DNA from: Lepas anatifera
Taxonomy: Eukaryota > Arthropoda > Thecostraca > Lepadidae
Direction: 5' to 3'
Assembly (NCBI GenBank): GCA_034440635.1
Contig: JAOTON010001819.1
Coordinates: 1,953,001 to 2,017,000, forward strand
Length of the DNA: 64,000 bases
The position numbers were made by a program, and so were the translations under genes. Positions 1-64,000 of this stretch are shown one piece after another (positions within the stretch are counted from its first letter, which is position 1; every line of letters begins with the position of its first letter). The notes beneath the pieces are model-generated. The model did not search any database, was not told where the DNA came from, and was given only the letters and a program-made list of their open reading frames with translations.

Positions 1-83
1 AGCGCACTTTCTAAAAAACGAAATTATTGAGTTAACGGAGGTTTTCGAGTAACGTATACAAGCGGACATCAATAGCTGACACA

Positions 84-150
84 CAAAATTCTAAATTCTA
101 AATTCCAAATTCTAAATTCCAAATTCTAAATTTCAAATTCTAAATTTAAG
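84..150. repeat. A+T-rich short tandem repeat (AAATTCT/AAATTCC type)
   Basis: AAATTCTAAATTCC-like units repeat head to tail for about 65 bp with one-base variation. This is simple-sequence DNA with no coding signal. The following 150-1295 shows no recognisable gene, only short open frames without any family motif. Confidence 0.8.
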
Positions 151-1295
151 GTCTTCAACCACAGAAATAACCTTCGCACTCTGCGGGTCTAAACTTATTA
201 AAAGACCTCCCTTGGCATGGCTATGCCATTGCCACGACTGTCCATTTGCAAGCTAAAACATCTTGCAACCCATTACTTGAAATAACTCCCATTGCTTTAA
301 CAGACTAACGTAGCTTGCCCTCACACAAAATTCTAAAATTCTCCCACACACTCCTTTAGAGGCGGGCAAAGGTGCCATGCACAGAACTCCTAATAAAAAG
401 CCATTGATGATGACGGTGCTGCGTCCTGCTAATCGAGAGATCATTCACCACCTGGCGTCGCTGCCCCAGCGTGCCACCTAGGTGTGGGCCGATGGCTCGG
501 CTAATGAGGGCGTTCGAGATGAACGCGCGGGAGCGCTCATTGTCTTCCCAGACGACCAGTGCCAGGAACTTCACGCCAATGCCGGCAGCCATGCTCGAGC
601 TTCAGAGCAGAGATGACGGCCCACTAGACCACCCTCAACTTCTTGAGCACGCACCAAAGTTCCTAACGTCGATCCCGCCCGCCTCACGGGCGCACTTCAG
701 CATAAATAAGTATACCGTCGGCTAGCGGTTGCGTGCGGAATCGGTTGCGGCCCTCTGCTCGGAAGGTGCGTCGTCATGGATGGTTACAGTTGAGTGAGTC
801 CTGCTGACGTGTCCTCGCGGGGACATAATGCTGCCGTTGCGCCTCTCCCACTGTTCTAAACTCCGTGCTTTTAGATCTTCAGCTCGCGCTTCTAGCAGGG
901 TTGGCAGCAGCCGGCAGAAAGTGGTTTAAACCGGCTGGCATAAACCCCGGTGGCAAGAAGTGTTAAAAACTATGAAATACTAAATGTTAACTGATATTCG
1001 CGTTGGATATGCATGTAAGGGCATCTTCTGGGGTGAAAACGTATCTTACTGTGTATTGGGAAGCTTCAGCACTCTCTTCTTCCATTTCATCACACAACTT
1101 CAATAATCTGTTCAAACTGAATGGTCTTTTATGGCTGGAACCAATCCATTGGCAGATCCAGGGGGGATGGAAGAGGCCAGCCCTATAAAGTTGAAAATAG
1201 TGTTTTTGCCCCCCCCCACGGCCGGCAGCAAGACATTTTAGAAGCAACCAGCTTCCATTTAGGCTGTGTGACATTTTTTGTTCATCGACTTTTCT

Positions 1296-1495
1296 ATTTA
1301 TTTATTTAGGGCCACTCCCAACAGGCACACTTGCCCAATTACAGGGAGTATTGGCGTGGGTGTTTACGGATCCTCTCCACCGGGTCAGATCGGACACGGT
1401 TTCCCACCGTAGCGATTGAACCCACGTTAATCCATGCTATCCGATCCGAAGACTGGAAACGAAGCCACTTGGCCACACGGCACCGTGTGATCAGT
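1296..1495 (-). mobile_element. tRNA-derived SINE (Leu/Ser-like head)
   Basis: Read on the minus strand, a box A match TGGCCAAGTGG lies at 1465-1475 and a box B-like GGGTTCAATCGC at 1412-1423. Their spacing and the box A sequence resemble a class II (Leu/Ser) tRNA. The element ends on the minus strand in an (AAAT)n tail at about 1296-1310, as expected of a retroposed SINE. I saw no clear target-site duplication. A decayed genuine tRNA gene is less likely because the similarity stops after the tRNA-like head. From 1496 to 1953 nothing is recognised. Confidence 0.6.
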
Positions 1496-2347
1496 TTTTT
1501 GCCGATCAGTTTGCCCCGCCCCCAAACGGACCGCCTGGATCCCCAAGTGACCTCATCTTTCTGATGTGAAGGGTTTTTACAATGGATGAAGTGTCGTTGC
1601 TTCTATGCGTTTCTGTCCTACATGCCATGGGTTTTAATTCATGCGCTTTGAACTTGAAAAAGTCCATTTCTTTCCTCAGTTTGGTAAAGACATCACATAC
1701 TCTACTGTAACTGTCATGCGCATCTGGTGTATAGTAATCCGTTTTTTCAACTCAGAAGTGTAATTTCTATGTGCTGGCAACTAAAACCGCCGAGTTTGGC
1801 GCTGGTGTACCTTAGGCATAGGCAGTTACAAGTACGTTTTCATATATTTGGTGTTTTTTGATGTGGCAATAAGCACTGAAGGTTAACGTATTATTTCTAT
1901 GGTGTTTTATAACAGAAATTCGTGTGAACTCAGCTCCTCCGTGGTGTTGAGATTAGGGATGATAATCCCGGGACATTTTTGCAATCCCGGGATCCCGGGA
2001 TTCATCGACCCTCAATCCCGGGATATCCCGGGATCCCGGGATTGGGCAATTTTTTCAATAAACATGTCCAAAATTAGTGTCTGCTTTAGATAACTTATGT
2101 GGCGTGTTCTTAACAGCATAGTAAATATTTCCCGTTAAGGATAACTCATAGCATACTATTCTCATCATGCGGAAAACACATGAAAATTGATATGGACACT
2201 AAACAGAATAAAATGCTCTGCTCCCCAAACAAATAAAGACATATGAATGATATTGACAATATATATTTCTTGGTTATATTTCTAGTCATATTACAGTATA
2301 GGTATTTACCTATTGTGACCCGGCCTATTGTGTCCTGGTCACACAAG

Positions 2348-4650
2348 TCACCTGCCATGATAGTAGCACTTAAGGAAGCAAAGGGCATCAACGGCTTCGT
2401 CGCCGAGCCTCGATCGTACTTTAGTGACGATATTCCCGACAGTTGAAAACACTCGTTCCGACTCAACACTCGTAGGAACTATGCCCTTGAGCCAGCTGTA
2501 GGCCAGTGCTACCATGCCCGTCCTTCCTGAGACAGGCAAGTTCTCTAATTCTTTCCTAATCGCCTTGTTCATAAGCGAAGTATTGGAAAGACTTAGCCTG
2601 GATGCGCTTGAACTGTGATCTGGCTCTGGAACTCTTATCTTATCCAGAGCCTGTTGAAGCATCGATTGAAGCGACTGTGCTGGCTGAGGATCATCGACGT
2701 CCATCGCTTCTGCATCTACAACTACTTCGGTAGCATGCATCTGTTCTCCCATTTTTCCCACCATGTACAAGACTAAGTCCTGTGCTTCCTTGCGGGAGGC
2801 ACTAGGGAAAATTTCTTTCCAATCTCTATCTGCCGACATTTTGTTATGGAGTGATTGCAGAACTTTTGCCGCACGTGACCGTCTCTGTCTGATGCGTTGT
2901 TTCAACGCATCAGACAGTTTGTATGCAATCACACTGTACTCCTTCTCAAGCGCATCTAAAATAAATGTTAAAGCAGCTCCAGCCTCCAGAAGTCCGCTTT
3001 CCCGCCTACATAGCGCTTCTGCTCCGAGTTTCAGAATTCTCAGGCAACGAATGATCTCAGGTATGATGGCGTATTCGTAATCATCGGTCATTTTCATACG
3101 TTTGTTTCCTATGTCAATAATTGCCTTATGGACAGCTGCTTTCAGAGTATCAAACCGATCCAGCATGTCACACAAACTATTCCATCGGGTTTTGCAGTCT
3201 AGCACCAGCATCAGTTCTTGTCCAAGTTCTTCCCTAACATGTTTCTGAAGTACTTCGTTTCCTACGGGGGATTTTCGAAACCAGCGGACGATGTTTCTAA
3301 TCTTGTTTACGATTGGATTGATGGAACTGTGCAGTTCACGGTGACAGGTAGCACCATCTGTGTCTTCGTCCGTGCTGTTGCTGTCATCGTCGTCATCACA
3401 GTCGGATTCCTCTGACGAGTTAACCTGCAAGGCGGCAATATTCACATTAACGCTACGACGACAGAACAATTTGCATAGGCATGCTCCGCAGCTAGAACGG
3501 CAATACAAGTCAATTGACCATTTCAAATTTGACTCACTGATTTTCACCCATGATGATAAAATACGCGAAGAAAATACAAAGGATGTGCGTGACATCCATC
3601 AGAGAAGGAATTTAAAGACACCGAATGTCAAAAGACCACAAATATTCATATCAGATCGCACAGCAAAACTCAAACACTTGCAAATATATCACTTGCCGTC
3701 ATTGTCGTAATAAAATATTTTTGCGCTATCTCAGAATAAAAGCTTTCAGGTACATTAAAACTGATCTCACCTGATAAGGTTCACCACCACGGTCGTCGTC
3801 TGCTTGTTCGGAGGTCTGCCTGGCGTCACCCGAATACAGAGCGTCGATAACGGCGAGGTGCACGCCGTGTGCGAAGCAGAGTTGGTGTTCACATGGCAGT
3901 GACTTCCCGAATTTCACCATCACGGAAGCTCCGTCGGTTGTGACGCAGGTGACGTGCTTACTGAGCTCAAGGCCAAATTCTGCCAGCTTGCCCTGCAGAA
4001 GATCCAGGCACTTCTCTGCTGGCATCGAGCCGTGACAACGCGCGACACCGAGACCCCACATATTGCCTTCGCAGTGGACAGTCACGCTCATGTAGCGACG
4101 GTCTTTTAAGGACGTATACTCATCGATTGTAAGCGAGAACCTTTTGCCCTTTGACACTTCTTCGGCCAGCTTCGCCTTCACGTCACACTTCAGGCGAGCA
4201 CAGTGCCTGAGGACACGCCGGCGGATCGTGTTATGATGGGTTGGAAGGTTTTTATACCCTTTAGCAGCCAATAGTCCGCGTAGGTCCGGTGAGGTGCAGA
4301 AAACTGTGAAAGGCAGCCCATCTCTCGCGCACATTCTAGCTAGGATGGAATCCAGATCTTCCTCAGTTTTAAGACGTAGTAGGAATCCAGAGTCCTCATT
4401 CCTGTCGTAGGTTCCGATGTTTTGGAGCTACTTTCACCGGACACGTTCTGCGGTGTCTCCCTGGATCGGGATGGTCCAGCAACACCCATACCACCATGCT
4501 TACTCTTGAGGTGGACGTGAAGTCCTTTTGTTGATCCACCAGCTATTTTCAATATCTTTTACATATGCGACATTTTGCTGTGCTCCCATCCTGACTTCTA
4601 AGGAAGTTTTCCCACACCGCACTGCCCTTGAATTCCACAAAATCGGTCAT
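2348..4650 (-). pseudogene. hAT transposase with N-terminal BED finger, frameshifted
   Basis: The reading runs from about 4650 (MTDFVEF) through a BED zinc finger (CRICK near 4560, then HVHLKSKH) into the hAT catalytic core (4334-3771). The core shows SLTIDEYTS, CVTTDGASVM and CFAHGVHLAV, compatible with catalytic aspartates and the CxxH motif. An intron with good ends is likely at 3425-3770: donor CAG|GTGAGA, acceptor TTGCAG|GTTAAC, joining Q to VNSSEE. The last exon ends with the dimerisation region (TSVESERVFSTVGN, 2500-2380). Two one-base frame breaks (about 4555 and 4385) make this copy inactive. It is a DNA transposase that would act on the ends at 1954 and 5217. Confident in family, moderate on exon structure. 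Confidence 0.8.
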
Positions 4651-4867
4651 TGCAAGCACTTCCAAAAATGCACACAATGCGTAACTTCCTGCCCTGACTG
4701 CCTTCTGGGTCACACTGACAGCAGGCACTGAGAGTAACTGAATCAGAGGACATGCTCCCTCACAGATACGACGAGAAATTCGACCCCTCCTATTCGGTGG
4801 TCGAGATAGTCGGCAACCTCCCGAGTAATATGACCTGAAACTGAATGCTTGAGGGGACGACGCCGCG

Positions 4868-4868
<1 letters not shown>

Positions 4869-4901
<33 letters not shown>
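4869..4901. repeat. (GA)n microsatellite
   Basis: About 33 bp of uninterrupted GAGAGA lies upstream of the likely transposase start of the first hAT element. Confidence 0.95.
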
Positions 4902-4902
<1 letters not shown>

Positions 4903-5269
4903 GAGCTCAGACAGAGAAACTGATACGGTGTGAACTGTGATGCGATGCCAGGTATAATCTACGTACATGCAGAAGGGAGAGCCTGGCTTTTGCTTGTGTT
5001 TAAACATTTCAGATAGGTAAAATATTAAGCATGAAACAACGCTGTAGCATGTTGTTGGATTCTATAATGATTTTTTATACTATCAGCGACGCTTTCCATG
5101 CCATTTTTAGTGTTGAAAAATATCGGGATCCCGGGATTCGGAAATATATAATCCCGGGATTCGGGATTAATACAATCCCGGGATCCCGGGATCCCGATCC
5201 CGGGATTATCAGCCCTACCCCCCAGGTCTTCGTGTTCCATTTTTTTGACATGTACGCGCAAGTTAAAAT

Positions 5270-6030
5270 GTATGTTTTTAGCGACTGGCAACGTAGATGG
5301 GATTGTGATTTTAAAGGTAGGATGCTCCGCGAGCTGAAACCACGCTTAGGATCGTGGACCTCAAGTAGTGCAGGCTCCAGAAGGGAGGAGGTTGTCCTGT
5401 GTAGATTGCGACTGGGACACACTTATTCAACCCATTCATATCTTTTATCTCGTCGTGACCCGCCGGAGTGTCCACGCTGTGGCGACAGGCTCACAGTCAA
5501 ACATATCCTTTTAGATTGCCGTGACTTTGAGATAGAGAGAAACCGCTTTCTGCAGGGATCTCCGACAATGAATTCTCTTTTGGGCGAGCATCGTGCTGTG
5601 GATATTGCTACCATTATGTTATATCTGAGGAGCGTTGGTTTTAATGTCATATATTCACCCTCGTAGTTTTTCAGGTTTTACATGGTGTATAAGTTCATTT
5701 TACCTTTTCGCTGACCTTGGTATGTGATGTTAAAATGTCTGCGACTCTGGTCAGTTTTTACATTTTATTCTATTCATTTTGTTTTTATTTATAATATTGT
5801 TGTATTATTGTTCTGTTTTTTACGTATGACCTTTTGATTTTGTTTTAAAAACTTAACCTGTTTTACACCTTACTTGTTGAAATGTTGTTGACTTGCTGCT
5901 TTTACCTTTGACACACTTTTAGCCCTGTGAGACGCTGAAACTATACTGTATATATCTTGTCTAGTGTTATGGGCGCCACATGACCCGTGTTGTCGGTGCG
6001 CCCTTAAACACCAACGATGATGATGATGAT
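5270..6030 (+). mobile_element. 3' fragment of an I/Nimb-like LINE (post-RNase H C-terminus and 3' UTR)
   Basis: An open frame at about 5278-5666 encodes the C-terminal tail that follows RNase H in the full-length element at 20598-27112. Shared motifs are SDWQRRWD, CPRCGDRLTVKHILLDCRDF (a C-x2-C...H-x4-C zinc motif) and a terminal VGFNVIYSPS. The 3' UTR repeats the full-length copy's ending (ATGGGCGCC...GTGCGCCC) and closes with a (GAT)n run at about 6015-6030. Everything upstream of the C-terminal tail is missing. The break lies next to the right end of the neighbouring hAT. Confidence 0.85.
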
Positions 6031-6049
6031 GACCCATCAGTGACAGGAC

Positions 6050-7146
6050 TGTTCTCACCAGCCCGCCCGAGTTCCTCCCAGGCATTGTGTATGCGAGCGT
6101 CGCGTTGGTTAGAAGGTTCCGGAATATCGTTAGGAAAAATCGCAAAGATTCGACCACAGAAATCTGCGCCCTGGCGCGACGTTTCCATTCAATGCGACCA
6201 AGAGCTACTGACACTTGGGAAGTCTGTGACCCAGCCAATGATATTGCAGCAATCCGCACTTGAAAAGATTGCATCATACACAGGCTTCTCTGTCTTCTAT
6301 ACTGATGGCTCCAAAAGCAGCTTAGGTGCTGGATGTGCTTTCGTGGGAAGGGACATAAGCCGAGGTTTCAACCTTCCGACATCGGTATCCGTTTTTACTA
6401 CCGAACTATGTGCTATTATCCAAGTCTTACGCCACATTCTCCGAGACCCCGGTGGGAGGTTTGTAATTGTTACAGACTCCGCTAATTCCCTAGCTGCACT
6501 CCAGTCTAGTCACCCTGGTTAGTGCCTAAAATCCTGGTTAGTGCCTACCATCCGGAGGCTTCTTAATACCGCCTTTTCTGCCGGGGCCAGGATACAGTTT
6601 TTATGGGTCCCTAGTCATGTGGGAATACCTGGTAACGAGAGAGCTGATTTGGCTGCCAGATCGGCTTCTGAGACTACTCGAGCAAGAGCTTTTAGAATTC
6701 CAGCATCTGATGTGAAAGCAGAAATTAACAGCCTTCTCAAATCTGAATGGCAAGCGAAATGGGACACTGAGTCGACCTGCGTCTTAAAGCAGCTCAAGCC
6801 AGCCATAGAACCATGGGAGTCGAGTAACTGGCGGAGTAGAAGGGAGGAAATATGCCTTGCACGACTTCGTATTGGTCACACATTTGCAGCCCACGGACAC
6901 CATTTCTCTGCTTCAGTACCAAGCCGGTGTAGCCACTGTCAAAGCAGGCTTACTGTACAGCATGTATTGGCTGACACAGGATATAATGTATTGAGAACTC
7001 TGCGCGCCCGTTATTTTCCTCCCATGCCCCTTGCGAGTGTGTTGGGAGACAAGCCAGCTGTTGAGTTCCCCATAGTCCTGCGGTATTTGACAGAGATTGG
7101 ATTTGATATTGTATATAATCCTCACCGAATCACACAAACGCAATAG
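6050..7146 (+). pseudogene. LINE ORF2 fragment: RNase H domain and C-terminus
   Basis: RNase H motifs are present in order: FYTDGSKSSLGAG, TELCAIIQVL, IVTDSANSLAAL, then LWVPSHVGIPGNERADLAA. These hold the four acidic or His positions expected of RNase HI. The C-terminal CSHCQSRLTVQHVL zinc-like motif follows. A TAG at about 6520 interrupts the frame in the middle of RNase H and the sequence resumes at about 6541. This is a different, diverged copy from the full-length element at 20.6-27.1 kb. The RT and endonuclease are missing, as expected of 5' truncation. Confidence 0.85.
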
Positions 7147-7305
7147 AATTAAACACGAAGGAATCAAGTAGCCTTACTTTTAGCTATCTACCTATAGAAT
7201 AACGCGGAAGACCTAAGTGGCTTTTAAGAATTGATTATAGTGTATAGTAGGTGCGCTAAATGGCCCCAGCAGCTGGAGCGCCCTTAAAAACCCCAACACA
7301 CACAC

Positions 7306-7755
7306 ATGGAATTACTGAAGCACAAAAAACATCCACTCTTCCTTCCGGAGTTCTTGAACCTGGCATTAAGTAGAATGGCAACCTACACAGGTTTTAAAAG
7401 ATTTTACACGGACGGTTCAAAGGGAGCCACTGGTGCTGGTAGTGCATTTATCGGAGATGGACAAAGCCGGGGTTTTAGCCTTCCAGCAACTGTTTCGGTT
7501 TTTACCACGGAACTATACGCCATCTTGCGGGTTTTACGATACACCAGACGCACTCCTGAGGAACGTTGTATTATTATAACTGACTCAGCAAGCTCTCTGG
7601 CGGTCCTCCAGTCTCACCACACTCAACAGAACTGGCTTTTACTGACAATTCGAAAGCTCCTGACAGTGATTGCCCTTCGAGGTATTGATGTGTGTTTCCT
7701 TTGGGTGCCAAGCCACGTCGGCATTACAGGGAAGGAACAAGTTGATACAGTATGA
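7306..7755 (+). pseudogene. LINE RNase H fragment, 3'-broken
   Basis: The frame encodes FYTDGSKGATGAG, TELYAILRVLRY, IITDSASSLAVL and LWVPSHVGITGKEQVD, so it is RNase H of the same class as the preceding fragment. It stops abruptly at a short imperfect palindrome rich in TACAGTA (7748-7782), exactly where endonuclease-coding sequence of a different LINE begins. The sequence just upstream (7250-7300) repeats the GCGCCC...CCCCAACA 3' UTR motif of the other fragments. Several tail pieces therefore lie head to tail here. Confidence 0.8.
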
Positions 7756-7781
7756 CTGTACTGTAGTTAGTACAGTATAGT

Positions 7782-8270
7782 TACAGAACTATACAAGTTC
7801 GATGTAATCGCCTGGACGGAAACGTGGCTAGAAAGCTCTGTTGACTCGGGGAGCTCCAGTCCGCGCTTCCCCATCACACCTGGTACCGCCGCGACCGTCC
7901 GACTCACGGCGGAGGAGTCGCGTGCGCCATCAGAACATGGCTGGGAGGCGAGCGCCGGGAAGACCTAGAAGCTGCTGACACAGAAACATTAATGGTGGAG
8001 CTCAAAACAATTCCAGTTTCTCTATTGTGTATTGTCTACCAAACGATTATGAAGAACTGTCCCGTACTGCAAAATTACTCCAGGAGCTATGTAATCTTTA
8101 TCCAGGCAGAGCAATCATTGCATTGGGAGATTTTAATGTCCCAGACATCACCTGGTTTAATGATCTGGATACGAATCAGCTGCGTCCGTTTTTGAACCGA
8201 ATGTCGAGACGTGGGTGTGCCCTGATGGAATGTATCGATGTTACTGGCATGAAACAACATGTATCTGAGC
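7782..8270 (+). pseudogene. LINE apurinic-type endonuclease, N-terminal part
   Basis: The piece encodes endonuclease/exonuclease/phosphatase-fold motifs: DVIAWTETWL (the ET catalytic pair), then, after a frame change near 7980, LGDFNVPDITW. The true SDH motif lies beyond the hAT insertion at about 13370. The role in the intact element would be nicking target DNA to prime reverse transcription. Frame breaks show that the copy was already decayed or has decayed since. Confidence 0.75.
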
Positions 8271-11200
8271 CAGGGATGGACGGGGCGGACTTTTAACCAC
8301 CGGGGCGGGGCGGGCCGGGTTGGCCGTATTTGAGGACGAATCGGGGCGGGGCGGGCCGGGCCGGGCAGGACCGGGCTGAGCCCGGCTGGGCCGGGCCGGA
8401 CCGGGCTGAGCGGGTTATCATTTTTCGGGCAGCGAATTTTGTTTAGAAAATATCGGACACCGCACCAAAGCCCTAACCACAGTCCTTTTTTACCCTGTTC
8501 CCACATACCTTTCCACCTTTTTTACTCATAATACCTCATATGACAATTTCCAAACTGAAGTGAGTTTTAAATGAGTTGCATGAAGACATTCATGGATCGA
8601 GGCAAAATATTCGGGGGACCCAGCCCAGGAAAAATCACGAAAAAGGAAGAAAATTGGCTAAAATTTGTTTCGGTCAGCACGGAAGCCATTACCCCAGGCC
8701 CCTTCTCTGGATCCGCTAGAGAATGAAGTGGGTTCCCTTCCAACGCCGCAAAGACCACTGAGAGTAAATTTCACAGTCATTGCGAATATAGCCCTGATAC
8801 TGGGGTGGAGAAGATGCTAAACAATGCTAAACAAGAACAAAACCAATTATGTGAGCATATAACTAAGGCAGTGCAAGGGTAGCAATTCTTGCCCGCAGGT
8901 CAGGGCCGGCACTAGGACCGCCCTGGTTATTTTGAAAATTTTGAAACCCGGTAATTTATCAACATTGTTATGTCCCTGGTATCTCCACAAATCCGCACGC
9001 ATTTTAGCCTGGCATTACTGGCGTCGCGGAGGTCCCGGAAGGGTAAGATGCACGTTCACTATAGCGTTTTTTTCCTTCGCATTAGCGTCCAAACATCAGT
9101 GTTTAGAACGGAAGAACGGAGGTCAGGGTGGAGGCACGCGAGTCACAGTTAGTAGAGACGGTCGATACAGTAGATATATTTTGCAGTAAGCGTTTGGCCT
9201 TTTAGGCTTATTCTAGATCGGTATTCTTTGTAGGTACAGTGTAGTGTTTGTAGGCCGCTATGTTGCTGGTTTATACTTTCTAGTGACGCAGGTATTTAGA
9301 ACACGAAATTTAGCCCTCGTTACGATGCTCTTAGCGAAAATCTCCCCCAGTGAACTCACCGAAACCCTCCCAATTGAAATTTCCGGTCTTGCTGAGTGTG
9401 TCCTTTGAGGAGAAAAAGCTTTTTTTAACGAACCAATCTCATCCTCTTCTTCCCCCGTGACCCATGAGTCCACGGGGTGCGCCTCGGTGGTGGCTGTAGC
9501 CGGCGCGGGGAGTAGGGGATCGGTGTCTTTTTTCCAAATCCTATCTCCACGAATGGTAAATTCTAACAAAATGAAAAATTTCACATTAGGTTTATGGCAT
9601 TATTTGCATATATGTCTTCAAATCCCATATTAAAGGCGCTACTTTTCCTTTAACAAAGCTCCCGATAAGCATACCTCCTGGATTTTTGGATGATTGGAAT
9701 TGGTCATATTTAGCAATCTATTGGTGAAGTAATGAAGTATTGGCCTTTCTCTTTTATTTGGGCATGAGTGGTAAGTCTTAATTTTAGGATACTTTTGACC
9801 GTTGGACCTAGAAAACTATTTTGGCTAAGCTTGAGGCGGGTAGGAAAGCTCCTAGCCATGACGTACTCCAGAAGACCATCCCGATGTGGTTTGAAATATT
9901 TAGGATTCCCAACCATATATAGTTAATTTTTGGAGCTACGTCCATTTGGGACAAGTAAACTTATGATTGGCACATATTGATTAGGCCCTGGAGATTTTCA
10001 TTACCTTCCAATTCACCATCATTTATCTATAATCTGACTAAGACTCGGTGTTTGAAATATGGTTGCTGTACTTTTCGGCCTTTTTCTTATAATATATAAT
10101 GAGCGCAAGCCGGTTATTTTTCTTATCAGAATAGTGAGTCGTCAGGGCAGGGGATTATCCTGACCTAACATAATTTCACCATCCTTTTCCTCATCCGGCC
10201 TGTGAAAAGCGATCTTACGCCTGTTGCCCTCTTTTCCAGTGGCACCAAGCCACCAAGTGTCGGCCTGATAGGTCACAGCAGAAGTTCCAGTGTGAGATGA
10301 ATGTGAAGCCGGCGAACCCCAAGTCGTTGGTGTGGAAACACTTTGATGATTGCAAGGACGGGCAGCATGTGCAATGTATGATTTGTTCCGGCAAAGAAAT
10401 TAACAAGAAGTACAAGGTGAATGATGGAAGTACCGGTTCCATCCGGGACCATATGGAGAAGGATCATCCTAGCGAATTCAAAGACATCAAAGCGGAGGAA
10501 GACAAGAAAAAGGCTGAGAAGGAAGCAAACACTACTACTAAGAGCAAGAGACCGAGGGTTGACTCAAGGCAGCCGACAATCCAGCAAACGCTTGACAAGC
10601 TCGTCAAGGTCGACCCAAAGGGCGCAAAACAGGAAAAATTCGACAAGTTATTGATAGAGATGATTGGCTGCAGCTTCATGTCGTTCTCCTTCATCGACAG
10701 TCCTGAGTTCCATGAATTCATCACCTTCCTGAACAAGACATTCAACATCAAGACGGCTCACACCTACAGAAGACAGCTGAGCAAGATGAAGGAGGAGCTG
10801 ACGAAGAACATCAAGGACATGTTGAAAGAGTTCTGTGACGTAGCCATGGCGGCCACCACCGACATCTGGACGTCCAGGTGCCAGGACAGCTACATCAGCC
10901 TCACATGCCATTTTGTGGACCGTCACTTCCGTCTCCATCACTGGACCCCGGCCTGCCAGCTGTTCAATGACCAGCACACCGGGGACAATATCACCAGGGA
11001 GCTAGAGGACATGGTGAGCACCAAGCTGGAGATGGACGCCCAGTTGCCCAAGTTTGCCGTCTTCGACAATGCGTCAAACATGAGGAAGGGCATTGGGCAG
11101 AGTGAATTCCAGTTGTACCTGTGCAACAACCACACACAGCAGCTAGCGGTGCTGGATACCTTCCAGGAGTTTGAGGGACAGAGCGGGGCCGGGGTCACTC

Positions 11201-13281
11201 TGATGACTGCCTCGAACACCTGCAAGAGGCTGGCCACTCACCTGCACAAATCCTCCCTCGCCAAGCTCATGCTGGAGACGGAGTGTGAGGAGAGCGGGCA
11301 CGAGTTCAGGGTGATACCCCAGTCTAATGAGACAAGGTGGGACAGCAGGTACTACAACATGGAGGCCACCATGTACCACCAGGACTGCCTGCTTAGGCTC
11401 GCAAGGAAGGGTAGATTGAAGGTGAGGAAGGACAAGCAGATGATCAGCCTAGTGCCCAGCATGGAGGAGTTCGAACTGATCGCTGCTGGGGTGAGGGTGC
11501 TAAAGGTGTGCCAACAGACCACCAAGCTGATGGAGCAGGAGTGCACCCCCACCCTCCCCATCGTGGTAGAGCGCCTCTACACCATGGACATGCAGCTTTT
11601 GGAGCTGGAGGAGGAGGAGGGACAAGAGGAGGTGGCGAGGGACTTCTGCAGGGTGCTGAGAGACAACCTGAAGGGGGTCAACAGATTCCCGAACTACGGG
11701 ATGGATGCACCCCTCAACTGTATGGCCAACTACTTGAACCCCATCTTGAGGGGTGCCACCTGAAGCTGAAGGGCGACGCTAAGTTCGAGGAGACCAAAGC
11801 GAAGATGGAAGAGAAACTGAAAGAGTGGCAGAAAACAAGTGATGAGGAGATGGAGGCTGAGTTGGAGGCAACTGTGGATAATCCAGAGGAGGCGGCGAAG
11901 AAGCCGAGTCCTACGGAGCTCCTGAAGAAGCAGGTTAAGGAGAGGGAAAAACTGAAAAGGCCAAACAAAAGGAAGAGCCCTGGATTCGAGGAGCCTGCCA
12001 CGGCACTGCAAAAGGAGATGAAAAGGTATGAGGCGACTGAGGAGGACGCTCCTGAGGATACTGACATCCTGCAGTGGTGGAAACAGCACGCACAAGAGTT
12101 CCCCTTGCTCTCCCTCCTAGTGAGGATCGTCTTCGCAATCCCAGCCGCCTCTTCCAAGTCCGAGCGGGTGTTCTCCGTGGCCGGCAGGGTCGTCACTCCC
12201 GACAGAAACCGAATGGCGCCAGAGACGGTGGAAAATCTCGTGTTGATGAAGTGTAACCTGAGACTGCTGAAGTCCATCCCGCCAGCCTAGGTTTCACCCA
12301 CTTCCAGTTACCCGGTACAATGTGTTGCTTTAAAGTGAAATACAACGTGCAGTTAACTTGTTTGAATTTGGAAGTGTTAGTGGATTTCTCCGATATCTCT
12401 CTGGAATGTTAGAATATCCAGTAGTCGGCGACTCATGAGGTCATCCAGGCAGGTACCAGTTCTTTCTTCCAAGCAAGCACCCACCTTCCATGACCTTTTT
12501 TAGCATGGATGGTGAACTAATGATGATAAATGATTATCATATAAAATATTATAATAATTTAAACTAATAATTATTCGTGTTACCTTTAGATCATTTTAAA
12601 TGTTGCCTGTTCTAGTAATATGAAGATATATTTAGATATCTGCAAATACCAATCACATCCGTTCAGAAATATTGTTGATGAGCACCCCTCCCCCCAAGCC
12701 TCACCTGGGTAAAACCATCCAGAGCCAGTATCCAACCTAGGAAACCGGCAAAATCCCGAATCGGTTCTCGACACATGTTTCTATAATTATGAAACAAAGC
12801 CACGGCAATAGGTGTCAGTTCAGATGTAAAAACCAATGCAAGAGGTGGGCGTGAGAAAGTTTTGTTCTTGGCACCAGCAACGAATGGACATCAAATTCAA
12901 TTTCTCTTCGTCGATCCGTCCGCTTAAGTGTTACATGCCCATTATATCGCGCAATATGCTCTAAGCACAGTGCTGGCCATTTGTGAGGACAAACCTTGTT
13001 AGCCTGGAAAAGAACGGGCTAAAACATTGACCAGTTTCTGGGCTTGAAGTTATTTTTCTCAAGGCCTACCCCATGCCTCAAATGCACTCTTAGCCCAAAT
13101 GACAGTGTAATGCAGTATGCATAATTCCTCTGACATGAATGCACGGGCCAGCATAAAAGAGCACGAGAATATGTGGCCGGCGCTGCCCCGCCCCGGTGTT
13201 TTAAAATAATTTTCGGGGCCGGGGCGGGGCAGCACAAATGCTGTCGGGGCGGGGCGACTTCCGGGGCCCCGTCCGTCCCTG
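8271..13281 (+). mobile_element. Complete hAT-superfamily DNA transposon (5.0 kb)
   Basis: The left end begins CAGGGATGGACGGGGCGG and the right end, reverse-complemented, begins CAGGGACGGACGGGGCC. The element is flanked on both sides by the 8-bp duplication ATCTGAGC (8263-8270 and 13282-13289), the hAT hallmark. GC-rich subterminal repeats (GGGGCGGGGC type, 8285-8415 and 13185-13255) lie inside both ends. It carries one transposase gene at 10297-12290. The 8.42-10.29 kb and 12.3-13.18 kb interiors show no other coding sequence. The element sits inside the endonuclease domain of a LINE. Confidence 0.93.
10297..12290 (+). pseudogene. hAT transposase with BED zinc finger, one frameshift
   Basis: The N-terminus has a BED-type finger (WKHFDDC, CMICSGKEI, HMEKDHPSEF; about residues 12-55) that binds DNA ends. 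The catalytic part follows: TDIWTSRCQD, FAVFDNASNM and the HTQQLAVLD region. The C-terminal dimerisation domain is in another frame: ILQWWKQHAQEFPLL, then PAASSKSERVFSVAGRVV (12060-12200). The first frame stops at 11763 and the second continues from about 11755, so a single-base indel near 11750-11764 separates them. The domain order is otherwise complete for an autonomous hAT. The start is the first ATG before the BED finger. A sequencing error at the indel cannot be excluded, in which case the element could be autonomous. Confidence 0.88.
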
Positions 13282-13289
13282 ATCTGAGC

Positions 13290-13693
13290 CCACCAGGGGA
13301 GACAACTTTTTAGATTTAGTTTTTTCGCGAGGTGCTGATGTGCAGGCAACAGTTAGAAAAGGAGTGTTTTTATCAGATCACGATGAGATTGTCTGCCTTA
13401 TTTGTGTGAAAACTCGGAGGCCTCCTGCGGTAAATCGTGAAACTGCGTATAACTATAAGCGAGCGGACTGGGATAGCCTCAGACGAAGTTTAGAGTTGAC
13501 CCCTTGGAACATGTTAGAGGATATGGAACTGGACCATGCTGTAGATACGTTTTATGATCTCCTGAACGCTGCTGTCCGTGATCACGTGCCCACAATCGTG
13601 CTGCGACGCGGTTGCCCCCATGGTTTGATGGTGAGCTCAAACGAGCATTCAGTGAAAAGGAAGCCGCTTTTAGACGTAAGAAGCGTAATGTAA
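13290..13693 (+). pseudogene. LINE endonuclease C-terminus and linker
   Basis: This continues the endonuclease after the hAT insertion: TRGDNFLDLVFS, then LSDHDEIVC with the SDH catalytic motif, followed by a linker (YNYKRADWDSLRRSLE). The frame is lost at about 13615-13690. Related linker sequence can be followed in other frames with stops up to 14006, where the RT frame opens. The piece belongs with 7782-8270 as one split domain. Confidence 0.8.
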
Positions 13694-14006
13694 GCCCTCA
13701 TTCAGAGATGGACTTTCGTGAAAACGTAGAAAATTCAAGAACATGACATGCTCCAAATACTTCAAATATCTAAAGGGTATGATAAGTGACTTTGAAAGCA
13801 ATCCTTAACGTTTTTGGAGTTACCTCAAATGTGTACGTGGAGCTAAAGGCTCTCTTTCTGGGATGTTGGACGGCAACACTGAGGTTCATGGTGATGTAGA
13901 GCGGGCAAATCTCCTGAACCAAGCGTTCGCTAGGAAATTCACTGAGCCTCATGTACAAATGTAACCTTCTCCTCCGGTATTTGACCTGCCACTTCTGAAT
14001 TGTTTT

Positions 14007-15578
14007 GTGGTGATTGAAGGAGATGTTCGCCGCGCACTCACATCGTTACAGGCTCACAAAGCCTGTGGGCCGGATAACATTAGTGCGCGTGTTATTAAAG
14101 AATGTAGTGAACAATTGGTAACTCCCTTGGTCATCTTGTTCAACATGAGTGTTCAGCGGGGAGCTTTTCCGGGCAGGTGGGCGGAAGCGAACATCGTTCC
14201 TGTGCACAAAAAGGGCTCTAAAAAACTCGCTTCAAATTACCGCTCTATCTCACTCACCCCACTGTTCGGCAAGATTCTGGAGCGCTGTGTATGTGACGTA
14301 CTAATCTCTCATGTTCAACCGGTCCTGGCCCCAAACCAACATGGCTTTGTCCCACGCCGCTCTTGTGATACAAATTTAGCTTGTCTTCTAAAAACGGCGT
14401 GGGAGGCGATCTCATCTGGTCATCAAACTGACGTTATATACACCGACTACTCCTCGGCGTTCCAGAGTGTCAACCACAAATTACTGCTTCATAAGCTACA
14501 AAACTCCTATCAAATCTCAGGTGCTGCCCTCAATTGGCTCTCTTCTTACCTCACAAATCGAAAGCAACGCGTAGTTGTTAATGGAAAATTTTCTGAGTGG
14601 ACACCTGTGCGCTCTGGAACGCCGGAGGGTGGAATTATCTCACCGATCCTGTTTGCTCTCTTCATCAATGATCTTTCGGACAAAATTAAAACGAACTGTC
14701 TTCTTTTCGCCGACGACGTAAAATTGTATAATAAAATTGTGACTCCTGAGGACTCAGAGCTACTTCAAGCTGACTTGACACGTTTGGCTAATTGGTCTCA
14801 TCTTTGGAAGCTGCAGGTTAATCCGTCCAAATGCAAATCATTTACAATTTCTCTGAAGAAGAAACCGATGCTGAACATCTACAAAATTCAAAACGACGCC
14901 CTAGAAAAAGTATCTTTCATTCGGGACCTTGGCGTTTGGCTGGATTCCAAATTAACATTCGCAGAACATATAGATAAAATCGTAAGTCGAGCAAACAGGA
15001 TGTTAGGTGTGATGATTCGGTCGCTCCAGACTGGCCATCCGGTGGGAGGAGTGAGAGCGAGCTCGAAATTGAAACCCAAGCCAATTTTGACGGCATATTT
15101 TTCCAATGTTCGTTCAATTCTTGAGTTTGGATGTATTATTTGGGGTGGGTCTGCCAAAACGCATCTGGAAAGACTCGAAAAAATTCAGCATAAATTTCTT
15201 ATCTGGCTAGCATCCGTTTCTACTCAACCCTCCGTAAATCTAGGATACGATGAACTTCTGGCCCATTTCAAAATCCCAAGTCTAGCCAAGACAAGACTGC
15301 AATATGACGTTTCTTTTGTACACAAAATTCTAACGGCCCAGATCGATTCCGCCTTTCTGCTTGGTAGCTTCCCGCTTCACGTGCCAGCAAGGACACGTGC
15401 AATGGCAGGCACTTTGCTGAGCGTACCACTGTACACAAAGGAGACTGTGAGGCGGGGTGTGTACTGTCGGCTGCCCAAAGCTTTTAATGATTTTATGCTT
15501 GCCTGTCCATTTGCTGACCCATTTAGATTATCATCAGGTCAGTTCAAATCTCAAGTTCGGAAATATGTTAGGCAGTAG
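14007..15578 (+). CDS. LINE reverse transcriptase (CR1/Jockey type), 5'-broken
   Basis: An open frame of 523 codons holds RT motifs in order: ALTSLQAHKACGPDN, WAEANIVPVHKKGSKK, YRSISLTPLFGKILE, HGFVPRRSCDTNL, IYTDYSSAFQSVNH, GTPEGGIISPILFALFINDL and the catalytic LLFADDVKLY at about residue 232. The thumb and C-terminal region follow, with no RNase H. It would copy element RNA at a nicked target site. The upstream linker is frameshifted, so this frame is probably a relic and the ATG at 14007 is only the first in-frame Met. Clade is inferred. Confidence 0.85.
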   Translation: MVIEGDVRRALTSLQAHKACGPDNISARVIKECSEQLVTPLVILFNMSVQRGAFPGRWAEANIVPVHKKGSKKLASNYRSISLTPLFGKILERCVCDVLISHVQPVLAPNQHGFVPRRSCDTNLACLLKTAWEAISSGHQTDVIYTDYSSAFQSVNHKLLLHKLQNSYQISGAALNWLSSYLTNRKQRVVVNGKFSEWTPVRSGTPEGGIISPILFALFINDLSDKIKTNCLLFADDVKLYNKIVTPEDSELLQADLTRLANWSHLWKLQVNPSKCKSFTISLKKKPMLNIYKIQNDALEKVSFIRDLGVWLDSKLTFAEHIDKIVSRANRMLGVMIRSLQTGHPVGGVRASSKLKPKPILTAYFSNVRSILEFGCIIWGGSAKTHLERLEKIQHKFLIWLASVSTQPSVNLGYDELLAHFKIPSLAKTRLQYDVSFVHKILTAQIDSAFLLGSFPLHVPARTRAMAGTLLSVPLYTKETVRRGVYCRLPKAFNDFMLACPFADPFRLSSGQFKSQVRKYVRQ

Positions 15579-15859
15579 GAACGCACCATTTATTTTATTT
15601 CATTGCATTTTATTGTTGCCCTTTACATATGTATTTTTTAATTTTTTTAGAGTTTTATTTTGTATATTTTTATCTTCTTATTCTTACCTTGTATTTACTT
15701 TTTGTCTTGACTTGTTTTTTAACATTTTTTTTTAATTTTTGTTCAAGTTGTTCCTAGTACGGCTGCCGGAGTTGGAGTCTCACTAAAGTCATCAAGGGAC
15801 TTGTCACGGAGACCCCGACCCCGCCACCCGAACGAGCAACTCCCTCAATGGAGGGTCAA

Positions 15860-16083
15860 TTTAGAAGCCAAAGTTTAACGTCCCACAAAGCACAGGGACG
15901 GCCGCCCCGCTCAGGTCACCCTCTCATCAGTCAGTTGCCAGCCGACCTGTACGTCGGGTAAACTATTGAGCGCCGGAGCGTCTCAGGGGAACCGATCCCA
16001 AGCCTGGACATGCACTGCCACTGCATGCTTCTGAGCAGCGGGCCGGAGCCCAACGCTCTACCAACTGAGCTACCGGGGCGGCA
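15860..16083 (-). mobile_element. tRNA-derived SINE inserted in LINE 3' UTR
   Basis: On the minus strand the element opens at 16083 with GCCCCGGTAGCTCAGTTGG and TAGAGC, an excellent tRNA 5' half with box A. A degenerate box B (CGGTTCCCCTG) follows near 15995. The body continues through a GGGACGTTAAACTTT-like segment to about 15860. The 5' and 3' limits are approximate and I could not define a duplication. Its head is unlike the Leu/Ser-like head of the SINE at 1296-1495, so two SINE families are present. Confidence 0.65.
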
Positions 16084-16222
16084 GTATGTAAAATTACAAC
16101 ATGTGCCATGTATGTAATTTTAGGGAATCTGGATGGTAAAACTGACTTGAGCTTTTACTGGGGGCAAGCCCCTGTCGCTCATGTGAGATGAATAAATAAA
16201 ATAAATAAATAAATGTACAGAT

Positions 16223-16274
<52 letters not shown>
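16223..16274. repeat. (CA)n/(AT)n microsatellite
   Basis: A short CACACAC run passes into about 44 bp of pure AT repeat just after the LINE's A-rich tail. Confidence 0.95.
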
Positions 16275-16276
<2 letters not shown>

Positions 16277-16616
16277 CCAATAACATTAACTGATCAGTCC
16301 TACAAACCCCACACTAGTGATCTAGTCATTCTGCAGCTACTGCACTACGCTGCGCGCAACGTCCGGCGCCTACTTCCTATATATGTTGTGATACCAAGCC
16401 ATAACTCACCAAATCACTTAAAAAACTTTTGTTTTGAAATCACTTTTAAACAATGAGCTACCCTCCTCCTCCCCGATGCTTTTCAATTATTGATATCGCA
16501 TAGGTATTAAGAGCGTCCAGGAAGACATATTTAGCTGTGGTTTCTCATTCCGGATTTCAATCGATTTATTGATTTTAACTTCTGGGACACCTTTGCCTAG
16601 TCTAAGAATTTTATAT

Positions 16617-18080
16617 TTAATTTTGTGTTGTCTGTATCAGTGAATTTTGGATGTTCCTTTTTGAAATGTCTGGTGAAAGCTGTATTCTGCATTTTGTTTT
16701 TGCCACTATGAGGCGTTCCATGTAGCGTTCTCTAATAATGCGCTTATTTTCACCAATGTAAATTTGGGAGCAGAGTTGACTTGTTATTTCATAAACAGAG
16801 TTCCGATGGTGGCATCCACCTTCCAGTCCCATGCAGCAGAAGCAACTTCTGTTGCCCGCAGGACATGGAGGTGGATCAAGGGCTGGCCTTGTGACATTGT
16901 TGGCCCACGTTTTTCCGCTTAACAACGGGATCCTGAACGGTAATTTTGATGTTTTGACTGCCTATGATACTTTATGGGAGAGGCCATCGTCTATGAAAGG
17001 CAGCCCGATGTAAGTGGGTCCTACTGTTTTGGGGAGAGCTAGCTTTGTTAGGTTCTCCCTGAACAGTCGGGTTTGAGTTCGCTGGATCAAGTTGTTTGGG
17101 TACCCATTCATTCTAAAGATCTTTTAAATTCTGTTTAGACCCCGATTTTGAAGTTCTTTATCCGCCCAACCCGCTCAGCCCCTAGTAATTACGAATACAA
17201 AATTGTGTTTTTGGTTTGAATGGGATGTGCTGAACTATAAGGGAGGATAATGGGCACTGCCATCAGCTTGATGTGTAGCTCTGTACAGTATTTGCCATTA
17301 CAGTATACTGCAAGATCTGTGTCATTGCAGGCTATGCTATAAGTCTCTGACTGGTCCATTCGAGCATTGGAAAGTTTTAGAGATGGATGGAAGCTGATTA
17401 GAGACTATTAGAACGAGTCCAAGACCTTACTCCCGTGGCTCCCGGTGCTATGATATCATCGATGTACCTCAAGCACAAAATTCTTCTATATTCAAGTGAA
17501 TCAAGAACAGGGATTCAACCGCATTCATAAAGACAATGGCGATCTGTGGCGCTACTCTGCTTCCCATTGCTATACCTGTATTTTTTGTCGGCAAAACTCT
17601 GCCAAACCTAAGGTAGTTGTTGGCCAAACAATGTCGCAAAAGATCATCGATGTCATGCCGCTCTAGTCCGAAGAATGTTATTTGGTTTTGATGCTTTTTC
17701 ATTAGGTTCAGGGTAGCTGAAATCGGTTCTTTTGTGGGTATGTTTCTGCAAAGACTGGCTACATATACGGTAAAAGCAATATTACCTTTAGGTCTTCACT
17801 GAGAGAATTTCGTTTTGATTTTGGAAAGGTAAGTATACTTGTTCCCATGTGCGCTGGAACAAGGCTCAGTAGTTATGAGATTATATGTTCTAGAAACCAA
17901 ATTAATTTGTCCAGCGGAGTTCAGCAGGCTAATACAAGGGGTCTCAGTGGTGTATCCTTTTTGTGTATTTTGGGCAAGCCATATAGTCTGCCGTGCCTGA
18001 TCCTGACGGTTTGATAGCACGAATGATCTTATCAGGATTTTACCTTTCATAGTATTATTAATTATGCTCCTGGTCTTCAT
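16617..18080 (-). pseudogene. Penelope-like retroelement: RT plus GIY-YIG endonuclease, decayed
   Basis: Read on the minus strand, RT motifs appear in several frames. RLYGLPKIHKKDTPLRPLV lies at about 18000-17940, GIAMGSRVAPQIAIVFMN at about 17570, and RYIDDII with the YIDD catalytic box at 17455-17466, one base out of frame with the preceding block. The C-terminal GIY-YIG endonuclease-like region follows (VYEITSQ...IYIGENKR, 16800-16720). The RT...GIY-YIG order and the YxxPKIHK box are typical of Penelope-like elements. Multiple frame breaks make it non-functional. From 18081 to 18617 nothing is recognised. Confidence 0.8.
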
Positions 18081-18617
18081 TTCTAACTTTTTACTGGGCT
18101 TCCTTTTTACTTAAACATAATTTGATGTTGCCTGGGTTGCCTTTTCAATGTAATCGTTCCTATTCAGAATTAACAAAGCCTTTGCATTTCTCGGATGTTT
18201 ATACAATAACAAAGCCTTTGCATTTCTCGGGTGTTTATACCATAAGATCCTTGTTAAACTTAAGTTGTATCATGAGACACTAATGTTCCACTGCCAGCTG
18301 ATCATCTTTTAGTGTTCAAATGGCGCCATTTTAGTGGACCAGTAGACGTTATTATCTTTGTGATAGTGACAAACTGTACATTTGCATCCCCTGTCCTTGT
18401 TGCTGAATTTAACCCCAGTATAGGTTAAGATATTAACCTGTAATTTTATGCCCCCCCCCCCTCTTAAATCACACACACCAGACTTGACAGCCTGACAACA
18501 CTGCACGGTATAGGTCAGTGATATCAAAGCAATTGGCACTCGCTATTGTGCTCCGGCCCGGCCGGCCGCGGTAACCGTCGTACTGCGTGAAGAGGGAAAA
18601 GTAATTTGCCGGGTAGC

Positions 18618-18671
18618 AGGGGTAAAACCATATAGACTGATGAAATGAGATATGCTTTCTCGTTGAGCACA
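18618..18671 (+). repeat. Direct repeat, copy 1 (second copy at 19516-19574)
   Basis: The segment GGGGTAAAACCATATA...TGAGATATG...TTTCTCGTTGAGCAC recurs with few changes at 19516-19574, immediately upstream of the LRP5/6 exon A acceptor. The two copies flank the deleted hAT derivative and about 260 bp of intron. A duplicated piece of intron is the simplest reading. Neither copy encodes anything. Confidence 0.8.
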
Positions 18672-18689
18672 TGTAGGAGCATAGGAAAA

Positions 18690-19250
18690 TGCCTGAAAAG
18701 TAATGAAAAGTCACATTAAATGAAATGGGTCCCACCCCTACCCCTATGGCCAGCGAGACCACGCGGCGCGTCGCCGGTGGTGGCTGGTGCCGGCGCGGGA
18801 AGTGAGGGCTCAGTATCCCTTCTTTCATCCAATGTCTCTGCAAATGGTGAGCTGTAGCACAAATGGAAATCTTCCCATAGGATTTGACGGCATACTCTAT
18901 ATTCTGGCCGTCAGTTCAAATCCCACAATAAAAGTGCCACTTCCTGTTTAACAAAGCTCCTGAGGAAACTTGACTGATGGATGACCGCAGTTTTTTTTTC
19001 AACTGGCTATCTACTTTTTCTGGCTGAGAGTTCGTGTTGTCAAAACATACCTCGCATACACTCTCTTAACGCAAACTGAAATGTGATGCAGTACGTATAA
19101 TACCTCAAATATGAATGGTCAGACCAGCCTAATAGAGTACGGCATTCTGTGGAGCCGTGGACCGGTGTTTTAGAATCGTTTTCGTTGCCGGTCCGGGGCA
19201 CAAAAAAATAAAACCGGCGCGGTCCTACTTCCGGTGCCCGTCCCTCCCTG
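18690..19250 (+). mobile_element. Internally deleted, non-autonomous derivative of the 8271-13281 hAT
   Basis: 18720-18990 matches 9465-9690 of the complete hAT (shared GGTGGTGGCTG...CCGGCGCGGG and AACAAAGCTCC). 19031-19250 matches its last 220 bp, including the terminal GTCCCTCCCTG. The transposase and several kilobases between these blocks are missing. I find no left inverted repeat, so the left end is truncated or diverged and no target duplication could be paired. Confidence 0.75.
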
Positions 19251-19591
19251 CTCCACGTGGTAAACATAACTTACAATTTCTACTGGATGTCGTCATCCTT
19301 GTCACCACATCACACCACACCACAGTGAATCACCGTAACACGTGGTACGGTAGAATTTCACAGTACCATCAGTATATTCGCTCTCCCCTCCCAATCTCCA
19401 ATTTCTAACGAGTCCTGCCGCTCAGGATGGTATTAAGTCTGTTGGAAACCGGCCGACAGAACGAGGGGCGGCAGTGTGTTCTCTCTAGTACCGCCACCGC
19501 CGCAGGTCCTGACAGTTTATATGGGGTAAAACCATATAAACTGCTGAAATGAGATATGTTTTCTCGTTGAGCACCACCAATGTCTGCCCAG

Positions 19592-19825
19592 GTTCTGGTC
19601 TCCGAGGAGCTGGACGAGCCGCGTGCCATCGCTGTGGACCCGGTGGGCGGCCACATGTACTGGTCCGACTGGTCCGAACGACGGCCTAAAATCGAGCGCG
19701 CCGCGCTTGACGGCAGTCGCAGGAGCGCGCTCTTCGACACCGACATCAAGTGGCCGAACGGCATCGCGCTGGACCTGCAGCTGAGGATGGTGTACTGGTG
19801 CGACGCCGGCAAGGACCGGATCGAG
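19592..19825 (+). CDS. LRP5/6: LRP5/6 (arrow) exon A: propeller 2 YWTD repeats
   Basis: This exon of 78 codons encodes [45 protein letters not shown] and [13 protein letters not shown]. These are LDLR class B repeats aligning with the second six-bladed propeller of LRP5/6, the Wnt/Frizzled co-receptor at the plasma membrane. The acceptor is CTGCCCAG|GTT and the donor GAG|GTCAGT, both phase 0. The arginine-rich loop between SDW and PKIER is slightly longer than usual. Sequence that would precede it in propeller 2 was not found in 1-19591. Family assignment rests on the match continuing in register through the following nine exons. Confidence 0.93.
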
Positions 19826-20116
19826 GTCAGTGCTGGAAGCCGCGTAGGGCCCCGTGGGCTGACATTGGCGTGTTAACCTGGCCGAGCTCGGAGATCTCCG
19901 TTGTATTTGGAGCTCGATATCTACTGTGCCTAAGTAAAGAAAGCTAGGAGATGTTTCATTTATAGTTGCCAATTCTAAGGAGCCTGCTAAGTTGACGGTC
20001 GGATGATCAATGTGCCTTAGAGTAAATGTTTCATAGCCATTCCGGATATAATTGTTGCTGGGTGGTGTTATGCGCCGTGGCCGGCTGTGACGCGTGTGAG
20101 CTCTGTGGGCCGCCAG

Positions 20117-20258
20117 GTGGCGCGGATGGATGGTACTGGACGGCGGGTGGTGCTGCAGCACGAGCTGCCGCACCTCTTCAGCATCTCGCTGCTCGGCGAT
20201 TACGTCTACTGGACCGACTGGACCACGCGCTGCATCGAACGGGCGCACAAGATCACCG
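20117..20258 (+). CDS. LRP5/6: LRP5/6 exon B: end of propeller 2
   Basis: The exon encodes VARMDGTGRRVVLQHELPH, FSISLLGDYVYWTDW and CIERAHKITG, the blade after exon A. The acceptor is CCGCCAG|GTG (phase 0) and the donor ACCG|GTGAGG (phase 1). Intron A-B is only 291 bp. Intron B-C is 7.1 kb because a full-length LINE has inserted in it. Confidence 0.93.
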
Positions 20259-20612
20259 GTGAGGCGGCCGTTAGCTGTGTTTGTGATAGACTTGTACACC
20301 ATCTAACACATACGGCTAGCAGTGTTGTCGATTCGTATACTAACGACGGATACATATAGCCTTAGCAACTGGCGTGTCCTAAAACTCTTATGATCATGTA
20401 GACTCGCACACAAATTCAAGTTCCGACAGCGTCAACAGAGGGCGACACACTCGTCACGGTCTCAGCCAATGCGCGTGGTTGCCACCAACGGGATGTAGTG
20501 AGAGAGCACGTGGCCGTGACGTCACCAGTGCGTGTCCGTTTCACTGGGCGGGCTGGGTTGTTTATTCTGCCACAGGGCGTCACATATGCCACACGGCCCC
20601 CTCAGGGGACCG

Positions 20613-20648
20613 ATCTTCACTTGCCGGATTCGTCCGGCAAGTAAAGAT
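20613..20648 (+). other. Predicted RNA hairpin at the LINE 5' end
   Basis: ACTTGCCGGA (20619-20628) and TCCGGCAAGT (20633-20642) form a perfect 10-bp stem closed by a TTCG loop. A C/A mismatch and five further pairs extend it to 20613-20648. It begins about 15 nt from the inferred transcript start. A structural role in the element RNA is inference only. Confidence 0.6.
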
Positions 20649-21397
20649 TGAGCAACGGGGAGTGACGCGCCCGGGGCCCCAGTCAGCCCTGGGGAGCACG
20701 TCGTCTCATCGCCGCGGACACATCATTTCTGGCCCTCCGGCGGCCGCCGCCTCTTCTGACCTCGGTCGGTTAGAGTCGGTGTCTGTCGTCGGCGGCCCTG
20801 GTGATGAGGTCCGCGGAGATGCTGATGACTGCCCTACGGGCCCTTTGTTACCTGGTCGGTAACCGTATTGGATCGGGTCAGCTCTGTCCTGCACCTCCCA
20901 GTATGTAGCTCCAGTTTGTTTTTGTGCTCTTATTTTGTTGATTATTTTTAGTTCCTGTCCTCTTTTTATGCTTAAGTTGTTGGCTCCACAGTTACCTGCC
21001 TTCTTCGGCATTTTACGGGTGTAAAGCGCCCACTCGAGGCCTATCTCGAGCCCAGGCGACGAGGTTGACGGGATCCTGGGGGGTTGAGGTTCCCCTCGGG
21101 CGGGTCAGCCCCGAGGGTTCCAACACGCCCTCTTTGGCCCTGATATCTCGATCTAACCTGGGGTAGGCCGTCCGATTGCCCCCGTGGGCGGCTTAGCAAT
21201 GCGGTAGTGTGAACGTGCACTTTCGCTCGGTCGAGCTGTGACCGGGGAACTACGTTCTGGGGATGTAGCGTGGCGCCCAGGCGCTGCGATGGGCTCCCGG
21301 AGCGTAGCCCCGCCGGTCCTCTGGACTGAGGGGGGAAGGGGGGTGGGCGGCGCCCGACCAGAGTAGGATTATTTAGTGAGCTTGCTCTGCCAGCTCT

Positions 21398-23155
21398 GTG
21401 AGGGCGTCGCCGGCCTCCCTACAGTCATCGGATTCCATGATCTTTGGGGATATTAGGATGACGGAGATCAAGCTTTCTACTATGGATAACCCAAGACAGA
21501 ACCCCACTCCCCCTGAACCTAGCTCAGGGCAGCCCAGCACTGGGAATGCCCACTCCCATGAAGGTGTTGGGATGGAAGTCGAACGCCGCAACATTAGACC
21601 TTCCTGCCCTCGTGTGCTGATGGTGCGTGGAATGGACGGTGCATTGGCCCAGCTTTCCCCTTTTCAGTGTAAGGAGGCCTGTGACAAGTTGGGAAAGATT
21701 ACACGATGCGACCGCTTGAGGGACGGCGTGATGGAGCTGGAATTCGCTAACCCAACCGAAGCTGAGCGAGCACTTAGCGTGAAGGAACTTGAATTTACAA
21801 AGAGGGATGGACTGAGCAAAAGAACTGTAAAGGTGAAAGTAGGAATAGAACCACATCGAACAAAAAATTTTGTAAAGGGAGTGATACGATGCTGGGACCT
21901 GAAAGAGGTACATGAGGATGACATTGTCGATGGACTAGCCGAATATGGAGTTGTCGATGCGAGAGAGATGCGTAGGAAAATTGGAAACACCATGATAAAC
22001 ACAAACACAATCATACTTACCTTCGATCAGATAGATCTCCCTGAGAACATCAATGTCGGGTACTTGAAGGTGCCCGTGAGGGCCTACATACCGAACCCCA
22101 TGCGTTGCTACAATTGTAATAGATTTGGTCACACGTCAACAACCTGTAGGAACAAGCATCTCTGCGGGCACTGTGGCTCAGAGAACCATGCGTCAGCTGA
22201 CTGTGCAGCTGAAACTGAGCGCTGCTCAAACTGTGACGGTCCCCACTCCGTGTTCAATAAGGACTGTCCCACGCTCATTAAGGAGAAAGAGATCCTGACC
22301 TTGATGGTACAGAAACGCATCTCCTTTCGGGATGCTCGAGTGGAGTATGAGACCACTCACCCAAAGAAATCCTTCGCCCTAGCGGCGTCCTTGGCGACGC
22401 CTACATCCCCGCGGATGACCCCGGAGGAGGTCATCCGCTCCCTGACCGTGGCGGACTTTGTCCGCATGGCAGGGAGGATGGGGCTGGTCTTTAGGGACCG
22501 GCCCGTCACCTCGGCTCCCCAACCGAAGGTGACACCCCCTCCGGGGCCCCCTTCCGTGACGGCGCCGGCGCCCCCGGCCCCGTCGGAGCCCTCCCCGCCT
22601 GTACCCCTGCCGCCTGCGACCTCCGCCGGTGGTGTGGTGCCCGGGAGTGGAGCTTCCCCCTCCTCTGAATCGGGTACTCCCGTGCCGGTGGGTGGCGCGG
22701 AGGGTGCGTGGGGCTCTGCCCCTCTTCCTCTGACGTCTGAGGGGGTGGGGGACTGGACCGTTGTGGGGCCCAAGAAGAAGCACCCCCCAGCACAGCGGCG
22801 CCATGAGCGGTCACCTGTTGAACCTCCAGATAAACCCGCGCCTAAGACCACACATCTGTCCCAAAGTACTCAACAGGTTCCTGCCTCATCGTCCATAAAC
22901 ACAGTGGCCAACCCAAACACATCTGTGTTATCAACCTCGGTGGTGGAAGTTCGGAAGAACTTTGAGACCGCAGCGCGAGGAAGGTCACCGGTGAAGCGCC
23001 CTGCTGGGAGCCCTCCCGAGGTGTCCCGGCAAACCGCTCGTGCCCGTGGAAGTTCGGCGGAAGGCGGTAGAGGCCGTGGTCCCATTCGGAACCGCCTCGG
23101 TGCGGGACCATCAAAGAGTCCATATGGGGGCTCTGGTCTCCCTTGGAAAAGTTAG
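21398..23155 (+). CDS. LINE ORF1 protein (Gag-like, CCHC zinc knuckles)
   Basis: The 585-residue nucleic-acid-binding protein would coat element RNA and act as chaperone. Central residues (about 228-290) hold CYNCNRFGHTSTTC and CGHCGSENHASADC, two C-x2-C-x4-H-x4-C knuckles, and a third looser one (CSNCDGPHSVFNKDC). Upstream (residues 65-190) is a probable RRM-like region (VLMVRGMDG, then basic TKNFVKGVIRCW). The C-terminal third is rich in Pro and Ser and basic. The start is the first ATG; an alternative at 21437 would remove 13 residues. It is followed after 46 bp by ORF2. Confidence 0.9.
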   Translation: MRASPASLQSSDSMIFGDIRMTEIKLSTMDNPRQNPTPPEPSSGQPSTGNAHSHEGVGMEVERRNIRPSCPRVLMVRGMDGALAQLSPFQCKEACDKLGKITRCDRLRDGVMELEFANPTEAERALSVKELEFTKRDGLSKRTVKVKVGIEPHRTKNFVKGVIRCWDLKEVHEDDIVDGLAEYGVVDAREMRRKIGNTMINTNTIILTFDQIDLPENINVGYLKVPVRAYIPNPMRCYNCNRFGHTSTTCRNKHLCGHCGSENHASADCAAETERCSNCDGPHSVFNKDCPTLIKEKEILTLMVQKRISFRDARVEYETTHPKKSFALAASLATPTSPRMTPEEVIRSLTVADFVRMAGRMGLVFRDRPVTSAPQPKVTPPPGPPSVTAPAPPAPSEPSPPVPLPPATSAGGVVPGSGASPSSESGTPVPVGGAEGAWGSAPLPLTSEGVGDWTVVGPKKKHPPAQRRHERSPVEPPDKPAPKTTHLSQSTQQVPASSSINTVANPNTSVLSTSVVEVRKNFETAARGRSPVKRPAGSPPEVSRQTARARGSSAEGGRGRGPIRNRLGAGPSKSPYGGSGLPWKS

Positions 23156-23201
23156 GCTAAGTCCCTTCTTTTACTCACTAAGCCCGTTTCCCTTTATTTA
23201 A

Positions 23202-26200
23202 ATGACTATTGTTCAGTGGAACTGCCGTGGTATTCGCGCGAATCTTTCTGACCTGCAACACATTATATCACAGTATAACCCTAGTGTGCTTTGCCTTCAA
23301 GAGACAAAACTGTCGCCTGGAAGCCTTTTTAACCTGCGACAGTTCCAGACGTTCAGAAAGGACGTTCTCAGTAGCACCATTGCCTACGGTGGTGTTATGG
23401 TGGCAGTTCACCACTGCACCCCGTGCTTCCCTGTTCGCTTGAACACGGTTCTGCAGGTAGTGGCCACCCGGGTAGATTTAGGATTTGTGAAAATCACAGT
23501 TTGTTCGATTTACCTCCCTCCTGGTGGCAACATTGATCTGCATAGTCTTAATGCTCTTGTTGACCAACTGCCAACCCCTTTTGTTCTATTGGGCGACTTT
23601 AATGCTCACAACCCATCATGGGGAGCGTCCTCGGACCGCTCGTGTCCCCGAGGCCGAACAGTGGAACGTTTCCTCCATCTCAACTCTCTCTGCCTGCTGA
23701 ACACTGGTCGTCCCACTCACTTTACCCTGCCTTCTGGATCGCTCTCGGCTATAGACCTCTCTGTCTGCTCACCTTCACTCTTTACCCAGCTCAGCTGGTG
23801 CACCCTTGAAGACCTCCATGGGAGTGACCACTTTCCAATAAACATCCGTTCAGCCCGGTCGGCTGCACCGCTGGTTCTGCCATCCCGGTGGAACCTCCGA
23901 AGGGCTGACTGGGAGGGCTTCCGGGGCGCATGTGGCCCCTTGGATATAAGTGCTGAGGGTTCGGCAACGGCAGCAGTAAAGCATTTTAATGACATGATTC
24001 TTTCAGCAGCCAAACGTTTTATCCCAATGACTTCCGGCAAACCCAAACGAACTCCTGTCCCCTGGTGGAACCACGAATGCCGACAAGCGATTTTAGAAAG
24101 GAAACGGGCTTACAGAGTACTTAAAAGACACACAACGACGCCTAACATAATAACGTTTAGGCGCGCGAGAGCGTTGGCGCGACGTATAGTTGTTAACTCT
24201 AAAAGGAGATGGTGGGTGGCATATGTCAATACAATCAACCGTTTTACTCCATCTACACAGGTCTGGTCTCGTATTCAAAGTATACAAGGAAAGCATCGAT
24301 CAACACCTGCCACAGTATTAGAGGAAAACGGCGTCAAAATTAGCAATCCACAGGCAGTGGCTGACCGTATGGCTGCAGAATTCGAGGCAAGATGTAGCAG
24401 GGAGTCCCAGGATCTCGAGTTTGTTCGCTTTCGGGAGCGAGAAGAGAGAACACCGATTAATTTTGGTAACGACAGTTCGGCTGCATACAACATTCCTTTT
24501 TCAATGCGTGAACTCCGGGCTGCACTAAACAATACAAAAAACGTATCTCCGGGACCTGACACAATTACCTACGAGATGTTGCGGCACGCCCCTGACTGCT
24601 CTCTTGTATCACTGCTTGACATATTTAACTATATATGGACGCAGGATGACTTCCCAGACCAGTGGCGCGAGGCCACCATAATACCAATCCTCAAGCCAGG
24701 AAAGCCAGGAGTGTCTCCTGATGACTTTCGCCCGATATCTCTCACCTCCTGTGTGTGTAAGCTGCTTGAAAGAATGGTTAATACTAGGCTCGTGTGGTTC
24801 TTGGAGACCAATCAACTGCTTTCGAACGACCAGTGTGGTTTTCGCCGAGGCAGAAGTACTGTCGACCATCTTCTTTCTCTCGATGCTGATATCCGTAAAG
24901 GCTTCTCTGAAAAACAACACACAATAGCTATTTTCTACGACGTAAAGCAGGCCTATGATTCGGTATGGAGGCATGGCATCCTGAAAAAGGTGTTCGGATT
25001 GGGCATACGGGGTCATATGGGCTGGTTTCTCTCAAATTTCTTACGAAGCCGTCGGTTTAGATTCAGGATAGGTAGCGTGCAGTCAGAGGAGCGAGCGCAG
25101 GAAAGCGGAACGGCCCAAGGTAGCGTGATCTCTGTGACCATGTTCGCTATTGCAATCAACGACATATCATATAACCTACCACGTAATATCAACACAGCTC
25201 TATTCGTAGACGATTTCAGCATGTGGGTAACGGCGTCGTCCACAGCCGCTGCAGAAAGGCAGCTACAGCTCGGACTCACAAAGTTGCAGCGGTGGAGCTC
25301 CAAAAATGGTCTACAATTCTCAACGACAAAAACGAAATGTATACATTTTTGCCGCAGACGCAGTCCGTGTGATGATCCCACATTAACTATGTATGGAGAA
25401 AGAATCCAGGTAGTCGCACATGCACGGTTCCTGGGCCTGACTTTTGACTCTAAGTTGACTTATATAAACCACTTTAAGGTTGTAAGGGAAAGGTGCTTCA
25501 AGGATCTGAACATTCTGAAGGTTATAACTAAGTTAAAGTATGGCGCAGACAGAAAAACACTTTTGATGTTGTACCGATCGCTAATCCGATCAAAAATTGA
25601 ATATGGCTGCATGGTATACGATTCAGCCACGGAGACAGCAAAATCTATGCTAAATACCATACATCACCATGCCATTCGAATTATCATCGGTGCATTCCGC
25701 ACATCGCCTACCGCCAGCATACTCGTCGAGGCAAACGAGATGCCGTTAGACTTGCGACGTCGTGTCCTTGCGATGAAATACGCTCTAAAAATAAAACAGT
25801 CTCCAAACCATCCAACATACAGTAAGCTATTCTCTGATGACATCAGACACTCGGAAGAAAATCTATCCCGAAACAGACACCCTGGTCTCAGAATTGGAGC
25901 GTGGCTTAGGGAAGCAGGAGTTGACTGTGAACAGGTTGAGACTTTCCAGAATCCCTTATTAGAACCATGGACTCTCCCAGAGCCTCAGGTGGACACCAGT
26001 TTGCTTGTTAAGACCAAGAATCTGCCGCCTGTTGCGGTCCGGCAGATTTTCTGGGAACACGTAAATGACATGTATTCAGGTTGTGAGATATATTATACAG
26101 ACGGATCTAAGACGGAGAGCGGTGTCAGATGTGCGTATGTAAGTGATGGAATTGAACAACGTTATACACTCCCTGTGACAGCATCAGTTTTTACTGCTGA

Positions 26201-26921
26201 ACTTTACGCTATCTTCCGAGTTTTAGACCAGGTGTTACGGTCGAGGAGACGCAAATACGTTGTATTTACTGACTCACTGTCGTCTTTGCAAGCACTAACA
26301 TCATTTGATTTTCACCCCTCATCGTCATATATTCTGGAACTTATTCGGAATAAGATGCACAGAGCACACTGCCAACAAAAACAATTAACACTGGCATGGG
26401 TGCCCAGCCACGTGGGAGTGCCTGGCAATGAGCAATGTGACGCTGCGGCGAAGGATGCGTCACGGGGTATCGTGCCGTCAGGAATAAAAGTGCCTTACTC
26501 TGACTGTTTCCCTGCCATCAGGCAGTATGCATTCGAGTCTTGGCAACGGAGATGGGACAATGATCCCAAGGGCTCCAAATTGCGCCTTATGAAGCCCAGG
26601 ATCGGCGCGTGGTCATCGGCCAATGCCAGGTGCAGAACGGACGAGGTTGTTTTAGCCAGATTGCGTATAGGACACACACACTCCACTCACTCGTTCCTTC
26701 TGAGAGGAGAGGAGCCACCGGAGTGCCCGCGATGTGGGGAACACCTCTCTGTTAAGCATGTTCTCACTGACTGCCGGGACTTTGAGATTGAGAGGAGGGC
26801 TCACTTCCCCGTAGATTTTTCACTCGGGTCCCTTATTGGTGAGTCGCCGTCAGTCGATGTGGCAACAATATCGGCTTTTTTAAAGAGTATCGCATTCAAT
26901 GTCATTTATTCACCCTCGTAG
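23202..26921 (+). CDS. LINE ORF2: endonuclease, reverse transcriptase, RNase H
   Basis: The protein has 1239 residues. The N-terminal APE-type endonuclease (1-225) shows VQWNCRGIRANL, CLQETKLS, LGDFNAHNPSWG and GSDHFPI. The RT (about 480-760) shows PGPDTITYEML, DFRPISLTSCVCKLLER, QCGFRRGRSTVDHLL, IFYDVKQAYDSVW, GTAQGSVISVTMFAIAI and the catalytic FVDDF at about 667. RNase H (about 960-1090) shows YYTDGSKTESG, TAELYAIFRVLD, VFTDSLSSLQAL and WVPSHVGVPGNEQCDAAAK. The C-terminal CPRCGEHLSVKHVLTDC zinc motif is at about 1173. No internal stop is seen. It would nick DNA, copy its RNA by target-primed reverse transcription and remove the RNA strand. The first ATG is used. Confidence 0.95.
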   Translation: MTIVQWNCRGIRANLSDLQHIISQYNPSVLCLQETKLSPGSLFNLRQFQTFRKDVLSSTIAYGGVMVAVHHCTPCFPVRLNTVLQVVATRVDLGFVKITVCSIYLPPGGNIDLHSLNALVDQLPTPFVLLGDFNAHNPSWGASSDRSCPRGRTVERFLHLNSLCLLNTGRPTHFTLPSGSLSAIDLSVCSPSLFTQLSWCTLEDLHGSDHFPINIRSARSAAPLVLPSRWNLRRADWEGFRGACGPLDISAEGSATAAVKHFNDMILSAAKRFIPMTSGKPKRTPVPWWNHECRQAILERKRAYRVLKRHTTTPNIITFRRARALARRIVVNSKRRWWVAYVNTINRFTPSTQVWSRIQSIQGKHRSTPATVLEENGVKISNPQAVADRMAAEFEARCSRESQDLEFVRFREREERTPINFGNDSSAAYNIPFSMRELRAALNNTKNVSPGPDTITYEMLRHAPDCSLVSLLDIFNYIWTQDDFPDQWREATIIPILKPGKPGVSPDDFRPISLTSCVCKLLERMVNTRLVWFLETNQLLSNDQCGFRRGRSTVDHLLSLDADIRKGFSEKQHTIAIFYDVKQAYDSVWRHGILKKVFGLGIRGHMGWFLSNFLRSRRFRFRIGSVQSEERAQESGTAQGSVISVTMFAIAINDISYNLPRNINTALFVDDFSMWVTASSTAAAERQLQLGLTKLQRWSSKNGLQFSTTKTKCIHFCRRRSPCDDPTLTMYGERIQVVAHARFLGLTFDSKLTYINHFKVVRERCFKDLNILKVITKLKYGADRKTLLMLYRSLIRSKIEYGCMVYDSATETAKSMLNTIHHHAIRIIIGAFRTSPTASILVEANEMPLDLRRRVLAMKYALKIKQSPNHPTYSKLFSDDIRHSEENLSRNRHPGLRIGAWLREAGVDCEQVETFQNPLLEPWTLPEPQVDTSLLVKTKNLPPVAVRQIFWEHVNDMYSGCEIYYTDGSKTESGVRCAYVSDGIEQRYTLPVTASVFTAELYAIFRVLDQVLRSRRRKYVVFTDSLSSLQALTSFDFHPSSSYILELIRNKMHRAHCQQKQLTLAWVPSHVGVPGNEQCDAAAKDASRGIVPSGIKVPYSDCFPAIRQYAFESWQRRWDNDPKGSKLRLMKPRIGAWSSANARCRTDEVVLARLRIGHTHSTHSFLLRGEEPPECPRCGEHLSVKHVLTDCRDFEIERRAHFPVDFSLGSLIGESPSVDVATISAFLKSIAFNVIYSPS

Positions 26922-27378
26922 TTTTTTTCTCACTTCATTTATGTAGCAGACACACACAAATGGTAACACCACAGGGTTAGTACTTTTTACGTATAAACCT
27001 CCTTTTTATTAGCACCTGACCTGTTGCAGCCCTCACAGTACTTCATTTAATGTTATGGGCGCCATATGACCCAGCTGTCGGTGCGCCCAAAAACCCCAAC
27101 AATGATGATGATATGCCACACGGCAATGCTATTACCCGCATTATGCATATTAGATTCGTATAAGTTGTAACGACACCAGAAGGATATCAGTCAGTATGTT
27201 TCTGAGTTTGTCTGAGCTTCTGATTCAGGCCTCATTTTGTGTTTTCAGGGTGACTAGATAACGTTGTTGTTTGTAACTTGTTTTGTTAGCTGGTCGCCTG
27301 CTGACGAGACTTGGGCTTGGCCCCGTGTCTCAGTCAGAGGTGACCGGGGCCGCTTTGACACACTGCCCCCGGACACAG

Positions 27379-27543
27379 GTGCCGATCGGGAGGTGATCGT
27401 GGAGCACCTGCCGGGTCTGATGGGCCTGCGGGTAGCCTCCCGGGCCGGCACCAACTACACCAACGCCTGCCGCGGCGACAACGCCGGCTGCTCCCACCTC
27501 TGCCTGCATACGCCCGACGGGCCCGTCTGCAACTGTCCCATCG
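27379..27543 (+). CDS. LRP5/6: LRP5/6 exon C: end of propeller 2 and EGF-like module 2
   Basis: Joined to exon B it reads KITGADREVIVEHLPGLMGL, then an EGF-like module: NACRGDNAGCSHLC, LHTPDGPVCNCPIG. The acceptor is GGACACAG|GTGCC (phase 1) and the donor CCCATCG|GTGAGC (phase 1). The last 33 nt of this exon plus its donor are repeated twice more at 28929-29035. A hAT has inserted right after the first copy. Confidence 0.92.
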
Positions 27544-28109
27544 GTGAGCGGGGGTGCCACACTAGGGTGTTTCATTGTTCCAAAATGCAATATTTCGACG
27601 CATATCGATGTTCCCCTCAAACCTCATCTGCTTACAAGCTTCTGTGCGAAATTTCCATGAATTTCGATGATATTTAAAGGTCTCGCACCTTTGCAGCTTT
27701 TTTATCAAATGTATTCAAATGTACACATAAGCGTAGGAACGTCCAGAATATTGGGGAGACCAAGGTGCATTTCGAAGTCATTTCTTTCCAGTCAACGCCA
27801 TAGGGTTAATGGTCAAGAACCAAGAATATTGGGGGGGCATGGCCCCCTGCCCCCCCCTGTTCCTACGCCTATGATTGTACACATTTCTACACTGATACTG
27901 GCGCTGGTTTTCTTTTGCTTGATTTTCTAATTCACATCTGAAATATTCTTCAAATTAAGTAAAGCGTTTATTACTGCACAATGACTAGCCTGAGTATAAA
28001 ACCCGACCGGTTTCGGGAGCATCATTTTAGAATTATTAGCTCTATACACGAGTTATTTTTCAATTCAATCTCTTGTTTGGCTGGCATTTTAAGAGGTCCA
28101 AAAATCCAG

Positions 28110-28500
28110 AGAAGATGGTAACTTTGCCGATATTTCTATTCATTTTTGGTTCCGTTTTGGTTTGGGTGTAAATTGCCTCTTTTATGTCCCGCTGTTTTTG
28201 TCTTGAGTCGAAAGTTAAAGTCGTTGTGGCGTCCCATTTGATATACTGATCCTTCTTGAATTAATGTTCCGCTGTGGCCTCCGCTGCTCTCTCGTCAATT
28301 GACCCTCGGATTAGTTTTTGTCGAGATTTTCGGTGTTCGTCTTGTCGGACTTCCATCATCCTTTTGCTTTCTCCAATGTATGCTTTTTGACAGTCATTAC
28401 ATTCCATCGTGTATACTGGGCCTGGTTTTTTCCGGTTGTCTATCCTGTCCTTTGGTTTGACTAGTAATTGTTTGATCGTTTGATGTGGCTTAAAATGTTC
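28110..28500 (-). pseudogene. Penelope-like element fragment: RT-linker and GIY-YIG endonuclease
   Basis: On the minus strand the frame reads HQTIKQLLVKPKD (linker), PGPVYTMECNDC, KAYIGESKRMMEVRQDEH (the GIY-YIG core with Cys pair) and ERAAEATAEH. After a stop it continues as YIKWDATTTLTFDS. This order is that of the C-terminal end of a Penelope-like protein. It lies inside the hAT at 27563-28928 and has no RT. It is not the same family member as the relic at 16.6-18.1 kb. Confidence 0.75.
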
Positions 28501-28505
28501 TTACG

Positions 28506-28919
28506 TTGAATTTAGAACATATGCGTCGAATCTGTTGCGATACTCCTTCTACATATGGGAAGGATCATTATATCAAATGGGACGCCACAACGACTTTAAC
28601 TTTCGACTCAAAACAAAAACAGCGGGAAAGGAAGATCGCCCTCATCAAGAGGTTCAACGGATTCGTCAAGGACGAGAGGCAGAAGCAGTACCTGCTCCGG
28701 GTGGTGGAACTCCATCGGAGGGCTCTCTACCCAAGCGCACTAAGAAAGAATGCGCCTCTTTCAAGTGTAATGGTTTTTGGTGATAAAAGTGCGCGACCTC
28801 TAAATGTCCTTTTTATTTTGCTTTTAAGGGTGTCAATCGATTCAGTTTTACGTATAGAGCTGGGGGAAAGTCGATATGACTTCGTTGCAAACAAACAAAA
28901 TTTTACTATAGTGGGCTGA
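28506..28919 (+). CDS. Chimeric open frame inside a hAT: Penelope tail plus unidentified host-like segment
   Basis: The 137-residue frame starts with sequence matching, in opposite orientation, the Penelope-like tail next door (DHYIKWDATTTLTFDSKQKQ). It then enters a stretch of about 45 codons with strongly G/C-ending codons like the LRP exons (KIALIKRFNGFVKDERQKQY, then LLRVVELHRRALYPSAL). The final part is A/T-rich. I do not recognise the middle segment. Its codon use suggests a captured host exon. Whether it is expressed is unknown. Confidence 0.4.
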   Translation: MNLEHMRRICCDTPSTYGKDHYIKWDATTTLTFDSKQKQRERKIALIKRFNGFVKDERQKQYLLRVVELHRRALYPSALRKNAPLSSVMVFGDKSARPLNVLFILLLRVSIDSVLRIELGESRYDFVANKQNFTIVG

Positions 28920-28928
28920 AACAGCCTA

Positions 28929-29035
28929 TGCCACACGCCCGACGGGCCCCTCTGCAACTGTCCCATCGGTGAGCGGGGGGTGCCACACGCCCGACGGGCC
29001 CCTCTGCAACTTTCCCATCGGCGAGTGGGGGTGCA
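28929..29035 (+). repeat. Two extra tandem copies of the exon C 3' end with splice donor
   Basis: The unit of about 52 bp (TGCCACAC, GCCCGACGGGCCCCTCTGC, AACTGTCCCATCG, GTGAGCGGGGG) is the tail of exon C plus the start of its intron. The first extra copy keeps the donor ATCG|GTGAGC. The second has ATCGGCGAGT and a Cys codon changed to Phe (AACTTTCCC). Removing the hAT at 27563-28928 makes a continuous three-copy tandem with the real exon end. Confidence 0.9.
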
Positions 29036-29342
29036 CTGCAGCAGCTGTGGCGTGACGCGCCTGAAGGAGCCGCCCTGCCCAACTGTCGCTTTCAGAAAGT
29101 CGCGGTATATTCAGTTTGACGGCCCCCACGGGCGCTTGTCTCTTGGGAATGCGCCGCCGTGAAATTTAGTGCTTTTGACACTTATTTTAAGGGTAAGATC
29201 TACCAACCTTTTGAAAAATTGTCTAAATACGGTTGCCGATATCGCGTTGGAGCACCGTGTGTCTCAAAAGAGGTAGGCCTCCCTGTAACCAGCTGTATTA
29301 GTAATACCATATTATCGCTTGAACCGGAGCTCCGTCCTCCAG

Positions 29343-29487
29343 ACCACGAGCTGATGGCCGACCTGAAGACGTGCGTGGTGCCGGAGGCCTTCCTGCTGTA
29401 CACTCAGAAAAGGTTCATCCGCCGCATCAGCCTGGAGACGCGGCAGAGTGACGTCATCATCCCCGTGCGCGGCATCGAGGAGGCGGG
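29343..29487 (+). CDS. LRP5/6: LRP5/6 exon D: EGF 2 end and propeller 3 start
   Basis: The exon encodes HELMADLKTCVVPEAFLLYT, RFIRRISLETRQSDVIIPV and RGIEEAG, matching the join between EGF 2 and the first blade of propeller 3. The last EGF cysteine is present (LKTC). The acceptor is GTCCTCCAG|AC (phase 1) and the donor GCGG|GTAAGT (phase 2). With exon C the junction adds about one residue to the usual length. Confidence 0.93.
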
Positions 29488-29889
29488 GTAAGTTCTTCCG
29501 CTGCCTATACACCGAGAGGCCGACCCAGGTCCGTCCGGTGTTGGAAACAGTGACTGGGTACACCCACACGTCACCTTCAGCTAGTGCCAGCGTCTTAAAC
29601 TTTCTCCCTCTTAATGCCATTAAAACCCGCATCCTAACATCTGGGCTTAGTTCAGTGGTCAGCAGGGCTTGGCAGGATGTAAACCTGGGGACAACGCGGC
29701 ATCAACTGGAGTACTCGGCCACGAACGTTACCTCCCTTCTTTGGCTCCTGTCTCTTTTCGGCCCGCAAAACTATAGCTGGGCCATCTTAAAATCCGATGG
29801 CTTGTTTGCATGCCAGATGTCATTGTTTGTGGACTGAATATCTCGCCTTATCATTGTCTCCGTTCTTCACGTCACGCTGGCATTTGCAG

Positions 29890-30020
29890 TGCCCTGGACT
29901 TCAATATGCGAGACCAGCGGATCTACTGGACCGACAGTCAGGGCAAGTCCATCTCCCGCGCCTACACCAACGGCTCCGGTGTGCAGAAGATCATTCAGCT
30001 GGACACCGAATTCCCCGAGG
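29890..30020 (+). CDS. LRP5/6: LRP5/6 exon E: propeller 3, blade with YWTD
   Basis: The exon encodes ALDFNMRDQRIYWTDSQGKS, ISRAYTNGSGVQKIIQLD and TEFPEG. The acceptor is TTTGCAG|T (phase 2) and the donor CCCGAGG|GTCAGT (phase 1). The phase and the residue expected next (a GMAVDW-type strand) predict a following exon that starts with two bases completing Gly. This is what identifies the start of exon F. The intron starting at 30021 holds about 0.5 kb of degenerate GACTG-rich sequence before the 68-bp array. Confidence 0.93.
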
Positions 30021-30562
30021 GTCAGTGCCGTCTCTGTGTTGTGATGGTTGCGTTAAGAACGCGCCGCCTTTCGGCGCCCGGACATAGGGTAGCGTTCTTG
30101 AGGTGAAACGACTACTTAAATGGCTGCTATAGGGTTTTAGATGATATCGCTGGACAATTTTAATGCCGATTCTGGCTTCTATCAGGACTGGAGCTAGGAC
30201 GGCTTCTGTTAATGCCCAGAGTGGGCAATCGACTTCATTTTAAACCTTTTTTGCTTAAGTACTCTGGCGTTCGGATGACAGAGAAAACTGACGTTGTGTT
30301 AACCCGTCGAATTCCCACTGGCACTGAGCGTTAACTGCCACTGCTGATGGAAGCTGTAAGGGAGGCCGGTACCTAGCCGGGAACTGACGACTGGGCTCGG
30401 AGACAGGACTGGCCGGAAACTCACGGCAGAGCTGCTGGCAGACTGACGACTGACGGTCTTGTTAGACTGGTGCTGGACTGAGACTGTAGTGGTTGACCGG
30501 GGGTTGACGAGCTAGTGGCTGCTGTCGGGTTTTGCGGCAGGCCTAAAACTGCTCCATTGCAG

Positions 30563-31175
30563 GCCTGGCAGTAGACCGGGACTGATTGTTGGCCTGAGTT
30601 ACTCCTGACTGAGAGTGTACCTGCCGGCAGGCCTGGCGGTAGACCGAGACTGATTGTTGGCCTGAGTTACTCCTGACTGAGAGTGTACCTGCCGGCAGGC
30701 CTGGCGGTAGACCGGGACTGATTGTTGGCCTGAGTTACTCCTGACTGAGAGTGTACCTGCCGGCAGGCCTTGCGGTAGACCGGGACTGATTGTTGGCCTG
30801 AGTTACTCCTGACTGAGAGTGTACCTGCCGGCAGGCCTGGCGGTAGACCGGGACTGATTGTTGGCCTGAGTTACTCCTGACTGAGAGTGTACCTGCCGGC
30901 AGGCCTGGCGGTAGACCGAGACTGATTGTTGGCCTGAGTTACTCCTGACTGAGGTGTGTACCTGCCGGCAGGCCTGGCAGTAGACCGGGACTGATTGTTG
31001 GCCTGAGTTACTCCTGACTGAGAGTGTACCTGCCGGCAGGCCTTGCGGTAGACCGGGACTGATTGTTGGCCTGAGTTACTCCTGACTGAGAGTGTACCTG
31101 CCGGCAGGCCTGGCAGTAGACCGGGACTGATTGTTGGCCTGAGTTACTCCTGACTGAGAGTGTACCTGCCGGCAG
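30563..31175 (+). repeat. 68-bp tandem array copied from the exon F acceptor region
   Basis: Nine units start at 30563, 30631, 30699, 30767, 30835, 30903, 30972, 31040 and 31108, and the tenth start (31176) is exon F itself. Each unit opens with GCCTGGC(G/A)GTAGACC directly after an AG (CCGGCAG in most). This is the first five codons of exon F (LAVD...) with its acceptor. After GTAGAC the array units read CGGGACTGA (stop), whereas the real exon reads TGGCTGGCC. The array is therefore an amplified exon/intron junction. Confidence 0.92.
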
Positions 31176-31326
31176 GCCTGGCGGTAGACTGGCTGGCCGG
31201 TAACATTTACTAGGCGGAGGCGATGACGGGGCGGATCGAAGTGGCCCGACTAGACGGCAGCAGCCGCCGCCCGCTGCTCTGGAGCAGCGCCCACCCCCGC
31301 AGCATCGCCGTCGACGCCGAGTCCGG
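31176..31326 (+). pseudogene. LRP5/6: LRP5/6 exon F: propeller 3 blade, with an in-frame TAG
   Basis: Completing the Gly from exon E, the exon reads LAVDWLAGNIY, then TAG (31211-31213), then AEAMTGRIEVARLDGSSRRP and HPRSIAVDAESG. The family has Trp (TGG) at the TAG position in its YW(T/A)(D/E) motif, so a single G-to-A change explains the stop. The acceptor is CCGGCAG|GC (phase 1) and the donor TCCGG|GTACGG (phase 2). Starting the exon after the TAG (acceptor TTTACTAG at 31213) would shift the frame relative to exon E and remove a blade strand. The change could be a sequencing error, a null allele or real decay. Confidence 0.8.
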
Positions 31327-31337
31327 GTACGGGGCGA

Positions 31338-32705
31338 CGCCGACACTGCTGCACGTGCTAGCACCAGCAGTATGGCACATGACACATATCGCAGCACGTG
31401 ACAGCACAGGCGCTTTACAACATTTATATAGCGGCACGTGCTGGTATGGACATGTTCATTGCGACACGTGATCACAGACACCACGACACATGGCAACACA
31501 GACACCGCGACACGTGGCAACACCGACACCGCGACACGTGGCAACACCGACACCGCGATACGTGGCAACACAGACACCGCGACACGTGGCAACACCGACA
31601 CCGCGATACGTGGCAACACCGACACCGTGATACGTGGCAACACCGACACCGCGACACGTGGCAACACATGCGCAACGACACGTGGCAACACAAGCACCAC
31701 GACACGTGGCAACACAGATACGGCGACACGTGGCAACACCGACACTGCGACACGTGGCGACACATGAGCAACGACACGTGGCAACACAGACACCACGACA
31801 CTTGGCAACAAAGATACCACGAGACGTGGCGACACAGACACCGTGACACGTCGTAACACAGATTCCGCGACACGTGGCAATACATACGCAACAACACCTG
31901 GCAACACAAACACCACGACACTTGGCAACAAAGATACCACGAGACGTGACAACACAGCCACCACGACACGTGGCAACACAGACACCACGACACGTGGCAA
32001 CACCGACACCGCGACACGTGGCAACACATACGCAGCGACACGTGGCAACACAAACACCACGACACGTGGCAACACAGACACCGCGACACGTGGCAACACA
32101 TGCGTAGCGACACGTGGCAACACCGACCCGCGACACGTGGCAACACAGACACCGCTACACGTGGCAACACCGACACTGCGACACGTGGCGACACATGCGC
32201 AACGACACGTGGCAACACAGACACCACGACACGTGGCAACACAGATACCGCGACACGTGGAAACACATACGAAACAACACCTGGCAACTTAAACACCACG
32301 ACACGTGACAACACAGGCACTACGACGCGTGCCAACACAGATACCACGACACGTGCAAACACAGACACCACGATCCATGGCAACACCGACACCACGACAC
32401 GTGGCAACACAGACACCACGACACTGGGCGACACAGATACCCCGAGATGCGACAACACAGACACCACGACACGTGCCAACACAGACACCACGATCCATGG
32501 CAACACAGACACCACGATCCATGGCAACACCGACACCACGACACGTGGCAACACAGACACCACGACACTGGGCGACACAGATACCCCGAGATGCGACAAC
32601 ACAGACACCACGACACGTGGCAACACAGACACCACGATACTTGGCAACACAGATACGACGAGACGTGACAACACAGCCACAACGACACGTGGCAACACAG
32701 ACAGT
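31338..32705. repeat. 24-bp minisatellite rich in CACGTG (E-box) motifs
   Basis: Units of about 24 bp (CGACACGTGGCAACACAGACACC with variants) run for some 1.3 kb. Most units contain the palindrome CACGTG. Because 24 is a multiple of three and the unit lacks stops, long open frames occur on both strands; they are artefacts of the repeat. The most degenerate unit-like sequence (GACGCCGACACTGCTGCACG, 31339-31358) lies a few bases after the exon F donor, suggesting that the array grew from there. Confidence 0.9.
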
Positions 32706-33032
32706 CAGGCTCACGGAACATACTCATCAGGGCTGGCAGCATGCACGCGCTTGATCTGTGTGGTATTTTTCAAGATAGATGTTTGGTAATGAAGAATATG
32801 GCAAAAGAAAGAAAAACGGAATGATGAATAACAATGAATGAATACAGAATGGACTTGTCATTTTTATGTGCATATTTGTATTATTGAAGAAGTTAACCTA
32901 TCTTGTATTGTTGAACAATACTATTATATATGTCAGAGGTTTCAGATATGTCAGACGGTGTTTATGTATTTTTAGGGGTGGGGCGATGTTTTATCTACTT
33001 CGGCGAGTATTGGCATCCTTCCCACTCTCCCG

Positions 33033-33343
33033 GTACCTGTTCTGGTCGGACTGGAGTACGGTACCGCAGTACCGCACACTAACCCCTCTCTTCCTCCAGG
33101 TACCTGTTCTGGTCGGACTGGAGTACGGTACCGCAGTACCGCACACTAACCCCTCTCATCCCCCAGGTACCTGTTCTGGTCGGACTGGAGTACGGTACCG
33201 CACACTAACCCCTCTCATCCCCCAGGTACCTGTTCTGGTCGGACTGGAGTACGGTACCGCACACTAACCCCTCTCATTCCCCAGGTACCTGTTCTGGTCG
33301 GACTGGAGTACGGTACCGCACACTAACCCCTCTCGTCCTCCAG
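33033..33343 (+). repeat. 59/67-bp tandem array copied from the exon G acceptor region
   Basis: Starts of the unit GTACCTGTTCTGGTCGGAC fall at 33033, 33100, 33167, 33226 and 33285, and the sixth start (33344) is exon G. Spacings are 67, 67, 59, 59 and 59 bp. Copies 2-5 and exon G are preceded by a pyrimidine-rich run and CAG; copy 1 lacks the AG. Each copy encodes YLFWSDWS, the first YWTD strand of exon G, followed by intron (ACACTAACCCCTCTC). Only the last acceptor keeps the correct frame into exon G. Confidence 0.93.
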
Positions 33344-33879
33344 GTACCTGTTCTGGTCGGACTGGAGTACGGTACCGTCGTTGTACCGCGCGCTGCTGGA
33401 CTGTACGGAGCCGGAGCAGTTTGTCACCTCGGTTGGCCGCAGTAACGGTCTGACGGTGGACCACGGCTCGGGCCGGCTGCTCTGGGTCGACATCGATGAG
33501 AAGAGGATCGAGAGTCAGCTGTTGCAGGGCGAGGGCAGCCGGGACCGGCGCGTGGTTCTGTCCGGTCTAAATCAGCCCTACTCGCTGGCCGTGTACGGGC
33601 CGCACGTCTACTGGACGGACTGGACCGATAACCGCATCCAGCGGGCCGACAAGGAGACGGGGCAGAACGTGACCACTGTCAGGCAGGACGTGGAGTACGT
33701 GATCGACATTCTGGTGTTCCACCGCTCGGCGGCGGCCGGCTGGTCGCCCTGCGCGCTGCACAACGGCGGCTGTGAGAGCCTCTGCTTCTCACGGCCGGCG
33801 GCGGCGTCCCAGAGGGCCGAGCACCGCTGCGGCTGCCGCTCGCACTACAGGCTGGCCAAGGACGCCAAATCCTGCCTGC
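33344..33879 (+). CDS. LRP5/6: LRP5/6 exon G: rest of propeller 3 and EGF-like module 3
   Basis: This is the longest exon (178 codons plus flanking bases). It holds YLFWSDWSTVP, GRSNGLTVDHGSGRLLWVD, NQPYSLAVYGPHVYWTDW, NRIQRADKETGQNVTTV and DILVFHRSAAAGWSPC. The EGF module HNGGCESLC...HRCGCRSHYRL...KSC follows. It aligns with the second half of propeller 3 and its EGF in LRP5/6. Relative to the family the basic-rich IDR after SDW is replaced by VPSLYRALLDCTEPE, including an extra Cys. The acceptor is CTCCAG|G (phase 2) and the donor TGCCTGC|GTGAGT (phase 1). Confidence 0.95.
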
Positions 33880-34203
33880 GTGAGTGCTGGACTCGCAGGT
33901 CGTCAGCTGTTGGCTTTTATCGCAATTTCAGATGGATGCAGTGAAACTTGAAAGGCAGTCTTACGGGGTTTGCGTGTGTACACGAGTGGTAGTTATGAGG
34001 CCTCTCATATTTCATTGGTAAAATATATAGTGCAATGTTATTCTTGTTCCGTCATTTGATCAATAGCTGTGGATGGACACCTCTCAGACATTAACTAATT
34101 ACTGGTATTTAAGTATCCTAGGTATTAGTGAACAGTGACTGTAAAGCGAGACAAGTCATCCTTATTATGCCAGTGACGTTATCTAACGCGTCCGCTCCGA
34201 CAG

Positions 34204-37200
34204 CGCCGCACGATTTCCTATTGTTCGCCCGGCGGAGCCGCCTCCTCGGTCTAGTGTCAGTGACAGTGTCCGCCTCCGACAGCGCCGCACGAGTTCCTGC
34301 TGTTCGCTCAGCGGAGCCGCCTCCCCGGTCTAGTGACTGACAGTGACCGCCTTCGACAGCGCCGCACGAGTTCCTGCTGTTCTCCCAGCGGAGCCGCCTC
34401 CCCGGTCTAGTGTCAGTGACAGTGTCCGCCTCCGACAGCGCCGCACGAGTTCCTGCTGTTCTCCCAGCGGAGCCGCCTCCCCGGTCTAGTGTTAGTGACA
34501 GTGTCCGCCTCCGACAGCGCCGCACGAGTTCCTGCTGTTCTCCCAGCGGAGCCGCCTCCCCGGTCTAGTGTCAGTGACAGTGTCCGCCTCCGACAGCGCC
34601 GCACGAGTTCCTGCTGTTCTCCCAGAGGAGCCGCCTCCCCGGTCTAGTGACAGTGACAGTGACCGCCTTCGACAGCGCCGCACGAGTTCCTGCTGTTCTC
34701 CCAGCGGAGCCGCCTCCCCGGTCTAGTGTCAGTGACAGTGTCCGCCTCCGACAGCGCCGCACGAGTTCCTGCTGTTCTCCCAGCGGAGCCGCCTCCCCGG
34801 TCTAGTGTCAGTGACAGTGTCCGCCTCCGACAGCGCCGCACGAGTTCCTGCTGCTCTCCCAGCGGAGCCGCCTCCCCGGTCTAGTGACAGTTACAGTGTC
34901 CGCCTCCGACAGCGCCGCACGAGTTCCTGCTGTTCGCCCAGCGGAGCTGCCTCCCCGGTCTAGTGACAGTGAGTGTCTGCCTCCGACAGCGCCGCACGAG
35001 TTACTGCTGCTCTCCCAGCGGAGCCGCCTCCCCGGTCTGGTGTCAGTGACAGTGTCCGCCTCCGACAGCGCCGCACGAGTTCCTGCTGCCCTCCCAGCGG
35101 AGCCGCCTCCCCGGTCTAGTGACAGTTACAGTGTCCGCCTCCGACAGCGCCGCACGAGTTCCTGCTGTTCGCCCAGCGGAGCCGCCTCCCCGGTCTAGTG
35201 ACAGTGACAGTGTCCGCCTCCGACAGCGCCGCACGAGTTCCTGCTGCTCTCCCAGCGGAGCCGCCTTCCCGGTCTAGTGACAGTGACAGTGTCCGCCTCC
35301 GACAGCGCGCACGAGTTCCTGCTGCTCTCCCAGCGGAGCTGCCTTCCCGGTCTAGTGACAGTGACATTGTCCGCCTCCGACAACGCCGCACGAGTTCCTG
35401 CTGTTCTCCCAGCGGAGCCGCCTCCCCGGTCTAATGACAGTGACCGCCTTCGACAGCGCCGCACGAGTTCCTGCTGCTCTCCCAGCGGAGCCGCCTTCCC
35501 GGTCTGGTGTCAGTGACAGTGTCCGCCTCCGACAGCGTCGCACGAGTTCGTGCTGTTCGCCCAGCGGAGCTGCCTCCCCGGTCTAGTGACAGTGACAGTG
35601 TCCGCCTCCGACAGCGCCGCACGAGTTCCTGCTGTTCGCCCAGCGGAGCTGCCTCCCCGGTCTAGTGACAGTGAGTGTCTGCCTCCGACAGCGCCGCACG
35701 AGTTACTGCTGCTCTCCCAGCGGAGCCGCCTCCCCGGTCTGGTGTCAGTGACAGTGTCTGCCTCCGACAGCGCCGCACGAGTTCCTGCTGCTCTCCCAGC
35801 GGAGCTGCCTCCCCGGTTTAGTGACAGTGACAGTGTCAGCCTCCGACAGTGCCACACGAGTCCCTGCTGTTCGCTCAGCGGAGCCGCCTCCCCGGTCTAG
35901 TGACAGTGACAGTGTCTGCCTCCGACAGCGCCGCACGAGTTCCTGCTGTTCGCTCAGCGGAGCCGCCTCCCCGGTCTAGTGACAGTGACAGTGTCTGCCT
36001 CCGACAGTGCCACACGAGTTCCTGCTGCTCTCCCAGCGGAGCCGCCTCCCCGGTCTAGTGACAGTGACAGTGACCGCCTCCGACAGCGCCGCACGAGTTC
36101 CTGCTGTTCGCCCAGCGGAGCCGCCTCCCCGGTCTAGTGTCAGTGACAGTGTCCGCTTCCGACAGCGCCGCACGAGTTCCTGCTGTTCGCCCAGCGGAGC
36201 TGCCTCCCCGATTTAGTGACAGTGACAGTGTCAGCCTCCGACAGCGCCACACGAGTTCCTGCTGTTCGCTCAGCGGAGCCGCCTCCCCGGTCTAGTGTCA
36301 GTGACAGTGTCCGCCTCCGACAGCGCCACACGAGTTCCTGCTGTTCGCTCAGCGGAGCCGCCTCCCCGGTCTAGTGTCAGTGACAGTGTCTGCCTCCGAC
36401 AGCGCCGCACGAGTTCCTGCTGTTCGCCCAGCGGAGCCGCCTCCCCGGTCTAGTGACAGTGTCAGTGACAGTGACCGCCTCCGACAGCGCCGCACGAGTT
36501 CCTGCTGCTCTCCCAGCGGAGCCGCCTTCCCGGTCTAGTGACAGTGACAGTGTCCGCCTCCGACAGCGCGCACGAGTTCCTGCTGCTCTCCCAGCGGAGC
36601 TGCCTTCCCGGTCTAGTGACAGTGACATTGTCCGCCTCCGACAACGCCGCACGAGTTCCTGCTGTTCTCCCAGCGGAGCCGCCTCCCCGGTCTAATGACA
36701 GTGACCGCCTTCGACAGCGCCGCACGAGTTCCTGCTGCTCTCCCAGCGGAGCCGCCTTCCCGGTCTGGTGTCAGTGACAGTGTCCGCCTCCGACAGCGTC
36801 GCACGAGTTCGTGCTGTTCGCCCAGCGGAGCTGCCTCCCCGGTCTAGTGACAGTGACAGTGTCCGCCTCCGACAGCGCCGCACGAATTCCTGCTGTTCGC
36901 CCAGCGGAGCTGCCTCCCCGGTCTAGTGACAGTGAGTGTCTGCCTCCGACAGCGCCGCACGAGTTACTGCTGCTCTCCCAGCGGAGCCGCCTCCCCGGTC
37001 TGGTGTCAGTGACAGTGTCTGCCTCCGACAGCGCCGCACGAGTTCCTGCTGCTCTCCCAGCGGAGCTGCCTCCCCGGTTTAGTGACAGTGACAGTGTCAG
37101 CCTCCGACAGTGCCACACGAGTCCCTGCTGTTCGCTCAGCGGAGCCGCCTCCCCGGTCTAGTGACAGTGACAGTGTCTGCCTCCGACAGCGCCGCACGAG

Positions 37201-37748
37201 TTCCTGCTGTTCGCTCAGCGGAGCCGCCTCCCCGGTCTAGTGACAGTGACAGTGTCTGCCTCCGACAGTGCCACACGAGTTCCTGCTGCTCTCCCAGCGG
37301 AGCCGCCTCCCCGGTCTAGTGACAGTGACAGTGACCGCCTCCGACAGCGCCGCACGAGTTCCTGCTGTTCGCCCAGCGGAGCCGCCTCCCCGGTCTAGTG
37401 TCAGTGACAGTGTCCGCTTCCGACAGCGCCGCACGAGTTCCTGCTGTTCGCCCAGCGGAGCTGCCTCCCCGATTTAGTGACAGTGACAGTGTCAGCCTCC
37501 GACAGCGCCACACGAGTTCCTGCTGTTCGCTCAGCGGAGCCGCCTCCCCGGTCTAGTGTCAGTGACAGTGTCCGCCTCCGACAGCGCCACACGAGTTCCT
37601 GCTGTTCGCTCAGCGGAGCCGCCTCCCCGGTCTAGTGTCAGTGACAGTGTCTGCCTCCGACAGCGCCGCACGAGTTCCTGCTGTTCGCCCAGCGGAGCCG
37701 CCTCCCCGGTCTAGTGACAGTGTCAGTGACAGTGACCGCCTCCGACAG
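34204..37748 (+). repeat. 79-bp tandem array (about 45 units) copied from the exon H acceptor region
   Basis: Each unit reads GCCTCCGACAG|CGCCGCACGAG, TTCCTGCTGTTC, (T/G)CCCAGCGGAGCCGCC, then TCCCCGGTCTAGTGACAGTG. The part after the AG is the first 40 or so bases of exon H (PHEFLLFAQRSR). Because 79 is not a multiple of three, a transcript entering at most upstream acceptors meets a TAG in the third unit. From about 35200 the units form a higher-order repeat of 1261 bp (about 16 units) present twice, to about 37720. The GC-rich array accounts for numerous short open frames on both strands. Confidence 0.93.
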
Positions 37749-37912
37749 CGCCGCACGAGTTCCTGCTGTTCGCCCAGCGGAGCCGGCTGCACCGGCTGGT
37801 GTTCGTGCCGGGAGAGGCGCCCGACATCACGCTGCCCGTCACGTCCGTGCGCAGCGCCCGCGCCCTTTCGTTCGACCCCAACAACCAGCACCTCTACTGG
37901 GCCGAGAACAAG
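37749..37912 (+). CDS. LRP5/6: LRP5/6 exon H: propeller 4 start, GC donor
   Basis: Joined to exon G it reads SCLPPHEFLLFAQRSRLHRL, VFVPGEAPDITLPVTSV and RSARALSFDPNNQHLYWAEN. This matches the beginning of propeller 4. The acceptor is CTCCGACAG|CG (phase 1). The exon ends AACAAG|GCAAGT (phase 0), a GC donor with otherwise ideal consensus. No nearby GT donor keeps the register to exon I. Confidence 0.92.
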
Positions 37913-38224
37913 GCAAGTGCCCGACCTGGCGCCGGCGTCGGCCATTTGGGTGGTGGGAACACATGGGATGCCGGGTCCATGCGTTTTCATAGAGAATGGA
38001 TGCTGTTTTAGAGGCCATGGAAACGTCCGTCATGCAAGGAATCCACCCGTTTTACCTGTTGTCCCCCCGCCCACCGACCAATTATCTACACAAACTTGTT
38101 TGGCCAGTTCCCCAGTCGTTGAGGCCAGATTTCCGCACTCCCTCCCCCAGCCTGATCATTCCATGCATTTTGTGCGTAGAAAACGAACGCACTCGGTATG
38201 CTATCAGGTACACACGCACTACGG

Positions 38225-38560
38225 TTAAATCCTGGGAGTCGAGCAGCAGGCAAAGCAGAATGGAGGAGGTGAGCCTTACGAGGCTTCGAATCGGCCACTG
38301 TTATACGACCCACGCCCATCATTTGAACAACGCCGTCCCCAACACGTGTCCTCATTGTGGCAGCCGCCTCACAGTGCGGCATGTTTTATGTGCTACTGAC
38401 AGCTGCGACCAGCTGAAACGATGTCAGGGCCGATTCTTTCCACCGGTCCCGCTGGAACAGATCCTAGGAAATGACGCGTTCATAGACATTGGAAAAGTTT
38501 TATTATACCTGGGAGAAGTACATTTTGACGTAGTATATACCCCCATCAGATATTCTTAGA
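38225..38560 (+). pseudogene. LINE ORF2 C-terminal fragment in intron H-I
   Basis: The frame encodes KSWESSSRQSRMEEVSLTRL, IGHCYTTHAHHLN, CPHCGSRLTVRHVL and VHFDVVYTPIRYS. This is the zinc-motif tail after RNase H, closest in layout to the fragment at 6050-7146. It is a typical short 5'-truncated insertion. Downstream to 39128 no other coding feature is seen. Confidence 0.85.
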
Positions 38561-39128
38561 TATCACACCCTCTGTATAGGCCACTTTAGCTTATAAGGAC
38601 AAATCTCAGAATGATGTAATACAACACTGACGGGCATATATAGCCTCTGCAGCTGCAGTGCACTAAAACTCCAATGATCACCATACACACGCTGAACGCT
38701 GTCATACTGTGCATGGCTCAAGGTCACATTGTCTCTATGTATCCGTGTCATGATGGTGGAATGACTTCAAATGTTTTTTTTTTTTGTTAGCGTTGTCACT
38801 TTTTGGCTGGATTTTGATGACGTGCGCTGTTTAACACCGTTGTGTTGCTGACGTTACCTAATTTAATGTTTATTCATCTTCGTAGAGCTAGAAGTATTAC
38901 TGTTTCTTATGGGTGGAGACTAGTTTTTATTTCAGCTATAAATGTCTAACTTTACAAGCTTGCCATTCTCCACGTGTAATCCACTGATTGCCCAGGGGGA
39001 ATTCCCTCAGGCACCGATTGGGACCCATGGACATGATCTAGCTGTAGTGAGTGTACTGGCCACCTTCCGAGTGTGTGGAGGGATGTGTGGGCTGTGGTGC
39101 TGCTGGCTGACGTGTGACCACTCCGCAG

Positions 39129-39209
39129 ACGATTCGGCGGGCTCGGGACGACAACTCGGCTCAGTTCGTGCTCATACCCACCGGCAACCACCGGCCGGAT
39201 GACATACAG
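39129..39209 (+). CDS. LRP5/6: LRP5/6 exon I: propeller 4 blade fragment
   Basis: This small exon of 27 codons encodes TIRRARDDNSAQFVLIPTGN and HRPDDIQ. The acceptor is CTCCGCAG|ACG and the donor ATACAG|GTCAGC, both phase 0. It joins exon H as AENK-TIRRA. About five residues (a PYDLS-like strand) that the family has after this exon are absent before exon J. Confidence 0.85.
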
Positions 39210-39792
39210 GTCAGCGCAGACCGCCTCCACACCGGCCGCTGGCTGGCTCCGTTCTACAAGGGCCCAGGCGGCCGGAAATTATCACCCAGAGCCAGTTGTG
39301 AAAACAGCAGATGCATCTGATGGGCTCGAATTCGGAGAAAGTGTAACTTTTCGAATCGTCGCGATGAGATTAGGTTGTTATTGAATCGCCTGTTTTAGCC
39401 CCGACTTTCACTGTTACGCACTCTGTCGCCTGTCGTTTGAAATGTGCGTGTTCCAAGTTAGAACCATTACTCGGTGTTGTTGTCAATGGTGGAGCCGTGC
39501 CTGGGCTTGCAGTTCTGACTTGTGACTACGTCTTTGTGCGGATGTAGCCGAGCTCGGGCTGCTGCTCTGCTTCTCTGGTCTTTGCTTCTGTGCAGGTGGG
39601 GCCAGTGATAGATACAAGGGGCGAGGGGACTCGACCCCCCATGTCAGAGTGCCTAAAGTAATTGCATAGCCGGAGGGTATCCCGAGGCAATGGCGGAGGA
39701 GTCTCGAGCGCCCTAGCTCCCCCCAAATGAAGTCCTGGATCCGTCACTGGATGGAACCGTTCTTTGCTCTGTTGCAGGTCTGTGACTCTGCA

Positions 39793-39979
39793 GTTGGAGC
39801 CGTAATCGGGTCTGCTGTTCTGTTCTGGTCTGTGGCTCTGTCCATAGTCGGGTCTGCTGTTCTGGTCCATGACCTCTGCACCTCCTGGTGGAGCCGTACT
39901 GGGGTCTGCTGTTCTGGTCTGTGCCTATGTCCGTAATCGGGTCTGCTGTTCTGGTCTGTGACTCGGTGCCTCTGTGCAG
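39793..39979 (+). repeat. Degenerate tandem copies of the exon J acceptor region
   Basis: The sequence (G/T)TGGAGCCGTA...GGTCTGCTGTTCTGG, the start of exon J, recurs upstream. Longer copies start at 39793 (after CTCTGCAG) and 39888, and shorter GGTCTGCTGTTCTGGTC copies lie near 39850 and 39939. A more diverged relative lies at 39545-39595. Spacing is about 46 bp, or 92-95 bp for the longer copies. Divergence is higher than in the E-F, F-G and G-H arrays. Confidence 0.8.
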
Positions 39980-40122
39980 GTGGAGCCGTATTCAGGTCTG
40001 CTGTTCTGGTCTTGCACGGAGCAGAACACCATCAACGTCACCCGCTTGAACGGTAGCCACGTGGGTGTGGTGGTCACCGGGCCCGACAAGCCGCGCAACA
40101 TCGCGCTCATGCCCGAAATCGG
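39980..40122 (+). CDS. LRP5/6: LRP5/6 exon J: propeller 4 blade
   Basis: The exon encodes VEPYSGLLFWSCTEQNTINV, TRLNGSHVGVVVTGPDKPRN and IALMPEIG, aligning with the propeller 4 blade that has FW(S/T)C in place of YWTD. The acceptor is CTGTGCAG|GTG (phase 0) and the donor AAATCGG|GTACGT (phase 2). No later LRP5/6 exon is recognisable in the remaining 24 kb, so the gene continues past the window or is broken here. Confidence 0.92.
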
Positions 40123-43100
40123 GTACGTACCACTCCCTGTCGCTCGTAAACATTATACTGATCACCTTGTAAGCAATGGATGATTCTGTTCTTCGCGCCT
40201 TTTCCCTTTAATACCCGTTCATTTGCAACCTGGGGTATTCCACGACAAATCGACAAATCGATGGGTTGAAATAACACCCTCATATCTCAGATTTTCATGA
40301 CAATTTGGGACTGGGGTTCTCAGTGGCGCTGAAAACGACTGTGGTATTTTTTAGTCTCGTCCGGATAATCGTTTCGGAGTTATAGCCTCGGGCAATCCAG
40401 CATTGGAGGCGTGCATCGGACTTTTCGCTTGAGTTTTTAGGCATTTAAATGAAAGGTGTTCCTTCAAGAGGTTACATGAAAACAATTACAAAAGTCTGAA
40501 CAATACAAATATGTAAATTTGATTATATTAATTGATACGAATATGTATAAAATCTAATTCCAAACTTTTGTAAAGATAAGCATACATATTTCCCATGTAT
40601 TTATTGACTTCAAAACATTTTCATGTGAAAGAGCATTGCTTAAACTACATATAACGCCAATAAAAAGAATGGAGACTACAGAGCAAAGTCAGTAACGAGC
40701 ACCGCAGACCAAGTCCAACACCGTCGCCGGCCACTCAGCCTGCAGTCGGCACGCTGCATAGACGCGTCCGGTTGGAAGTGGGGTAACGGGGAGGGGAGAA
40801 CTGAGCGGGACTTCGCTTCGGTGACATTGCGAATGAACTAGATGTGGTGTGGAGGCTACTATTGCTAACATAAAAATGTGAGCCGTTCCGAAAAAAACTG
40901 AACGTATTACCGGAACATTCTGAACAATTCCGACACTCCGGTGCAATTGGTGGAAAATGTAGTGGGAGGATTATGCGTCGAAAGCCGATTATTACTGTTG
41001 TTTTAGGTTTGTTTTAGATAGTTTTTTTCTACCCATACCGAAAAAAGTTGCACGTATCCCAGTTCAATTTATATTAGAAGGCACACATCACAAACAAAAA
41101 GCCACATAGCGTCCACGCCGACAAATGCTTTTCGAACATATAAGATTAGGACATACTGCTTTATTTAAGATCTGACCCACGGATTGGAGGAACGACTTCA
41201 TCACATGGTGCCATTGAACTTCACAGATTCAATTTGAAACTCAAACCTTCTGGCCCTCATCATTCGAGAGCTCGTGGACAATAACGGTCTTCGAATTAAC
41301 TGGTACGAACTTTTGAATCTTAAATGTTCCTTTTCTCGCGACTGCCTTATTGAAGCGTTTTCTGAGCTCAGTAGCTAATTTGAGTATTTTTGTTGAAACA
41401 TTTTTGGTAGAGATCGAGGCAAGCAATGGAATACTGCTTTCTGTATTCCCTTCCAAGCATGTTTGCTGAGATCGTAAGGGGATGGGTAACCCTCCTGCCA
41501 GTTAAGGTGGCCCGGGGCCTCATAGAAGCGCGTGTTAAAAAGCACACTGAAGTTTTAGTGGCCAAAAAACGATATTTCACTACTTTTGAGAATATTTAAT
41601 GGCACGTCGACTGGTCAAATAACCTTGAAAATCGGCCCCAATCTGTAATTATAGGCTTTCAAAGTTAAACCCTTTATTTTGAGATCGCCGCATCGCGCGG
41701 TTGCACCAGATCGCGTGCATCAAGGACCAACTGGCAACGTTATAGCGCCATATAAAACAATATCATATGTCAATTTCACCCCTCATGAAGGTCAAGGTTA
41801 CATTTCAAGGTCATGCCAGCATTCTCAGTCATTGGTCCGGTGCCTCCGGTCGCATGGCGTTACCCAGTATGGCGTATATTATGCAACATCATAGTTAAGA
41901 TAAATCAATGTAAAGGTCAAGCGCAAGGTCAATGCTCATTTCCCGTCCAACGGTTGCTATGGTGCTAGTCATGGTGTAAATAAGGGGAATATGTCATATT
42001 GTGACGTCATATGTCAATGACCTTGAATGACCTTAAGGGTGCGTTACCCTCGACACATGCACCACACGACATGACCCGTCAGAACTAATACCCTGTTTCC
42101 CCAACAACAGAAGTCAGGTCATTCGTTCATTTTTTCGATACACAGACCGCCCACGTGACACGTTGGTTGTAAACCGTAGTACGCTTCCGCATTCCACGCT
42201 TTACGACCCTTCAGGTAAACAAGAACCGCTGCGGGCAAGGTCAGACGGGTCGCAGTAACAGGTGCTCTCGCAGGGGCGGGCCCAGTATTTGTCCGAGAGC
42301 AGACTGCTAAAGCCTTTGTCTTGATTTCTCTAAATAAGAAAGCAGTTGCAGCTCGCACAACTGTCACCTGGGATGGACCAAAGCTAGCCAAATGACATTT
42401 CAAGCATGGCTGTGGATTGGCTACGCTCTTTGCGTCAGTTAGCAGCTAGTTAGTTGTAGGATCCTCGACTTCTTTGTCCACTTTCATGACCAAACCTTGT
42501 GGACCCACTTTCCTCCTCCCAAACTAATCTAGTCCTTTTCCATCCTGGTAAATATATCAGAAATATTTCCGTAATATCCTTGTTAACTGATTTCCGTGAG
42601 AACCTCAGGAAAATTTAACGACTTCTTCCATCCCGAAAAAATATAAAAAACGTCGTCCACCCAGTCACATAACATCCCCTCTTTATGCGGAGGGTCCTAA
42701 CTTTGTAAACATATAGTGTCTTCTTTTGAAAGCTATCGTTTTTCAGCATTATTGCTCGGCCCGCCTTGCGTCGGTGGTGCGTCATTTTCCGTGCGTGTGT
42801 AAACACACACACACGCACATACACATGACACATGGGCCGGGTGCCCGCATTTGTGATCGCCTTGGGGTTTTCTTAGAGATTCCCCGCCCCGTGGCGGTCA
42901 CGGAAAGGGGCGTGCGTTCGTACGGGACTCACTGACTTGCTCACCCACCGAACCCTGAGGCGCGCAGCTCCATGTGTTTACTAAAGTATTTATTATGGAA
43001 CATTGTTCTGATGCTCGGAGATGGGGGGGGGCGTTGTATCCCTCGATCATGTGCGGAGTTTTCCTCACTGTGATCGAGAAGTGTTTCTGATCATAGGGTA

Positions 43101-46100
43101 GTTCGTGTTGTAATTGACAAAACACGTGTTCTGTCTCAATCCCGTCCAGACGCTTTCTGACCACATCAGTTCTATATAAACCAAAGCCTTTGTAATGTAT
43201 TAGAAGCAGTTTCTTTGGGTATAGGCCCTGACCTAGGACAGTATCGAAAGATGGTCTCCGAAACATATGAGACCGTCCATAAAGTACAGAAGGAAAAACA
43301 AGGGGGAGCGGGAAGTCAGCAACAGTTTTGTTAGACGTTACAACAGGGCGTAAGCAAGTATTACCATGAGGGGGGGGTTAGAATTATAAGAATACATGTA
43401 ACGTAATTTATGGATAGGCCCTCAGCTCTGACTTAGAATTAAGACTGATGTGATTCAATGGAGTCCACACATCATCACCATTGGATTTTGGAATTGTTTG
43501 TGTGACCTTTTTATGAGGAGAGATTCGTGTGAATACGTGTGCTGACGTCCAAATAACCCTCACATGCCTCCAGTCATGAGTCAGTAGTTCCCTGATGTTA
43601 GGAGCTAAAAGTATGTTTGTGCAAAACACGCGCAATAAATGTTCTATAGTCCGCATAGATTTTCAAGACCTGAACGATGATCCTGAAATATTCGGCGAGT
43701 ATTAGTGGGTGATGCAACATCACCTCCCCTGCAAAATTTCAGTGGGGTGTCATTAGCCATTTCAAGGAGTATCGTAATCATTTCAGGGAAAGCCGTAGTT
43801 CAATTGGGCGAGAAAGTACCCTCTTTCTGGAAATTTACAGGTCCAAAAATGACTTTTATTGAGTCTAAAGGATACAGAAAACACGTTACTGTGTCAGGGG
43901 ACGAAAATATATGTTTTCATCACAGCAAAAAGCAGAATAAACTGATATTTCGCTAACAAACTGCAAAGTGGCAACATCAGCAGCAAATAATTGCATCGGG
44001 CTTGAGCTTCACGCCCCGAGAGTGAAGAGGGTTTACCGGTCGAAAATTCGGAACATTGAATGCGATAAAGCTGATGGACTAAGGAACGAGACACCCAAGT
44101 CATCACATGGCTGCCCCAAAGTGGGAGGATCATACGCAGATCCAGGGGAGCAAAGAGGGGCACGTGCCCCCTCTATCGACCCTCGGAGCCCCTGAAATGG
44201 CCATGGCGCCCCCTGAAAGGTTGATGGCGCCCCCTGAAATGTGATAATGATTATTGTTCCGGCCGTCGAATAAAGATATCCATATGGGGGGGCGCTTCGT
44301 TAAAGTCGCCCCAATCGCCGAAGGAAGCTCTGGCGATTCCGGTTTGGATGACAGCCGATTTGTGGCGAGGACTCGCGCCGTTGCGCCGTCCCCGCCGTCC
44401 AGGTCCCACCTGGCCGCCTCTCGGGACCGGAGTAGGCTGTCGTCGGGACCGTTTTTGTGATGATTTCCCGGGCTTGGATACCCGCATTGCAACCTCGATC
44501 AGCTTGGGTGATCCAAGGCATAGGCGTTGGCCGTCAGCCCAGTCTTTTCGGTAGTCGGTTTGTTCGACTGAGTGGAGATGCATTGGTGAGTCTGTCGGTC
44601 CTGTTTTTATACAAGTAACTAGATATTTCGGGTACGAATTAGTGGCTATCATTATATTCTTATGATATTGTAGTGTGACATTTTTCTACGTATTGTGCGA
44701 TGAATAAATTATCTCCACCCACTATGCACGAGATATGCACAAATACCAAAAATAACAATATCTTTAGAAACCAGCTTCAGGGAGGTTCCATGACGGGAGT
44801 ATCATAAAGAATATTCTCCCGATATTTTTCCGATCATAAAAAATTAATCGCAGAGACAAATCCAAAACAAGTGCGGCAAACTCGACAATTGAATCAAAAC
44901 TGACCTCAGTCCTTCCATTTTCATTTCAAGAAAAACGTGACGTCTTTAACAAGACTCCCCCTGAAATGTCGCTTTCCATCCCCCCCAGGATGCAAAAATC
45001 GGTTCCAACCGATAGGATTTTGCGCCCAACTGATGGGTTTTGCCGGTCAAAAGTGGCAACCCCCTGGTCCAAATGGCGCCCCTCGGGAAGCTGCCCGCCC
45101 CCGCCCCCCCGATCAGCAATCCTGGATCCACCTACGGGGGAGGATACCCTAGTCACCAGCCTCGGTGATAACAGGTGCTGGCAGAATATGATACAGAAGG
45201 CTGACTCGCACAATTGCTTGCCTTTCCGTATGAGAAGTGTACTATGGGGACACACTAGTTGAGTGAAATTTCTACCCTGAAGTCGTGGTCGCTAGCACTC
45301 TGCTCACAGGACAATCGCTGCTTTCTTTTCCCCTGAAAGATCTTGTCACTCCAGCTCGCGGTGGCCAGAAATGGGTCTTACTGATATTGGTAAAGCCTGG
45401 TGTTCTGCCGTTTGTATTCCACTGATCGGAGAGTGTCATCCTTGATAATGGCGATGGAGGCACAATGATCAAAATCCTGGAATGCTTTGTAGAGTGTGAC
45501 ACCCAGGCGCCCTGAATTTCCCCTTCACTTTTCCCCTTCATTTTTTCTAACTCACTTTTCCAAACACTTTTCCTGCATAGTTCAATAATCCTAGTATATA
45601 TAAAATCATCTAGTGTGGAAGGAAGAACAAATTTGATTAAAAATGCGCCAAATATAAGTAAGGGCTGTAATCGAGTTTCAACTAACTCCCACAATATTAT
45701 CGCGTTTGGCCTTTCCACTCGCCTTCCATATTTTCAAGCGTGAATTTTACACTCAGTACCCGAATGCAAAACCAATTTTGAGACACTGCGGAGTGGAGTG
45801 CTGCGAAATCCGAAAGATTATCCACATCTGTCACATGATTTCTAGACTTATGTCCTTGAAAAGTTGTTCTTGTATTTCTGGTACCGATAATAGTTAAAAA
45901 CCATTTTTGGTCATCTTGTTGTTAAAAGCAATTATCTTGAAATTTGTATGCTAAGCAGCATATTTTTTTACATTGTATGGGTAGAAAATTGACCATTTAT
46001 TTCGAAGAAAATATTTGCTTTCCATATCAGCCCTTCATTGCTGCGTCCACGCCCTGTGACACCCAAATGCACTTGCGACACCCTACGACACCCTAGGCAT

Positions 46101-46715
46101 AAATACGCTGATATTTAAGTTCAACTGAAAGTGTCCGGTACTTGAATACATTGAAACTCTACATTTTCATTAAATGATTTTTGGGCTACAAGAATGCATT
46201 CCTGTTACCTTAGGCATCTTTAGGCTTTTTGAAAGGCCGGTTTCATATTCGTCATTGACAAAACATCGTTAGTCTTCCTCTTGGTGTGCTTTTTAGTTGT
46301 ATAATTTTCTAGTCTATAAGGATTTAGAAAATTAATTTAGAGCAATTTTTGAAACGTAAATTATGTAGCTCATGCAACCGGCAAGCGGAAAGCGATCAGA
46401 AATTTAAAGTAGTAGTCGCTGTGACGGTGTCGCAACCCGCCGCGCCTGGCTGATTGTAGACGAAAGGAAGAAACAACAGAAAGAAGGTTGTAGCTTCGAT
46501 TAGATATTGATAGGAAGCAGCATATTCATATGAAGGTGAGTATATATGTGAGGAGAAGCAGGGGAATTGAGAGGTAAAGAAAAGAAACTTTTAGCAAGAG
46601 TCTGGAAGAGTTTATTGCCATGATAGAAAGTTTGTAGTTTCGTCTGGGTTAGTTAAGTGTAAGCCAAGGCTCTACCAGTGACGGATCCAAGGGGGACCCC
46701 TGGAGACCTCATATT
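40123..46715. other. Non-coding region, presumed LRP5/6 intron; no gene recognised
   Basis: Short open frames only, none with a recognised motif. 41775-42035 contains many AGGTCA/TGACCT half-sites. 42806-42823 has a short CA-type run. 44135-44240 holds a fragment with GGGGCACGTGCCCC, reminiscent of the ends of the hAT at 49526. 44930-45120 has GC-rich palindromic remnants. Confidence 0.6.
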
Positions 46716-49517
46716 AAGTTGACCTCTGGAGGTCAAACCATTGATCAAAGCGCTTAAACATGCGAATTGAAATATTACTGAATTCACACAAGCTATCTAA
46801 TTCACTTTACAGATTCGCACTCATCCCCATATTTTCGGACTTAGAGGGGAAGCATCGATGCCCCGGTGGGGCGAAGTTGGCGCCGGACCCCGGTGGGGTG
46901 CGGGTTAAAATATTCTTCTACTCCTGCTAAACGATTTATATAAATTTTTCAGCAGAATGCGTGCCACTGGGGAATAAGTCAGTGACAAAAGGTGGACCTG
47001 AGGCATCCACTGCACTCGGTGCCCGTAAATCTTCTCAGCTTTCCACCTTTCCCAAATATCACTTTATAAACTTATCCCTCGCCTCCCAAAGGAAACGAGA
47101 AGCGGCAACTCACAATGTGACTCAGAGCATTGGCGGACGCGGGGGAGGGCGTTCCGGCCATTACTCCTCCCCCAAAGCGCTGGAATGAGTGCCAAACTAT
47201 CTTTTGGCCCCCGAAAGGCCGGACAATTTTTTTGAAAAAGGTGCATCCACTATGGGTCTGTCGAGCAATTAAATCTTAACACTATTTCCAACGGGCTCCC
47301 GGCTACCTCTATTTCCAACAGGAGCTTCCGCCTCCCTAAGATCTCGAAATCTACCCGCTAGATTTTAAAAAACTTAAACTGCAATCGATTCCTCTCAGGC
47401 TAAACTCCTTTTTTTAATTAAAATTTCAACATTTTGAAAACTGAGGGAAGGGGGTTCAAAATATACATTTTGCCTTGTTTAGATTACCCGAAGGTCCTGT
47501 CTCTTAGGCTTGATTTTCACGAAACTAGTATGGATTGACAGGGAATTGCTTGGAAATGGTCAAATCCCTCACTTAGGTGAAATTCAAAATTCAAGGGCGG
47601 TTTTCAGGCCAGAAATGTGGGGGATTATATAAATTGTTTTCATATATTTTTGCAGAAATGCACACGCCAGGTACAGTGTAATATCTCTGATGTCGAGCAA
47701 AGTGCTAAAATATCTAAAATATGTCAGAAGTGGATTCAGGGAGGCTGAATAGTGTGGTAAGACACAAATTACCCTGCCTTTCAGGTATGACTATTTTTCA
47801 AATTACCCTGCCTTTATCTACCCCTGGCCGAACCGGGGAACACTCCTGGATCCGCCTATGGATGAATGGTGTCCATTTGGTGTTAAGACTAAAGGCAAAT
47901 ATCTACGATGCTTTGCCTCATTCAATGCAGACACTACACTAAAATACGCTTGAAAGATAGCGAATCCCCTAATTACGGTACCTGAGCGCGCATATGATAT
48001 CCTATTATCATATAATACATGGATGGGGTCAATATATCCTTATTCTTACCCCTCCCGTCCATTCCGTAGGCAGTTTATATTCAATTTGGAAGAGTTCGAA
48101 TGGATAACATTGTAGACAACCCATTTTGAGCTCCTGGAACCGTCTATGGCCAAAAATATACCAAAATACACATCAACTGTCATTCCAAATCTCATTTGGT
48201 GCTAGAACTAAATGCATAGTTGCAATGCTTTGTCCCATTCAATGCACACACAACACTAAAACGAGCTTGAGTGCGAGTGAACTCCCCTAATTACGGTACC
48301 TGAGCACGCTTATGGCTTCTTATAATCATTAAATACACATATGTGATCAAAGCATGGTTATGTTTACCCCTCCCGAAGATTCTGTACGCAATCTATTTAC
48401 TTTGGAAGAGTTTGGATGGATAACATTGTAAACCCCGCATTTTGAGCTTCTGGAACCGCCTATGGCCAAAATTATATTAAAATATACATCAACTGTCCTC
48501 CTATATCTCAGTAATAACATTCAAACATTACAACTGCTGCCAATTCGCAACGGACAGCTTTATTGTAGGACAAACGAAGCGCAGGCGACAATGCTCGGCT
48601 TCGGGATAAACCCCCAGATTAGCGAGCCATAGCGCCGCCTCAGGCACATATATATATTTTCAAAAATGTCAGGGAATATGTGCTACTTAGTTGTAAGAAA
48701 AGTCACCAAATTTCAAGAGCCTATCTCAAACCGTTGCGGAGATACTATGGAAAAACCTGAGAGGTGGGCAGAATCTGCTCCCAGCTGGAAATAGAGTAAA
48801 AATAAATCCCCCAGGGTAGCGATCATGCATTCGAGAGGTAGCTTATATTAGGTCTGTTCAGCACCCAAATCGCACGTCCCATTCCCCCTTCCCCAAGAGG
48901 AGAGATAGACATGGGTTTTGCCCCCCAAAACTCGGATCTGCGTCCGCCCCTGACTCAGAGCACCCTTATAGGTACCTGGTTAAGAACTGCGCTCTCTGGC
49001 TCAGGTACATCATCCCAACAAAGCCTAACGAACCAACCCTCCTCTTTACAAATTCTCAATACGCCCATGGATCCCGCGCAAACAGGGTCATTGAACCCTT
49101 CTGTGTTTTCATTGCCCTTGCGAAAGCGCGGGAAAACCGGCGACACAAATCCGCCTTGGAGTACTTTTACTTTACCTTTGCAGCATATTTTTTGACACAA
49201 ATATCCAAATACCTATCCCGTCGTGCACTCCTATGATTGCTTTGCTAGCCACCTAGCGGCATTTTCATATACTATTGAGGACGTGATTTCACGCACAATT
49301 ATGTGGGTGATGTGCTTCGTGGCCTTGTTGAATTGTGGGTGATTTAAGCATTTGAATGTGGGCATTTTAATGTGTGGGCGTTTTTAGTCGTGGGTGGTTT
49401 GAAATCTCCTTATGGGAGCATTTGTGGGCCGTTTAATCCGTGGGTATTTTAATTTGTGGGCGATTTAAGCCGTGGACGGTTTTAGTTTGGACGTTTAAAG
49501 CCGTGGGTCTTACGTTG
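46716..49517 (+). repeat. Left arm of a large palindrome
   Basis: This arm is repeated in reverse complement at 54420-57281 with high identity: 47721-47942 equals 56048-56269 inverted, 46961-47188 pairs with 56768-56995, and 48955-49200 with 54785-55030. The arm contains no recognised gene. Its inner end was separated from its continuation (54163-54215) by the hAT inserted at 49526. Confidence 0.93.
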
Positions 49518-49525
49518 CGTGGTCG

Positions 49526-52500
49526 CAGTGGCGCAGCCAGGGGGAGGCACAGGGGGCACGTGCCCCCCCATCGGTGCCGGGGTGCCCTTTTGATTGCCAG
49601 GTTGTGTGTCCTTTTTTGGCCGTGCCGCTCGAAATTTAGTGCCCTACGTCGTTGAGCCTAGATGGAACTAGACTGCATTTAGCGATTTGAACTATTGTTT
49701 GACAATAAAGTGCCTTTTTGGTCAGTTAGGGCATTCTGTCGCCTTTCCAAGCACCCGGGAAGAGTATAGGCATGTAATCCGTTTCCAAATAATGCCTCAT
49801 CGTCGCCAATAACCGTATGGGCAGAGCTAATCTGGTGCCCCTTGAGCTAATCTGGTGCCCCCTGAGCGCTGGTCTTGAACCCTGGAGCTGATCATGTGCC
49901 TTCTGAGCTGATCTGATGCCCTCGTAGTCAATCTGGTGCCCCCCTGAGAAAATAATTGTGCCTTCTGAATCTATATAATGCTCTCTGAGTTAGTCTGATG
50001 CCTCCGAGCTTGCCTGGTGCCCTATTAGCTGTTTTAGTGCCCCTTGAGCTGATCCGGGCCCCCTGAACTTATCTAATGCCTCCCGTAGTTTATCTACTGT
50101 CCAGGGCCGCAGCCAGGGGTCACAGGGGGCACGTGCCCCCATCGGTGCCGGGTGCCCTTTTGATTGCCAGGTGGTGTACCCCCTTTGGGCCGTGCCGCTC
50201 GAAATTTAGTGCCCTACGCCGTTGAACCTAGATGGAACTAGGCCACATTTAGCGATTTCAACTATTGTTTAACAATTAAGTGCCTTTTTGGTCAGCTAAA
50301 GCATTCTGTCGCCTTTCCAAGCACCCGGGAAGAGTATAGGCATGTACTCCGTTTCCAGATAATGCCTCATCGTCGCCAATAATCGTACGGGTGGAGCTCA
50401 TCTGGTGCCCCCTGGAGATGATCATGTGCCTTCTGAGCTGATCTGATGCCCTCGTAGTCAATCTGGTGCCCCCCCTCCCCCTGAATAAATAATTGTGCCT
50501 TCTGAACCTGTAATGCTCTCTAAGTTAGTCAGATGCCTCCGAGCTTGCCTGCTGCCCTATTAGCTGTTTTATTGCCCCTTGAGCTGATCCGGGCCCCCTG
50601 AACTTATTTAATGCCTCCCGGAGTTTATCTACCGTCCAGGGGGCACAGGGGGCATGTGCACCCATCGGTGCCGGGTGCCCTTTTGATTGCCAGGTGGTGT
50701 ACCCTCTTTGGTCCGTGCCACTCAAAATTTAGTGCCCTGCGCCGTTGAACCTAGATGTAACTAGACTGCATTTAGCGATTTCAACTATTGTTTGACAACT
50801 AAGTGCCTTTTTTGTCAGCTAGGGCATTCTGTCGCCTTTCCAAGCACCCGGGAAGAGCATAGGCACGTAATCCGTTTCCAGATAATGCCTCATCGTCGCC
50901 AATAATCGTACGGGCGGAGCTCATCTGGTGCCCCCTGGAGCTGATCATGTGCCCTCTGAGCTGATCTGGTGCCCTCGTAGTCAATCTGGTGCCCTCCTGA
51001 GAAAATAAGCGTGCCTTCTGAACCTATAAAATACTCTCTGAGTTAGTTTGATGCCTCCGAGCTTGCCTGGTGTACTTTTAGCTGTTTTAGTGCCCCTTGA
51101 GCTGATCCGGGCCCCCTGAGCTTATTTAATGCCTCCCGGAGTTGATCTACTGCCCAGGGGTGCAGCCAGGAAGGCACAGGGGGCACGTGCCCCCATCACT
51201 GCCAGGGTGCCCTTTTGATTGCCAGGTGGTGTACCCAATTTGGGCCGTGCCGCTCGAAATTTAGAGCCCTAGCCGTTGAACCTAGATTTAACTGGACTGC
51301 ATGTAGCGATTGAAACTATTGTTGGACAACTTTATACCTTTCTCGGTCAGCTAGGGCATTCTGTCGCCTTTCCAAGCACCCGGGAAGAGTATGGGCACCT
51401 AGTATGTGTCTACCTATTGCATCATCGTCGCCAATAATCGTACGGGTGAAGCCAATCTGGTGCTCATTGAGCTCATCTCGTGGCCCCTTGAGCTGATTAC
51501 TTGCCCTCTAAGCTGATCTGGTGCCCCTGAGTCAATCGAGTGCCCCACTGAGCAAATAATTGTGCCTCTTGAACCTATATAATGCTCTCTGAATTAGTCT
51601 AATGCTTCCGAGCTTGTTTGGTGCCCTGATAGCTGATTTAGTGCCCCTTGAGCTGATTCGGGCCCCCGAGCTGATATCATGCCTCCCCAAGTTGATTCTG
51701 TATCCTAAGTCAATATGGTGCCTCTTCAGCTGATTAGGTGCCCCCTCAACTGATTATTGATGTCTCCTTAGATGGTCTGGTGCCCCCCCTGAGCTGGTTT
51801 GGTGGGCCCTGAGTCCACCTTGTGTCCCCTGAGCTGTTATGTTGCTCCCTGAGCTGATTTAGGCTCCTGCCATAGTCTGGGGGGCTGGGAGCTGATCTGG
51901 ACCCCGAGCGGATCGATCTGGTGCCACCTGAGCCGCACTAATGCCCCTTAGTCGATCTGGTGCCTCCTGAGCCCATATGATGCCCCCTGAGTAATCTGGT
52001 GCCCTTTCAGCTGATCTGGGCCTCCTTACGTGATTTCATGAGCAGATCTAAAGCCCTGAGCTGAGCTGGGCCCACAGAGACTGATGAGGGCCCCTGAGAT
52101 GGTATGGGCTTATGAGCTGATTAAGTGCCTCCTGACTTGATCTGGTATTCCCAAGCTGGTCGGGGACCACTGATCTGATTGTTTGTCCCCGGAGCTGATC
52201 TGGTGCCCTATGGGCATCTGGTGTCCCCTGAGCAGCTCTGGGGCTTTTGAACTGATTGGGCCCGGAGCTGGTGAGGGATCCCTGAGCTGATTTAGTGCCC
52301 CTGACTTGAACATGCCCCCTGTGCTGATCGATCTGGTGCACCCTGAGCAGATATACTGCCTCCTGAACTTAACTAATGCCCCTGAGTCGATCTGGAGCCT
52401 GCTGAGTCATCAGTGTGTCTCCTGAGCCCATCTTATTCCCTCTGAGCTAGTCTGGTGCCCCATGGATAATATTATGCCCTTTAAGCTGACCCGGGCCTCC

Positions 52501-54154
52501 TAGGTTAATTACGTGATTTCCTGAGCAGCTCCCAGGCCTTGAGCTGAGCTGGGCCCACAGGGGTTGGTGAGGGTCCCTGAGATGGTATGGGGCTCCTGAG
52601 CTGATTAAGTGCCTCCTGACTTGATCTGGGCCCCGAGCTGGTCGGGGACCACTGATTTGATTGTTTGTCCCCTAGGCTGATCTGGTGCCCTATGGGCCGA
52701 TCTGGTGTCCCCTGAGCAGCTCTGGGGCTTTTGAACTGCTTGGGCCCCGAGCTGGTGAGGGATTCCTGAGCTGAATTAGTGCCCCTGACTTGATCTTGCC
52801 CCCTGACCTGACTTGAGGCCCCTGAACTGATCTGGGCCCCCAAGAGCTGATCTGGGGCCCAAGAGCGGATCTAGGTTCTGAGGGTACCCTGAGCTGGTCC
52901 GTGCGCTGAGCTTGTGAGAGCCCCTTAAGTTGGTTTGAGGCCCCCTGAAGTGATCTGGCGCCTTAAACTGTTCTGGGGCTTCTTGAACTGGTTTAAGGCC
53001 CCATGAGTCTATCTGTGGCCCATTGAGCTAGTCTGATGACCTCATCTCTGGGACCAATGAGCTAGTCTAGTCCCTGGGTGAAGCATGAGCTGCTCTGTGG
53101 CCTTGATCTACATCAGGGGCCCCTAAGGTGGTCTTGAATAGACAGATTATAAGAACACAAGGCCAACTCCCATCATCTCGGGGCGGGGTCACTGGAGGGG
53201 GAGCTAGTCTAGTCCCTGGAGGCACAAGAGGCGGATGGGGGAAGTTGCTCTGGAGGCCTCTGATCCACACTTGGGGGCCCCAGAGCTGGTCTTGAATAGA
53301 TTGGGAATAAGAACCCAATGGAAACTCCCCTTGTAAAACGGAGCTAACGGGGAATGAGGAATCTCTAAAACGGCTTGTGATACCTAGGCACCCCTGGTTA
53401 TATAAATTGCTTATTATACTGGTGGATTCTGGGAAGGGATGATAAAAAGGCATGTGCCCCTGAGCTCAGAGCACAGTCCCCTAAACCAGGATTTCTACTA
53501 ATTAATTTAGATGAAGAAATAGTTTTCACAATTTTCAGCCCTGTCACACCATCCCCATCCAAACCACCGGCCTGTTCACCTTTTATTTACTCTTAACTGG
53601 GACCGAGCCTTGCGAATATGGAACTTAATAAACGCGTTCAAAAGGTATCTCCCAAATTTTTCCGGCAGCAAAAATGTGTTCTTCCAAAGACACTATACTA
53701 CTCCTCGTCCCACGGCGATTGTGGGAGGCAAGGAACTTAATACGCATTCAGCTAGGGCTCACTCGTCACGACAAAACCAGTGGGCATAACAGAAAAATTT
53801 TCGACTCCAATATGCCTTAACCTGCACATTGTAACAGATATCACATGCTCCGCTGATTTCTCTGATGTTAAGTACTTGCATGAGTTGGCTGCCCTTAAAT
53901 CTATCCAAAAAAGTAGTGTTTTGGCTACTTCCATGACATTTTGGTGATATTTCGTTCCTTTTTTCGGTTTTAATAGAGTTTTCCTTCTCCGTCAATGATT
54001 TCTTTGCATTTTTATTGAACCAAAGATGCCACAAAAATTATATAAACAAAGATATAGTAAGTTTTTTAGGTTACGTTAAAAAGTGCCCTTTTTCCCCGGG
54101 GTGCCCCTCAAAGTTGGTGTGCCCCCCCATACGAAAGCTCTGGCTGCGCCCCTG
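49526..54154. mobile_element. Non-coding 4.6 kb hAT with internal tandem repeats
   Basis: The left end is CAGTGGCGCAGCCAGGGGG and the reverse-complemented right end CAGGGGCGCAGCCAG. The flanks carry the 8-bp duplication CGTGGTCG (49518-49525 and 54155-54162). The first 1.6 kb is about 540-bp units, each starting with a copy of the left end (49526, 50101, 50637, 51157). The rest is degenerate repeats of a GAGCTGATCTGGTGCCCCCT motif. No transposase is present. Confidence 0.9.
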
Positions 54155-54162
54155 CGTGGTCG

Positions 54163-54475
54163 AATCAATTTGTGGGCGTTTTGAACTGTGGGCGTTTCCA
54201 TAGGGCTCCTAATGCTAGATGTGCCAGATTTGCTATTTCTGCGCAACAACTGAGGCGTACATTTACGTATCTGATCTTTTGTGTTTTATTCTGGAATTGC
54301 GATTGCAATGGGTGATCGCCTGTGTGTTTGTGTTTGTGTGTGGCGGTGAAATGGATAAAAAGACTGGTTGTGGTTAGAAAATTCATTTCTTATGAGGGGC
54401 TAAATTTGACATTGAAATTTAGGAGCCCTATGGAAACGCCCACAGTTGAAAACGCCCACAAATTGATTCGACCAC
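54163..54475. repeat. Palindrome centre: inverted repeat with about 205-bp spacer
   Basis: 54163-54215 (AATCAATTTGTGGGCG..., CCATAGGGCTCCTAA) is inverted at 54420-54472. The 205-bp spacer between them is non-coding and G/T-rich in part. Taken with the outer arms this is the original turning point of the palindrome before the hAT insertion. Confidence 0.88.
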
Positions 54476-57281
54476 ACAACGTAAGACCCAAGGCTTTAAA
54501 CGTCCAAACTAAAATTGTCCACGGCTTAAATTACCCACAAATTAAAATACCCATGGATTAAAGGGCCCACAAATGCTCCCATAAGGGGATTTCAAACCAC
54601 CCACGACTAAAACGCCCACACATTAAGATACCCACATTCAAATGCTTAAAGCACCCACAATTCAAAAAGGCCACGAAGCACATCACCCACAAAACTGTGC
54701 GTCAAATCACGTGCTCAATAGTATATGAAAATGCCGCTAGGTGGCTAGCAAAGCTCTCATAGGAGTGCACGACGGGATAGGTATTTGGATATTTGTGTCA
54801 AAAAAATATGCTGCAAAGGTAAAGTAAAAGTACTCCAAGGCGGATTTGTGCCGCCGGTTTTCCCGCGCTTTCGCAAGGGCAATGAAAACACAGAAGGGTT
54901 CAATGACCCTGTTTGCGAGGGATCCATGGGCGTATTGAGAATTTGTAAAGAGGAGGGTTGGTTCGTTAGGCTTTGTTGGGATGATGTACCTGAGCCAGAG
55001 AGCGCAGTTCTTAACCAGGTACCTATAAGGTGCTCTGAGTCAGGGGTGGACGCAGATCCGAGTTTTGGGGGGCAAAACCCATGTCTATCTCTCCTCTTGG
55101 GGAAGGGGGATTGGGACGTGCGATTTGGGTGCTGAACAGACCTAATATAAGCTACCTCTCGAATGCATGATCGCTACCCTGGGGATTTATTTTTACTCTA
55201 TTTCCAGCTGGGAGCAGATTCTGCCCACCTCTCAGGTTTTTCCATATTATCTCCGCAACGGTTTGAGATAGGCTCTTGAAATTTGGTGACTTTTCTTACA
55301 ACTAAGTAGCACATATTCCCTAAGATTTTTGAAAATATATATGTGCCTGAGGCGGCGCTATGGCTCGCTAATCTGGGGGTTTATCCCGAAGCCGAGCATT
55401 GTCGCCTGCGCTTCGTTTGTCCTACAATAAAGCTGTCCGTTGCGAATTGGCAGCAGTTGTAATGTTTGAATGTTATTACTGAGATATAGGAGGACAGTTG
55501 ATGTATATTTTAATATAATTTTGGCCATAGGCGGTTCCAGAAGCTCAAAATGCGGGGTTTACAATGTTATCCATCCAAACTCTTCCAAAGTAAATAGATT
55601 GCGTACAGAATCTTCGGGAGGGGTAAACATAACCATGCTTTGATCACATATGTGTATTTAATGATTATAAGAAGCCATAGGCGTGCTCAGGTACCGTAAT
55701 TGGGGGAGTTCACTCGCACTCAAGCTCGTTTTAGTGTTGTGTGTGCATTGAATGGGACAAAGCATTGCAACTATGCATTTAGTTCTAGCACCAAATGAGA
55801 TTTGGAATGACAGTTGATGTGTATTTTGGTATATTTTTGGCCATAGACGGTTCCAGGAGCTCAAAATGGGTTGTCTACAATGTTATCCATTCGAACTCTT
55901 CCAAATTGAATATAAACTGCCTACGGAATGGACGGGAGGGGTAAGAATAAGGATATATTGACCCCATCCATGTATTATATGATAATAGGATATCATATGC
56001 GCGCTCAGGTACCGTAATTAGGGGATTCGCTATCTTTCAAGCGTATTTTAGTGTAGTGTCTGCATTGAATGAGGCAAAGCATCGTAGATATTTGCCTTTA
56101 GTCTTAACACCAAATGGACACCATTCATCCATAGGCGGATCCAGGAGTGTTCCCCGGTTCGGCCAGGGGTAGATAAAGGCAGGGTAATTTGAAAAATAGT
56201 CATACCTGAAAGGCAGGGTAATTTGTGTCTTACCACACTATTCAGCCTCCCTGAATCCACTTCTGACATATTTTCGATATTTGAGCACTTTGCTTGACGT
56301 CAGAGATATTACACTGTACCTGGCGTGTGCATTTCTGCAAAAAATATATGAAAACAATTTATATAATCCCCCCACATTTCTGGCCCTAAAACCGCCCTTG
56401 AATTTTTAATTTCACCTAAGTGAGGGATTTGACCATTTCCAAGCAATTCCCTGTCAATCCATACTAGTTCCGTGAAAATCAAGCCTAAGAGACAGGACCT
56501 TCGGGTAATCTAAACAAGGTAAAATGTATATTTTGAACCCCCTTCCCTCAGTTTTCAAAATTTTGAAATTGTAATTAAAAAATAGAGTTAAGCCTGAGGG
56601 GAATCGATTGCAGTTTAAGTTTTTAAAATCGAGCGGGTAGATTTCGAGATCTTAGGGGGGCGGAAGCTCCTCCTGTTGGAAATAGAGGTAGGTGGGAGCC
56701 CGTTGGAAATAGTGTTAAGATTTAATTGCCCGACAGAACCATAGTGGATGCACCTTTTTCAAAAAAATTATCCGGCCTTTCGGGGGGCCAAAAGATAGTT
56801 TGGCACCCCTTCCAGCGCTTTGGGGGAGGAGTAATGGCCGGAACGCCCTCCCCCGCGTCCGCCAATGCTCTGAGTCACATTGTAAGTTGCCGCTTCTCGT
56901 TTCCTTTGGGAGGCGAGGGATAAGTTTATAAAGTGATATTTGGGAAAGGTGGAAAGCTGAGAAGATTTACGGGCACCGAGTGCAGTGGATGCCTCAGGTC
57001 CACCTTTTGTCACTGACTTATTCCCCAGTGGCACGCATTCTGCTGAAAAAATATATTTAAATAGTTTAGCAGGAGTAGAAGAATATTTTAACCCGCACCC
57101 CACCGGGGGTCCGGTGCAAACTTCGCCCCACCGGGGCATCGATGCTTCCCCTCTAACTCCGAAAATATGGGGATGAGTGCGAATCTGTAAAGTGAATTAG
57201 ATAGCTTGTGTGAATTCAGTAATATTTCAATTCGCATGTTGAAGCGCTTTGATCAATGGTTTGACCTCCAGAGGTCAACTT
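54420..57281 (-). repeat. Right arm of the large palindrome
   Basis: Reverse complement of 46716-49517 plus 54163-54215. Differences are scattered single bases and a few small indels. The outer boundary falls in TGACCTCCAGAGGTCAACTT. No terminal duplication was found at the outer edges. Confidence 0.93.
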
Positions 57282-57324
57282 AGATCAAGATAGGCTATTT
57301 CTACTAAAATATGAAATGCGAAAG

Positions 57325-57835
57325 AAACCTTGGCATAGCTCTCATGCCATTAGAGCTATTGAGATTTGGTAAAAAATAAACATTCAAAAGGAAATGACGG
57401 GGGTTTTCCGCTATGTGGCATATAATGAGCTCCCGCCAGTGGTTTGACCTCCAGAGGTCACCACGTGACTTAATATACCCTAAGGCCACGAAAGTCAGAA
57501 AGTGACCTTTCCGTAGGACTTTGAGTTTGACTTTGAGAGCAATTTTAAGGCATTTTCAGGCCGAATTCGCAAAAATGAGAATAGGACTTCTGAAACAACT
57601 TTTGTGACCTTTTGATCTAGCCAATAAAATTTGTTCGCGTATCTCCCTTTAAGAAACCTGAGCATAGCTCTCACGCCATTAGAGCTATTGAGATCAAGCA
57701 AAAATAGTTTGATAGGAAAATGCCAGGACTTTCTCCGCTATGTGAAACATAATAGCCTCCCGCCAGAGGTTTGACCTCCAGAGGGTACCTCGTGACTTAA
57801 TATGACTTGAGGTCTCGAAAGGTAAGAAAGTGACC
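57325..57835 (+). repeat. Two tandem copies of a ~330-bp unit next to the palindrome
   Basis: 57325-57515 and 57653-57835 share GCATAGCTCTCA(T/C)GCCATTAGAGCTATTGAG, CCGCTATGTG, CTCCCGCCAG and TTTGACCTCCAGAGG, then CGTGACTTAATAT. The end of this unit also matches the outer edge of the palindrome, so the arm boundary lies within a local repeat. 57836-58965 has no recognised gene. Confidence 0.8.
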
Positions 57836-58965
57836 GCATTGTATATCAAATGAAAACCAGTAACAAGACACACACGATGACCTTTGATTCAGCGCTCCAG
57901 CTTGATTAGGTCAAAAGCTATCGTCAAAATACTGTTTTTGCCCCTGGTGACTTGTGAGGACGTCGGATTGGTCAAAAGGAAAATATTGCCCCTGGGATCC
58001 GTGAAGGGGTGTCCAAGAACGCTTTTCTGAGCAATATAAACATTGACATTAATTTTTGTGGATTTTAAATAAAAAGACAGCTTTTCCCATGCTTTTTCAA
58101 TGGAATAGTTCACCTCGTGACCTGTCCTCAGGTCACGAAATCAAAAATCCCGGATATGCATTTTGAGGACCCTGAAGGTTCCATGAAGTACACGAAGCTT
58201 CAAATGGATCGGCTTAGAAATGTAGCTATGATAGAGCTCAAAAGTTGAAGTGAGGTGACCTTGGTTGACCTCGCCTGGTGACCTGACCTAGTGTGACCCA
58301 GAGTAAAAAAATTCAGGGATGATGGGAAAATGATTTGGTGAGAGAAAGATTCCTCAACTGCGGTGCTGTGCCCCGCTGTTTTTCTGTTATTCCGGAAAAA
58401 CCTTAGGGAGGCCATCGATGCCCCCGGTGGGGCGAGGGTTAAGCTATTGACCTTATGAAGGGTAATAGTTGTAGTGCTTAACCCAAGTAAGGGGTGTCAC
58501 CAAGGAGGGTAGAGTAAATAAGAGACCCTATGAGGACGTCAAAAGTGACAAAGGTGGATCCAGGATTTCCAATCAGGGGGTATACATAATCGGAATAGGG
58601 TGGTAGTTAGAGCCGCAAACATTATCGGGATGGGGCACCATCCGTACCAGGAACGAGTTCGGGCACATCCTATCACGGGAGCACCGATACTAGCATTCTA
58701 GGGGAGGGGCGTCCGAGGTGGAAGCAGTGGTGAATACAAGAAGGGGGGCTTGGAGGGGTCAAGCCCCTTGTACTGTCAGACTGCCTGTAGAAAATGTGTT
58801 GCACACAATGGCGGGCAAGGCTTGAGCATGAATTACTATAATGATTTACTGGATCCGCCACTGATGAGAAGTGACATTTCAGGGGGAACCATTAATCTTT
58901 GAAGAAGGGACGTGACCATTTCAGGAGGAGCCGGGAGGGCGATCTTGCCCCTTCCTCGCCCCCTG

Positions 58966-61900
58966 CAGGGGCGCAGCCAGGGGGGGCACAGGGGGCACGT
59001 GCCCCCCATCGGTCCGGGGTGTCCTTTTGATTGCCAGGTGGTGTACCCTCTTTGGGCCGTGCCGCTCGAAATTTAGTGCCCTACGCCGTTGAGTCTAGAT
59101 GGAACTAGGCTGTATTTAGCGCTTTAAGCGATTGTTTGACAATTACGTGCCTTTTTGGTCAGTTAGAGCATTCTGTCACCTTTCCAAGCACCCGGGAAGA
59201 GTATAGGCACGTAATCCGTTTCCAGATAATGCCTCATCGTCTCCAAGCTCATCTGGTGCTCCTTGGAGCTGATCATGTGCCCTCTGAGCTGATCTGATGC
59301 CCGCGTAGTCAATCTGGTGCCCCCCTGAGAAAATAAGTGTGCCTTCTGAACCTATATAATACTCTCTGAGTTAGTTTGATGCCTCCGAGCTTGCCTGGTG
59401 TCCTTTTAGCTGTTTTAGTGCCCCTTGAGCTGATCTGGGCCCCCTGAGCTTATTTAATGCCTCCCGGAGTTGATCTACTGTCCAGGGGTGCATCCAGGGG
59501 GCACATGGGGCGCGTGCCCCCATCACTGCCGGGGTGCCCTTTTGATTGTCAGGTGGTGTACCCAGTTTGGGCCGTGCCGCTCGAAATTTAGTGCCCTACG
59601 CCGTTGAACCTAGATGTAACTGGACCGGATGTAGCGATTGAAACTATTGTTGGACAACTTAATACCTTTTTCGGTCAGCTAGGGAATTCTGTCGCCTTTC
59701 CAAGCACCCGGGAAGAGTATGGGCACCTAGTATGTGTTCACCTAATTCCTCATCGTCGCCAATAATCGTACGGGTGAAGCTAATCTGGTGCTCCTTGAGC
59801 TCATCTCGTGGCCTCTCAGCTGGTATTGGCCCCTTGAGCTGATTACTTGCCTTCTAAGCTGATCTGGTGCCCCTGAGTCAATCGAGTGCCCCACTGATCA
59901 AATGATTGTGCCTCCTGAACCTATATAATGCCCTCTGAGTTAGCCTAATGCCTCCGAGCTTGCTTGGTGCCCTAATAGCTGATTTAGTGCCCCTTGAGCT
60001 GATTCGGGCCCCCGAGCTGATCTCATGCCTCCCAAAGTTGATTCTGTCTCCTAAGTCAATATGGTGCCTCTTCAGCTGGTTAGGTGCCCCCTCAGCTGAT
60101 TATTGATGTCTCCTTAGATAGCCTGGCGCCCCCCTGAGCTGGTTTGGTGGGCCCTGAGCCCACCTTGTGTCCCCTGAGCTGTTATGTTGCTCCCTGAGCT
60201 GATTTAGGCTCATGCCATAGTCTGGGGTGCTGGGAGCTGAGCTGGCCCCCGAGCGGATCGATCTGGTGCCACCTGAGCTGCACTAATGCCTCTGAGTCGA
60301 TCTGGTGCCTCCTGAGCCCATCTGATGCCCTCTGAGCTAGTTTGGTGCCCCCTGAGCTAATCTGGTGCCCTTTAAGCTGATCTGGGCCTCCTTACGTGAT
60401 TTCATGAGTAGCTCTAAAGCTCTGAGCTGAGCTGGGCGCACAGGGGCTGGTGAGGACCCCTGAGATGATATGGGGCTCCTGAGCTGATTAAGTGCCTCCT
60501 GACTTGATCTGGTATTCCCGAGCTGATCTGGGCCCCGAGTTGGTCGGGGGCCCCTTATCTGATTGTTTGTCCCCGAGGCTGATCTGGTGCCCTATGGGCC
60601 GATCTGGTGTTCCCTGAGCAGCTCTGGGGCTTTTGAACTGCTTGGGACCCGAGCTGGTGGAGGATTCCTGAGCTGATTTAGTGGCCATGACTTGATCTTG
60701 CCCCCTGACCTGACTTGAGGTTCCTGAACTCATCTGGGGCCTCAAGAGCTGATCTGGGGCCCAATAGCGGATCTAGGTTCTGAGGGTACCCTGAGCTGGT
60801 GTGGGCGCTGAGCTTGTGAGAGCCCTTTAAGTTGGCTTGAGGCCCCCTGAGGTAATCTGGCGCCTTAAACTGTTCTGGGGCTTCTTGAACTGGTTTAAAG
60901 CCCTATGAGCCTATCGGTGGCTCATTGAGCTAGTCTGATGACCTCATCTCTGGGACCAATGAGCTAGTCTAGTCCCTGGGTGAAGCATGAGCTGCTCTGT
61001 GGCCTTGATCTACATCAGGGGCCCCTAAGGTGGTCTTGAATAGACAGATTATAAGAACACAAGGCCAACTCCCATCATCTCGGGGCGGGGTCACTGGAGG
61101 GGGAGCTAGTCTAGTCCCTGGAGGCACAAGAGGCGGATGGGGGAAGCTGCTCTGGAGGCCTCTGATTCACACTTGGGGGCCCCAGAGCTGGTCTTGAATA
61201 GATGGGGAATAAGAACACGATGGAAACTCCCCTTGTAAACTACGCAACCCTGGTTAGATAGGCAACCCACAAAGATACGGCAATTATTTTGCTTCATGAC
61301 ACAGGACTTCAAATGGTATACAACATGACCTTGACATGTCGTTATTTGACCCTGAACCGAAGTCATTGACCTCAGGTCATGGTCAAATATAAGAGTATCC
61401 CGTAACCTAAGAAGGCCATGTTGCATGCCATTCGTCTCGTTGAGCTGGAACAAACACATAAATGCCACCAGATGTCTTATAAAATGCCGCCATATATCTT
61501 ATTAAATGCCGCCAGAAATGAGACACTGCTCCGCCAGATGAACCCTGTCCGTTTCCTTGGTGAGGCAAGATGAGGCTCCCCTTTCACGCATAAACACATT
61601 GTTACAGTGGCAATAAACGTGAAATCAAACGGAAATAACTACTTCTGAAAGGCCCTGCAGAGAAAAAATCAGTCAGTGCCCAGGCACCTTATATCAAGTC
61701 GAGTTAATGCAATAACATTCTTTTGTAGAACATACCAACTCCACCAGGGCTCTCCCGGTACCCGTCACCTTCTGGGGGAGAGGAACAAGGCCGACAGTTC
61801 AGGTAGCAGGGTGGTCTTGATGTAAGGTCAAAGGCATAAATTACCCCAACAAGGCAATAGCATGCATGGCCATGATTATTAATATGAGCCAAATGGTCTC

Positions 61901-64000
61901 CATGACAACAAAATAATAGTTATACTGCGTTTAATTGAAAATTTTTAACACTCAGATAATTTTGTTAACCCTTGGTGACCACTGCTGACATGGCTATGGA
62001 CCTAACCGGACATCTGTTTGTGACGTATCACATTTTTCAATTGAACAGCTTTTGAATGTTATCCAGAAATTTCGTCTTGCATTTCTAAGAGCGAGTTAGA
62101 CTTCCACTTCGAAAAATCACTATGCATGGGCATAGGAATGACGTCATAACTCAGCAACCTGACCTGACCTAGCTAGGTATTTTTTTGTCAAAAATGTTAA
62201 AAATTTGTCAGGTAGCAGATACGCATACTGAAATTGCCTTAATACAAATACTTTTGGAATTATTTGCAAGAGAAACTGAGACTAGCAGGTCCAATGGAAC
62301 ACGCAATAGGTGCCGGAAAACAAGCATCAGAGACGAAATTTTCACTTGCCTATGGTCGAAGTTTTTTGCAAGGTAGAACAATATCATCTGCACTCAAAGT
62401 CTCCATTTTAACCCTAGAATCACCTCCTGAGTGGCAATAGGTATATTAAAAAAATTTCACCATCATTATCATCCCCCCCAACCTGGGCTGAGCTGGGCCC
62501 ACAGAGGCTGATGAGGGCCCCTGAGATTGTATGGGGCTCCTGAGCTGATTAAGTGCCTCCTGACTTGATCTGATATTCCCTAGCTGGTCGGGGACCACTG
62601 ATCTGATTGTTTGTACCCGAAGATAATCTGGTGCCCTATGGGCATCTGGTGTCCCCTGAGCAGCTCTAGGGCTTTTGAACTGATTGGACCCCGACCTGGT
62701 GAGGGATCCCTGAGCTGATTTAGTGCCCCTGACTTGAACTTGCCACCTGAGCTGATCGGTCTGGTGCACCCTGAGCAGATATACTGCCCCTGAACTTAAC
62801 TAATTCCCCCTGAGTCGATCTGGTGCCTGCTGAGTCATCATTGTGTCTCCTAAGCCCATCTGATTCCCTCTGAGCTAGTCTAGTGCTCCATGGCTAGTAT
62901 TGTGCCCTTTTAAGCTGACCTGGACCTCCTGGGTTGATTACGTGATTTCCTGAGCAGCTCCCAGGCTCTGAGCTCAGCTGTGCCCACAGGGGTTGGTGAG
63001 GGCCCCTGAGATGGCATGGGGCTCCTGAGCTGATTAAGTGCCTCCTGACTTGATCTGGTATTCCCGAGCTGATCTGGGTTCCGAGCTGGTCGGGGACTAC
63101 TGATCTGATTGTTTGTCCGCGAGGCTGATCTGGTGCCCTATGGGCCGATTTGGTGTCCCCTGAGCAGCTCTGGGGCTTTTGAACTGATTGGGCCCCGAAC
63201 TGGTTAGGGATCACTGAGCTGATTAAGTGCCCCTGACTTGATCTTGTCCCCTGACCTGACTTGAGGCCCCTGAACTGATCTGGGGGCCCCAAGAGCTGAT
63301 ATGGGGCCCAGGAGTGGATCTGGGTTCTGAGGGTACCCTGAGCTGGTCTGGGCTCTGAGCTTGTGAGAACCCCTAATGTTGGCTTGAGGCCTCCTGAGGT
63401 TAGCTGGCGCCTTAAACTGTTCTGGGGCTTCTAAAACTGGTTTAAGGCCCTATGAGGCTACTTGTGGCCCATTGAGCTAGTCTGACGACTTCATCTCTAG
63501 GGCCAATGAGCTAGTCAAGTCCCTGGATGAAGCATGAGCTGCTCTAGGGCCCTGATCTACGTCAGGAGCCCTGGGGTGGTCTAGACAGATAATAAGAACA
63601 CAAGGCCAACTCCCATCATCTCGGGGCAGGGTCACTGAGCTAGTCTAGTCCCTGGAGGTACAACTGGGGGGAGCTACTCTGGAGGCCTTTGATCCACACT
63701 TGGGGGCCCCAGAGCTGATCTTGAATAGATGGGGAATAAGAGCACGATGGAAACTCCCCATGTAAACTAGGCAACCCTGGTTATATAAATTGCTTATTAT
63801 ACTGCTGGATTCTGGGAAGGCATGATAAAAAGGCATGTGCCCCTGAGCCCAGAGCATAGTCCCCTAAACCAGGATTTCTACTAATTAATTTCAATGAAGA
63901 ACTAGTTTTCACAATTTTTAGCCGTGTCCCACCATCCCCATACAAACCACCGCCCTGTTCACATTTTCTTTACTCTTAACTGGCACCGATCCTTGATAAT
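58966..64000. mobile_element. Second copy of the non-coding hAT, running off the window
   Basis: It begins CAGGGGCGCAGCCAGGGGGG at 58966, matching the end of the element at 49526, and continues with the same 540-bp units (second head at about 59483) and GAGCTGATCTGG repeats. 62485-63960 again resembles 52060-53580 of the first copy. The right end is not in the window, so no duplication could be checked. Confidence 0.8.
61245..62484. other. Unique A/T-rich segment inside the second hAT copy
   Basis: Compared with the copy at 49526-54154 this 1.2 kb is extra. It is A/T-rich, has several AGGTCA/TGACCT motifs and no recognised coding sequence. It could be an insertion or the junction between two partial copies. 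I could not define ends or a duplication. Confidence 0.45.

Follow-up and report, generated by a model that had tools for sequence, protein, structure and literature searches.

Tandem arrays of splice junctions inside the introns of an LRP5/6-type receptor gene of Lepas anatifera

How does a gene come to hold its own splice junctions in tandem copies inside its introns, and what lets the copies stay there? The question is raised by part of an LRP5/6-type receptor gene (exons A-J, 19592..40122; this and all features below lie on the + strand) in the window, the whole 64,000-nucleotide stretch of Lepas anatifera DNA that was analyzed. The gene was modeled from its spliced frame, from matches of its product to PDB entries for LRP2, LRP4, and LRP6, and from collinear relatives; at the array-bearing junctions, it is collinear with spliced relatives. 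Its exons are A (19592-19825), B (20117-20258), C (27379-27543), D (29343-29487), E (29890-30020), F (31176-31326), G (33344-33879), H (37749-37912), I (39129-39209), and J (39980-40122), and one TAG is the sole interruption of the spliced A-J reading frame; in exon F, this may be a stop allele or a consensus error. Scoring 7995 candidates, we found 346 relatives of the spliced C-J protein at E <= 0.001; among the best 120 of these 346, the highest identity was 50%, and thus no same-species transcript was seen among the matches listed. In a tree with weak support and no amphioxus row, the receptor protein fell among the protostome rows. Eight protein queries against 40 kb on each side of the window gave no further LRP exons at E <= 1e-3, and an Rfam search gave nothing reaching the gathering threshold.

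Results showed that local direct repeats occur at 5 of the 20 exon edges, while self-BLAST found none at the other 15. Both sides of exons are affected, with one donor (exon C) and four acceptors (exons F, G, H, and J). The initial annotation had described these junctions as tandem arrays of about 3, 10, 6, 45, and 5 copies, and the measured numbers, with the authentic site counted, bear this out: 3 for the C donor and 10, 6, 46, and 5 for the F, G, H, and J acceptors. TRF detected five arrays with a period of 46-100 in the 64-kb window. Four of them (F, G, H, and J) extend into the exon; the fifth (28929-29031) repeats the donor edge of exon C and lies 1.37 kb from that edge. Units measure 52 bp (C), 68 bp (F), 59 or 67 bp (G), 73-85 bp, mostly 79 (H), and 92-94 bp (J), of which 34, 14, 34, 37, and 33 nt, respectively, are exon sequence by hand count. 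The introns carrying the arrays are 770-3869 nt long.

Array C (27510..29034; TRF and self-BLAST) comprises the authentic donor with 34 nt of exon and, further downstream, a copy at 28935 and another at 28987. Array F (30559..31189; TRF) holds the authentic acceptor and 9 decoys at a period of 68, and array G (33027..33378; TRF and self-BLAST) the authentic acceptor and 5 decoys at a period of 59 or 67. The longest is array H (34178..37785; TRF), with the authentic acceptor and 45 decoys at a period of 79, in which a 16-unit block of 1,261 bp (35201-36461) is duplicated at 36462-37722 with 1258 of 1261 positions identical. Array J (39480..40012; TRF and self-BLAST) is degenerate: besides the authentic acceptor, it has 4 decoys (acceptor points 39489, 39596, 39794, and 39888), and of its 5 copies two lack the AG and another contains an insertion that splits it. 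A strict motif counts 3 copies; the figure of 5 includes degenerate ones. A weaker J-like copy near 39510-39550 (score 29, reached by 0 of 500 shuffles) was left out of the count.

A sixth array, of 52 copies of 24 bp in the intron between exons F and G (31462..32703; TRF), contains no exon edge; edge-containing arrays are therefore 5/6 of the arrays of the gene. With this share, they do not behave as ordinary intronic minisatellites having no relation to exon edges. We also looked at whether the non-exon part of the units could be a diverged continuation of the exon, but alignments to the exon, anchored on the left, yielded P of 0.07-1.0 for five cases, and hence nothing firm. The array H peptide, sought in relatives, was found in 0 of 513 candidates at E <= 0.001.

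Mis-assembled long reads could in principle produce such arrays or distort their lengths. The start of one contig, C1300, is noisy (85% identity over the first 5.6 kb) and shows a single C edge copy, so consensus errors exist, and the 1,261-bp block duplication of array H is confined to the contig of the window, being absent from two other contigs by copy number. On the other side, arrays F, G, H, and J are present on two further contigs, three in all, and array C on one further, two in all, and the units within an array differ from one another. A pure artefact, which the initial annotation had named as a refutation of its claim, is therefore very improbable, and the lengths given here are those of the assembly. 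Contig C1612 is 99.5-99.7% identical to the window over three segments, and this identity suggests that it is likely the other haplotype (parental copy). Between the two, array F has 10 units in the window and 12 in C1612 and array H 46 and 30, while C, G, and J are equal by motif count.

We asked whether the decoys could work as splice sites. AG is intact in 58 of the 63 decoy acceptors (F 9/9, G 4/5, H 43/45, J 2/4), and the two extra copies of the C donor have GT and GC. Units of array G contain a pyrimidine run and CACTAAC, which we take to be branch-site-like. These features could suggest banks of acceptors selected for tuning the splicing or expression of the receptor, and selection for acceptor arrays was one of the processes put forward in the initial annotation. 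On the contrary, judged by reading frames, 0 of the 63 decoy acceptors give an in-frame, stop-free product, as expected for unused sequence, and selection thus receives no support. Moreover, the exon part of array H units varies, with some changes that would alter amino acids; the two contigs differ by 2 units in F and 16 in H; and arrays C and J still carry the insertions that interrupt them. A functional role is, in our view, quite improbable; more likely, the arrays are minisatellites that are tolerated and not working parts.

The insertions also give an indication of age. Between exon C and the two array C copies lies an element (27563..28928) with short terminal inverted repeats and an 8-bp target-site duplication, TGCCACAC, from which we presume it to be hAT-like; the copies apparently stand far from their exon because this element inserted between them. 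A short MITE-like insertion (39603..39749), with terminal inverted repeats and no clean target-site duplication, lies within one decoy copy of array J. As arrays C and J are both interrupted, the arrays evidently age.

A central point is whether edges carry arrays more often than their surroundings would predict. The initial annotation had proposed a process acting at transcribed exon boundaries, with R-loop-linked repair among the candidates, and a mutational process aimed at splice junctions or transcribed exon edges, such as a repair pathway coupled to co-transcriptional splicing, would agree with arrays at 5 of 20 edges of one gene and with an exon share of 33-37 nt in 4 of the 5 arrays. 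Such arrays also recur elsewhere: on contig C596, three acceptors of a second LDL-receptor-type gene have them, with the exon edge included in two and about 32 copies in one. In an independent rate test, 3 of about 19 domain-chosen edges met an array where 0.2 would be expected, giving P 0.001 under a null requiring that an array end lie within 40 nt of the edge. The test is small, and it leaves out a stretch, L038, that was fetched to follow an array and with which the count becomes 4 of about 23. Under a coverage null, in which the edge need merely lie within array sequence, the same 3 of about 19 edges give P 0.16, and when arrays with clear exon sequence only are considered, the count is 1 of about 19, not significant. 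The window's own contig is itself rich in minisatellites, with 27 arrays making up 7.4% of 200 kb in sampled stretches. Hairpin-driven slippage found no support either, as five single units, folded as one strand, did no better than shuffles (z -1.08 to 1.13), and five other junctions gave a similar result (z -1.25 to 0.73).

Base composition takes up a further part of the signal. The exons have a GC content of 0.66, compared to 0.45-0.56 for 8 of the 9 introns of the gene, and the excess of arrays at edges within the gene (P 1.4e-5) weakens to P 0.003-0.01 after GC matching with the arrays removed and to P 4e-5 with the arrays kept. The in-gene excess thus partly follows GC, and much of what would speak for a junction-directed process is absorbed. 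GC-rich seeds might even be sufficient on their own, if the gene has its GC-rich islands in the exons and selection removes the arrays inside them, so that only those at the rims survive; the residual excess left after GC matching counts against this account, which is possible and, in our judgment, the strongest of the alternatives. It is partly contained in the explanation that we prefer. Considering the excess of edges beyond array density together with that residual, something beyond neutral placement may act. In sum, the recurrence of arrays stands, in this gene and in that of C596, whereas a process directed at junctions is not needed on a minisatellite-rich contig with GC-rich exons, and we consider it unlikely.

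The reading that we favor, with a probability of roughly 58%, is that the five edge arrays are near-neutral minisatellites begun by short duplications spanning a splice site and tolerated since the copy attached to the exon is predicted to be preferred. Seeds would come from the minisatellite-rich surroundings and the GC-rich exons. A duplication within an exon would be selected out, while one spanning the edge would spare the exon-proximal site, and the array could then grow into the intron by unequal exchange or slippage. Tolerance would follow if, as predicted, the spliceosome favors the copy joined to the intact exon, the exon-proximal site being the likely winner. A life cycle is expected, in which arrays F, G, and H may represent a young, uniform, and unstable stage and the decayed arrays C and J, interrupted by mobile elements, a late one. 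In agreement with the predicted preference, the published text on splice-site choice states that, once introns exceed 250 nt, those splice sites are favored that lie nearest across the exon (PMC9225289). For 3' splice sites of long introns, the same text describes the upstream preference as reduced, not as vanishing, and its minigene test concerns 5' sites (PMC9225289); some use of the decoys is therefore to be expected.

The nearest known counterpart is the mirage of amphioxus, described in the available accounts as a tandem repeat spanning an exon-intron boundary in Adh3, the globins BflGb6 and BflGb9, PGBD5, and troponin C, of unstable length and reported without interference with regular splicing (PMC3087553, PMC3902484). 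As in those accounts, the Lepas units span an exon-intron boundary, which can be that at the start or at the end of an exon, AG or GT is retained in many copies though not in all, and the arrays are minisatellite-like with a copy number that varies between haplotypes, here if C1612 is one (PMC3087553, PMC3902484). The likeness is known here from genomic sequence and reading frames. Unlike the amphioxus cases, the arrays belong to another lineage, five of them lie in one gene, and they reach 46 copies, whereas BflGb6 is described with 6 and 3 units on its two haplotypes. Mirages have so far been a matter of a few amphioxus genes, tied there to intron gain, and a literature search over titles and abstract openings named such arrays in no protostome. 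Longer and more numerous arrays in another lineage, one that is apparently distant from amphioxus, would mean that the mirage is not a lancelet oddity. More tentatively, and with considerable doubt, this genome might multiply its own splice junctions in many genes and at a sizeable share of edges, in tens of copies that differ between parental chromosomes, as a standing supply of splice sites for intron growth or exon change and as the first case outside chordates. The arrays would let one observe in nature how the spliceosome chooses the right site among dozens of nearly identical ones, and they make it possible to ask directly, across the genome, if tandem duplication has a bias toward exon edges or is just tolerated there.

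Other systems share part of these features. The earthworm metallothionein gene is reported to have minisatellites in its introns as well as exon duplications that the final transcript lacks, and no splice-junction arrays were found in the accessible part of that report. Human segmental-duplication genes are described with minisatellite-like internal tandem repeats at exon-intron boundaries (PMC2812944); according to that description they change the exons and introns of transcripts, while the present gene model assigns the additional copies to introns. Tandem genomic duplication of AGGT segments, as outlined in PMC3443670, likewise involves a duplicated stretch carrying a splice site; in that model a new intron arises inside an exon, whereas the copies here sit in existing introns.

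Exons A-J (19592-40122, forward strand) form a single open reading of 630 codons interrupted by one TAG only. The LRP6 match covers residues 68-503 of the spliced C-J protein (504 residues); whole-chain score ranks LRP2 and LRP4 above LRP6 for this protein, and LRP5/6-type relatives align with nearly its full length (for example a Capitella protein, 45%, and Varanus LRP5, 42%). A tree of 30 rows, with no amphioxus row, placed the window among protostome rows, with krill as the nearest named row and forks that are weakly supported. The TAG lies in frame in exon F (31176-31326), at about 31211, where 117 of the best 120 of 346 relatives have W. This codon also reads W on C1612 and C1300, two other contigs carrying the locus; therefore, the window has here either a stop allele or an error in the consensus.

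The initial annotation proposed that five exon junctions of this gene are repeated as tandem arrays in the adjoining introns. Self-comparison confirmed this, as local direct repeats contain 5 of the 20 exon edges and the other 15 lie in none. Either boundary can be repeated, with one donor (exon C) and four acceptors (F, G, H and J). Including the authentic site, we counted 3, 10, 6, 46 and 5 copies for C, F, G, H and J, against the about 3, 10, 6, 45 and 5 first reported. In the window, TRF found five arrays with periods of 46-100, four of them extending into the exon and the fifth built from repeats of the donor edge of exon C, separated from the exon by an insertion. By our count, the exon share of the repeated part is 14 nt for F and 33-37 nt for C, G, H and J. 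A further TRF array in intron F-G (24 bp x 52) holds no exon edge. Units are fairly uniform in three arrays (TRF matches of 96% for F, 94% for G and 91% for H), and array H contains a duplicated 16-unit block identical at 1258 of 1261 positions. A 1,366-bp element showing an 8-bp target-site duplication splits array C, and one of about 147 bp that lacks a clean duplication splits array J; AG is lost in 2 of the 4 J decoys.

At junctions C/D, E/F, F/G, G/H and I/J the window protein has no extra residues compared with the 12 best relatives, where alignments span the junctions, except for 2 extra residues at F/G, G/H and I/J relative to P0091; at C/D, three relatives carry 2-6 extra residues of their own. 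As the array-bearing junctions add no residues (P0091 excepted), the copies lie in introns.

A search of the assembly (1.044 Gb, 2,126 contigs) found the H array on two further contigs. Over three segments (9.7, 15.1 and 7.1 kb) C1612 and the window share 99.5-99.7% identity, from which we read C1612 as the other haplotype. Motif spacing and TRF gave 12 F copies on C1612 versus 10 in the window and 30 H copies versus 46; by motif count C, G and J are equal, while TRF gave 4.1 versus 5.1 G units. The spliced reading of C1612 is stop-free, with 9 differences from the window in 1892 coding positions. In exon G it shares four residues (R, A, T, F) with relative P0001, which probably derives from this species or a sister one. 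C1300 carries about 30 H copies and a single located copy of the C edge. Its identity to the window is 85% with many indels in the first 5.6 kb, probably an unpolished contig end, and 97.9% from 8.9 kb on.

We also looked at the reading frames behind the 63 decoy acceptors (F 9, G 5, H 45, J 4; two C donors stand outside this count). AG is kept in 58, 19 are in frame and 2 are stop-free, and none of the 63 is both in frame and stop-free. Any decoy, if used, would be predicted to yield a truncated or frameshifted receptor. Differences between the H units and the exon would alter amino acids. At the FLLF[S/A]Q codon, units of array H (34178-37785) have TCC (Ser) or GCC (Ala), the real exon having Ala; among the best 120 of 346 relatives, with other propellers possibly mixed in, this residue is Ser in 55, Ala in 38 and another in 27. 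Array H may serve as an archive of exon variants or exchange them.

We asked how often such contacts arise by chance. Once arrays are removed, 7.5% of placements of a 70-bp unit contact an exon edge; for contact by 5 of 6 arrays, P = 1.4e-5 over all placements, 0.003 at GC >= 0.60 and 0.01 at GC >= 0.65; with arrays kept, at GC >= 0.60, P = 4e-5. These values are post hoc, because the arrays were the reason for choosing this gene.

Other genes were sampled with the PF00058 profile, which has 28 matches in the genome, 2 being the LRP5/6-type locus itself. Five position-chosen pieces (L035, L036, L037, L039, L040) cover 9 of the 28; exon models from tblastn and splice sites gave about 19 edges (4, 4, 7, 2 and 2, respectively, those of L035 and L040 being approximate). 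Three of these have an array within 25 nt: on contig C596, one acceptor whose array stops 2 nt into the exon and another with about six 31-bp units taking in 17 nt of exon, and on C1408 a donor whose array starts 8 nt inside the intron. No array was seen in L035, L037 and L040. The follow-up piece L038, taken because an array ran past the end of L036, showed that a third array on C596, with 33-bp units in about 32 copies, ends 13 nt inside the next exon; it showed no array at three further edges. Three acceptors of a second gene, all within 4 kb, therefore have arrays, and two of these arrays include the exon edge. As background, we took twenty 10-kb stretches from the contig that carries the window, eight of which flank it; they held 27 arrays of period 25-300, or 7.4% of the sequence. 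Under an array-end null, which requires an array end no more than 40 nt from an edge, the expectation for 19 edges is 0.2, against 3 observed (P = 0.001); under a coverage null (edge anywhere in array sequence), 3 of 19 gives P = 0.16. For the single match with clear exon sequence (1/19), P is 0.19 and 0.77, respectively. Adding L038 gives 4 of about 23 edges, a count that is not independent (P = 1e-4 and 0.086). An excess of arrays at exon edges is plausible, in a sample where all genes share one domain family and most matches fall in one gene.

Similar structures are known from amphioxus, where mirages also span either exon boundary, often keep AG/GT in their copies and differ in length between haplotypes, as here if C1612 is the other haplotype; their splicing is reported there as regular (PMC3087553, PMC3902484). 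Human repeats at exon-intron boundaries are described as well (PMC2812944). A literature search, largely at title and abstract level, found no protostome case. Given this and the match in form to mirages, we consider the arrays a known phenomenon in a new lineage and on a larger scale.

The simplest account would start from a short duplication that spans a splice junction, followed by lengthening through unequal exchange or slippage and by a selective filter, in which copies inside exons would be harmful and intron-side copies would spare the true exon and its splice site. In support of this filter, PMC9225289 reports that introns > 250 nt favour the splice sites nearest to each other across the exon. 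The introns carrying arrays measure 770-3869 nt and, by arithmetic, still roughly 300 nt or more minus arrays and insertions. According to the same source, upstream preference is reduced for 3' sites in long introns, and its minigene test used 5' sites; therefore, leaky decoy use is possible.

Other repeats were also noted. Window positions 49000-64000 hold many short arrays with 19-40 bp units of the GGTGCCCCCTGAGCTGATCT type, also present in the flanking stretch L021. In L031 and L033, two sites 300 kb apart, there are arrays of a 65-80 bp unit built around GTCAGAAGCCGGTGACGAACGAAGTAAGAAACGGCTTCTATTCTGACAG, a sequence that contains an inverted repeat. Intron B-C (20259-27378) contains a non-LTR retrotransposon with a 1,239-codon frame (23202-26921) encoding endonuclease, reverse transcriptase and RNase H domains, preceded by a second long frame (21380-23155).
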